A stretch of DNA of 38,788 bases. Origin: a virus. Every line of letters starts with the position of its first letter. Within the stretch, counting starts at the first letter, position 1. This document shows positions 1 to 38,788 of this stretch, one piece after another. The stretch is from the IMG/VR virus record IMGVR_UViG_3300027906_000054, positions 1 to 38,788 of that record; one strand, 5' to 3'. The notes beneath the pieces are model-generated. The model was not told the DNA's origin. It ran no database searches and saw nothing but the letters and a program-made list of their open reading frames with translations. A program made the translations under genes and the position numbers.

Positions 1-138
1 TGTAAGTATGCTAAGGATGACAGGCATAAGTTCGTACACACATTGTTGTTGTGTTACGAGCAAGATTGGAAAGACCTTAAGTTCATAAAGCATCGTAGAC
101 CACCAGAGTACATTCAGTTGGAACTCTGGGACAGTTGA
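1..138 (+). CDS. 3' end of an unknown gene (partial)
   Basis: An open frame enters the window at base 1 and ends at TGA 136-138, giving the last 45 residues of a protein (ending QLELWDS). The fragment is mixed-charge and rich in His, Lys and aromatic residues, with no motif I can name. The upstream element of the first bipartite promoter overlaps its last codons, and a hairpin terminator follows directly, so this is the true end of a transcription unit. The start lies outside the window. Confidence 0.6.
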   Translation, partial: CKYAKDDRHKFVHTLLLCYEQDWKDLKFIKHRRPPEYIQLELWDS

Positions 139-184
139 TGAACCGCACACCAAATGGTGACACGGTTCATTTTTAGTGTATAAT
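132..184 (+). promoter_or_regulatory. Bipartite promoter module A (for the HNH-type gene)
   Basis: The upstream element CAGTTGATGAACCGCACAC (132-150) is a degenerate copy of the consensus CCAGTTGACAAACTGKCACA. TATAAT lies at 179-184, 38 bases after the start of the AACCG core. The hexamer is preceded directly by TG. The next start codon is 17 bases further on. No good -35 hexamer stands 16-18 bases upstream apart from a weak GTGACA at 157-162. Confidence 0.5.
139..174 (+). terminator. Intrinsic terminator after the partial gene
   Basis: Arms ATGAACCG (139-146) and CGGTTCAT (163-170) pair perfectly, an inner CACCA/TGGTG pair extends the structure, and TTTT follows. The hairpin sits between the upstream element and the TATAAT of the next promoter. 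Confidence 0.7.
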
Positions 185-201
185 ACTAGTAGTTTCCCAA
201 T

Positions 202-627
202 ATGGGTATGTCAAAATCAAATCCAATGAAAGAGAAGTTCTTCGCTGAAGGACATACTCTACCCACATGTGTAAATGATGGGTGTAATAATAATGTGCAG
301 GTAAGAGAGTGGAAGTATTGGTCATTCAAATCAGAATGCTCCACATGTGCTACTGCACGTAAGAAGGGTAAGACTGTGGCAGGTGTCACACAACATAAGA
401 AAGACTATTGTGAAAATCATGATGGTCATCTTGGTTGGGCATGTCCTGTACCCAAAGAGCAATGGAAGGGATTTGAAAACAGTCTTGATCTTGACCATTT
501 AGATGGTGATCATCATAATAATAATCCTGCTAACGTCAAGACATACTGTAAATTATGTCATGGACGTAAGTCACTAGTTAATGGTGACTGCAATAGTAAC
601 AAATCATCCTCACGTAAAATGGTATGA
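202..627 (+). CDS. HNH endonuclease-like zinc-finger protein
   Basis: 141 residues. The C-terminal half carries an HNH-like core, LDLDHLDGDHHNNN at about residues 95-108, followed by NVKTYCKLCHGRKS (C116-x2-C119-H120). Further Cys pairs at C23/C28 and C46/C49 suggest structural zinc. HNH proteins of this kind cleave DNA as homing, packaging or repair nucleases; which applies here cannot be told. The first ATG (202) is used; ATG 208 is an equally possible start because neither has a clear ribosome site. It opens a four-gene chain, its stop overlapping the next start in ATGA, so it is probably made together with the two methyltransferases. No split or inserted reading frame suggests an intron nearby. 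Confidence 0.7.
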   Translation: MGMSKSNPMKEKFFAEGHTLPTCVNDGCNNNVQVREWKYWSFKSECSTCATARKKGKTVAGVTQHKKDYCENHDGHLGWACPVPKEQWKGFENSLDLDHLDGDHHNNNPANVKTYCKLCHGRKSLVNGDCNSNKSSSRKMV

Positions 628-1424
628 ATGATCTATACGATACCATTCTTGTTGGTGACGCACAAGATGTTCTTGATATAGTTGATAGTGGCATGGTACA
701 TCTAACATGTACTTCGCCACCATATTATAATGCAAGGGCATACTCAACGTGGCCAACATACAAAGAATACCTTGAGTTTCTACACAATGTATTTGCATCA
801 GTCTTTCGTGTAACTGCTGATGGCAGGATGTGTTGTGTCAATCTATCACCTGTCATTCAGGCAAGAGAGTCACGATCACATGAAAGCAAGAGACTAGCAA
901 TTCCATTTCATTTCTTTAAGGTGATGGAGGACATTGGATGGAAGTACATAGATGATATAGTATGGGTGAAACCAGAGGGTTCTGCCATAAATCGAAATGG
1001 TGGGTTTTTTCAACATCGTAAACCTGTGGCTTATAAACCAAATCTAGTTTCTGAAACTATTTTTGTTTTTCAAAAACCAGCAGATTTTCTAATTGATAAA
1101 ACTGTAAGATCATATTCTGGAGATATATTGGAACAGAGTTTGGTAGAGGATGGATATGAAAGATCTAATGTCTGGTCATTCAATCCTGAAACAAAATCAA
1201 ATCATCCTGCTCCATATCCTAAACAATTATCAGATAATATCATCAAATATTATAGTTTTGTAGGTGATTTAGTTCTTGATCCCTTCATGGGAAGTGGAAC
1301 TACTGCAATATCATCAATAGATCTTAATCGTCACTACTTAGGTGTAGAATTGCACGAAGAATATGTTGAAGATACTATGAAACGAATCAAGAAATTTCAA
1401 CCCTTAAATAACTTTTTATCATGA
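624..1424 (+). CDS. Site-specific DNA methyltransferase, beta-type order (probable N4-cytosine)
   Basis: 266 residues. The catalytic motif TSPPYY (S31-P-P-Y34) comes near the N-terminus and the S-adenosylmethionine-binding motif LDPFMGSGTT (F221-x-G-x-G225) near the C-terminus, the beta-class order. The C-terminal HYLGVELHEEYV is also typical. SPPY, rather than DPPY, is most often seen in N4-cytosine enzymes, although adenine specificity is not excluded. The region between the motifs is the likely target-recognition part. The start overlaps the HNH gene (ATGA at 624-627) and the stop overlaps the next start, so expression is coupled. No partner restriction enzyme is obvious, which fits a solitary phage methylase that protects phage DNA or alters its recognition (inference). 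Confidence 0.9.
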   Translation: MNDLYDTILVGDAQDVLDIVDSGMVHLTCTSPPYYNARAYSTWPTYKEYLEFLHNVFASVFRVTADGRMCCVNLSPVIQARESRSHESKRLAIPFHFFKVMEDIGWKYIDDIVWVKPEGSAINRNGGFFQHRKPVAYKPNLVSETIFVFQKPADFLIDKTVRSYSGDILEQSLVEDGYERSNVWSFNPETKSNHPAPYPKQLSDNIIKYYSFVGDLVLDPFMGSGTTAISSIDLNRHYLGVELHEEYVEDTMKRIKKFQPLNNFLS

Positions 1425-1669
1425 AACATTGGTTAGATTTATCACATGAGAAACCATGGACTGTACGTGATCAGAAACGAGTTGATAATACTCATAGAAA
1501 GATTCACACTGATGAGTACATGCAAGCAGGATGGAATGATTGCCCACCTGGTGCTCATCCTTATGTAAAAGGTTCACGTCACAACAAAATTGGAATGTGG
1601 ATTATGTGGACGTATTATGTGATTATTATATTAATGGTCACTCGTCTTGTATGGGTATTGAATACATGA
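1421..1669 (+). CDS. Small membrane protein between two methyltransferases
   Basis: 82 residues. The first 55 are polar and rich in His, Trp, Asp and Lys. Residues 58-80 (GMWIMWTYYVIIILMVTRLVWVL) form one convincing hydrophobic segment, so the protein probably sits in the membrane by a C-terminal anchor. Both ends overlap neighbouring genes by four bases (ATGA at 1421 and 1666), strong support that this is a real gene in the same coupled unit. I do not recognise the family. Its position suggests a role alongside DNA modification, but nothing in the sequence shows one. Confidence 0.6.
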   Translation: MKHWLDLSHEKPWTVRDQKRVDNTHRKIHTDEYMQAGWNDCPPGAHPYVKGSRHNKIGMWIMWTYYVIIILMVTRLVWVLNT

Positions 1670-2595
1670 AGAATACCATATTATATGGTGACTGTCGTGA
1701 AACATTGAAGCAATTCGATGTTAAAGCACGTACATGTGTAACATCTCCACCTTACTATGGTCTTAGAGACTATGGTGGTGAAGACAATCAGATAGGACAA
1801 GAACAATCACCTGAAGAATACATTCAACAATTAGTAGAAGTATTCAGAGAGGTACGTGATGTCCTGACTGATGATGGTACACTGTGGTTGAATATTGGTG
1901 ATAGTTATTATAACTATAGACCAGGTAAAGGTCAAGGATTAGTTAAACAAACTGTGTCCAACACTAAACAAGATTTACCAGACAAATGTGCAAGACGTGG
2001 TAACAAACTACAAGGATTGAAAGAGAAGGATCTCATTGGTATTCCATGGATGTTAGCATTTGCATTACGTGCTGATGGATGGTATCTCAGACAGGATATA
2101 ATATGGCATAAACCTAATCCAATGCCTGAGAGTGTACGTGATCGATGTACTAAGTCACATGAGTACATATTTTTATTGAGTAAGTCTCGCAAGTATTATT
2201 ATAACAATGAAGCTATTAAAGAACCTGCTAAAGATTGGGGTACGAGAAATAGGACAAACGGTAAGTATCACAATAAAGGGACAGGGTTGCAGCCACACTC
2301 TGGTCTTTCAAAATCTTATCCCACAAAGAATAAGCGTAGTGTGTGGTCGGTGACCAATAAACCTTATAAAGGTGCTCACTTCGCAGTGTATCCACCTGAT
2401 CTCATTGAACCATGCATTCTAGCAGGTTCGGAGGAGGGTGATATAGTACTAGATCCATTCATGGGGTCAGGCACTACTGCTATGGTTGCCAAGAAACTAA
2501 GTAGATCATATATTGGGTGTGAATTGCATGAGGACTATGCCAGTTTACAAACTGACCGTATTTCCACCATTCCCACCAAACTTCCATTATACTAA
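1666..2595 (+). CDS. Second site-specific DNA methyltransferase
   Basis: 309 residues from ATG 1666. The longer in-frame reading from 1540 runs through the preceding gene and is rejected because ATG 1666 overlaps that gene's stop in ATGA. Motif TSPPYYGLRDYG (S27-P-P-Y30) is followed by a long variable region and LDPFMGSGTTA (F265-x-G-x-G269), then SYIGCELHEDYA: again the beta-class order and an SPPY active site. TSPPYYGLRDYG is common in phage and restriction-modification methylases that include both N4-cytosine and N6-adenine types, so the modified base is uncertain. It differs clearly from the first methylase in the central region, so the two probably recognise different sites. The upstream element of promoter module B lies inside its 3' end. 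Confidence 0.9.
   Translation: MKNTILYGDCRETLKQFDVKARTCVTSPPYYGLRDYGGEDNQIGQEQSPEEYIQQLVEVFREVRDVLTDDGTLWLNIGDSYYNYRPGKGQGLVKQTVSNTKQDLPDKCARRGNKLQGLKEKDLIGIPWMLAFALRADGWYLRQDIIWHKPNPMPESVRDRCTKSHEYIFLLSKSRKYYYNNEAIKEPAKDWGTRNRTNGKYHNKGTGLQPHSGLSKSYPTKNKRSVWSVTNKPYKGAHFAVYPPDLIEPCILAGSEEGDIVLDPFMGSGTTAMVAKKLSRSYIGCELHEDYASLQTDRISTIPTKLPLY
2540..2593 (+). promoter_or_regulatory. Bipartite promoter module B (for the 102-aa gene)
   Basis: The upstream element CCAGTTTACAAACTGACC (2540-2557) lies inside the end of the second methyltransferase gene. TATACT at 2588-2593 starts 38 bases after the AACTG core. From the hexamer onward, TATACTAAGTACATCAATCA is almost identical to the region after module C, so the leader is also repeated. 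Confidence 0.6.
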
Positions 2596-2615
2596 GTACA
2601 TCAATCAAAGGACTC

Positions 2616-2924
2616 ATGACTGCACCAAACTTAGACGTTGTAACATCTGAGCAAATGTTCAAGACTTCAGAAGTAATAAATGAACTAACATCTGCGCAAA
2701 TGTTCAAGACTGTACAGTCACTACACTTCGGAAGAACATTCTGGTTAGATGAGAATGATGATTTCTGTTCAGCACCAACCTATAAGGATGGTACAACTGA
2801 CTATGATATGTGGGATTACGTATCAGAGTGGGACATGGAAGGAGTTGACTTTGATAAACTATTCTATGTCCATAAGGAGTTAGTTACCAATGCTGTTACA
2901 GAGTACGAACAGATGAGAGCATAG
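2616..2924 (+). CDS. Acidic protein of unknown function with a 15-residue duplication
   Basis: 102 residues, acidic (many Asp and Glu), no signal peptide or membrane segment. The N-terminal part contains two in-frame copies of TSxQMFKT (residues 10-17 and 25-32) encoded by a 26-base direct duplication with one mismatch. The C-terminal half is rich in Asp, Trp and Tyr (DYDMWDYVSEWDMEGVDF). ATG 2616 follows an AAAGGA ribosome site and promoter module B. A dyad and a strong terminator follow the stop, so this is a single-gene unit. I do not recognise the family. Confidence 0.7.
   Translation: MTAPNLDVVTSEQMFKTSEVINELTSAQMFKTVQSLHFGRTFWLDENDDFCSAPTYKDGTTDYDMWDYVSEWDMEGVDFDKLFYVHKELVTNAVTEYEQMRA
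2641..2711 (+). repeat. 26-base in-frame direct duplication
   Basis: TAACATCTGAGCAAATGTTC... at 2641-2666 recurs at 2686-2711 with one mismatch (A2650 against C2695). The period is 45 bases, exactly 15 codons, so the reading frame is kept. Confidence 0.85.
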
Positions 2925-2980
2925 ACCAGTTAACAAACTGGTACACAGGGGGTTTACATGCCCCCTTTTTCTGTTATACT
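2925..2980 (+). promoter_or_regulatory. Bipartite promoter module C (for the 56-aa gene)
   Basis: ACCAGTT (2925-2931) and AACTGGT (2936-2942) form a perfect 7-base dyad around AACA, then ACAC. TATACT at 2975-2980 starts 39 bases after AACTG. The intrinsic terminator of the preceding gene occupies the space between the two elements. Confidence 0.65.
2947..2970 (+). terminator. Intrinsic terminator nested in promoter module C
   Basis: AGGGGG (2947-2952) pairs with CCCCCT (2961-2966) around an 8-base loop, and the run of five T bases is 2966-2970. It ends the 102-aa gene. Confidence 0.85.
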
Positions 2981-3003
2981 AAGTATATCAATCAAACAGG
3001 TCT

Positions 3004-3174
3004 ATGTCTTCAATCGATTTTCTATCCGAGTGGTACACCAATTGGTTAACAGAACAGGGTCTGCCACTTGACAGTGCTGATGATCTGCTGTATAGTAATG
3101 CAGTGTTAACCGATTCACAAACTCATTTCCTACGTAACTTCATTGAGTTATGGGACACAGTTCAAAACGCATAA
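3004..3174 (+). CDS. Small protein of unknown function (56 aa)
   Basis: 56 residues, beginning MSSIDFLSEWYTNWL and ending ELWDTVQNA; acidic and probably helical. ATG 3004 comes 23 bases after the -10 hexamer of module C with CAGG just upstream. Its stop shares a base with the next start (TAATG, 3172-3176). It is the first gene of a chain of overlapping small genes. No family recognised. Confidence 0.6.
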   Translation: MSSIDFLSEWYTNWLTEQGLPLDSADDLLYSNAVLTDSQTHFLRNFIELWDTVQNA

Positions 3175-3332
3175 TGAAACTTTCTTTACCAGTCTACTTC
3201 ACTAGAGAGGAGTATGATCTGATTGTTAATTCTATCTCTAACTCAGACTATCATGAATCTGAAGTCGAATTCAAGATAGCAACAACTGTTATCGACAAAC
3301 TAACAACCCTATCGGAGTCTTACAATGGTTGA
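3174..3332 (+). CDS. Small protein of unknown function (52 aa)
   Basis: 52 residues from ATG 3174, chosen over an in-frame ATG at 3150 because 3174 overlaps the preceding stop in TAATG. Sequence begins MKLSLPVYFTREEYDL. The pattern of a short beta strand followed by a helix that keeps Asp and Glu outward suggests a small folded domain, but no family is recognised. It overlaps the next gene by eight bases. Confidence 0.6.
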   Translation: MKLSLPVYFTREEYDLIVNSISNSDYHESEVEFKIATTVIDKLTTLSESYNG

Positions 3333-3546
3333 TCAATTAATTGCAGACCTCAAGTTTTGTATTGAGGAACTGGGATGCAATGATGATCAAATTGCTGAAC
3401 TAATCACAGTTAGTGATGACATGGGCATCTCAGTAGAGTATTTTTGGGAAGAGTTTATCGTAACTGAAAGTACTAGCGTACATCAAGATGAGTACCTTAG
3501 TATTGAAGAATTTGAAGAACTATGCACAGAGGAGGTGGAAGAATGA
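3325..3546 (+). CDS. Acidic helical protein of unknown function (73 aa)
   Basis: 73 residues, strongly acidic, especially the C-terminus (SIEEFEELCTEEVEE), and predicted mostly helical. The start lies inside the end of the preceding gene and the stop overlaps the next start (ATGA 3543-3546). Such acidic mini-proteins are common in phage host-takeover regions, sometimes as inhibitors that mimic nucleic acid; that is inference only. Confidence 0.6.
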   Translation: MVDQLIADLKFCIEELGCNDDQIAELITVSDDMGISVEYFWEEFIVTESTSVHQDEYLSIEEFEELCTEEVEE

Positions 3547-3707
3547 AAGTTAATAGGTATACTAGAGCACCCAAAGAGGGTAAGTATATTATCTGTCCAC
3601 ACTGTGATGGTGCTCTAAGGGTGTATAACTTTGCATGGAGTAGTCTGCACTGTTTATACTGTAAAAGACCATCAGACAAGCATACATGGGAGGTATGGGC
3701 ATCATGA
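3543..3707 (+). CDS. Small zinc-ribbon protein
   Basis: 54 residues from ATG 3543, inside an ATGA overlap and preceded by the strong ribosome site GGAGG (3531-3535). Two knuckles, C18-P-H-C21 and C37-L-Y-C40, separated by 15 residues make a four-cysteine zinc ribbon, with basic residues around it (YTRAPKEGK, CKRPSDKH). Zinc ribbons of this size bind nucleic acid or act as small transcription or protein adaptors. The target is not evident. The stop overlaps the next start in ATGA. Confidence 0.7.
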   Translation: MKVNRYTRAPKEGKYIICPHCDGALRVYNFAWSSLHCLYCKRPSDKHTWEVWAS

Positions 3708-3880
3708 ACGTATTAGATTGGTTATACCGAGCAATCATGAATATTGGTGTCGGTACACATAAAGGTGATGACATTGATTTGGGTGTGTACAAACGTACTG
3801 CTAATCCAAATGCAACCAATAGTGAACTAGATGCTAAGGTTATCATACACCATAGTGAGGATAACAATGGCAATTTATAA
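3704..3880 (+). CDS. Small protein of unknown function (58 aa)
   Basis: 58 residues from ATG 3704 (the in-frame ATG at 3686 is inside the preceding gene; 3704 fits an ATGA overlap). It begins MNVLDWLYRAIMNIGVGTH, an amphipathic N-terminal helix, then a polar tail with two adjacent His (VIIHHSEDN). The next gene starts 14 bases before its stop. No family recognised. Confidence 0.55.
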   Translation: MNVLDWLYRAIMNIGVGTHKGDDIDLGVYKRTANPNATNSELDAKVIIHHSEDNNGNL

Positions 3881-4298
3881 TAATATACAGATCACAATTG
3901 ATCTCAATGAACTAGTAGAGACTAGAGGTGAATTCTTATTCAAGGACTCTGAAGATTCAGGCATGAGTGAGAATCAAATACAATACATTGCTGAACGATT
4001 ACGTACTACATTAACATGGGATTCAATATATCACATGGTTGATACTAGTATCCTTGAGTTCTATGACTGCCACGAGCATCCTGAGATATGGGATCCTCAT
4101 TATGGTGAGATTCAACCTGAACCAGGTAGGGAGGCAGAATTGGTAGCACAAGAGAAGGCACGTAAGCAGTTCAAGAAAGAATTTAAAATGGTTACCATTG
4201 AGAATAGTGCATGGTCATTGGATGTGCCAGTAAGAAGGGACAGATTACAAAGTGGCACAGAGGATGATGCAGAGGATGAGAAAAATGGTATTATATAG
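3867..4298 (+). CDS. Acidic protein of unknown function (143 aa)
   Basis: 143 residues from ATG 3867, the ATG closest to the preceding gene's end (an in-frame start at 3831 would overlap it by 50 bases). It is acidic overall, with a basic helix in the middle (EKARKQFKKEFK, about residues 101-112) and a very acidic C-terminus (GTEDDAEDEKNG). MAIYNNIQITIDLNELVETR at the N-terminus looks like a beta strand plus helix. It ends the overlapping chain that starts at 3004. No family recognised. Confidence 0.65.
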   Translation: MAIYNNIQITIDLNELVETRGEFLFKDSEDSGMSENQIQYIAERLRTTLTWDSIYHMVDTSILEFYDCHEHPEIWDPHYGEIQPEPGREAELVAQEKARKQFKKEFKMVTIENSAWSLDVPVRRDRLQSGTEDDAEDEKNGII

Positions 4299-4376
4299 GA
4301 GTGGAGGCAAGGGTCTCGTTCACTAATCGAGTTTAAATCGAACCTCTCCACACTTCATTCATCAATCAACAGGCAA

Positions 4377-4730
4377 ATGACTCTTTCTGAACTCGTGGAC
4401 GAAACAAATGATGAACAGTCAGTAGCGTCCTATGTCCAAGATCTTAGAAAAGCACTTAGAACCAATTTCTATCGCAAGTATCCATCATCTGATCGTTCAT
4501 TTGATTTTAGAGCAATAGAAGGTCGCAAGTACATCAAATTAGTACAGACCGAAGAAGGCAGAGACAGTAGTGTTCATGCTTTCATTGATAAGAAGACTGG
4601 TGAAGTATACAAACCAGCAGGTTGGAAGTCACCAGCAAAGATTGTAAGATATAATTTATTAGATGAACGCTCAAGAACTGATTGCTTACATTCAGCAGAT
4701 TGGGCAGGTGGTTATCTCTATTTGAGATAA
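4377..4730 (+). CDS. Conserved small phage protein, function unknown (117 aa)
   Basis: 117 residues. The C-terminal block HAFIDKKTGEVYKPAGW (from about residue 68) followed by SPAKIVRYNLLDE and ADWAGGYLYLR looks like a conserved family that I recall from cyanophage and other large phage genomes as hypothetical. The N-terminal 50 residues (VQDLRKALRTNFYRKYPSSD) are helical and basic. The leader ATCAATCAACAGG before ATG 4377 repeats the leader of the genes at 2616 and 3004. A structured intergenic region follows. Function not inferable. Confidence 0.7.
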   Translation: MTLSELVDETNDEQSVASYVQDLRKALRTNFYRKYPSSDRSFDFRAIEGRKYIKLVQTEEGRDSSVHAFIDKKTGEVYKPAGWKSPAKIVRYNLLDERSRTDCLHSADWAGGYLYLR

Positions 4731-4757
4731 TCACTGGGCATCAGATAATAAGGGGAA

Positions 4758-4796
4758 TCTAGACCGACTTAGAAGCGGTCACATGATCGATTCCTT
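4758..4796 (+). other. Nested hairpin in an intergenic stretch
   Basis: Between the 117-aa gene and the 33-aa gene, GGAATC pairs with GATTCC (a two-base G bulge may extend it) and, inside, ACCG pairs with CGGT around ACTTAGAAG. I checked it for tRNA shape and found no D-arm or anticodon arm. It may be a leader structure or a weak terminator, but no T run follows. Confidence 0.3.
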
Positions 4797-4866
4797 AATA
4801 TTACTACCTTAACTGTGTAAGTCCCATGCTACAGCTCCATTGTACACCTTAACTTACTTTATTATC

Positions 4867-4968
4867 ATGGCTTTTAATTCATCAGTTGCACTATTCAATC
4901 TACTTGAAGATGCACAGACCGCAGAAGAACTTCTTGCTGTTATCGATTCATGGATTCAGGAGAGTTGA
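4867..4968 (+). CDS. Very small protein (33 aa)
   Basis: 33 residues, beginning MAFNSSVALFNLLEDAQTAE and ending LAVIDSWIQES. It is compact, acidic and helical, with a regular hydrophobic spacing expected of a real short helix pair. The upstream TTTATTATC before ATG is the same as the sequence before ATG 8446, which supports a genuine start. Followed by two hairpins. I think similar mini-genes occur in cyanophages, but function is unknown. Confidence 0.5.
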   Translation: MAFNSSVALFNLLEDAQTAEELLAVIDSWIQES

Positions 4969-4972
4969 CAGT

Positions 4973-5037
4973 ATAGCACATTGATGCTATGATTGAGTAT
5001 GTGGAGTGCCATGTTTCCACCGTCGTTGGCACTCCAC
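4973..5037 (+). other. Two intergenic hairpins, one with a 10-base perfect stem
   Basis: ATAGCA/TGCTAT brackets a small loop at about 4975-4989. Then GTGGAGTGCC (5001-5010) pairs perfectly with GGCACTCCAC (5028-5037) around a 17-base loop. No T run follows, so this is not a standard intrinsic terminator. It could be a small RNA, a processing site or an operator. A TATAAT stands 13 bases downstream. Confidence 0.5.
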
Positions 5038-5050
5038 GCTGTTGGGAGGA

Positions 5051-5056
5051 TATAAT
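5051..5056 (+). promoter_or_regulatory. Possible -10 hexamer before the 83-aa gene
   Basis: TATAAT at 5051-5056, 36 bases before ATG 5093. The upstream element seen at modules A-M is not found at the usual distance; TTGGCA at 5026-5031 is a weak -35 with a 19-base spacer and lies in the hairpin arm. Confidence 0.4.
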
Positions 5057-5092
5057 TAGTATTACAAGTAAACTTTACTATCTCTCATTACA

Positions 5093-5344
5093 ATGAAGAA
5101 GAACATCTTCCACGAGTACATTCAGGAATTTATTGATTTCCGCTTTGAATTGATTGGAGGAGACACAGTGCTCCGCCCCATACCCAAAGAGACACTCGAC
5201 GATGATGGTGTAAAGAAGTATTGGAGACTATTTTCTAGATATCCCAATGACTTTGCAGCATCCGTAGTCAAGAGTTTACCACCTGATGTGGAGTTTATTT
5301 CATACAATCACCTGAGTAATACCCTTGAATTGAAAGCAAAATGA
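5093..5344 (+). CDS. Small protein of unknown function (83 aa)
   Basis: 83 residues, mixed charge, beginning MKKNIFHEYIQEFIDFRFEL. It is aromatic-rich and probably a small alpha/beta fold, with no membrane segment. Its stop overlaps the next start (ATGA at 5341-5344), and it heads a coupled chain of five small genes that runs to 6107. No family recognised. Confidence 0.6.
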   Translation: MKKNIFHEYIQEFIDFRFELIGGDTVLRPIPKETLDDDGVKKYWRLFSRYPNDFAASVVKSLPPDVEFISYNHLSNTLELKAK

Positions 5345-5583
5345 GTGGAAAAGCAGACGATAGCGATGTACAAGTCCGTATGTCCGCGCAACGTGATGAG
5401 ATCTATGACCACGTGGTAAACCGCATGGTCACTCTGTTTGCGGAGGAAAAGTATGATTCTGCCCTTGCAATAGGGGATGAATTCTTTGAATGGTTGGATG
5501 AAACTCTTATAGATAACGAGCAGACATTCTTCTACGACGAGGATGAACTCAAAGAATTATACAAGTCCGTCAGGTACGAATGA
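5341..5583 (+). CDS. Acidic helical protein of unknown function (80 aa)
   Basis: 80 residues, strongly acidic, with two amphipathic helices (RDEIYDHVVNRMVTLFAEEK and DSALAIGDEFFEWLDETL). The C-terminal DEDELKELYKSVRYE continues the helical pattern. The start is fixed by the ATGA overlap. No family recognised; acidic helical proteins here could be binding partners for host proteins, which is inference. Confidence 0.6.
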   Translation: MSGKADDSDVQVRMSAQRDEIYDHVVNRMVTLFAEEKYDSALAIGDEFFEWLDETLIDNEQTFFYDEDELKELYKSVRYE

Positions 5584-5584
5584 C

Positions 5585-5707
5585 ATGAGGGACGATCTAA
5601 AAAACTTAATACTGGACTACATCGCAGCAAAGAACAAGGGTGAAGAACCAAAGGCAGAGCAACTATTAGCAGAGATCAATTTACTTAGAATGAGACAGGA
5701 GAAGTGA
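5585..5707 (+). CDS. Very small helical protein (40 aa)
   Basis: 40 residues, MRDDLKNLILDYIAAKNKGE onward, ending EINLLRMRQEK. Two helices with regular leucine and isoleucine spacing suggest a small coiled coil. It starts one base after the preceding stop, and its stop overlaps the next start (TGATG, 5705-5709). This tight packing supports it as a real gene despite its size. Confidence 0.55.
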   Translation: MRDDLKNLILDYIAAKNKGEEPKAEQLLAEINLLRMRQEK

Positions 5708-6024
5708 TGCCACGCACTCAAAAGAGTCTGGATGCGAATTTAAAAAAACTGAATACTCCATCAAAGAGGAGAATCAAACCATTTGAGTTGGATGCAACTA
5801 ATCCTGCAATCATCTCAACCCATCCTGATGCTCCTAAATGTCCTGCATCACGTAAGAAGGAGTTATTCCCTTGTGAATCATTCCCAATACGATTTCAGGA
5901 CATACGTAAGAAACCACAATTGAATCTGGCATGGTTTAAAGATTACTATGATGCAGTCAAGTGGATTCAACGCAACAATCTTAAACCCCAACATTATAGA
6001 CTCTTAAGGAGGAGTGACAAGTGA
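5707..6024 (+). CDS. Basic protein of unknown function (105 aa)
   Basis: 105 residues from ATG 5707; the GTG just before it is rejected because the ATG overlaps the preceding stop in TGATG. It is strongly basic (LKKLNTPSKRRIKPF, CPASRKKELFPCESFP, LRRSDK) and aromatic in the C-terminal half (FKDYYDAVKWIQRNN). C48/C56 might form a half zinc site but no second pair is present. Basic character suggests nucleic-acid or ribosome binding (inference). Family not recognised. Confidence 0.6.
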   Translation: MPRTQKSLDANLKKLNTPSKRRIKPFELDATNPAIISTHPDAPKCPASRKKELFPCESFPIRFQDIRKKPQLNLAWFKDYYDAVKWIQRNNLKPQHYRLLRRSDK

Positions 6025-6107
6025 ATGTATTATTGCCACTAATTTGTATCGCATTGATATCTCTTGTAATAGTATATTCTATTATTCAAAGGTACAATCC
6101 ACATTAG
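6021..6107 (+). CDS. Single-pass membrane micro-protein (28 aa)
   Basis: 28 residues from GTG 6021, overlapping the preceding stop in GTGA, with GGAGG at 6009-6013 as ribosome site. Residues 3-21 are almost entirely hydrophobic (VLLPLICIALISLVIVYSI), followed by a basic tail QRYNPH, so it would insert in the membrane with the C-terminus inside. Its size makes it uncertain, but the strong ribosome site and stop-start overlap favour expression. Confidence 0.45.
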   Translation: MNVLLPLICIALISLVIVYSIIQRYNPH

Positions 6108-6111
6108 CATG

Positions 6112-6134
6112 AAAAAAGACCCCTTTCGGGGTCT
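6112..6134 (-). terminator. Intrinsic terminator for the minus-strand gene
   Basis: Read on the minus strand, AGACCCC pairs with GGGGTCT around GAAA, followed by six T bases (the A run at 6112-6117 of the plus strand). It lies 25 bases after the minus-strand stop. On the plus strand the hairpin lacks a T run. Confidence 0.85.
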
Positions 6135-6158
6135 GATGTGACACTTACTAGTTTGGAT

Positions 6159-6338
6159 TCATAATAGAATCTCCTTACATATTCGTTTTTCTGGTTTATC
6201 TCGTGCAGAGATCATACAAGCATAATAGTCATTGAGTTTGATGTTTTCATCTGTCTTTGATTGTGAATGATTCCATTCTGCCAATTGATTCTGTGATACG
6301 AGATTGTGCATGTTTCTTGCCTTAGAATTGAACAACAT
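6159..6338 (-). CDS. Small minus-strand protein, the only one in the window (59 aa)
   Basis: Read on the complement from ATG at 6338 to TGA at 6159-6161: 59 residues, MLFNSKARNMHNLVSQNQLA at the N-terminus. The C-terminal part NDYYACMISARDKPEKRICK, with C42 and C54, resembles short cyanophage proteins of the pattern YxxCxxxxxD...C I recall as hypothetical. ATG 6311 is an alternative start (50 aa). The orientation is backed by the strong minus-strand terminator and a minus-strand CATAAATAG at 6380-6388. Function unknown. Confidence 0.6.
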   Translation of the reverse strand: MLFNSKARNMHNLVSQNQLAEWNHSQSKTDENIKLNDYYACMISARDKPEKRICKEILL

Positions 6339-6379
6339 AACAAAGGATATCTGTTACATAAACTAATTTAATTCTACCA

Positions 6380-6388
6380 CTATTTATG
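6380..6388 (-). promoter_or_regulatory. Possible late-type promoter, minus strand
   Basis: CATAAATAG on the minus strand differs from the T4 late box TATAAATA at one base. It lies about 40 bases upstream of the minus-strand gene and back to back with a plus-strand TTAAATAC. Confidence 0.4.
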
Positions 6389-6389
6389 G

Positions 6390-6397
6390 TTAAATAC
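6390..6397 (+). promoter_or_regulatory. Possible late-type promoter, plus strand
   Basis: TTAAATAC at 6390-6397, like sequences before the structural genes, 50 bases before ATG 6447. Confidence 0.4.
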
Positions 6398-6446
6398 ACA
6401 CAATAGAGGAAGAATATTCATCTATTTTAACTATGCATTTATACCC

Positions 6447-6890
6447 ATGACTAAGAACACGCAACAAGCACAACGAGATTGTAATGATGAATTCTTTGAG
6501 TGCCAGTCCGAATGTGATATAAATGATCAAGAATGCAATGATGAATGTGTGACTGATCTTACTAACTGTGACCTAGACCCTGATGGTGGTATATTTGATG
6601 ATTACCAATCAAGGCATCAATCAACACCAGACTTCGAGGAGAGTGCTAGAGAGGTAGTAGAAAAGAATGCTCCCATTAAAGATGTAACCAATCAACCAGA
6701 AGAATGGGATAAGTTCTGGAATGAATCTAAGTTAGATCAAAAGGATATCATCAGTGAAATAACATCACTAGCACAACTGATTGACAATGCCCAAGTAACA
6801 CAGTACCAGTACGAAACGTTAGATCATTCAGGACGCACAAGTAAAAAACTAACAATAGAATATGAGATTAACCATAAAGGATCATCTTAA
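6447..6890 (+). CDS. Acidic protein with three 11-residue cysteine repeats (147 aa)
   Basis: 147 residues. The first 43 contain six cysteines at 12, 19, 23, 30, 34 and 41, that is, a strict 11-residue period: DCNDEFFECQS, ECDINDQECND, ECVTDLTNCDL. An 11-residue period places the cysteines on one side of a helix or helical hairpin, suited to disulfides or to a metal. The rest is acidic, with a helical central region (KDIISEITSLAQLIDNAQ) and a basic, beta-like C-terminus (KKLTIEYEINHKGSS). No signal peptide is seen. A late-type TTAAATAC precedes it. I do not recognise the family. Confidence 0.7.
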   Translation: MTKNTQQAQRDCNDEFFECQSECDINDQECNDECVTDLTNCDLDPDGGIFDDYQSRHQSTPDFEESAREVVEKNAPIKDVTNQPEEWDKFWNESKLDQKDIISEITSLAQLIDNAQVTQYQYETLDHSGRTSKKLTIEYEINHKGSS

Positions 6891-6999
6891 ATATCTAAAG
6901 CAATTAAAGTATGATCTGAAACATGATCGTAAAACACCATTAAGAAAGAAAGACAAAAATGATATTCCTAATAGGATACATCGTAATGGTTCTAAATGA
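6862..6999 (+). CDS. Small basic protein overlapping both neighbours (45 aa)
   Basis: 45 residues, 16 of them Lys, Arg or His (MRLTIKDHLKYLKQLKYDLK, then HDRKTPLRKKDKNDIPNRIH). It overlaps the preceding gene by 29 bases and the next by 41 (or 14 if that gene starts at 6986). It fills a gap that would otherwise be empty, and its basic composition is not what the overlapping frames would produce by chance alone, but no ribosome site is clear. Confidence 0.4.
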   Translation: MRLTIKDHLKYLKQLKYDLKHDRKTPLRKKDKNDIPNRIHRNGSK

Positions 7000-7252
7000 A
7001 GGATTTGTTATGTTACGCCATGTATCACCACTAGCAAAAGAAACAAGAGATAAGTTAATAGAACGATTAGGTGATAATTGGAAGAGAATCCATTCAGTAT
7101 TAGATTATACATGGATAGTACTAATCATAATAGGATTGATACGTGATGTAGGACATAGAGCATTAGATGTGTGGTTACTTAGTATATTTTGGGGTGCTGC
7201 ACTGTGTCTAATCTATGTGCCTAAGTGGTTATCAGAGAGGTACTCAGAATAG
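6959..7252 (+). CDS. Multi-pass membrane protein of unknown function (97 aa)
   Basis: 97 residues. Hydrophobic segments: residues 1-11 (MIFLIGYIVMV, short), about 50-61 (YTWIVLIIIGLI) and about 71-88 (VWLLSIFWGAALCLIYVP). Between them lies a charged amphipathic stretch (ETRDKLIERLGDNWKRIHS). With ATG 6986 instead of 6959 the first segment is lost and the overlap with the 45-aa gene shrinks to 14 bases. It could be a small holin-like or host-membrane protein, but no family is recognised. A 377-base gene-free stretch follows. Confidence 0.6.
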   Translation: MIFLIGYIVMVLNEGFVMLRHVSPLAKETRDKLIERLGDNWKRIHSVLDYTWIVLIIIGLIRDVGHRALDVWLLSIFWGAALCLIYVPKWLSERYSE

Positions 7253-7313
7253 TTGAGAATACTTCTCAGGATACTATCCTTGAGTAACCTTCCGTCCCTT
7301 GCAATAACAGGGG

Positions 7314-7345
7314 TTTTCCACAAGTTATTGAGAACCTGTGGATAA
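7314..7345. other. Inverted DnaA-box-like pair 1
   Basis: TTTTCCACA (7314-7322) and TGTGGATAA (7337-7345), the latter the exact complement of the bacterial DnaA box TTATCCACA. The spacer is 14 bases. TTTTCCACA is, as I recall, the cyanobacterial form of the box. Confidence 0.55.
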
Positions 7346-7460
7346 CTTTAGAAATGGTTAATTAAATATACCTAGTGTGCTCTGATGATGCTGTCTTAGG
7401 CTACCAGTTAACGAACTGTCTGTCAAGCACCTGAAACACTCTGTAACACGTGCAGACACA

Positions 7461-7509
7461 TTAAAAACTGTCACAAGCACTCCCAAATCCCTTCGAGTCA
7501 TGCTATAAT
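7461..7509 (+). promoter_or_regulatory. Bipartite promoter module D
   Basis: TTAAAAACTGTCACAAGCAC (7461-7480) carries the AACTGTCACA half of the element but not its left arm. TATAAT at 7504-7509 starts 38 bases after AACTG and is preceded by TGC, a true extended -10. The next gene starts 120 bases away. Confidence 0.5.
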
Positions 7510-7629
7510 AAAGGCAAGATCACAGAAAACGCAGAAAAACGCTTTTCTTAGTTTTTCAAAAGATTAAAAAAGTTGTTTTTTTGTCTTTTTGAGTTTTTTG
7601 GGGTTTTAAATAACGTACTTTATCACAAA

Positions 7630-7869
7630 ATGGTGAAAATCACAGGATTATTTGACGAATTAAACTCAAGTGCGTGTAAAAGCGTACAATTAGCTGATAA
7701 TAGTGTTATAATCACTTACAACAGCAATAAAAGTAAAGAATATGAGTTTAAAGCAACAGATATAGATGAATTTACAGATTTGTTTGTTAAATGTATAGCA
7801 AACCAAGAATCAATAGGTAAACTACTACATTCACAGATTAAATCTGCAAATCTAGTTGAAAATAAATAA
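7630..7869 (+). CDS. KTSC-like domain protein (79 aa)
   Basis: 79 residues from ATG 7630 (longer in-frame versions run into the T-rich leader and give an unlikely N-terminus). The layout, with SSACKSV near residue 13, a beta hairpin VIITYNSNKSKEYEF, then a helix and a C-terminal ESIGKLLHSQIKS, follows the KTSC domain: a short beta-rich fold with a conserved polar start and a G(K/R)-hydrophobic-I ending. The role of KTSC proteins is poorly known; some are linked to RNA or DNA metabolism. A TTAAATAAC lies just upstream. Confidence 0.6.
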   Translation: MVKITGLFDELNSSACKSVQLADNSVIITYNSNKSKEYEFKATDIDEFTDLFVKCIANQESIGKLLHSQIKSANLVENK

Positions 7870-7892
7870 CCATACGTCCTTTACTCAAACCA

Positions 7893-8045
7893 ATGACACG
7901 TCCTACTAAGTTCGACACTAGTAAGTACAATGAAATCGATGAAGACTTTGAAGACTATGGGTATAACATTAAAAATGTGAAAAGATCACACAAAAAGAAG
8001 ATAACACGGTTTAAGGACGAAAAGTTGTATGAGTATGACAGTTAA
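7893..8045 (+). CDS. Small charged protein of unknown function (50 aa)
   Basis: 50 residues: an acidic N-terminal half (YNEIDEDFEDYGYN) and a basic C-terminal half (KNVKRSHKKKITRFKDEKL). This split of charge suggests an adaptor that binds nucleic acid through its C-terminus, but that is inference. It starts 23 bases after the KTSC gene. No family recognised. Confidence 0.55.
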   Translation: MTRPTKFDTSKYNEIDEDFEDYGYNIKNVKRSHKKKITRFKDEKLYEYDS

Positions 8046-8057
8046 ATAAGTGGACCT

Positions 8058-8080
8058 TTTTGTTAACACGTGTAACAAAA
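8058..8080. other. Dyad TTTTGTTA / TAACAAAA
   Basis: TTTTGTTA (8058-8065) and TAACAAAA (8073-8080) pair around ACACGTG. No T run follows. The next -10-like TATAAT begins at 8106, so this may be an operator. Confidence 0.4.
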
Positions 8081-8105
8081 GGGATTTGCAGGGACTGCGA
8101 AGGAT

Positions 8106-8193
8106 TATAATAAGAGAGGTCGCGCATCAGTGGCAAGAGATTTTGAAACCAGTTGAGAAACTGTCCACTATTCTCCCCACTGATGCCGATCTC
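8106..8193 (+). other. Possible promoter and long structured leader
   Basis: TATAAT at 8106-8111 would start an RNA near 8118. GCATCAGTGG (8124-8133) pairs perfectly with CCACTGATGC (8177-8186), and the flanking GAGA and TCG bases (about 8114-8122) extend the pairing to TCTC and CGA at 8187-8193. The loop contains the CAGTT/AACTG dyad of module E. The RNA could be a leader of the 55-aa gene or a free small RNA. Confidence 0.4.
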
Positions 8194-8203
8194 ATCCTAT
8201 ACT
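8149..8203 (+). promoter_or_regulatory. Bipartite promoter module E (for the 55-aa gene)
   Basis: CCAGTTGAGAAACTGTCCAC (8149-8168), with the CAGTT/AACTG dyad around GAGA. TATACT at 8198-8203 starts 39 bases after AACTG. The start codon at 8231 is 27 bases further. Confidence 0.65.
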
Positions 8204-8230
8204 AACAGAGTACTCAAGGAAATCCTTCCC

Positions 8231-8398
8231 ATGACAGTTACCCTCACCCTGACCATCGAAGAAGCGACAGCATACGTTGAAGCACTCGACAGGGCAACCG
8301 ACAATCCTTTTATCCAAGACGATGATGATTGTGCTCCTCTCTACACCTTGCTAGGCAAGTTGGAAGCAGTAGCAAACCCTCTAGAGATAGAGGGTTAA
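8231..8398 (+). CDS. Small acidic protein of unknown function (55 aa)
   Basis: 55 residues, MTVTLTLTIEEATAYVEALD onward. A beta strand is followed by two helices, with a Asp run (QDDDDC) between. ATG 8231 is preferred over the in-frame ATG upstream near 8183 because the -10 of module E lies at 8198-8203, and AAGGAAA (8217-8223) is a plausible ribosome site. An inverted DnaA-box-like pair begins four bases after the stop. No family recognised. Confidence 0.6.
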   Translation: MTVTLTLTIEEATAYVEALDRATDNPFIQDDDDCAPLYTLLGKLEAVANPLEIEG

Positions 8399-8401
8399 TC
8401 T

Positions 8402-8423
8402 TTCTCCACAACCCTGTGGAAAA
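8402..8423. other. Inverted DnaA-box-like pair 2
   Basis: TTCTCCACA (8402-8410), ACCC, TGTGGAAAA (8415-8423). The right half is the exact complement of TTTTCCACA; the left differs by one base. Confidence 0.5.
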
Positions 8424-8445
8424 CTACAAACAATCATTTATTATC

Positions 8446-8754
8446 ATGAGAAAAATCGAACGTCAAATGCAGTCTGCTATTCGCAACCGCACAAACTGGT
8501 CCAAAGCAAACACCTCAGTAGAGGTTGACACTGTGGGCGACACAACTGTTAGATTACATGGTAACAGAATCGCGACAATCTACAATAATGGTGATATACA
8601 ATTGTCATCATGTGGTTGGGAGACTGTTACAACCAAATCAAGATTGAATGCTATTCTTGATACATTCCTTTCCGGGATTGGCATTTATCAAAAAGATTTT
8701 GTTTGGTACATTGGCAAAGATACATTCTTTGACGGTTATGTAATTCACAGGTAA
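8446..8754 (+). CDS. Conserved phage protein of unknown function (102 aa)
   Basis: 102 residues from ATG 8446 (the longer in-frame version overlaps the preceding gene). The sequence has a basic N-terminal helix (MRKIERQMQSAIRNRTNWSK), a beta region (VRLHGNRIATIYNNGDIQLS), CGWETVTTKSRLNAIL at about residues 57-72 and an aromatic end (YQKDFVWYIGKDTFFDG). I recall the LHGN...CGW.T.TTKSRLNA signature from several phage genomes, always as hypothetical. A strong terminator follows 14 bases after the stop. Confidence 0.7.
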   Translation: MRKIERQMQSAIRNRTNWSKANTSVEVDTVGDTTVRLHGNRIATIYNNGDIQLSSCGWETVTTKSRLNAILDTFLSGIGIYQKDFVWYIGKDTFFDGYVIHR

Positions 8755-8768
8755 TTAAGTTTTTTAAG

Positions 8769-8800
8769 AAACTCACTTTTTCATTAAAGTGAGTTTTTTT
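8769..8800 (+). terminator. Strong intrinsic terminator
   Basis: AAACTCACTTT (8769-8779) pairs perfectly with AAAGTGAGTTT (8786-8796) around TTCATT, and seven T bases fill 8794-8800. It ends the 102-aa gene. Confidence 0.95.
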
Positions 8801-8821
8801 GTTTTTAAGATTAAATTAACT

Positions 8822-8846
8822 ATTATAACCGTATACGTGTTATAAT
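8822..8846 (+). promoter_or_regulatory. Near-perfect 25-base palindrome over a -10 hexamer
   Basis: ATTATAAC (8822-8829) and GTTATAAT (8839-8846) are exact complements around CGTATACGT, itself a palindrome plus one base. The right arm contains TATAAT (8841-8846). The arrangement suits a dimeric regulator that covers the promoter of the 53-aa gene. This promoter lacks the upstream element found in modules A-M. Confidence 0.6.
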
Positions 8847-8875
8847 TAATAATAACAATTTGGAGATTAACTCTT

Positions 8876-9037
8876 ATGACCACTTCAAACAGTAATCTAA
8901 ATGAGTTCTTTAATAGAGAATTAGAAGATCAAAAGAAAGAGTTAATTAACCAATATGGAGAGAAGGTAGGTAGTCAACATTGGAATGGAGAGGATTACTA
9001 TGATGGTGAATATACTAATCCACCATCCCACCGTTAA
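8876..9037 (+). CDS. Small acidic protein of unknown function (53 aa)
   Basis: 53 residues: an amphipathic helix (LNEFFNRELEDQKKELINQY) and an aromatic, acidic tail (HWNGEDYYDGEYTNPPSHR). TGGAGA at 8861-8866 is the ribosome site. It has its own operator-like promoter and a terminator that starts eight bases after the stop, so it is a single-gene unit with separate control. No family recognised. Confidence 0.6.
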   Translation: MTTSNSNLNEFFNRELEDQKKELINQYGEKVGSQHWNGEDYYDGEYTNPPSHR

Positions 9038-9045
9038 GGTGATTT

Positions 9046-9075
9046 AGTGGACACTTTGCAAACTGTCCACTTTTT
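9046..9075 (+). terminator. Intrinsic terminator overlapping promoter module F
   Basis: AGTGGACA (9046-9053) pairs with TGTCCACT (9064-9071), and T bases fill 9071-9075. The stem includes the AACTGTCCAC part of the promoter element. Confidence 0.65.
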
Positions 9076-9105
9076 CCACAACCCTGTGGATAAATGGAGT
9101 ATAAT
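9052..9105 (+). promoter_or_regulatory. Bipartite promoter module F (for the 73-aa gene)
   Basis: CACTTTGCAAACTGTCCAC (9052-9070); TATAAT at 9100-9105 begins 39 bases after AACTG. A DnaA-box-like pair fills the interval. The start codon at 9112 is only six bases after the hexamer, so the RNA may have almost no leader. Confidence 0.6.
9072..9093. other. Inverted DnaA-box-like pair 3
   Basis: TTTTCCACA (9072-9080), ACCC, TGTGGATAA (9085-9093). Both halves are exact DnaA-box forms. It sits inside promoter module F. Confidence 0.6.
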
Positions 9106-9111
9106 TTCAAA

Positions 9112-9333
9112 ATGAAATACAAATTCACTTGCACGTTTGACGTACCCGACTGTGACGATCTTCAACTGTCACACATACCAGAGGAGATCCTTGCTTACTT
9201 GGACAGTTATGAAAATGGCATAACCATTGACTACAACTGGCAAGACGTAGTTATCCACAACCCTGTGGAAAACTCCTATTCATTAGAGGTCGGCGAAACT
9301 TTGAGTTTTCCAGTACATAAGAAATCCGGCTGA
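9112..9333 (+). CDS. Small acidic protein of unknown function (73 aa)
   Basis: 73 residues from ATG 9112. An in-frame ATG at 9094 lies upstream of the TATAAT and is rejected. Sequence: MKYKFTCTFDVPDCDDLQLS, then helix, ending SYSLEVGETLSFPVHKKSG, probably a small beta-rich domain. The segment encoding DVVIHNPVENS contains the fourth DnaA-box-like pair inside the coding sequence. No family recognised. Confidence 0.6.
   Translation: MKYKFTCTFDVPDCDDLQLSHIPEEILAYLDSYENGITIDYNWQDVVIHNPVENSYSLEVGETLSFPVHKKSG
9251..9272. other. Inverted DnaA-box-like pair 4, inside a coding sequence
   Basis: TTATCCACA (9251-9259), ACCC, TGTGGAAAA (9264-9272). Both halves are exact forms of the DnaA box. Unlike the other three it lies within the reading frame of the 73-aa gene. 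Confidence 0.6.
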
Positions 9334-9342
9334 CCCGTTGTG

Positions 9343-9397
9343 CCAATCGGCAGACTGTCCACTTTTCCATACGTGTGGGCAGGTCATGCCCTATAAT
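9343..9397 (+). promoter_or_regulatory. Bipartite promoter module G (for the 67-aa gene)
   Basis: CCAATCGGCAGACTGTCCAC (9343-9362) is a diverged copy of the element. TATAAT at 9392-9397 begins 39 bases after the GACTG core. A GGGCA/TGCCC hairpin abuts the hexamer. Confidence 0.55.
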
Positions 9398-9403
9398 GAA
9401 TTC

Positions 9404-9607
9404 ATGTTCAACAAAAGTTCTATGTACGAAATCCAATGTCCTTACGCACCCGAAGAAAACGAGGTCACAATGGACATTGATCGAGCGATGGGCATCTGTT
9501 TTGACCTCGCCGAAGAATTTGGTTACGCTTGCGTTCGTGACGCATTTGGAAACCTTTATGGAGATTACGGCAATGTGATCCAAGCGGTTGAGGATGGAGT
9601 CATTTGA
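9404..9607 (+). CDS. Small acidic protein of unknown function (67 aa)
   Basis: 67 residues from ATG 9404, six bases after the TATAAT of module G; ATG 9422 (61 aa) would leave a leader like that of neighbouring genes and is equally possible. MYEIQCPYAPEENEVTMDID, then ICFDLAEEFGYACVRDAFGN and an acidic end. Three cysteines (about 18, 37 and 48) show no clear zinc pattern. Its last codons form part of the terminator hairpin. No family recognised. Confidence 0.55.
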   Translation: MFNKSSMYEIQCPYAPEENEVTMDIDRAMGICFDLAEEFGYACVRDAFGNLYGDYGNVIQAVEDGVI

Positions 9608-9622
9608 CTCTATCCTTTTTTT
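9592..9622 (+). terminator. Intrinsic terminator overlapping the gene's stop codon
   Basis: GGATGGAGTC (9592-9601) pairs with GACTCTATCC (9606-9615, one G-U pair) around ATTT, and seven T bases follow (9616-9622). The stop codon TGA 9605-9607 lies within the stem-loop. Confidence 0.85.
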
Positions 9623-9646
9623 ATGGAATCCGGCTGACTTCGTGTG

Positions 9647-9721
9647 CCAGTTGACAAACTGAACTTTTTTACAACAAACTCGTTACATTTGATATCTTGT
9701 CAACCCCTTGCCATGTATAAT
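9647..9721 (+). promoter_or_regulatory. Bipartite promoter module H, with a longer gap (for the 113-aa gene)
   Basis: CCAGTTGACAAACTGAAC (9647-9664) is the best match to the left half of the element. TATAAT at 9716-9721 starts 59 bases after AACTG, 20 more than in the other copies, about two helical turns. TTGTCA (9698-9703) is too close to act as a -35. Confidence 0.45.
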
Positions 9722-9746
9722 TAAGGAGTCAACACGTTTTTCACGT

Positions 9747-10088
9747 ATGCCAACCGCAACCGTTTCCAAGTCACCTGCTGTAAAACCTGCACGTAAGACA
9801 AGGACTCGCAAAGCAACTGCTAAGACCACAGTCAAAAAGGTCACACCAGTTAAGGTCGAAGTCAAGGCAGTCGCCAAGACCACACCGATCAGGACACTCA
9901 AAAGCGTTAAGCGTCCTAGCACTGGTAAACTCATCTCACCACAACGCTATTGGTCAGACATCCAGACCAGGTGGGCAATTCACGAGTACGAAATCACAAT
10001 GCTCGTATCTGACTTGAAAAAAGGATTCAACTTGGTTCAACCCTACCACACTGAGATCGTAAAAAGGGTTAAGGCAGTCAATCTCTAA
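9747..10088 (+). CDS. Basic-tailed protein, probably nucleic-acid binding (113 aa)
   Basis: 113 residues from ATG 9747; an upstream in-frame ATG lies before the -10 and is rejected. The first 60 residues are a low-complexity tail of Lys, Arg, Ala, Thr, Val and Pro (KPARKTRTRKATAKTTVKK), like the tails of histone H1 or bacterial histone-like proteins. The last 45 (YWSDIQTRWAIHEYEITMLV, then SDLKKGFNLVQPYHTEIVKR) look folded and helical. It may coat or compact DNA, or bind RNA (inference). AAGGAG (9723-9728) stands just after the -10. A terminator follows within 11 bases. Confidence 0.65.
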   Translation: MPTATVSKSPAVKPARKTRTRKATAKTTVKKVTPVKVEVKAVAKTTPIRTLKSVKRPSTGKLISPQRYWSDIQTRWAIHEYEITMLVSDLKKGFNLVQPYHTEIVKRVKAVNL

Positions 10089-10132
10089 ACTGTCACACAA
10101 CCGCCCTTCGAGGCGGTTTTTTTGTGTATAAT
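10082..10132 (+). promoter_or_regulatory. Bipartite promoter module I (for the 81-aa gene)
   Basis: Only the right half of the element is clear: AAACTGTCACAC (10087-10098), overlapping the preceding stop codon. TATAAT at 10127-10132 begins 39 bases after AACTG. The terminator of the preceding gene lies between them. Confidence 0.55.
10099..10123 (+). terminator. Intrinsic terminator nested in promoter module I
   Basis: AACCGCC (10099-10105) pairs with GGCGGTT (10112-10118) around CTTCGA, with seven T bases (10117-10123). It ends four bases before the -10 of module I. Confidence 0.95.
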
Positions 10133-10159
10133 GAAAGAGTACCAAAGCAATTGCATTCA

Positions 10160-10405
10160 ATGAACGGTTGGAAAAATTGGGAGACTTGGAACGTTGCCCT
10201 TTGGATCAATAATGATCAATCCCTTTACAACCTTGCCCTTGAGTGTTGTGGTTTCACTGAGTTCAAGAACGTAATCAAGAACGATTGCGGATTTCTTACA
10301 ACCAATGATGGCGCAGCATGGGACGACGCTGACTACAGCGAAATTCAAAGCATGATGAATGAAATGAAAGCAGGAACCGATCTCAGGTATTGGGGCATGT
10401 TTTAA
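10160..10405 (+). CDS. Conserved phage protein, DUF7249-like (81 aa)
   Basis: 81 residues from ATG 10160. The opening MNGWKNWETWNVALWINND is a signature that I recall, from memory, in many phages under the label DUF7249 (N/Y-x-E/T-W-N-V-x-L-W-I). The remainder is acidic, with a helix at about 55-70 (DADYSEIQSMMNEMKAG) and the aromatic end LRYWGMF. Function unknown. It is a single-gene unit: its own promoter (module I), and its own terminator 24 bases after the stop. Confidence 0.7.
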   Translation: MNGWKNWETWNVALWINNDQSLYNLALECCGFTEFKNVIKNDCGFLTTNDGAAWDDADYSEIQSMMNEMKAGTDLRYWGMF

Positions 10406-10406
10406 A

Positions 10407-10461
10407 CCAATTCACAAACTGGCACACGAGCACCCCACAGGGTGCTTTTTTCATGTATATT
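10407..10461 (+). promoter_or_regulatory. Bipartite promoter module J (for the 49-aa gene)
   Basis: CCAATTCACAAACTGGCACA (10407-10426), one base after the preceding gene. TATATT at 10456-10461 begins 39 bases after AACTG. The preceding terminator is nested between. Confidence 0.65.
10429..10451 (+). terminator. Intrinsic terminator nested in promoter module J
   Basis: AGCACCC (10429-10435) pairs with GGGTGCT (10440-10446) around CACA, followed by six T bases (10446-10451). Confidence 0.95.
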
Positions 10462-10465
10462 AGAA

Positions 10466-10522
10466 GGGTAGAGAAGATCTCGCAAGCGTTCATTCGCTAA
10501 ACGCCAATTCATCTCTACACCC
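10466..10522 (+). other. Structured leader of the 49-aa gene
   Basis: GGGTAGAGA (10466-10474) pairs with TCTCTACACCC (10512-10522, one bulged base), enclosing a second stem AGCG/CGCT or GCGTT/AACGC. It lies just after the expected RNA start of module J and closes 18 bases before ATG 10541, so it may control translation. Confidence 0.45.
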
Positions 10523-10540
10523 AAACATTGAATTGATTTT

Positions 10541-10690
10541 ATGAGTTGCCTTGCTAACGAGTCCATCCTTGAAACACTCTATGACGAGGTAATGGACGAA
10601 CTGCTAGGACGTTTCACAAATCTAAGTGAGGACGAACTGGCAGACAAAGCGGCGAAGATTGCTCACAAGCGATTTGCCGAAATGTACTAA
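10541..10690 (+). CDS. Small acidic cyanophage-type protein (49 aa)
   Basis: 49 residues: MSCLANESILETLYDEVMDE at the start, then a second helix (LSEDELADKAAKIAHKRFAE). The MSCLANE opening followed by an acidic helix-turn-helix-length body is one that I recall in small hypothetical proteins of T4-like cyanophages. It is probably an all-helical protein. It sits behind the structured leader and ends directly in a terminator hairpin. Confidence 0.65.
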   Translation: MSCLANESILETLYDEVMDELLGRFTNLSEDELADKAAKIAHKRFAEMY

Positions 10691-10714
10691 GAGAGGTCAC
10701 CCTCTCTTTTTTTT
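10689..10714 (+). terminator. Intrinsic terminator after the 49-aa gene
   Basis: AAGAGAGG (10689-10696, beginning in the stop codon) pairs with CCTCTCTT (10701-10708), then T bases to 10714. Confidence 0.9.
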
Positions 10715-10716
10715 GT

Positions 10717-10772
10717 CCACTTGCACAACTGTCACATGAACATGATCATGCTCGCCGCCTTCGTGGTATTAT
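10717..10772 (+). promoter_or_regulatory. Bipartite promoter module K (for the 101-aa gene)
   Basis: CCACTTGCACAACTGTCACA (10717-10736). TATTAT at 10767-10772 begins 40 bases after AACTG, and ATG 10796 follows 23 bases later, as in modules B and C. This distance is the reason for choosing the start at 10796. Confidence 0.55.
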
Positions 10773-10795
10773 TAGTAGGTACACAAGTTTTTTCT

Positions 10796-11101
10796 ATGAT
10801 CCGCCTTGAACTCACAATGGGACGTGACATCCCAAACGAGGGACACGTTACTGATTTTATGATGGATGATTTCATTCGCTTAAACATCATGCCCCTTTTC
10901 GAGTATGGCACATTCATTGACGGGTTTGGCATTTGGAAAGGTGTTCGTGAAGAGTGCAAGATTTTTTATCTTGACTGCATGGACAGCGAGGTTGATGAAA
11001 TGCTTTTGAATATGAATTGCTGTGCAGCAGCATACAAAAAAGCATTCCGTCAAGATAGCGTGATGGTTTCACAAGTTCAAACCCAAACTGCCTTTACATG
11101 A
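10796..11101 (+). CDS. Conserved phage protein of unknown function (101 aa)
   Basis: 101 residues from ATG 10796. MIRLELTMGRDIPNEGHVTD, then FEYGTFIDGFGIWKGVREEC at about residues 38-57, IFYLDCMDSEVDEML and an AYKKAFRQDSVMV end. The D-G-x-G-x-W-x-G core with flanking strands resembles a small ferredoxin-like family (DUF3574-like) that I recall in cyanophages; this is uncertain. In-frame ATG 10736 would add a hydrophobic N-terminus (MLAAFVVLLVGTQVF) but lies upstream of the -10, so I reject it; if used, the protein would be membrane-anchored. Confidence 0.65.
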   Translation: MIRLELTMGRDIPNEGHVTDFMMDDFIRLNIMPLFEYGTFIDGFGIWKGVREECKIFYLDCMDSEVDEMLLNMNCCAAAYKKAFRQDSVMVSQVQTQTAFT

Positions 11102-11142
11102 CATCCTACACCATGCCATACCTTCCTAAGTTGGAGAGTATG

Positions 11143-11197
11143 GCAGTGTACAAACTGGCACTATCTTTATTGAAACGTGCCGCCCATGCCCTATACT
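11143..11197 (+). promoter_or_regulatory. Bipartite promoter module L (for the 51-aa gene)
   Basis: GCAGTGTACAAACTGGCAC (11143-11161), with only the right half well conserved. TATACT at 11192-11197 begins 39 bases after AACTG. A hairpin GCCATAC/GTATGGC (11115-11144) lies just upstream. Confidence 0.5.
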
Positions 11198-11218
11198 TAA
11201 ATCAGTTCAAACCCAAGC

Positions 11219-11374
11219 ATGAAAAACTCAACCGTGATTCGCTACTGGATGCCAACCGAACAAAACCATCCAAGGAAGGTTTCATTCGCAACATTCTCTC
11301 AGGCAAATGAGATGCTAGCATTTTATCGGGAAGCAGGGTTCAGATGCGAATTGCTCGCCCCATCCTGCATTTGA
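11219..11374 (+). CDS. Small protein of unknown function, WMPT type (51 aa)
   Basis: 51 residues: MKNSTVIRYWMPTEQNHPRK at the start, then VSFATFSQANEMLAFYREAG and FRCELLAPSCI. The layout, with YWMPT, a proline-arginine turn, then a helix and an exposed strand, fits a small beta-alpha-beta family that I recall from cyanophages and cyanobacteria. It starts 21 bases after the -10 of module L. A 70-residue frame at 11098-11310 overlaps it in another frame and is judged less likely. Confidence 0.6.
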   Translation: MKNSTVIRYWMPTEQNHPRKVSFATFSQANEMLAFYREAGFRCELLAPSCI

Positions 11375-11377
11375 TTC

Positions 11378-11521
11378 ATGAGATTATTTCTCGCTAGCGT
11401 CATCATTTTGATTGGGGTCAACGTTGGAATGAAATCCATTGAAAAGGTTGACCGCATTCAAGAGGCAAAGATGGCAGAGATTTGCAAGGTTGACCCCACC
11501 CTATGCCAATCGACAAACTGA
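11378..11521 (+). CDS. Small exported or membrane-anchored protein (47 aa)
   Basis: 47 residues, starting three bases after the previous stop. Residues 3-17 (LFLASVIILIGVNVG) after MR form a signal-peptide-like or anchor segment. The rest (MKSIEKVDRIQEAKMAEICK and VDPTLCQSTN) is helical with C37 and C43, which could form a disulfide outside the cytoplasm. Its last codons and stop lie in the upstream element of module M. Role unknown. Confidence 0.55.
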   Translation: MRLFLASVIILIGVNVGMKSIEKVDRIQEAKMAEICKVDPTLCQSTN

Positions 11522-11561
11522 CACAGGCAACCCCCGTAAGGGGGTTTTTTATGTGTATAAT
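11506..11561 (+). promoter_or_regulatory. Bipartite promoter module M (for the 61-aa gene)
   Basis: CCAATCGACAAACTGACACA (11506-11525). TATAAT at 11556-11561 begins 40 bases after AACTG. The terminator of the preceding gene is nested between, and the first ATG is six bases after the hexamer. Confidence 0.65.
11529..11550 (+). terminator. Intrinsic terminator nested in promoter module M
   Basis: AACCCCC (11529-11535) pairs with GGGGGTT (11540-11546) around GTAA, with six T bases (11545-11550). Confidence 0.95.
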
Positions 11562-11567
11562 AAAAGC

Positions 11568-11753
11568 ATGAACAAAACAAACGACTCCATGTTCAATTCT
11601 GACCTTCGCCCAATGTTTGACGGTTGCGTTCTAATGAATGAGGCAGCGACCAAAGACAAAGCGGTGATGGCAGCATTGACAAAATTAGCAGAGGACGATT
11701 TCATTTTCAGATCACATCCCTCTGGCACTTGGAACATTTCGGATCGCCATTAA
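11568..11753 (+). CDS. Small protein of unknown function (61 aa)
   Basis: 61 residues from ATG 11568, six bases after the -10 of module M. ATG 11589 (54 aa) would give the usual leader and is an alternative; a longer frame from 11439 runs through the terminator and is rejected. The body FDGCVLMNEAATKDKAVMAA and LTKLAEDDFIFRSHPSGTWN suggests helix plus strand. The stop TAA lies in the loop of the next terminator. No family recognised. Confidence 0.55.
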   Translation: MNKTNDSMFNSDLRPMFDGCVLMNEAATKDKAVMAALTKLAEDDFIFRSHPSGTWNISDRH

Positions 11754-11771
11754 GGCGACCCGATTTTTTTT
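11739..11771 (+). terminator. Intrinsic terminator containing the stop codon in its loop
   Basis: TCGGATCGCC (11739-11748) pairs with GGCGACCCGA (11754-11763), one mismatch, around ATTAA that includes the gene's TAA stop. T bases run 11764-11771. Confidence 0.9.
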
Positions 11772-11796
11772 GTTCAGTTCATAAAGCATTTTTCAC

Positions 11797-12558
11797 ATGG
11801 CACACGCAACCCCAACTCCTTACTTCCAAGATCTTCAATCTGCTGATTGGGATTTTGGCACGACCTGTAAACCTGCCCGTCCTCAACCTTCGCATGTAGG
11901 GGCAAATTCAGAGGGCGGAATTTATTTTCTATCCAGTCGTTCGGATGTGGTGACGGCAGATGATTCACAATACGTCGCTGTCAAGATTGGATTATTCAAC
12001 GGCGGCGAACAGGAAGCAACCGACACCATCAACAAACAATCCACCCCAAACTCAGGGGATATGTTTTGGATGCACCTGCTACCCGTATCTAAGAATTATG
12101 GCGTGGGCAGAGTCGAAGCATTTTTCCATGATACGCTAAGGAAGGCAGGATATTCAACCTTAGCATATGTCGATCCTGATACGGGTCTTGCCTGGAATCG
12201 GAATGTCCCTGAGAGATACAGAGGATATTATTCCAAGATGATGGGCGGCAAAGAATGGTTCATCATTACACGTAACATGCTACGCAAATATTATGTTGCT
12301 GCCATGAAGCGTTTCCCATTCAAGGGGGCAATCCAATCAGACGAATCATATACCTGGTTGGGCAAGTCATCTTGCTATGATGCATTGAAATTCAAGTTCA
12401 ATTCAGATGGAATGCCCATTGCAGACATGGAAGGTCGTAAGAAGAAATTCCAAGCACAAAAACTATTATTGTCTTGGACATATCGCACTTTGACGGGACA
12501 TGCTCCTAGCGGATGCTGTTCTTTGGATGTACACGTCAAAGGCAGACACATATTATAG
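11797..12558 (+). CDS. GIY-YIG-like (T5orf172-type) protein, tentative (253 aa)
   Basis: 253 residues. Residues 40-120 fit the layout of the GIY-YIG fold as found in T5orf172-type proteins: G41-I-Y-F-L, then a YVAVKIGLF strand (K63-I-G65 in the YIG position), a helix, and VEAFFHDTLRKAGY with E107 as the possible metal-binding Glu. These are nucleases or nuclease-related DNA-binding proteins. The catalytic Arg expected in the helix after KIG is not clear here, so it could be inactive. The C-terminal 130 residues (Trp, Lys and Tyr rich) match nothing I know. It closes the array of small bipartite-promoter genes. The start is the first ATG, with no clear ribosome site. Confidence 0.5.
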   Translation: MAHATPTPYFQDLQSADWDFGTTCKPARPQPSHVGANSEGGIYFLSSRSDVVTADDSQYVAVKIGLFNGGEQEATDTINKQSTPNSGDMFWMHLLPVSKNYGVGRVEAFFHDTLRKAGYSTLAYVDPDTGLAWNRNVPERYRGYYSKMMGGKEWFIITRNMLRKYYVAAMKRFPFKGAIQSDESYTWLGKSSCYDALKFKFNSDGMPIADMEGRKKKFQAQKLLLSWTYRTLTGHAPSGCCSLDVHVKGRHIL

Positions 12559-12649
12559 CACGGGACAGTAATAAGGGGTTAATGCCCCCGCCCCCGTCGC
12601 GCCAAGCGAAAATCCAAAAGAGCTAACCTACAAAAGTATCCCAACGACA

Positions 12650-12658
12650 GATAAATAA
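12650..12658 (+). promoter_or_regulatory. Late-type promoter before the tail gene block
   Basis: GATAAATAA at 12650-12658 matches ATAAATA of the T4 late box. It is 56 bases before ATG 12714. The remainder of the 12559-12713 gap holds a GGGG/CCCC hairpin near 12575-12590 and nothing else that I can see. Confidence 0.5.
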
Positions 12659-12713
12659 ATTTGAAAATAAAATTTCAAAACCCTCAAATCGAAAAAAAAT
12701 TCCGCGGTAAAAA

Positions 12714-12962
12714 ATGACTGAAAAACCCGACCTAAACTATAATGACATTCTGAATGACTTTGATAGCTTCTGTGACGAATTCGAGAGTCGCGCCGCAAAC
12801 GCCTTCTTACGTGGAGATCAAAATAATGGAAGAGTTACAAACAAATCAGAAGAAATTGGAACACGCCCTCCTGATGCTGTCAGAGAGATTGCAGAGCCTG
12901 GACCATCGAATATCCCAGCTCGAGCAGCCATCGTTAATGTACCGACGACCCACGTCGAATGA
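12714..12962 (+). CDS. Acidic protein overlapping a coiled-coil gene (82 aa)
   Basis: 82 residues. The first 40 (MTEKPDLNYNDILNDFDSFC, then DEFESRAANAFLRGDQNN) look like a genuine acidic helical N-terminus. The last 45, rich in Pro, Thr and Ala, overlap the next gene by 137 bases and look like an out-of-frame reading. Either the genes truly overlap, or the first 38 residues belong to the following protein through a +1 shift near 12820. A late-type box lies upstream. Confidence 0.5.
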   Translation: MTEKPDLNYNDILNDFDSFCDEFESRAANAFLRGDQNNGRVTNKSEEIGTRPPDAVREIAEPGPSNIPARAAIVNVPTTHVE

Positions 12963-13056
12963 TTACGAATCACTCTCAGATACTTTAGATTACTTGCATA
13001 ATAATGTCGAGGGATTGAAAACAGACTTAGTAAAATTCGGACAGAGGATAAGATAA
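12826..13056 (+). CDS. Coiled-coil protein (76 aa)
   Basis: 76 residues from ATG 12826 (the longer in-frame version from 12754 has an unconvincing N-terminus). MEELQTNQKKLEHALLMLSE and RLQSLDHRISQLEQP show heptad spacing of Leu, Met and Ile, a coiled coil at about 1-35. A second helical part DYESLSDTLDYLHNNVEGLK and VKFGQRIR follows. Coiled-coil proteins in this position, before the PAAR-like and baseplate genes, could be assembly factors (inference). The next gene starts two bases after its stop. Confidence 0.6.
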   Translation: MEELQTNQKKLEHALLMLSERLQSLDHRISQLEQPSLMYRRPTSNDYESLSDTLDYLHNNVEGLKTDLVKFGQRIR

Positions 13057-13057
13057 C

Positions 13058-13447
13058 ATGGGATTACATATAGTACATGCTGGTTGCATAGACAGTCCAA
13101 CACAGGATCCGAATTGTTTTTGGAATTCTATGCCACTCGGAGGAACTCCTGCGCCAAATCCTGTTGAAGGTAAGGCAATATACATGGAGAAGGAATTGGT
13201 ACTAGGGTATAACAGTACTGCTCAGATTGCACCAGTTCCTGGTGTCATGAGAAATATTGTTCCATGTACCCCGACATCTCGTACAATGGTTGATGCTGAA
13301 CTGAGGTGTCAGAAGGTAAAGTTTCATGGGAAACCCTTAGCACAACCTGGAGATTATTCTTATTGTGGTAACACTACCCAACAAAGGACTATCGCAGGAC
13401 CAGGAAAGTATGCTACAATACACATAGGCACTATTAGACCTGGATAA
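13058..13447 (+). CDS. PAAR-like tail-spike tip protein, tentative (129 aa)
   Basis: 129 residues with five cysteines (10, 20, 70, 84, 103). The C-terminal half has KVKFHGKPLAQPGDYSYCGN (about 86-105) and AGPGKYATIHIGTIRPG (113-129), which follow the PAAR layout: a hydrophobic-x-INGKPxAxxGD turn, a CG, then a GS-type turn and beta strand. PAAR proteins cap the membrane-piercing spike at the phage baseplate. The first 60 residues do not fit that pattern and may be an extension. Its place directly before gp25 and gp6 agrees with a baseplate role. Confidence 0.4.
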   Translation: MGLHIVHAGCIDSPTQDPNCFWNSMPLGGTPAPNPVEGKAIYMEKELVLGYNSTAQIAPVPGVMRNIVPCTPTSRTMVDAELRCQKVKFHGKPLAQPGDYSYCGNTTQQRTIAGPGKYATIHIGTIRPG

Positions 13448-13449
13448 CA

Positions 13450-13599
13450 ATGGCAAAAGCAACGCAAGGAGCATGGGGAACTAGTACATACGTTCCTGCA
13501 ATACCTAAGAAGACTAGACAAGGACGTGGACAAAACACGAAACTAGCAGCATCTTCTCGCAATTCTGCTCGTAAAAGATACAGAGGGCAGGGAAGATGA
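13450..13599 (+). CDS. Small, very basic tail-region protein (49 aa)
   Basis: 49 residues, about 25 percent Lys or Arg (MAKATQGAWGTSTYVPAIPK, then KTRQGRGQNTKLAASSRNSA and RKRYRGQGR). I recall small proteins of this type (TYxPxxPKKTRQGxxxNTKxAxxSRNSARKxYRGQG) beside the tail genes of T4-like marine phages; the conserved basic C-terminal block suggests binding to nucleic acid or acidic partners. Its stop overlaps the next start in ATGA (13596-13599). Confidence 0.7.
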   Translation: MAKATQGAWGTSTYVPAIPKKTRQGRGQNTKLAASSRNSARKRYRGQGR

Positions 13600-13784
13600 G
13601 CATGAAGGGCGTAGGTTCTGATTATTTGTGGGATCAAATTGCTACCATGCTTACAGAACTCTCAACGAGAGATGAAGTCTTATACAGGGTTATGGCAACG
13701 CCAGAGTCTGTGGAGGCAAAGATGGATGCTATCAATCAGAAGATGGCAGAAGTACTAGATAATAATGAGAGGAGACCGAAATGA
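13596..13784 (+). CDS. Helical protein of unknown function (62 aa)
   Basis: 62 residues, starting in the ATGA overlap. Helical throughout (WDQIATMLTELSTRDEVLYR and AKMDAINQKMAEVLDNNER), with a heptad-like pattern in the C-terminal part that suggests a coiled coil. The stop overlaps the next start. Probably a small structural or chaperone protein in the tail block, by position only. Confidence 0.6.
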   Translation: MSMKGVGSDYLWDQIATMLTELSTRDEVLYRVMATPESVEAKMDAINQKMAEVLDNNERRPK

Positions 13785-13888
13785 TTACTGGCGACTTATT
13801 GTATAGAATCTATCAGAAGGCATGTCAACCTAAGAAGGAGACAGAGAAGCCTATAAGGACTCACTATAACTGGATGACCTTTGGTTAA
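13781..13888 (+). CDS. Very small protein (35 aa)
   Basis: 35 residues from ATG 13781 in an ATGA overlap: MITGDLLYRIYQKACQPKKE, then TEKPIRTHYNWMTFG. A basic helix precedes an aromatic tail. The tight overlap and lysine-rich composition match the neighbouring genes. Its stop codon lies inside a late-type TTAAATACC. No family recognised. Confidence 0.5.
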   Translation: MITGDLLYRIYQKACQPKKETEKPIRTHYNWMTFG

Positions 13889-13893
13889 ATACC
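13885..13893 (+). promoter_or_regulatory. Late-type promoter
   Basis: TTAAATACC at 13885-13893, overlapping the TAA stop of the 35-aa gene, upstream of the 62-aa and SET genes. Confidence 0.4.
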
Positions 13894-13920
13894 GCCGAAA
13901 CGCCGAGCGCGAATCGCCGA

Positions 13921-13928
13921 CTAAATAG
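13921..13928 (+). promoter_or_regulatory. Late-type promoter
   Basis: CTAAATAG at 13921-13928, 24 bases before ATG 13953, followed by an AATAGT/ACTATT dyad that overlaps its end. Confidence 0.4.
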
Positions 13929-13952
13929 TGAAACTATTATGAGGACGATGAT

Positions 13953-14141
13953 ATGGTTGAAGTTACTGGAGATACAGAGCAGCATCGTGAGAATAGTAAT
14001 ATGTACTATTATGATGACCCGCTATTAGACGTGTTAGAAAAGATCTCAGAGCGAATGTCAAGCATAGATGATAAACTAGAATATATGGTGAACGATCACC
14101 GTGAGAACCACTGTTGCCAAGATGTACCATCCACTACCTAA
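13953..14141 (+). CDS. Acidic coiled-coil-like protein (62 aa)
   Basis: 62 residues. GAGGA about ten bases upstream is the ribosome site. The central DDPLLDVLEKISERMSSIDD and KLEYMVNDH has heptad-spaced Leu, Ile and Met. The final HCCQDVPSTT overlaps the SET gene by 20 bases. Probably pairs with, or is regulated together with, the SET protein; no family recognised. Confidence 0.55.
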   Translation: MVEVTGDTEQHRENSNMYYYDDPLLDVLEKISERMSSIDDKLEYMVNDHRENHCCQDVPSTT

Positions 14142-14418
14142 CGGTTGTTATATTGGCGAGAGCGCATTGCATGGTCAAGGACTATTTTCGCGCATTACCC
14201 TAAAGGTAGGCGCGGAACTTGGCATGTCACACCTTATTCTAGATCACATACACCACGAAGAAATTGTCAGAACTCCGCTTGGTGGTTTCATTAATCACAG
14301 TGATACACCTAACTGTGAAAAATACAAAATAGGTGAAAGATATTATATTAGAACAGTAAAGGTAGTAAAACCACAGGAAGAACTGACGTTGAAGTATACC
14401 TTCTATGGCGTTGAGTAG
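14122..14418 (+). CDS. SET-domain protein (predicted lysine methyltransferase)
   Basis: 98 residues from ATG 14122 (GTG 14101 would add seven). It has the SET layout: HGQGLFS (17-23), a hydrophobic middle, NHSDTPNC (58-65), which is the S-adenosylmethionine and substrate-binding motif (N-H-S-x-x-P-N-C), and EELTLKYTFY (86-95) with the conserved tyrosines. Such proteins transfer methyl groups to lysine. It is far smaller than eukaryotic SET proteins because it lacks pre- and post-SET parts, as in other bacterial and phage SET proteins. Its place just before gp25 suggests late expression, with structural proteins or host proteins as possible substrates (inference). Confidence 0.85.
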   Translation: MYHPLPNGCYIGESALHGQGLFSRITLKVGAELGMSHLILDHIHHEEIVRTPLGGFINHSDTPNCEKYKIGERYYIRTVKVVKPQEELTLKYTFYGVE

Positions 14419-14425
14419 ATAAATA
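14418..14425 (+). promoter_or_regulatory. Late-type promoter of the baseplate operon
   Basis: GATAAATA at 14418-14425, overlapping the last base of the SET stop codon and 22 bases before ATG 14448 of the gp25 gene. It is followed by an ACAGC/GCTGT hairpin. Confidence 0.6.
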
Positions 14426-14447
14426 AAAACAGCCTTGCTGTGTCTAC

Positions 14448-14843
14448 ATGCCCACCTTCCAGACGTTTAAAGATATAAGCGTTACATTCAAGACCCATCC
14501 TGTAACGGATGACCTTGTGTGCGTGAAGGATAAAGCTGCGGTTGTACAAGCAATCCAAAATCTACTTCTTACTAATAAAGGAGAGAGACCGTTCCAACCT
14601 GATATTGGATCAGATGTACGTCGTTTATTATTTGAACCACTAGACTATGGTTCTGCTGCTTTAATCAAGTCAGAAATTGCCGAGTGTCTAGGGTTATTTG
14701 AACCACGTATTTCTGTAGAAGGTATTAGATGTGAGCCTGATTTTCAGAATAATGGTTTTGAGGTAGAAGTTGCCTATGTCATTACAGGTAGAGCTGATGA
14801 TGCACGAGTACAGGTTGAATTCTTCTTAGAGCGTACACGATAA
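14448..14843 (+). CDS. gp25: Baseplate wedge protein gp25
   Basis: 131 residues, nearly the length of T4 gp25 (132). The block LLLTNKGERPFQPDIGSDVR (about residues 39-58), followed by RLLFEPLD, is the hallmark of gp25/GPW proteins. In T4, gp25 is a structural wedge subunit that joins the tail sheath to the wedge core. The stop overlaps the gp6 start (TAATG, 14841-14845), so the two are coupled. Confidence 0.95.
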   Translation: MPTFQTFKDISVTFKTHPVTDDLVCVKDKAAVVQAIQNLLLTNKGERPFQPDIGSDVRRLLFEPLDYGSAALIKSEIAECLGLFEPRISVEGIRCEPDFQNNGFEVEVAYVITGRADDARVQVEFFLERTR

Positions 14844-16639
14844 TGCCTTATACACAGGTTGCAAATTTAGACTTTGATCAAATCAAAGTATCTCTTAAGG
14901 AATATTTGAGAGCACAATCAGATTTTACTGATTATGACTTTGAGGGTTCTGCTCTGTCAAATATGCTTGACGTACTTGCGTATAATACGTACTACACAGC
15001 GTTTAATACGAATATGGTAGTCAATGAACTATTCATTGATTCCGCTACACTCAGAGACAACGTAATAGCAATTGCGAAGCAGTTGGGATACAGACCAAAG
15101 TCTGCTACCTCTCCTACTGCATATATTTCATTTGCTGTTACCTACACTAATCCTACAACAGATACAGAACTAGTACTTAAGAAGGGAACTGGATTCACTG
15201 CTGCATATGACAATACAATCTATCGTTATATTGTTACAGATGATGTTACAGCACAGGTAGTAAGCGATATAGCGACCTTTACGAACGTTGCGGTAAGAGA
15301 AGGAACATCAGTTACCAATACTTTCATTAAAGATACTAGTAATAAGTCACAGAAATTCATTTTACCTAACCAAAATATTGACACTAATACAATTAGTGTG
15401 AAAGTTTTTCCAAATGGAGGTTCATTTAACGAACCTTATCTCCTTGCACAGAATATTCTAGGAGTGGATTCTAATTCTAAGGTATTTTTCCTTGATGAAA
15501 TCACCGATGAGCGATATGAACTCATCTTTGGTGATGGAGTATTAGGTAAACTTATAACAAACAATACTAAGATAGAAGTCTCTTATATTACAACGTCTGG
15601 TCCTGAGTCTAATGGCGTTAAGACCTTTGTATTTGCTGGTGTACTAGAGAATCCTAACGGTGTGTCACCTAATCAATTCACCGTTGCTATCAACTCTACA
15701 ATCCCTGCTGCTGGTGGTGAAGTAATAGAGACAACAGATAAGATCAAATACAATGCACCGAAGACCTACGGGTCACAGGATCGTGCTGTTACATCTGATG
15801 ACTATAGTGCAATAGTTCGTAACATCTATCCTGCTACTAGCGACATCATAATATTTGGTGGAGAAGATCAAGATCCCCCTGACTACGGTAAGGTTTTCAT
15901 AGTATTAAAGCCTTCCGATGCGTCATATCTTACATCATTAACCAAATCTGACATTGTTGCCCAGTTAAAGAAATATGTTGTGGCATCTGTTGAACCAGTA
16001 ATCGTAGATCCTGCCATTCTCCATGTGGAAATGACCAGTAAAGTCTACTATGACGGACTAGTAACAGATCAGTCTACTGCTAATATCAGAGATAAGGTTA
16101 TTGGTCAGATACAAAAGTATGTTGATGCTTCTGATACAGAGAAATTTAAAGGTACATTCCGATACAGTAAGTTTATTGGAGTGATTGATGATGCTGATCG
16201 TAGCATTAAGTCAAACTTAACTACTCTTGCAATGAGGAGAGACTTCTATCCTCAGTTGAATTCTACTTATTACTATGAAGTCTGTTACCAAAATTCATTT
16301 TTAAAAGATTGCGACGAATCCGTCCTGTCATCAACTGGATTTAGAGTAACAGAATATCCTGAATATGATGTTTATGTTGAAGATAGGGATAGTAAAATAG
16401 TCCTATATAGACTAGATCCTGTAACTGGTGAAAAAGTTGTCCTAGACAAGGAAGTCGGTGACATAGATTATGAAAAAGGTGAGCTTAAACTTTATAATAT
16501 GACTATCATTAAGGGTAGTTATTTTGATAACCGTATCTCACTTACAGTAAAACCACGTTCTAATGATATCAGGGCTCTTCGCGAGATGTACCTTGACGTG
16601 GATATCGCAAATTCCAGTTTCGTTGCATATAAAGAGTAA
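14843..16639 (+). CDS. gp6: Baseplate wedge protein gp6 (baseplate J type)
   Basis: 598 residues, similar to T4 gp6 (660). The N-terminus ANLDFDQIKVSLKEYLRAQS followed by DYDFEGSALSNMLDVLAYNT is characteristic of gp6. The central region has the beta-rich baseplate-J-like domain: ERYELIFGDGVLGK (about 230-243) and the later APKTYGSQDRAVTSDDY. The C-terminal 150 residues are the part that in T4 binds the wedge neighbours. In T4, gp6 forms the dimeric ring of the wedge core. The start overlaps gp25 and the stop overlaps the next gene, both in TAATG. Confidence 0.95.
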   Translation: MPYTQVANLDFDQIKVSLKEYLRAQSDFTDYDFEGSALSNMLDVLAYNTYYTAFNTNMVVNELFIDSATLRDNVIAIAKQLGYRPKSATSPTAYISFAVTYTNPTTDTELVLKKGTGFTAAYDNTIYRYIVTDDVTAQVVSDIATFTNVAVREGTSVTNTFIKDTSNKSQKFILPNQNIDTNTISVKVFPNGGSFNEPYLLAQNILGVDSNSKVFFLDEITDERYELIFGDGVLGKLITNNTKIEVSYITTSGPESNGVKTFVFAGVLENPNGVSPNQFTVAINSTIPAAGGEVIETTDKIKYNAPKTYGSQDRAVTSDDYSAIVRNIYPATSDIIIFGGEDQDPPDYGKVFIVLKPSDASYLTSLTKSDIVAQLKKYVVASVEPVIVDPAILHVEMTSKVYYDGLVTDQSTANIRDKVIGQIQKYVDASDTEKFKGTFRYSKFIGVIDDADRSIKSNLTTLAMRRDFYPQLNSTYYYEVCYQNSFLKDCDESVLSSTGFRVTEYPEYDVYVEDRDSKIVLYRLDPVTGEKVVLDKEVGDIDYEKGELKLYNMTIIKGSYFDNRISLTVKPRSNDIRALREMYLDVDIANSSFVAYKE

Positions 16640-19600
16640 TGGCAGTTAAGACCAAAAGAATATCTACTCTTATAGAGTCTCAGATACCTGAGTTCATTAC
16701 GACTGAGTACGAACTTTTTACGAAGTTCATTCAGAAGTATTACGAAGCTCAGGAAGTTCAAGGTGGTCCCTTAGATGTTATTACTAACATTCAAAAGTAT
16801 AGGGATATAGATTATTATGAACAGAATCTTCTTAGACAGTCTGATCTCTTGGACGCTACTATTTCTGATAGTGCTGATACAATTGTACTACAAGATGCGT
16901 CGAGTTTTCCACAGAAAAATGGATACGTAAGAATTGGTGATGAAATTGTATTTTACAATACACGTACTGACACTGAACTGAGAGAGTGTGTAAGGGGCGT
17001 TAGTGGAAATACGACACTTGGTGACTTATACGACACTAGCACCTTCTCTAGCACCACTGCTGCACCTCACAACTCTGGTGAGATAGTATACAATGTTAGC
17101 AATCTATTTTTATATGCTTTTGTCAAGAGTTTTGAGAATCAGTATCTAGGTTCTTTCCCTGAGAAGTATCTCAAGGGTGAAGTTGATAAGAGAACCCTGA
17201 TTAAAAACATTCAGAAGTTTTATAAGGCAAAAGGAACTGATAGTTCCATCCAGTTTATTTTCAATACCATCGTTTCTAAGGATGTAGATAATAAACCAGA
17301 AGTTTATAAACCAAGAGACTTTACTTACAAGGCATCTAATGCAGATTGGATCAACGTATATGCTTTGAAGTGTAAGGTTGTTACTGGTAACCCTAAAGAT
17401 TTAATTGGTAAGAGTATTGTCCAGACTGCTACTGAGGAATATGGATATGCTTCTGCTACTGTAGATAACGTCTATGCAGAAGGTACTTCAGATGATGAAG
17501 TAATATGGAATGTAGTACTTGCTCCAGAAACTGTTAATGGTCTCTTCTCTGTCTCAACTAAGACTCGTCTTGAGAAGGATCTTAATAACACCGATGGTGA
17601 TGGTAAGCGTATTAATGTGTTTTCCACACAAGGGTGGGGTAATACAGGAGAAATTTTAATTGGTAGTGAAACTATAAAGTTTGATGACAAAACTGTATCG
17701 CAATTTATAATTTCAGAAAGACTAAATCCACTTGCTCATACAGCGAGCGACTCGGTTTATAAGCCTGTGTTACTAGAAGGTTCTAGTGTCAGTCTTTTAA
17801 GCCTTGGCGTAGTATATAATCTTGCTACAACAACACCTCAACCATATTCTTCAGTTGGAGATAAGATTCAGGTTTCGGAACCAGGATTTGAAACTATTGA
17901 TCCTAAGATCATACTTAATGGTCAACCTCGTTGGGTTCTTAATACTACAGGAGCAGTAACTGCTTCAGGACATGCTGGTGTAGTAAGTGCATTAGATCAA
18001 GTACAGACTAATGTATCATCTATCCATGAAGATGATCAGTATTATTATATTACTAGTTCCAGTTATCCATCATATAACATTTTAGATGGATCTACTGTAA
18101 CACAAACAGTTCAAGATCAGAAATTGCTTCGTCTTATAAGAAAGCAAGCAACTAGAACTACAGAAGTATATCCAACTCCAAAGAGAGATATTGGAATCCT
18201 TCTAAACGGTGTCCCTGTCTACGGTTACAAGGATACAGAAAGTATAAGGTTCGGTAAACTAGAAAGCATCGCAGTTAACACTCAAGGAAGAGGGTACGTT
18301 AAACCGCCCTTCGTTCTTGTAGATGGTGTAGCGAATAAAGCAAGAGCATTTCTTTCTGGTGAAGTTGTAGAGAGCATAGTTGTTGATACGACTGATGTTT
18401 TCCCAAGAACTCCTGACATTGTTATTACTTCTGGTAGAGATGCCGCAGTAACTGCTGTAGTAACAAGAAATAAGGTAACAAGCCTTACAATTACGAACGC
18501 TGGAGAGTTTTACAGTTCTCCACCAATCGTAAGAATTCGTGACACTGCGGGTAAGGGGCGGTTTGCCGAATACAATTCAGTCATCGATACTGATGGTAAG
18601 TTAACTGGGTTTGAAAAAGTTGACGAAGGTAACTTCTATAAGCAAGCGACAGTAGTTGTAGATATTATTCCTGTTGGGGAGAATGCTACAGGAACACCAT
18701 TACTTAAAGAGTGGAATAAAAATAGATTTGATAAGTATACAAGCAACTTAGATACCAACTATGGTTATCTTTTCGAGAATTATGATAATACTCGTTATTA
18801 TGGATATGCACATCTAGCTAATCCAAAAGCACTTAGAGTTGCACTTAATGATAATTTAAACGGTGCAGGTTCAGAACCAGCAACCTTTACTCATTCACCA
18901 ATCATAGGTTTTGCTTATGATGGTAACCCCATATATGGTGCTTTCGGTCATGAGAATCCACTAGATGTAAATTCCACAATTGTGAGAATGACTTCTAGTT
19001 ATTCTTTAAGTGGATCTCGTGTAGATGGACCATCACTAGTAACTTATCCATTAGGAACATTTACTAATGATTATACCTACACTCATAAGTCTGGATCATT
19101 AGATGGAAACAATGGTAGATTCTGTGTTACTCCCGATTATCCAGAAGGAACGTATGCTTACTTCTTAACTATCGATAGTACACAAGTACCACAGTTCCCA
19201 TATGTTATTGGTGAGAATTTCTATTCGTTACCTGTAGATAGTAACTACAACTCGAATATTAATCAGAATGATATTCCTAAAACTGCTAAGAGGTTCTTTA
19301 CTTCTGGTATGCCTAGAAATGGAGAAGGTGTAATTGCTTCTGTTTCTTCGATTACTCCAGGATCAATTGATAGTGTTTCTATAGAAAGTTCATCTTCTAA
19401 CTTCTCAGTTAACTCAAAGGTTCATTTTGATAATCAAGGAACTGATGGATCTGAGGCAGAAGCATTAGTTAACTCTGTTAAAGGTCAATCTGTTAGTTAT
19501 CTACAATCAAAAGAAAATAAGGTAGTTAAATTAACAACAATTCAAAGTGCATATTTGTTTGCTGATGATACATTAAGGCAGCCAGATACTAGTGCTTATG

Positions 19601-22600
19601 GTACAATAGTGGGTACAGTTTCAAGTGGTAATGTTATCGTACTGAAAAATGTTAGTGGTACGTTTAATGAAACTGGAACATTCTCTGCTGATATTAAAAC
19701 TTTCTCTCTTCTTGTAGATCAGAATAGTTCATATACAGAGGGTGCTACTTTAAGTCTTACTGATGGTGTTAATACACCTATTGCTACAGCACAAGTATTA
19801 GAAGGAACAAACAGTCAGAACGTAGTTAAGATCAAGGTTATCAGCGGTACTTGGATTATTGATACTGATTATTATATACAGTCAAGTGATTTATTCAATA
19901 CTTCTGGATCTAAGATAATAACTCTTACTTCTTTAAGTGATAATTTAGAACCATTTATTGTTAATCAGAGTGTTGCTCTTGTTGAAACATCATCTCCTCA
20001 TGGATTGGGTATTGATGATAAAGTAACAATTGATATTAACCCTGATGATGCTACTAAGACTAAGACATGGTACTTAAGAAAACGTTTGTATCAAGAAGTT
20101 ACTTTTAAAACACCATCTAACACAACAAAGGTTAATGATAGTGGTATAGGAAGATTTGAAATTCTAAATGGTGGTGCAGATTATACTGCTGCTACTTATA
20201 ATAACATTGCTATAACTGGTGGGTCAGGTACTGGTGCAACTGCATCTATTATAGTATCTGCTGCTGGCGTTGTATCAAATGTTACAATACAGAATGCTGG
20301 AAGTGGATATAAGAGAGGAGATTACGTTGGTGTTGCTGATGAGAGTCTTGTAAGATCTGGTGGATCAACAAGTACAGCAAGATTAACAATCTTTATTGAC
20401 CATGCAGGGTTTGCATCTAATAATACTGCTGTTACAGTTGATGATGCTACAGGATTTGCTGTAGATGATCTAGTAAAGATAGGTGATGAGATTATTAAGA
20501 TTACTGCTATTAACAGTAAGACATTAAGTGTTGAGAGAGGACAAGAATCATCAACTGCTGTTGATCATTTCGATAATAAAGAAATTGCTTTATATAAGGC
20601 ACAATATAATTTTACAAATAACTTCCAAGTAGGTGATATTGCTAATTCTGGATACATTAAAACTTATGATAGTACAACTCAAAAGGCAACTATCATATTT
20701 GATTATGCAGTAGAGAAGACTAGTGCTAGTTCAGTTGATATCAGTACTACATTCTTTGATTCCAGTACTCCTAAGAGATTGGTATCAGTTGAGTCATTCT
20801 CATCAATAGAGTATAAATTTGAATTCTCAGAAGATAATAGTACATTTGTACCAAACCCAGAATTAAATATACAAGAATTTTATAAGTATAAGTTCGATAC
20901 GTCTCATAGTAGTCTCAGTGGGACTTACTTTGATATCAGTCCAAGTAAGAACTACAACTTAATTACCTTAGAGAAGAATGCATCTACAACTCTACCTGGG
21001 AATAGTGGAGCATCTACAGATGTTAAATTTGGATTTGGGTCTAGATTAGTAAGTAATACCTATGACACTAAGGTAGGTACTGATTTTACCAATTTCTATT
21101 ACTTTGATAAGAATGCAGTTGTTAATAGTGGTAATGGAGTTTTTAAACTAGTTACCGATCCTTTACAAGGTACTAAGACAATTAATTATGTTACCAACAA
21201 TCGTTTTGTGTATGACTTGATTGGAGATGCTCCTCTTTGGGATGGATCGGGAACAATATCATATACTACAACAGGACAATTTGCAGTTGGTCAAATAAAA
21301 GATTTCAGTGTTATAAATCTTGGATCAAATTATAACAAGGTTCCTGTAATTGCAGGTGTTTCACCTAATTCTGATTATCAGGCAGAAGCAACTGTATTGT
21401 TTGATTCTATATCTAAAGTTGTAACTGGTGTTACTGTTACCAAGAAGGGTTCTAATTATGTTAATCCTAAAGTTGTAATAACTTCCACTACTACTAGTAA
21501 GAATGCAACATTTTCAGTTATTGCAAGAGTAGGTGAGATTTATCAGATAAATGTAGTCTCTCCTGGTGAAGGATATACTACTGCACCAGAAATAGAAATT
21601 GTAGAAGGAGATGTTAGAGCATATGCTGGAAGTACAACTGTAGGAGTACCTCAAAGTGTAACATTTACTAATAATGGTAGTGCTTTCCACTTAGACAAAT
21701 CAATTTCATCTAATTTCACTTCTCAGTACATAGTAGGACTTAAAACTATAAGTGGAGATTTCCAAAAAGGTGAAACTGTAGTACAGAAGATAGGAAACAC
21801 AGAAGTTGCTAGAGCAAAGGTTACTGAGTGGAGACTAGGATCTAACCTCCTGAAACTCCAGTCTGTGACTGGGATCTTGAGGGAGAATATTGCGATTGAA
21901 GGATTATCATCAGTATCTTCCGCAGTTATCAAATCTGTATTCGTTACTGGATTTACTGAAGACGTTACTAGTTTCTATGATAATCAAGGTTTCTCTAAAT
22001 CTGATAAAGGAAAACTAGGTGTATCTAATCAAAGGTTGATTGATAGTGCTTTCTATCAAGATTATTCATATGTTGTTAAATCTAAGACTCCAATTGAGCA
22101 ATGGAGAGACTTAATTAAGTCTACTACCCATCCAGCTGGATTTAGATTGTTTGGACAGGTTGATGTTGAGAGTGATGCCTCTACAACAATGCCAACTGAA
22201 GTTCCAAAGGCAGATCACTTCAGTATTGTTCAACTTTGGGATCCTGAAAAGAATAAGATCACTGTTGAGAATACTACAAGGATAATTACTCAGACGATTC
22301 AGAATGTAGAGAGTCAAAGAGTTCGTAAGGGTATTGGATCTGTTGCGACATCAGACTTTAATTTCAATGAGACTCGTGCTTTTGAGTTTACTCTTAATGG
22401 TGCATTTGATGGAACATACAACAGTGACGGTCAGTTAACTGGCACAAAGACATTCCAAGTACTAGATGAGAACGGTGTTGCATTCACTCCAATTAATGCT
22501 AATACTCTTATCGTAACATTAGATGGTATATTACAAGAACCAGGTAAAGCATTTACTGTATCTGGTGATAATATTGTATTTGCCCAACCACCACTAGGAC

Positions 22601-25600
22601 CAGGAGTTAAAGCAGGGTCAGCATATAATGGAGTTAAGTTCTATGGTAAGGTATTTGAATGGAAATCTCCAGGTGCTGCATACAATACAAGGTATCTTAA
22701 GAAGATTAAAAATATCTTCCAACGTAATGGAAGATGGTTAGATGCTGCAAATCAACTTGCAAGAAATAAAGAGTTTATTACATCTGAAGCAGTTGGATAT
22801 GGTAAGGAAACTTATCCATTACTAGATTGGGCAACTAAGAGTGATGATTATATCAAGGATATTGGATTTATCATTGACTCATATGAGCATGATTTGAGGT
22901 TTGGTGGTAATATTAAGACTATTGATTATTCAACTATATTTGCTACTACTCCTTATATTAAAGATAACAAAGATGAGTCCTTTAAAATATTCAAATATGC
23001 TACTAACTTAGCAAGACTTGCTATTAGAAATTGGGATTATGTTGAGACTAATGCAACATATACTACTAATACTACATCAGTAACAGTTACAAATACTGAG
23101 AACTTAGTAGTTGGAATGTATCTTACCTCTGGTAGAGCGTTCCAAGCAGATACTAAGATCACTTCTATTGATAGTCCTACTAAAATAACTGTTAGTAAAG
23201 CAATACTAGGTAATTCTACTGCATCTAGTAATACAACTCCAGCTAATTTAACTGGAACTACTAGTGGTGATGAGACTTATGGTGGTGTTGGACAAGTTCT
23301 TCTCAACGACACATATACAGTTTCTGTTGGTGATACTGTATCAGTAGGAGAAGATCCTGGTGGATCTCCTGAAATTATATTCCGTTTGAATGGAAGGAAT
23401 GACGGTACATTCTACGATGCTGCATATTTGATTGAAAGAAATAAACAGCATATCGTAGAAGAAGCAACACAAGCAATTACTGCTAACATTACTGATTATC
23501 AAACTAATCCAGCAACTTATCATCCTTATGTACAGTATTATGTCGAATCTGTAATATATCATTTACAATTGGGTGGTAACGAGAAGGTTGCTAAGATATA
23601 TGAGAGATTAAACTTTAAAGATTTACCTGCTGCTATAACAGGCAACCCATCAGAAGGGTTTAATACTTTGTTAGATGAGTGGAAGAGTGATATGTCTAAG
23701 ATGTTTGCAAAGGCATCTGAGTATATGACTTCTGCTATAAGAAATACACTAGCAGCAAAGGTTAACTCTACTGTAGATCCTAATCCAGATACCAGTATTA
23801 CAGCTGATAAGTTATCACCTGCCTGTGCTGAGGTAGCGTCTGCACTTGATACATTTGCTACAATTACTGCAACAGTTCTTACAGAAGGAGAAGGGTTAGT
23901 AGTAGCAACAGATATAAATTCACCGAAGATTGGTAATTGGACTACTACTGCAACATATACAAATTATAATATCATCAGTGATCCTTTATTGATTGCTAAG
24001 GATTGTGATGATGTAGTTTCTGCTGTTGATTCTTTATATGATAGTTTCCAAGATATTCTTAGTGACAGAGCTGTTACTAGAGGAAACCCAGATTATGTTG
24101 ATGGAGAGAATACAGACTTTGAATTGTATTGGGAAGATGGTAGTGCTGTAGACACTGATGTAGATGAAGATCTATTCTTAACTATTAATGCAGTTCTTCA
24201 GACACCAAAATATAGTGCTGCTATATCACAAGATTCATATTTCATTGATAGGACTACAGTACCTAATGTATTGAAGTTTAGCGTTGCACCTATTTGGGAT
24301 CAAGATCTTGGTGCTAAGAGTTTAGGTGAAGCAACTGCTGTTGAGAAAGTAACAGGAATTGGTGTTGGTAATTACAAACGTCTTACTATCGACTACGATT
24401 TAGTAGACGATGTAAAATCTGGTCCATTCTTAATTCTTGATGTAGAGGATAATACTTCACAAACTGTTGAACTTCAAGATTATTTGTATGTCTTCTTAGA
24501 TGGAGTCTTACAGAGACAGGGATATAGTTATACAATAGCAGGACCAAATATCTTCTTCAATGTTCCTATTAAGAAGGAAATGAAGATTGACATGCGTTAC
24601 CTCTATGGTAGAGATGCTGGTCAAACTCTAAACATATACGATTTCTCTCCTGATACCTACTTTGCTTATGGTACATTTGTACTAGATACAACTTCTGCAC
24701 AGGTTGATAGCTTCCTTACTTATTCTTGGATGGGTGAGAAGGTAGGTACTGGAATACATTGTTGGCAAGTAAGAGCTAACGGTACATATAATGTTATTGG
24801 TGAAGTAAGTAGTGCTTATAAGACTGCATCTACTTTATCCTTTAGTATTAAATCACAAAATGCTGCTGTTGAAGCAGGATTGGATCTGATCTTTGCTACT
24901 AAGACAGATTACACTAAGACATTTACATTTGCAGATTCTGAATTTACTAATACTACATTAACATTCACAAAGGATTCTACTGGTAGGAAGATACTGAATA
25001 GTGATAATGCTGTTTGGTATGGTACAACATTAGGTAAAACATATAGAAATCCATTTGCTAGTTTGTCTAATGGAGATCTTGTAAGAGTAGAAGGTGAAGA
25101 TACCTTCAGAAGAATTAAGAAAGTACCAGAATCTACTACTAGTAAAGATGGTAGAGGTGGAGAGCAATTATCAGATGACGTTTATAGTACTGTATCAGTA
25201 GAAGGTTATTCTGGTATTACTAGAGGTGAAGGTCTTAGTGTTGTTGCAACTGTTGATGGTGGTAAAGTTACTGCATTAACATGGAACCGTCGTAGTTATG
25301 ATCCATTAACTCAACCTACTGCATATCAATATTTTACACCTCCTGTTCTAGAATTCATTCCTGAAGATGGTACTGGTGGTGGTGCAAAAGCAGAAGTTAT
25401 TGTAAGTAAAGGTCAAGTAATAAGTGTTGATCTACTTGATGGTGGTTCGGGATATACTAAAGCACCTATCATTGTAGTTGCTAGAAGATTTGATATCTTA
25501 ACTGAAAGAGATATTGGTGTATCCATTATCAATGTTGAGATGGTTCCTCAAGTTGAGATTGGACAGGGTGCTACTTCTGCATCTAGGATTACTATTCTTG

Positions 25601-26955
25601 GTACTCAGGTTCAGGGTATCGATTCATTCTCAAGTACTTTATTCAATAGTCCTCTTGATGTTACTAGGAAGATAACAGCAGAACTTCAGATTGATACTGA
25701 TAATATTGCAGAAGGACAGTCTGGATTTGATATGCCAGCTGGACCTATACAACCTGCTGCTGTAAAAATTGTTTATGTTGAACCAGCACCTGTACTGATC
25801 GAAGGAGAAGGTGGAGCACTGAGAAATCAGTGGGAAGCAACTGTTCTAAGTGCAGAACTTCAGGATATCATACCTCTTGCTTCAATTACTACAGTTGGAA
25901 AGAGTATCGTTTCTACTTTAGTTCATGAGATTCATAATACAGCATTAGGTAATATCAATTACTTTGAGGATGCTGCATATACTAACGTTGATACTAATAT
26001 CGGTGATAGTATTATCTACATCCCAGACACCAGTAGTTTTGCATCTAATGGTCATCTGTTGATAGGTGATGAACGTGTTCGTTATTGGAGGAAGCTATCT
26101 GATCGTTTCTTAAATGTTGATCGTGGTCTATATGGAACTACAGATAAGTTCCATGCTGCTGGTACATATTTACGTCAAGTTCCAGAGATAATTTCTATCA
26201 TACCTGCTGGTATCGTTAAGATCGAGTCTGAAGTATCTGATTGTTCAATAATAAGTGCTGCTGCTGGTTCTTCTAGAGAATCCATATATCAACATCAGAT
26301 TGAAGTAGATAAGCAGAGTCCTCATGATACTTCCAGAGAAATTGTTGTAATACCACCTGAGACTGGTATTGTTGATAGGTATCAGGAAACTGCATTCTTA
26401 CCAGATCCTGTTGAACAGAGAAATGGTAATTTCGTTGATATTCCTGAACCATATACTGTTACTAAGAGAGATACTACTATAATTACAATTGTAAACGAGG
26501 TATTTGGTAGAGAGGTAGAGTATCGCGGAGATTATATTATTGGTAATATTGGGTCTACTATTGGTATGTGGGATCAGACAGGACATGATGTTGGCGCGTC
26601 CAATGTTTCTGGAATGACCATTGGAGAACTTGATAGAATCTTTGCTTCGATGGCAATTAAAGATTTCACCGATAGAACTCATTCTAATTATACTCTCAGT
26701 GGAGACTACTTCAATCTAGGTAGACCATCTACCCAAAACCCTGTGGCCATCTCAAGTTCCGCAGGTACAATAGGTGGTACTATCGTGGTACAAGATACAA
26801 CTTATTGGCCAGATACTGGCTACATATTTACGTCTGGTGGTACAGTTATACAGTACACCAGCAAAACTGCTACAACATTTGTAGGGTGTACGCTCACCTC
26901 TGGTCCTAACAATATTGCTTCTGGACACGAGTTAGTTCCGTATCACCCAACATAA
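16639..26955 (+). CDS. Giant baseplate/tail structural protein in the gp7 position (3438 aa)
   Basis: 3438 residues, over three times T4 gp7 (1032). The first 250 (MAVKTKRISTLIESQIPEFI onward) look like the cyanophage wedge-protein N-terminus. About 750-860 follow the YHYH pattern (GFAYDGNPIYGAFG, then GRFCVTPDYPEGTYAYFLT). Gly-Tyr repeats of the type GSGYxxAPxVxI recur around 550-660, 1170-1240, 1550-1670 and 2900-2960. A helical module DAAxxIxRNKxxI, ending in a YxxxLxxGGN-type motif, occurs twice, near 2034 and 2260. No transmembrane segment is seen. It most likely replaces gp7 and adds fibre-like decoration; the start overlaps the gp6 stop in TAATG. The main doubt is how much of it corresponds to gp7. 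Confidence 0.8.
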   Translation: MAVKTKRISTLIESQIPEFITTEYELFTKFIQKYYEAQEVQGGPLDVITNIQKYRDIDYYEQNLLRQSDLLDATISDSADTIVLQDASSFPQKNGYVRIGDEIVFYNTRTDTELRECVRGVSGNTTLGDLYDTSTFSSTTAAPHNSGEIVYNVSNLFLYAFVKSFENQYLGSFPEKYLKGEVDKRTLIKNIQKFYKAKGTDSSIQFIFNTIVSKDVDNKPEVYKPRDFTYKASNADWINVYALKCKVVTGNPKDLIGKSIVQTATEEYGYASATVDNVYAEGTSDDEVIWNVVLAPETVNGLFSVSTKTRLEKDLNNTDGDGKRINVFSTQGWGNTGEILIGSETIKFDDKTVSQFIISERLNPLAHTASDSVYKPVLLEGSSVSLLSLGVVYNLATTTPQPYSSVGDKIQVSEPGFETIDPKIILNGQPRWVLNTTGAVTASGHAGVVSALDQVQTNVSSIHEDDQYYYITSSSYPSYNILDGSTVTQTVQDQKLLRLIRKQATRTTEVYPTPKRDIGILLNGVPVYGYKDTESIRFGKLESIAVNTQGRGYVKPPFVLVDGVANKARAFLSGEVVESIVVDTTDVFPRTPDIVITSGRDAAVTAVVTRNKVTSLTITNAGEFYSSPPIVRIRDTAGKGRFAEYNSVIDTDGKLTGFEKVDEGNFYKQATVVVDIIPVGENATGTPLLKEWNKNRFDKYTSNLDTNYGYLFENYDNTRYYGYAHLANPKALRVALNDNLNGAGSEPATFTHSPIIGFAYDGNPIYGAFGHENPLDVNSTIVRMTSSYSLSGSRVDGPSLVTYPLGTFTNDYTYTHKSGSLDGNNGRFCVTPDYPEGTYAYFLTIDSTQVPQFPYVIGENFYSLPVDSNYNSNINQNDIPKTAKRFFTSGMPRNGEGVIASVSSITPGSIDSVSIESSSSNFSVNSKVHFDNQGTDGSEAEALVNSVKGQSVSYLQSKENKVVKLTTIQSAYLFADDTLRQPDTSAYGTIVGTVSSGNVIVLKNVSGTFNETGTFSADIKTFSLLVDQNSSYTEGATLSLTDGVNTPIATAQVLEGTNSQNVVKIKVISGTWIIDTDYYIQSSDLFNTSGSKIITLTSLSDNLEPFIVNQSVALVETSSPHGLGIDDKVTIDINPDDATKTKTWYLRKRLYQEVTFKTPSNTTKVNDSGIGRFEILNGGADYTAATYNNIAITGGSGTGATASIIVSAAGVVSNVTIQNAGSGYKRGDYVGVADESLVRSGGSTSTARLTIFIDHAGFASNNTAVTVDDATGFAVDDLVKIGDEIIKITAINSKTLSVERGQESSTAVDHFDNKEIALYKAQYNFTNNFQVGDIANSGYIKTYDSTTQKATIIFDYAVEKTSASSVDISTTFFDSSTPKRLVSVESFSSIEYKFEFSEDNSTFVPNPELNIQEFYKYKFDTSHSSLSGTYFDISPSKNYNLITLEKNASTTLPGNSGASTDVKFGFGSRLVSNTYDTKVGTDFTNFYYFDKNAVVNSGNGVFKLVTDPLQGTKTINYVTNNRFVYDLIGDAPLWDGSGTISYTTTGQFAVGQIKDFSVINLGSNYNKVPVIAGVSPNSDYQAEATVLFDSISKVVTGVTVTKKGSNYVNPKVVITSTTTSKNATFSVIARVGEIYQINVVSPGEGYTTAPEIEIVEGDVRAYAGSTTVGVPQSVTFTNNGSAFHLDKSISSNFTSQYIVGLKTISGDFQKGETVVQKIGNTEVARAKVTEWRLGSNLLKLQSVTGILRENIAIEGLSSVSSAVIKSVFVTGFTEDVTSFYDNQGFSKSDKGKLGVSNQRLIDSAFYQDYSYVVKSKTPIEQWRDLIKSTTHPAGFRLFGQVDVESDASTTMPTEVPKADHFSIVQLWDPEKNKITVENTTRIITQTIQNVESQRVRKGIGSVATSDFNFNETRAFEFTLNGAFDGTYNSDGQLTGTKTFQVLDENGVAFTPINANTLIVTLDGILQEPGKAFTVSGDNIVFAQPPLGPGVKAGSAYNGVKFYGKVFEWKSPGAAYNTRYLKKIKNIFQRNGRWLDAANQLARNKEFITSEAVGYGKETYPLLDWATKSDDYIKDIGFIIDSYEHDLRFGGNIKTIDYSTIFATTPYIKDNKDESFKIFKYATNLARLAIRNWDYVETNATYTTNTTSVTVTNTENLVVGMYLTSGRAFQADTKITSIDSPTKITVSKAILGNSTASSNTTPANLTGTTSGDETYGGVGQVLLNDTYTVSVGDTVSVGEDPGGSPEIIFRLNGRNDGTFYDAAYLIERNKQHIVEEATQAITANITDYQTNPATYHPYVQYYVESVIYHLQLGGNEKVAKIYERLNFKDLPAAITGNPSEGFNTLLDEWKSDMSKMFAKASEYMTSAIRNTLAAKVNSTVDPNPDTSITADKLSPACAEVASALDTFATITATVLTEGEGLVVATDINSPKIGNWTTTATYTNYNIISDPLLIAKDCDDVVSAVDSLYDSFQDILSDRAVTRGNPDYVDGENTDFELYWEDGSAVDTDVDEDLFLTINAVLQTPKYSAAISQDSYFIDRTTVPNVLKFSVAPIWDQDLGAKSLGEATAVEKVTGIGVGNYKRLTIDYDLVDDVKSGPFLILDVEDNTSQTVELQDYLYVFLDGVLQRQGYSYTIAGPNIFFNVPIKKEMKIDMRYLYGRDAGQTLNIYDFSPDTYFAYGTFVLDTTSAQVDSFLTYSWMGEKVGTGIHCWQVRANGTYNVIGEVSSAYKTASTLSFSIKSQNAAVEAGLDLIFATKTDYTKTFTFADSEFTNTTLTFTKDSTGRKILNSDNAVWYGTTLGKTYRNPFASLSNGDLVRVEGEDTFRRIKKVPESTTSKDGRGGEQLSDDVYSTVSVEGYSGITRGEGLSVVATVDGGKVTALTWNRRSYDPLTQPTAYQYFTPPVLEFIPEDGTGGGAKAEVIVSKGQVISVDLLDGGSGYTKAPIIVVARRFDILTERDIGVSIINVEMVPQVEIGQGATSASRITILGTQVQGIDSFSSTLFNSPLDVTRKITAELQIDTDNIAEGQSGFDMPAGPIQPAAVKIVYVEPAPVLIEGEGGALRNQWEATVLSAELQDIIPLASITTVGKSIVSTLVHEIHNTALGNINYFEDAAYTNVDTNIGDSIIYIPDTSSFASNGHLLIGDERVRYWRKLSDRFLNVDRGLYGTTDKFHAAGTYLRQVPEIISIIPAGIVKIESEVSDCSIISAAAGSSRESIYQHQIEVDKQSPHDTSREIVVIPPETGIVDRYQETAFLPDPVEQRNGNFVDIPEPYTVTKRDTTIITIVNEVFGREVEYRGDYIIGNIGSTIGMWDQTGHDVGASNVSGMTIGELDRIFASMAIKDFTDRTHSNYTLSGDYFNLGRPSTQNPVAISSSAGTIGGTIVVQDTTYWPDTGYIFTSGGTVIQYTSKTATTFVGCTLTSGPNNIASGHELVPYHPT

Positions 26956-26959
26956 ACTG

Positions 26960-26975
26960 TATAAATATAAATAAC
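26960..26975 (+). promoter_or_regulatory. Late-type promoter, exact T4 box
   Basis: TATAAATATAAATAAC at 26960-26975 contains an exact TATAAATA and a second overlapping copy. It stands 28 bases before ATG 27004 of the gp8 gene. Confidence 0.7.
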
Positions 26976-27003
26976 TTTGGCACAAAACACGTCGGTAAAA
27001 TAA

Positions 27004-28818
27004 ATGGCTGCTATTATCTCTGATAAATTTAGAATTTTTAATGCGACTCAATTCTTAGAGTCGTTAACTGAGGGTGCTACGGATACTAGTGCCGAACGTT
27101 CAAGGATGTACTTCTTCGTAGGAAGACCTCAACCTTGGAAGGCAAATCTAGAAATCCACTCTCAGAACGCTACTGCATTTGTAGTAGGACAAGAAGTATA
27201 CGTAGGCACTTACGGATCAACTGCTTTTAGAGCAACGATTGCTGCGGTTTACGATAACGCATTACTTCTTACCGACGTTTTTGGAAGTTCTGGTGTTAAC
27301 TCTGTTCCTACTCTAGGATCTACTCTAAAAGGTAGAACTGGTGGATCAGGTGGATCTGACACTGGTGCTGAAGCAAAGTCTGGAGTATACCGTTATGCTA
27401 CTGAGGATGTGCCACCTCTTCCTTTGGATAACGCAACAGAGAAAGTTAATCTATATGATGAGATAATTGCCGCAAAACGTGTTACTGGTGCTTATGCACG
27501 TACAGTTATTCGTCGTTACAACTGGGACTTGGTAGCCAACCCTAAGTTTGACATGTGGAAGCCCGACTATTCTGCTACTCCTGGTGGCGGTGGTCAAATT
27601 GGTAAGCAGACTGCCACAGGACAGGATGGCATCTCTACCGCAAAATTCTATGTTATGAACTCCTCATACGAGATATTTAAGTGTCTCTATAATGGAGAGG
27701 GACCTGGTAACGCTACTGGACAGAACGCTACTGAGGAACCATTAACAACAGGTGCTAACTATGCATCTGGAACAGGTCTTTATACTGAGACTACTGGTGC
27801 GAAATATGTTTGGAAGTATATGTACACCATCCCAACAGATGATGTTCTAAAATTCCTTTCTTCTGATTTCCTACCTATAGTTCTTACTACAAACGCAACT
27901 CGTCAAGCAACTGAGGCTCTAGCAGTCGCTGGTGCTGTTGATGTTGCACTTATTGAGAATGCTGGATCAGGTCTTCCTGCTTCACAGACTCTATACACAG
28001 GTATTAAAGGTGACGGAACAGGTGGTAAGGTTAAATTCGCCACAGACGGTTCTGGAACTATCACATCTGCTGAAATCGAAGCACGTGGAACAGGTTATAC
28101 CTACGCTAATGTTTTACTAGGTAATGGTAACCTATACAGTAATGCTGGACTTTCTAGTGCTGTAGCAACTGGTGCAGCTGCTGTTGGTGCTATTGAAGTT
28201 GTTCTTCCTACACAAGGTGGGCATGGATCAGACTTCGAGACAGAATTAAATGGTAAGCGTGTTATGACGAACATTCGTCTAACTTATGCTGAGGGTTCTG
28301 GAGACTTCCCTGTAGATAACGACTTCCGTCGTATTGGAATTATCAAAGACCCATTCAATTATGGAACAACAACTTTCTCCACTGCTGATACATTGAGTGG
28401 ACTGAAAGCACTTAAGATTACTGGAGCAACTGCTGACTTCATTCCTGATGAAGTTATCACACAAACAGTAACAGGTGGTACTGCTAAAGGTACTGTAGTT
28501 TCTTGGACATTAGATCAAGGTCAAACAACTACTGGAGTTCTTAAGTATATCCAAGTAAATGATAAACATGCCGATAGTGGTGTTGTAAGAGCATTTGAGA
28601 GTAATGGTTCTAACGCTGTTGCTGGTGGTCTTTCTGCCGCTTCTGGTACAGTAGATACTTCTTACTCCAATTCACTATTAGGATCTACATTTGCTTCAGG
28701 TCTTGCTAATCCAGAGATCGAGAATAACTCAGGTGATGTAATTTACATCGAAAACCGCCGTCTTATCACTCGTGCTCCTGATCAGATCGAAGATATCAAA
28801 CTAGTTATTGAGTTCTAA
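27004..28818 (+). CDS. gp8: Baseplate wedge protein gp8
   Basis: 604 residues. AERSRMYFFVGRPQPW (about 30-45), FYVMNSSYEIFKCLYNG (about 216-232) and YVWKYMYTIPTDDVLKFLSS (about 265-284), with a C-terminal NNSGDVIYIENRRLITRAPD, are clear gp8 signatures. T4 gp8 is 334 residues, so about 270 are extra: mostly a glycine-rich beta region from about 300 to 560 with the GTGYTYANV type of repeat. In T4, gp8 is a dimer that links gp7 and gp10 in the wedge. It has its own late promoter. Confidence 0.92.
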   Translation: MAAIISDKFRIFNATQFLESLTEGATDTSAERSRMYFFVGRPQPWKANLEIHSQNATAFVVGQEVYVGTYGSTAFRATIAAVYDNALLLTDVFGSSGVNSVPTLGSTLKGRTGGSGGSDTGAEAKSGVYRYATEDVPPLPLDNATEKVNLYDEIIAAKRVTGAYARTVIRRYNWDLVANPKFDMWKPDYSATPGGGGQIGKQTATGQDGISTAKFYVMNSSYEIFKCLYNGEGPGNATGQNATEEPLTTGANYASGTGLYTETTGAKYVWKYMYTIPTDDVLKFLSSDFLPIVLTTNATRQATEALAVAGAVDVALIENAGSGLPASQTLYTGIKGDGTGGKVKFATDGSGTITSAEIEARGTGYTYANVLLGNGNLYSNAGLSSAVATGAAAVGAIEVVLPTQGGHGSDFETELNGKRVMTNIRLTYAEGSGDFPVDNDFRRIGIIKDPFNYGTTTFSTADTLSGLKALKITGATADFIPDEVITQTVTGGTAKGTVVSWTLDQGQTTTGVLKYIQVNDKHADSGVVRAFESNGSNAVAGGLSAASGTVDTSYSNSLLGSTFASGLANPEIENNSGDVIYIENRRLITRAPDQIEDIKLVIEF

Positions 28819-28832
28819 GTTCATTCTACTAC

Positions 28833-28841
28833 GCTAAATAC
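28833..28841 (+). promoter_or_regulatory. Late-type promoter
   Basis: GCTAAATAC at 28833-28841, 33 bases before ATG 28875. Confidence 0.5.
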
Positions 28842-28874
28842 TAAAGATAAGCTGCTAGTATTGGCGATAGTAAA

Positions 28875-31800
28875 ATGCCACAGAAGACAAACCTTAATGT
28901 AAGCCCTTATTACGAGGACTTTGACGTAAATAAGAATTTTTATAAAATTCTATTTCGTCCTGGTTACTCAATACAGGGTAGAGAATTAACTCAGGTTCAA
29001 TCTATTCTTCAGAATCAGATTGAATCTTTTGGTAAGTATGCCTTCAAGCAAGGTGAACTTGTCATACCTGGTGAGGTTGGATTAAACACGAAATTAGACT
29101 ACGTTAAACTATCTTCTGTTTCAGAAGTAGCCATTAACGAAGGTGGAGAGATTGTCTACAAGAAGTATGACATCACCTTATTAGTCGGACAGCAATTAAG
29201 AGGTATTACCTCTGGTGTAGTAGGAACTATATTAGCAACAAAACTAGCAACTGAATCATCCGCAGATACTGTCTTTGTTAATTACCTTAATAGTGGTAAT
29301 TCCAATACTGAGTCTACTTTTAGACAAGGTGAGACACTAGAAGTGGTTGATGGTGTTAATACTCCTCTGCTTGTCGTAGGTACAGATGGTAGTGTACTTC
29401 CAACTAGTATACAGGTAACCAACCCTGATACTGCTGAAGTTACTTCTCTCGAAAGTCCTGCAATGGGATACGGTTCTGCTGTTAAGGTAGAAGAAGGTAT
29501 CTATTTTGTTAATGGTTATTTTGTTCGCAATGACACTGGTCTTCTTGTTATTGACGAATATTATGACAAACCATCTGCTAAGGTTGGATTTACAATTGTC
29601 GAAGATGTTGTAACTCCAGAGGAAGATTCATCTCTGTATGACAATTCGATTGGATCTTCTAACTCTACTGCACCTGGTGCTCATAGATTAAAGATTGGTC
29701 TTGTATTAAAAGAGTTTGCACTTGATGCAATTACTGATAAGAATTTTATTGAACTCCTTAGAGTTTCTAGAGGAGTTATACAAAAGAAAGTATCACCAAC
29801 AGATTACAATTTACTAGAACAAACTCTTGCTCGTAGAACATTTGACGAGAGTGGAGATTATGTTGTAGATAGTTTTGCTACTGATGTTAGAGAGTATGCA
29901 CAGAAAGATGGTAATCAAGGTTTATATGCTGTAGATGAATTTGGTCTTTATAATGGATTCTCTGCTGGAGACGCATCTAAGAAGATGGTCGCTAGTATTG
30001 GACCAGGTAAAGCATATATTAAGGGATACGAAATTGTTAATAAAGAGACGAAATATCTCACAATTGATAAAGCAAAAGAAAGCGTATTAAGTGACAATGT
30101 AACATTAAAGACTAAAGGATTACCAACCTTAAGTGTTAACAATGTTTATGGAAGTATACCTCTTAATCAAGAAGGTTCTGACCTAACTTCATATCCTACA
30201 GTATTTTTATACAGTACATTTAATGATGGTTCTATTGGATTAAATGGAACTGAATTATCAACTGATCATAGACAGACTCTTAATAAGAGAGGATCTATAT
30301 TAGATTCTAATTCTGCTGTCAAGACTATTACTATTCAAGTAACTAATACTACTAATACTCTTGCTTCTATTACTGATGGAAACTTTACTACTATCTTAGG
30401 AAGTCTTTATATCATTAAGACAAGAGATGGTAGCAATGCACCTACATCAGTTACTCCATTATCTTCTTTGGCATATGCTAAGGTTAACAAACCACTCATT
30501 ACTCCTAGTGATGCAGTATTCTATCTAGAATTAACAGTTACTGCTAATAAGGACATACTTGAGTCATTACTACGTGAACAGGATTTAGGAGATTCAGATT
30601 TCAGAAGAAAGATATTCCTTACTGAATCTGATGCTCAGAATGATGTTGGAAACGATAATGCTCTTGGGTATATTGTAGATTATAGCGAAGTTATTACACC
30701 AGTTATAGGAACTGCTAAACCTAGTAACTTTGTACTACAGGAAAGGGGATTAGGATTCAATTCTGATTCTGATATTGTTCTTTCTAAAGGTCGTTTATCA
30801 CAAGGTAGTGCAGCATACAACACCATATTCGGATTCTCTTATTTTGATCCTCAGTTCTTCACTAAGATCACCTTACAGAAACCTGTAACGGGTGGTACGT
30901 TCGTAACGGGCAAATATGTATTCGGACTGACTAGTGATGCTTATGGGGTCATTGAGGGTGCTTCTAACGGTGTCTATTCAACTGCTAAGATACTCTTCAT
31001 CAAAACATTATCTGGTAAGTTCCAATCTGGTGAATCTATTAGAGATGAAGCAGGAAACACAATAAAGATTGCTAAGGATAATACAATCTCTCATTTTGTA
31101 GTTCAGAAGAGAGGTTTAGGATATAATGATGATTCGGAATTGACAATTAATGGAGTTGATTATGATAACTCTATCATTACTATATCGAGAAAGAATGATG
31201 GATCCATCTATGCATGTGACATCATTAATAGAAATGGATTAACTACTACTTATGCTCAGCCTCCAGCAGTAACAGTTAAGAATGGTCCTGGATCTAATCC
31301 TGGAGATTCTGCTGCTGTTACACCTGTCCTAGTAAGGAATGCTGTAACAACATACACACCACAGAACATTAAATCTATTGGTGGTCAATATGGATCAGGT
31401 GGAGCAAACAAGTTTACTGCTGATGTTGTAGTTGATGATAGATCTTTCTCAGAAATTAAAGATGTAACAGAGTTTACTTTCTTTGGTGCTAATGGTACTA
31501 ACTTCATCGAATCTACTAGTTTCAGTGCAGATGCTTCTAAGGAATTACAACAGGGAGATATAGTTCAATTCTCTGATAGTAACAATGCTTTAGTTCGTGC
31601 TATAGTTCAATATGCTACTGAACCAAAAGGAGCTGCTAAGAGTAGAGTCTATTTGGATATTGCTTTACCTGCTGATGTATCAAACACTAATATTGTTAGG
31701 TTGCGTCCAAAGGTAGGTAACAGTGCTGCTGGTACTTTAATCTATCCTACTGGTAGTAAGCAAGTACAGAAAGTCTTTGCTGGAAATGATGATAGTAAGA

Positions 31801-34800
31801 TCAAGTACTTTTTCCGTAGAGATTTTGTTGCTACTACATCTACTGGTGGTGGTTTAATAACGTTTGCTGCTCAGTTGCCATATGGTACACAGAGATTTAC
31901 TGAATTCAGCGAAGAAAATTATATTATTACTGTATTAGATCCAGGTGGTGCTCCTGATATCGCTAAAGGAGATATTGTTTATATCCCTGCTGATAGTGTA
32001 TCCATTACATCTGCTACAGATACAGCAAGTGGTTTAACTTCTGGTAGTATTACACTTCAATTAGCAGCAAAATACTTTGGTGGAGATCCAAATAATTATG
32101 GAACATTCCCCAAACTGAAATTAACTGCTACTCTTGAAGTAAGTAATGCTAAGCCTAGACTTAAGACTGCAATTAAAAATAAGAGAATTATTATAAGTTC
32201 TGCTGGAGATCGTGTAATTCCATTCAGAGGAACTGATTATGATAGTGAAGTTATTGAAATATCATCTTATTCAGACGCATACAAATTAAGATATGTATAT
32301 GAAGGAACTTCCTCTCAGCCCCCTGAAGTTGATACTGCTGGTAACCTTGTTGTTGGTACTGACGTTACTGACAGGTTTACCTTCGACGACGGTCAAAGAG
32401 ATACAATTTACGACGTATCGAGATTAGTAATTAAACCCGGAGCACAAGCACCAATTGGTCAATTAGTAATTGGTTTTGATTACTTTGAGCAATCACAAGG
32501 TGACTTCTGTACAGTTGATAGTTACTTACATGAAGCAGGTCTTCCTGAAGATGAGATTCCTACTTTCGACTCAGTTATTCATGGCATGGTCGAATTGAAG
32601 AATGTATTTGACTTTAGACCAAAGGTTGATAGTACTGCTATTATTTCTGGTTTCCAAGATGTATCATCACTAGCAAATACAAGTGGAGCATTCTCTGCTG
32701 CTGGTGCTGTTGTTTCTAGCACTCCTGCTCCAGATAGCAATCTAGAATATACATTCTCATTCAGTCAAGTTGAATACTTAGATCGTATCGATGGTATCTA
32801 CTTGAATAAGAAGGGTGAATTTGTTGTTAAGCAAGGTAATTCATCACTCAACCCATCCAAACCAGACCCAATTGCAGATGCTGTGCCTCTATTCTATGCA
32901 TATGTTCCTGCATATACTAAGTCTAGTAAAGATGTAAGAATTACTCCAGTTGATAATCGCCGTTATACAATGCGCGATATCGGTAAGTTGGAGAAACGTA
33001 TTGAAAGATTAGAGTTCTATACAACTCTAAGCATTCTTGAACAGCAAGCATTGAATATGCAGATCAAGGATGATATCGGACTTGATAGATTTAAGAGTGG
33101 ATTCTTTGTAGATAACTTTGAGACACACGGATTAGGTAATCTAAAATCACTTGATTATCAATGTGGTGTCGATAGTCAGCAATCTGTTCTACGTCCACAG
33201 TCCAAAGAAGATTCTGTTGCGTTGACAGAGGTTAACGGTAGAGAGGATCAGAGATCTGTATCTGGATACAAGAAGTCTGGTAATATTGTTACACTTCCAT
33301 ATTCAAATCTATCTCTACTTGGAAATGATTTTGCATCTAAGACACTAAATCCTAACCCATTTGTAGTTCTACAGTATGTTGGAGATGGTGAAATTTCTCC
33401 AAATATTGATCAATGGTATGATCAGTCAGTAGAACCATTAGTTGTTGATACTAATACCAATCTCTTTAGCATATTCCTTGCTAAGGATCTTGTTAGTGAG
33501 AGTTTCTCCAGTCTTTATAACTCATTCGTAGTTAACTGGGTTGGAACTTCACCATCATTTACTGCTATCAATTCATTGGGTGAAGTTGTTACACAACAAG
33601 CAGCTGCTTCTGTTGGTACAGCATCTGTTGCAAGTTCTTCTAATGTAAGTCCTCAGAATAATGAGGTTGGTAAAGGTATTCAAACTAAGACTGTAGATGG
33701 AAAGATTGTTTCAACTGCACTTCAGTTCTTTGCTAGAAGTCAGGCAATTAAGTTTGTTGTTAAGAGATTAAAACCAAATACTAAGATATCTGTATTCTTA
33801 GAAGGTAGAAATGTTAATCGTTGGGTTAACCCTGACCTTAGATTTACTGGTACTGCTGGTAACTCACCATCTGCATTTAATGGAGATGTAATTACAGATA
33901 ATAATGGTAATGCTAGTGGAATAGTTCTACTTCCTGCTGGTGCTCCTCCAAGAGAAAATGCTACTTGGGGTGGAGATGTTGATACTGTTGATTATGATAC
34001 TGCTGCTGAAGAAATTCGTGTAACAACTGGTATCAAGACATTCAGGTTTACATCTAGTGCTACTGATGCTGATAAGGCAACAGTAGATACCTATGCAGAA
34101 GTTAAGTACTATGCAACTGGTATTCTCCCAGAAAATCCAGCAAGTATTGTTTCCACAAAACCATCTTACTTCAAAGCGAATGAAGGTGTACAAATAATTG
34201 ATAACAATACAGATAACCCAGTAAGACCTAACCCTCTTGCTCAGACATTTAAGGTTGAAAACTTTGATGGTGGTGTATTCTTAACAGGTGCTGATCTATA
34301 CTTCAGTAAGAAGAGTGATGATATTCCTGTTAAAGTTTATGTTACTAATGTAGATAGTAATAAGCCTGGTAAGAATGTTGTTCCTGGAACAGAGAAGGTT
34401 CTTGCACCTAGTACATTCCTTAAGGTATATACTAATGGTAATGTAAGTATAACTAAGGCAGAAAATGTAACTGGTTTATCTTCTTCTGCTAGTGGTCCAA
34501 TTCAGAAAGTTATTGATAAGAATGGTGTTGATCTAGTTGCAACTGCATCTGGTGTATACACATTAACTAATGAGCAGGTATATACACTTGTTCTTAGTAA
34601 CCATAATGGTAAAGCATTTAAACAGAATGAAGATTTATCTATTCCTTCAGTTACATTAGCAAATAATACTAATAATACCCAGTTAAAATTAACTATTGCT
34701 AAAGATAGTGGTAAGTTATCTGGTATTAAGGTAACTAAGGTTGGTCAGAATTATGATAGTGCTATTTTAACTATCGAAAGTCCTCAATTAGCAGGTGGAT

Positions 34801-36998
34801 CAGTTGCTACTGCAAGCATATCTGTATCTGGTGGTAAAGTTTATAATACTGAAATCCTTCTTGCTGGTTTTGGATATACTGAAGCTCCTTCAGTTGTTGT
34901 TAAGGGTATTGGTAATGGTGCAGGTGGTTGTGAGATATCAACTTCTATAGAAATAGATACTCCTGCTGTAAGGATGGGTGTAGCAACAGATCAAACTGGT
35001 GTTACTAATTCAACTACACCAACATACTTCGAGTTTGATTATCCAGTATATCTTCAGAATGATACTGAATATGCTTTCGCAGTGGAAACAGATTCAATTG
35101 ATTACGAACTTTGGGCATCTCGTTTAGGAGAAACTGATGTTTCCACAAGTACAGTTATTACTTCTCAACCATCATTAGGTTCAGTTTACAAATCTCAGAA
35201 CGTAGATAACTGGACTGAAGATATATTTGAAGATCTTAAGTTTAAATTATATCGTGCTGAGTTTAATATTACTAGACCAGCAGAACTTCTACTTAAGAAT
35301 GATAACTTGGGATATGAATTACTTGGTACAAATCCATTTAATACTAACGCTAGTGCTTCAACAGCAGCAACTGCTAAGTTATTCCAGAATAACAATAAGA
35401 TTATTAGAGTAGATCATAGAGACAATGGGTTTGAAGATACAGGAAAATCCTATGTATTCTATAGATCTGCAACTGAGACAGCAGGTATTACTGCTGATAA
35501 CTTCAACACTAATCTATTCCAAGTAGATAACGGTGGTGTTGATACTTACACTATTACATCAGCATCACAAGCATCTGGAAATGCTGTTGGTGGTGGTACT
35601 GGTGTTTATGCATCACATAACAGAAAATATGAAGTTCTTTACCCACAAGTTCAGTATTTAACTACAGGTGGTACTAAGATTGAAACATCTGTTAAGACTA
35701 CAAATGTAGTTTCTGTAGATTCTACTACAAATAACTATACTTCTTATAACAGAACTAGTGATTATGAGAAGACATTCTTAAATGAACCACATTATTTCAC
35801 AAATCAGAAATTTATTGCTTCTGATATTAATGAAACTATGAATTCACTTTCAGAATCTTTGACTTATAAGTTACTTCTTTCGTCTACTGTGTCTCATTTG
35901 AGTCCAGTTGTTGATCTTGATAGTGCATCTGTTAAGACAATTTCTAACAGAATTGAAAGTGGAAGTGGTAAGGAAGATAGATTTGGTAGAAAGGATCAGA
36001 TTCTAGAATTATATCCAGTATATAAATTCACTGTTGCTGGAAATGGTGGAACTGCTGTTACAAGTAATCAGACAGTTACAGGTGATACTTCTAAAGCATC
36101 TGGTACTATTGCTAGAGTTAATGGAAGTGAGATTTATGTCAGAGTTAAGACTAGTCAGTTCTTCCAGAAAGGTGAAAGAATTCGTTTAAGTATTCAAAGT
36201 TCACTAACAGATGGATCTACTGTAACAGTTGACACATATCCATCTCAGATTATTACTTCTATTGCTGATGCAGCAACTATAGTTGCACGTAATCCTAGTG
36301 TTATAACTGAACTTTATGATAGCCCAAGTTACGGTATTATCGGTACAAGTCAGCAGTGGGATTCTGTTACACAAGAGTTGACAGTAAGAACTGACACTCA
36401 ACCAATTAATGATAACTTTACTTCTAGAATAATAGATAGTGCTGACTATAATAGAAATGCAACTATTGCTAGTCAAACACCAGATATATTCAGGGTAGGA
36501 GATTTAATTAAGTATCCTGGTCAGGTAGATGATGAAGCATATTATCTAGAAGTTGGAAAAGTAAGTTATACCAATGGTTTAGAATTCATTCCAGAGAATG
36601 TATCTAAGAATGGATCTTCTATTGCTAAGTATGTAACTAAGGAAATTGGTATTAGCAATCCAGCATCATCTGTTAATGTTAAATTGACAGTTAATGTTAA
36701 GGACATTTCAAATGTTCAAGTTCTTTACAGAACTAAGAAGGCAGGAAGTCAAGAAAACTTTGAGGATATTGACTGGGTATACTTTAATAGTACAGGTGTA
36801 CCAGACAATTTAGAAGTTGCAACAAGTGAGAATACTATCTCTGGTGTTGTAGAGAAACAATCTTCCTACCAAGAACTAAGTTATAGCGTTTCAGATATCT
36901 CTGAATTTGCATCATTTGCTGTTAAAATTGTTATGAAATCAGTAGATCCAGCATATGTTCCTAAAGTTCAGGATATCAGAGCAGTAGCATCGTTCTAA
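28875..36998 (+). CDS. DUF4815-type baseplate/tail-fibre protein (2707 aa), gp9/gp10 position
   Basis: 2707 residues. The N-terminus MPQKTNLNVSPYYEDFDVNK followed by FYKILFRPGYSIQGRELTQV is the recognisable start of DUF4815 proteins, which are long cyanophage baseplate or fibre components. A helical coiled-coil stretch RDIGKLEKRIERLEFYTTLS lies at about 1364-1400. NPLAQTFKVENFDGGVFLTG at about 1783 is a conserved core of the family. Gly-Tyr repeats occur at about 1955-2030. The C-terminal VSDISEFASFAVKIVMKSVD looks like a fibre end. Ordinary T4 gp10 is 602 residues, so the protein is greatly expanded. It probably attaches short fibres to gp8 (inference from order). Confidence 0.85.
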   Translation: MPQKTNLNVSPYYEDFDVNKNFYKILFRPGYSIQGRELTQVQSILQNQIESFGKYAFKQGELVIPGEVGLNTKLDYVKLSSVSEVAINEGGEIVYKKYDITLLVGQQLRGITSGVVGTILATKLATESSADTVFVNYLNSGNSNTESTFRQGETLEVVDGVNTPLLVVGTDGSVLPTSIQVTNPDTAEVTSLESPAMGYGSAVKVEEGIYFVNGYFVRNDTGLLVIDEYYDKPSAKVGFTIVEDVVTPEEDSSLYDNSIGSSNSTAPGAHRLKIGLVLKEFALDAITDKNFIELLRVSRGVIQKKVSPTDYNLLEQTLARRTFDESGDYVVDSFATDVREYAQKDGNQGLYAVDEFGLYNGFSAGDASKKMVASIGPGKAYIKGYEIVNKETKYLTIDKAKESVLSDNVTLKTKGLPTLSVNNVYGSIPLNQEGSDLTSYPTVFLYSTFNDGSIGLNGTELSTDHRQTLNKRGSILDSNSAVKTITIQVTNTTNTLASITDGNFTTILGSLYIIKTRDGSNAPTSVTPLSSLAYAKVNKPLITPSDAVFYLELTVTANKDILESLLREQDLGDSDFRRKIFLTESDAQNDVGNDNALGYIVDYSEVITPVIGTAKPSNFVLQERGLGFNSDSDIVLSKGRLSQGSAAYNTIFGFSYFDPQFFTKITLQKPVTGGTFVTGKYVFGLTSDAYGVIEGASNGVYSTAKILFIKTLSGKFQSGESIRDEAGNTIKIAKDNTISHFVVQKRGLGYNDDSELTINGVDYDNSIITISRKNDGSIYACDIINRNGLTTTYAQPPAVTVKNGPGSNPGDSAAVTPVLVRNAVTTYTPQNIKSIGGQYGSGGANKFTADVVVDDRSFSEIKDVTEFTFFGANGTNFIESTSFSADASKELQQGDIVQFSDSNNALVRAIVQYATEPKGAAKSRVYLDIALPADVSNTNIVRLRPKVGNSAAGTLIYPTGSKQVQKVFAGNDDSKIKYFFRRDFVATTSTGGGLITFAAQLPYGTQRFTEFSEENYIITVLDPGGAPDIAKGDIVYIPADSVSITSATDTASGLTSGSITLQLAAKYFGGDPNNYGTFPKLKLTATLEVSNAKPRLKTAIKNKRIIISSAGDRVIPFRGTDYDSEVIEISSYSDAYKLRYVYEGTSSQPPEVDTAGNLVVGTDVTDRFTFDDGQRDTIYDVSRLVIKPGAQAPIGQLVIGFDYFEQSQGDFCTVDSYLHEAGLPEDEIPTFDSVIHGMVELKNVFDFRPKVDSTAIISGFQDVSSLANTSGAFSAAGAVVSSTPAPDSNLEYTFSFSQVEYLDRIDGIYLNKKGEFVVKQGNSSLNPSKPDPIADAVPLFYAYVPAYTKSSKDVRITPVDNRRYTMRDIGKLEKRIERLEFYTTLSILEQQALNMQIKDDIGLDRFKSGFFVDNFETHGLGNLKSLDYQCGVDSQQSVLRPQSKEDSVALTEVNGREDQRSVSGYKKSGNIVTLPYSNLSLLGNDFASKTLNPNPFVVLQYVGDGEISPNIDQWYDQSVEPLVVDTNTNLFSIFLAKDLVSESFSSLYNSFVVNWVGTSPSFTAINSLGEVVTQQAAASVGTASVASSSNVSPQNNEVGKGIQTKTVDGKIVSTALQFFARSQAIKFVVKRLKPNTKISVFLEGRNVNRWVNPDLRFTGTAGNSPSAFNGDVITDNNGNASGIVLLPAGAPPRENATWGGDVDTVDYDTAAEEIRVTTGIKTFRFTSSATDADKATVDTYAEVKYYATGILPENPASIVSTKPSYFKANEGVQIIDNNTDNPVRPNPLAQTFKVENFDGGVFLTGADLYFSKKSDDIPVKVYVTNVDSNKPGKNVVPGTEKVLAPSTFLKVYTNGNVSITKAENVTGLSSSASGPIQKVIDKNGVDLVATASGVYTLTNEQVYTLVLSNHNGKAFKQNEDLSIPSVTLANNTNNTQLKLTIAKDSGKLSGIKVTKVGQNYDSAILTIESPQLAGGSVATASISVSGGKVYNTEILLAGFGYTEAPSVVVKGIGNGAGGCEISTSIEIDTPAVRMGVATDQTGVTNSTTPTYFEFDYPVYLQNDTEYAFAVETDSIDYELWASRLGETDVSTSTVITSQPSLGSVYKSQNVDNWTEDIFEDLKFKLYRAEFNITRPAELLLKNDNLGYELLGTNPFNTNASASTAATAKLFQNNNKIIRVDHRDNGFEDTGKSYVFYRSATETAGITADNFNTNLFQVDNGGVDTYTITSASQASGNAVGGGTGVYASHNRKYEVLYPQVQYLTTGGTKIETSVKTTNVVSVDSTTNNYTSYNRTSDYEKTFLNEPHYFTNQKFIASDINETMNSLSESLTYKLLLSSTVSHLSPVVDLDSASVKTISNRIESGSGKEDRFGRKDQILELYPVYKFTVAGNGGTAVTSNQTVTGDTSKASGTIARVNGSEIYVRVKTSQFFQKGERIRLSIQSSLTDGSTVTVDTYPSQIITSIADAATIVARNPSVITELYDSPSYGIIGTSQQWDSVTQELTVRTDTQPINDNFTSRIIDSADYNRNATIASQTPDIFRVGDLIKYPGQVDDEAYYLEVGKVSYTNGLEFIPENVSKNGSSIAKYVTKEIGISNPASSVNVKLTVNVKDISNVQVLYRTKKAGSQENFEDIDWVYFNSTGVPDNLEVATSENTISGVVEKQSSYQELSYSVSDISEFASFAVKIVMKSVDPAYVPKVQDIRAVASF

Positions 36999-37007
36999 AC
37001 TCCGCAC

Positions 37008-37214
37008 ATGGATTATCTTAAGGTGAAAGGTCATGACGGTCTTGTAAGAGACCAAAACACAGGGGCCATCTTAAATCATGACGTTTCTGCTATAGAAGCT
37101 AGACGTAAGACGCGGAACTTAGGTTCCGCATTGGAAGACATAAATATGTTGAAAGAAGAAATTCTTGAGATTAAATCCCTGTTGCGAGAGTTAGTATCAA
37201 ATGCCAGCAATTAA
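37008..37214 (+). CDS. Small coiled-coil protein conserved near cyanophage tail genes (68 aa)
   Basis: 68 residues. MDYLKVKGHDGLVRDQNTGA at the start and a C-terminal coiled coil LEDINMLKEEILEIKSLLRE. I recall proteins with this MDYLKVxGHDxLVRDxxTGAI opening next to structural genes in cyanophages. It starts nine bases after the previous stop, and the next gene starts 14 bases before its end, so the three are expressed together. It may act as a small assembly factor. Confidence 0.7.
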   Translation: MDYLKVKGHDGLVRDQNTGAILNHDVSAIEARRKTRNLGSALEDINMLKEEILEIKSLLRELVSNASN

Positions 37215-38788
37215 TGTAGCGAGAACCGACACCTTTGAATCTCAAAGGGTCAAGATTAACACACTTAGTTCTCAACTCTTTTCTGTTACTTCAGGAGGGT
37301 CTAACCTCTCAACAGGATTATTGAGATTAGGTGATGGAACTGTAGCAGCTCCTTCTCTAGCGTTTACTAATGATACTCAGTTGGGTGTCTATAGACCTTC
37401 TGCTGGAGTGATTGGATTTGCACATGCCAGTAAGAAGATATCAGATCTATCTGCTACTGCTACAAAGTATTATCGAGATTTTATTATTGAGAAGAATAGT
37501 CTTGATAGTCAGTATGTTTCTATTCTTACGGCTGGTGAAAACTATGATGGTGGTACGTATGCTAGTGTCCCTGCTTTAGGTGGTACTGGTGACGGTGCTT
37601 TATTGGGTATTGAAGTTGATGGATTTAATGGATCAGTAACCAATCAAGGATCTGGATATGATCCTGGTGTTTATCAGAACATTGCATTGATTGGTGGAAC
37701 TGGTACTGGAGCATTATTTGATTTCACTGTTCCTGAAATATCTGGTTCTGTAACAAATGGTGGTGATAACTATACGCCAGGTACTTACAGTAACATTGCT
37801 ATTACAGGTGGTTCTGGTACAAACTTACAAGGAACATTTGTAGTTGATGCTATTGATGGTGTATTAACTGCTGGTTCAAACTATCCAAATGGTACTTGGA
37901 GAAGTATTTCTGTTACAGGTGGTACTGGATCTAATGGTCTTGTTGATTTAGTTGTATCAAATGGTTCTATTCAGGATTTCTCTGGAGGAGTTGGAGCAAG
38001 TGTATGGGTATCTGGTACAGGATTTGCAGTAAATGATGTAATAGGTGCAACAATTGCTGTTGCTGGTACACAGACATTTGTACTTAAAGCTGCTAGTGGT
38101 AAATATTATCTTGATGGATCTCAAGTTGATAACTTTAATTTATTAAAAGGAAAAACATACGTCTTCAATTTGAATGACAGCACTGTTGCTGGTCATCCAC
38201 TGTTTTTCTCTACAACACAGGACGATACTGCTAGTATTAGCACAGACGGAATTACATACACATTAGATGGTTCTAATGTGAATACAACAGATTGGCTTGC
38301 TAACTATCAATCTGCTACTACTAGACAAATAACTTGGGTAGTTCCTGCTGCTCCTGTAACAGACAATCTTTACGTTAGTTGTTCTCTCCATGCTAATATG
38401 GGAGCAGGAGTTACATTAACTGATGCAACAACAGGTTCTGGATTTGGATATACTATTTCAAAGGTTCCAGGTAAAGTTAGTGAAGTTAATATTACTCAGT
38501 CAGGCGAAAATTATACTTCTGGTGATGCTTGTGGGGTAGCAGGTACAGATTTGATGGCTTCGGCTGCTGTTGGTGCTGGTGTAACAGGTTCTGGATTTGT
38601 ATACACATTGGGTGGCGCAACAATGGGTGCTGTCCAAACTCTTGATAATATTCCCAACTATGGTAGCGGATACACTGGAGGAGACGTTCTAACGCTTCCA
38701 GCAGCGGTTACAAACGTATCTACTATCGCTAGAGGTGAATTAGACTTTACGGGTGTTAACTTCGTCTCTAACGCTGGTATACAGACTC
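37201..38788 (+). CDS. Tail-fibre-like protein with Gly-rich repeats and a cupredoxin-like domain (partial)
   Basis: At least 529 residues; the frame is open to the end of the window. MPAINVARTDTFESQRVKIN at the N-terminus and QLGVYRPSAGVIGFAHASKK (about 60-79) are typical of phage fibre attachment regions. Residues about 100-255 hold tandem repeats of about 36-40 residues built on GGTGTGALxxxxVxxGSVTN and GSGYxPGTYxNIAITGG. Residues about 302-405 look like a cupredoxin-type beta sandwich with H332, C394, H397 and M400 in the order of a type 1 copper site. ATG 37201 overlaps the preceding gene by 14 bases. Copper binding is inference from residue order only. Confidence 0.75.
   Translation, partial: MPAINVARTDTFESQRVKINTLSSQLFSVTSGGSNLSTGLLRLGDGTVAAPSLAFTNDTQLGVYRPSAGVIGFAHASKKISDLSATATKYYRDFIIEKNSLDSQYVSILTAGENYDGGTYASVPALGGTGDGALLGIEVDGFNGSVTNQGSGYDPGVYQNIALIGGTGTGALFDFTVPEISGSVTNGGDNYTPGTYSNIAITGGSGTNLQGTFVVDAIDGVLTAGSNYPNGTWRSISVTGGTGSNGLVDLVVSNGSIQDFSGGVGASVWVSGTGFAVNDVIGATIAVAGTQTFVLKAASGKYYLDGSQVDNFNLLKGKTYVFNLNDSTVAGHPLFFSTTQDDTASISTDGITYTLDGSNVNTTDWLANYQSATTRQITWVVPAAPVTDNLYVSCSLHANMGAGVTLTDATTGSGFGYTISKVPGKVSEVNITQSGENYTSGDACGVAGTDLMASAAVGAGVTGSGFVYTLGGATMGAVQTLDNIPNYGSGYTGGDVLTLPAAVTNVSTIARGELDFTGVNFVSNAGIQT

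Follow-up and report, generated by a model that had tools for sequence, protein, structure and literature searches.

A conserved noncoding locus of T4-like cyanophages carries cyanobacterial-type DnaA boxes and is a candidate site of replication initiation

Here we describe four inverted pairs of DnaA-box-like sequences in a T4-like cyanomyovirus, the first of them directly upstream of a conserved noncoding core, and favour, with moderate confidence, the interpretation that T4-like cyanophages recruit host DnaA to initiate replication at this locus, which is conserved and single-copy, the pairs representing cyanobacterial-type DnaA boxes. Across the virus family, boxes gather at one conserved spot without genes, adjoined by DNA that melts easily; viral replication probably starts there. 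Cyanomyoviruses are abundant viruses of the ocean, and the place and manner in which they start to copy their DNA are unsettled: on the subject of cyanomyovirus origins, one review mentions no more than a predicted theta origin of phage Syn9 (PMC2984593), and DnaA goes unmentioned in the T4 replication review. One conserved locus whose DnaA boxes are of the host type defines a precise location for testing, and points to an ability of these phages to couple early replication or transcription to the initiator of the host.

The window, meaning the whole 38.8-kb stretch of DNA analysed here, is a fragment of a member of the Kyanoviridae whose nearest named relatives are the Synechococcus phages S-B43, ACG-2014i and S-CAM4, at ~72% nucleotide identity over the matched parts. 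The host group of this virus is marine cyanobacteria. Baseplate wedge genes 25 and 6 lie at 14.4-16.6 kb. All four pairs listed in the preliminary description were found again in the sequence, as were its seven exact halves out of eight and the spacer ACCC in three of the pairs; none of the pairs is assigned a strand. Pair 1 (7314-7345) consists of TTTTCCACA at 7314-7322 and TGTGGATAA at 7337-7345, with a spacer of 14 bp. Pair 2 (8402-8423), a satellite ~1.05 kb downstream of the core, lies in the leader of the Kyano_Gp96 gene (8446-8754) and contains the only inexact half among the eight, the left one at 8402 (TTCTCCACA). The other two satellites occupy, as previously noted, a promoter gap and a reading frame: pair 3 (9072-9093) ends 6 bp upstream of a TATAAT (9100-9105) in the promoter of the 9112-9333 gene, and pair 4 (9251-9272) is located within that same frame. 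Pairs 2, 3 and 4 have both the ACCC spacer and a 16-bp core sequence in common. Pairs 3 and 4, ~1.7 and ~1.9 kb from the conserved core, are not clearly matched in any of the loci examined and look like later copies.

The clustering is well beyond chance expectation. Exact TTWTCCACA occurs nine times in the window against 1.3 expected, a count of nine or more being reached in none of 100 shuffles, and seven of the nine fall within the 1.96 kb of 7314-9272. In 200 second-order Markov sequences no span of 1.96 kb held more than two boxes and no sequence more than one inverted pair, compared with seven and four observed, which bears out the earlier judgement that a random origin of the cluster is very unlikely.

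The coordinates first reported leave out the conserved noncoding core itself (7348-7518, plus strand, ~170 bp; profile HMM match E 5.9e-22, alignment of 21 relatives), the element that makes an origin reading credible. It comprises an AT-rich start (GAAATGGTTAATTAAATATA), an invariant-rich block (GCTGTCTTAGGCTACC...GTCAAG) and an upstream promoter-type element (AACTGTCACAA), and is closed by TATAAT at 7504-7509 on the plus strand, a putative -10 element whose aligned columns are nearly invariant in relatives; a generic promoter scan makes no call here, and the -35 side is non-canonical. A T-rich, unwinding-element-like noncoding tract follows at 7545-7629 (78% A+T, no strand assigned), an arrangement that is aligned in relatives, some of which carry a second box pair in this tract. 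The next gene is small (7630-7869, plus strand; phrog_4357) and, by gene order in relatives, the positional equivalent of T4-GC_805. The core profile, built from 21 sequences, identifies one strong copy in each of ten out of ten complete Kyanoviridae genomes (E 1e-20 to 1e-39), as well as copies in many environmental contigs; the match in Syn9 is weak, and the core of S-BM3 is weak and rearranged. In most annotated genomes the core is intergenic, upstream of the small gene (T4-GC_805 where numbered), and in the four cases measured it lies 5.4-7.1 kb upstream of baseplate gene 25. Features annotated over it, namely a tRNA-Leu in S-PM2 and short ORFs in Syn1 and Syn9, are doubtful or weakly supported, and ARAGORN places no tRNA at the S-PM2 site. 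A structured RNA element is opposed by the lack of an Rfam match, an RNAalifold consensus of 0 pairs and a single-sequence fold of the window core no better than shuffles (z = 0.01); given the absence of consensus pairing and this shuffle-like fold, the core probably acts as DNA.

In order to avoid selection on the boxes, IMG/VR was searched with a pattern drawn from the core only, yielding 72 loci, 56 of them non-redundant. Exact boxes in these loci are confined to -70..0, +180..+450 and +0.9..+1.03 kb relative to the core, plus a few within 400 bp of it; between -4 and +5 kb there are no exact boxes outside these near-core sites, against a background of five in 423 kb of the same contigs. 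An unsupervised count returned TTTTCCACA as the top 9-mer upstream of the core, present in 21 loci with no copies outside. Boxes homologous in place to pair 1 occur in S-PM2, S-CAM3, S-CAM1, Syn1, Sf-FR1, S-RIM32, S-RIM44, Sf-CH11 and Syn9, and boxes at the distance of pair 2 (+0.9..+1.05 kb) are likewise found again in relatives. DnaA boxes are not universal, since the upstream site in the 56 loci holds boxes in 21, a TTGAGAATCAATAA-type palindrome in 18, a GGATACTACCC element in five and neither in 12; upstream boxes are absent in 33 of 53 core-selected loci, and of the 42 loci with full coverage 13 lack boxes at every one of the three sites.

The arrangement of the boxes varies as well, with 12-bp tandems, facing pairs (spacers of 4, 5, 12 or 14 bp), one back-to-back pair and singles among the core-selected loci. 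The unit is therefore the 9-mer TTTTCCACA, variously arranged in relatives, and not the palindrome that was originally taken as the key element. When whole phages were searched for the inverted-pair pattern, the even scatter expected of a generic repeat was not seen: 19 complete Kyanoviridae genomes gave six matches (S-PM2, S-CAM3, Syn9, S-BM3 and two in S-RIM32), five in or beside the core and the sixth 1.05 kb downstream, hence all within 1.1 kb of it. A palindrome-only search of IMG/VR produced at least 119 loci, and among the matches listed 55 of 119 loci were covered to at least one-fifth by Kyanoviridae-like ORF matches.

The sequence of the boxes points to cyanobacterial DnaA. Across the core-selected loci TTTTCCACA outnumbers TTATCCACA by 80 to 1 (n=81), and it is the published cyanobacterial DnaA box (PMC4674748, PMC3480399). 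Phage boxes and dnaN-linked cyanobacterial oriC boxes display a like flank bias (G/T before the box, T at +4), the base after the box being G in the latter and G or A in the former; shared tandem geometry could account for part of this likeness, and the same 12-bp tandem is present near dnaN in two non-picocyanobacterial genomes. The spacer ACCC accords with the flank preference AG-TTTTCCACA-GG common to these and cyanobacterial oriC boxes, rather than with a mobile palindrome. In the picocyanobacteria-like genomes sampled (assigned by size, GC and gene order) the dnaN region has mostly degenerate TTCCACA boxes, accompanied in some by CTACTACTACT and occasionally by exact TTTTCCACA; the consensus matched by the phage cluster is that of cyanobacteria in general. 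All 14 genomes tested encode an intact DnaA DNA-binding domain, whereas DnaA domain IV is absent from 19 phages, which speaks against a phage-encoded DnaA. In the literature covered, which includes little subscription material, no earlier report of DnaA boxes in T4-like cyanophages was apparent.

Easily unwound DNA, as expected next to an oriC-type origin, accompanies the core. Within 450-500 bp of it, 10 of 12 complete genomes have a 100-bp stretch belonging to the least stable ~0.1% of the genome, and in Syn1, S-CAM4 and S-RIM32 this stretch is the least stable of the entire genome; the exceptions are MED4-213 and Syn9, which lack an exceptional unstable tract near the core. In the window the least stable 100 bp within 450 bp start at ~7697, within the early part of the next gene, and rank at the 0.3% level for the fragment. 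CTACTA/TAGTAG motifs resembling the DnaA-trio do not occur in the window and are seen in just 8 of 56 loci. The GC-skew shift proposed as a further check was computed for 12 complete genomes, with no consistent switch or extremum at the core; this is weak counter-evidence, because in T4, too, there are active origins that do not coincide with skew shifts (PMC3016281).

The combination of host-type DnaA boxes, a putative promoter and a meltable tract at one noncoding place is the anatomy of an initiation site, and the initiation reading is favoured for that reason. Judged from sequence features, host DnaA would bind two sets of boxes, those immediately preceding the core and the satellites located in the T-rich tract or ~1 kb downstream; bound DnaA, together with transcription from the core promoter, may then help to open the adjacent easily melted DNA, and the opened DNA would give the phage's own T4-type primosome access, so that replication is predicted to start at this locus. 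A phage origin using host DnaA, one of the options put forward in the preliminary description, thus emerges as the best-supported reading once relatives are compared, although neither the emphasis on the palindrome nor a GC-skew switch comes with it. A more specific version can be advanced tentatively, as a possibility somewhat short of an even chance: a family-wide T4-like cyanophage origin hijacking host DnaA, built around one conserved core, in two parts ~1 kb apart in some members, with an upstream initiator site that lineages have swapped, being either DnaA boxes or a different palindrome.

Several other explanations of the boxes are plausible to different degrees. The locus might be an early control region and not an origin, with host DnaA acting as a transcription factor that senses the replication or growth state of the host and represses or activates box-adjacent promoters. 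A putative TATAAT promoter closes the core, genes follow directly downstream of both the +1 kb site and pair 3, and DnaA is known to regulate transcription elsewhere (PMC7198777); moreover, because DnaA is dispensable in some cyanobacteria (PMC7198777), a purely transcriptional role is a serious rival. Control alone, however, would leave unexplained both the exceptionally unstable DNA beside the core and the single-copy status of the ~170-bp core, whereas promoter elements resembling those of the core recur elsewhere, and we regard this alternative as rather unlikely, if far from negligible. Recognition of TTTTCCACA by a protein other than DnaA, either phage-encoded or from the host, appears improbable. 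The replacement of boxes by other palindromes at the same place in box-less relatives (TTCTCAATAAG...TATTGAGAATCAATAA) indicates that the recognised site can be swapped, and the degenerate boxes in sampled picocyanobacterial oriCs would agree with such a protein; yet the site is an exact cyanobacterial DnaA box with shared flank preferences and spacing, and the lack of domain IV in the phages counts against a phage-encoded version.

That the satellite pairs mainly titrate host DnaA and so hold back host replication, the sponge considered at the outset, is very improbable: eight box halves in the window and extra boxes in several relatives would suit it, but the 1-13 exact boxes of complete genomes would suffice to deplete DnaA only at a high phage copy number, and neither a fixed position nor a conserved core nor unstable DNA is required for a sponge. 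Least probable of all, and hardly to be entertained, are RNA hairpins (terminators) and a mobile palindrome: each pair could fold (-7.5 to -12.3 kcal/mol) and pairs 2-4 do share their 16-bp sequence, but a terminator scan makes calls elsewhere and none at any pair, the direct (tandem) repeats of relatives are without a fold (-1 to -2 kcal/mol), in line with the initial view that a simple hairpin terminator is insufficient, and the pairs are not dispersed over the 19 complete genomes as a mobile element would be.

The favoured reading, an initiation locus recruiting host DnaA, can be set against known origins. The dnaN-linked oriC of Synechococcus elongatus PCC 7942, Anabaena PCC 7120 and Cyanothece 51142 likewise has TTTTCCACA boxes in mixed orientation (PMC4674748, PMC3480399), in part at a spacing of 11-12 bp, the phage tandems having 12 bp. 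It differs in having up to 12 boxes, compared with usually 1-4 at the phage locus, which belongs to a lytic T4-like phage and is without a dnaN link, a general DnaA-trio or a GC-skew switch. The layout of T4 oriF and oriG, a promoter followed by an A+T-rich unwinding element (PMC3016281), is like the putative one of the phage locus, and this too favours initiation. Those T4 origins use a MotA middle promoter and an R-loop, with no DnaA boxes described, whereas cyanomyoviruses are without motA (PMC2984593). Similar to the phage locus, T4 oriE lies upstream of gene 6 with an early-type promoter and, reportedly, direct repeats of 12 nt (PMC3016281); unlike the phage boxes, however, the array detected in that region consists of a 24-nt repeat within gene 5, and T4 has no tandem TTWTNCACA, which dismisses homology to oriE. 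Finally, the single theta origin predicted for Syn9 (cited in PMC2984593) concerns a phage that also carries the core, with two boxes at 52565-52597.

In relatives that lack DnaA boxes upstream of the conserved noncoding core, the position of these boxes is occupied by an inverted repeat, GGTTCTCAATAAG...TATTGAGAATCAATAA, as seen at loci picked from IMG/VR by the core pattern alone (e.g. L339, L341, and L358) and in S-RSM4 (L205); this repeat is a possible alternative site for an initiator or regulator. In the deposited record of S-PM2, the annotated tRNA-Asn and tRNA-Leu overlap the boxes and the core (L210 1410-1566, equivalent to record positions 19177-19333), an interval in which ARAGORN detected no tRNA. 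The core also contains a CCAGTTnACAAACTGGCACA-like element, which recurs upstream of small genes at window positions 2535, 2921, 9049, 9642, 10402, 11138, and 11501 and looks like an early-promoter element common to several genes.

Inverted pairs of TTTTCCACA are also present in IMG/VR contigs with little or no similarity to Kyanoviridae (L037, L072, L120, and L032). A candidate picocyanobacterial oriC with a compact DnaA-trio layout lies beside dnaN at L563/L556, L564/L557, and L565/L558, where adjacent degenerate TTCCACA boxes precede CTACTACTACT and an AT-rich stretch.

Elsewhere in the window, two adjacent genes (624-2595) each match DNA methyltransferase families (phrog_67), and two giant reading frames, 3438 and 2707 aa long (16639-26955 and 28875-36998), come after the baseplate genes.
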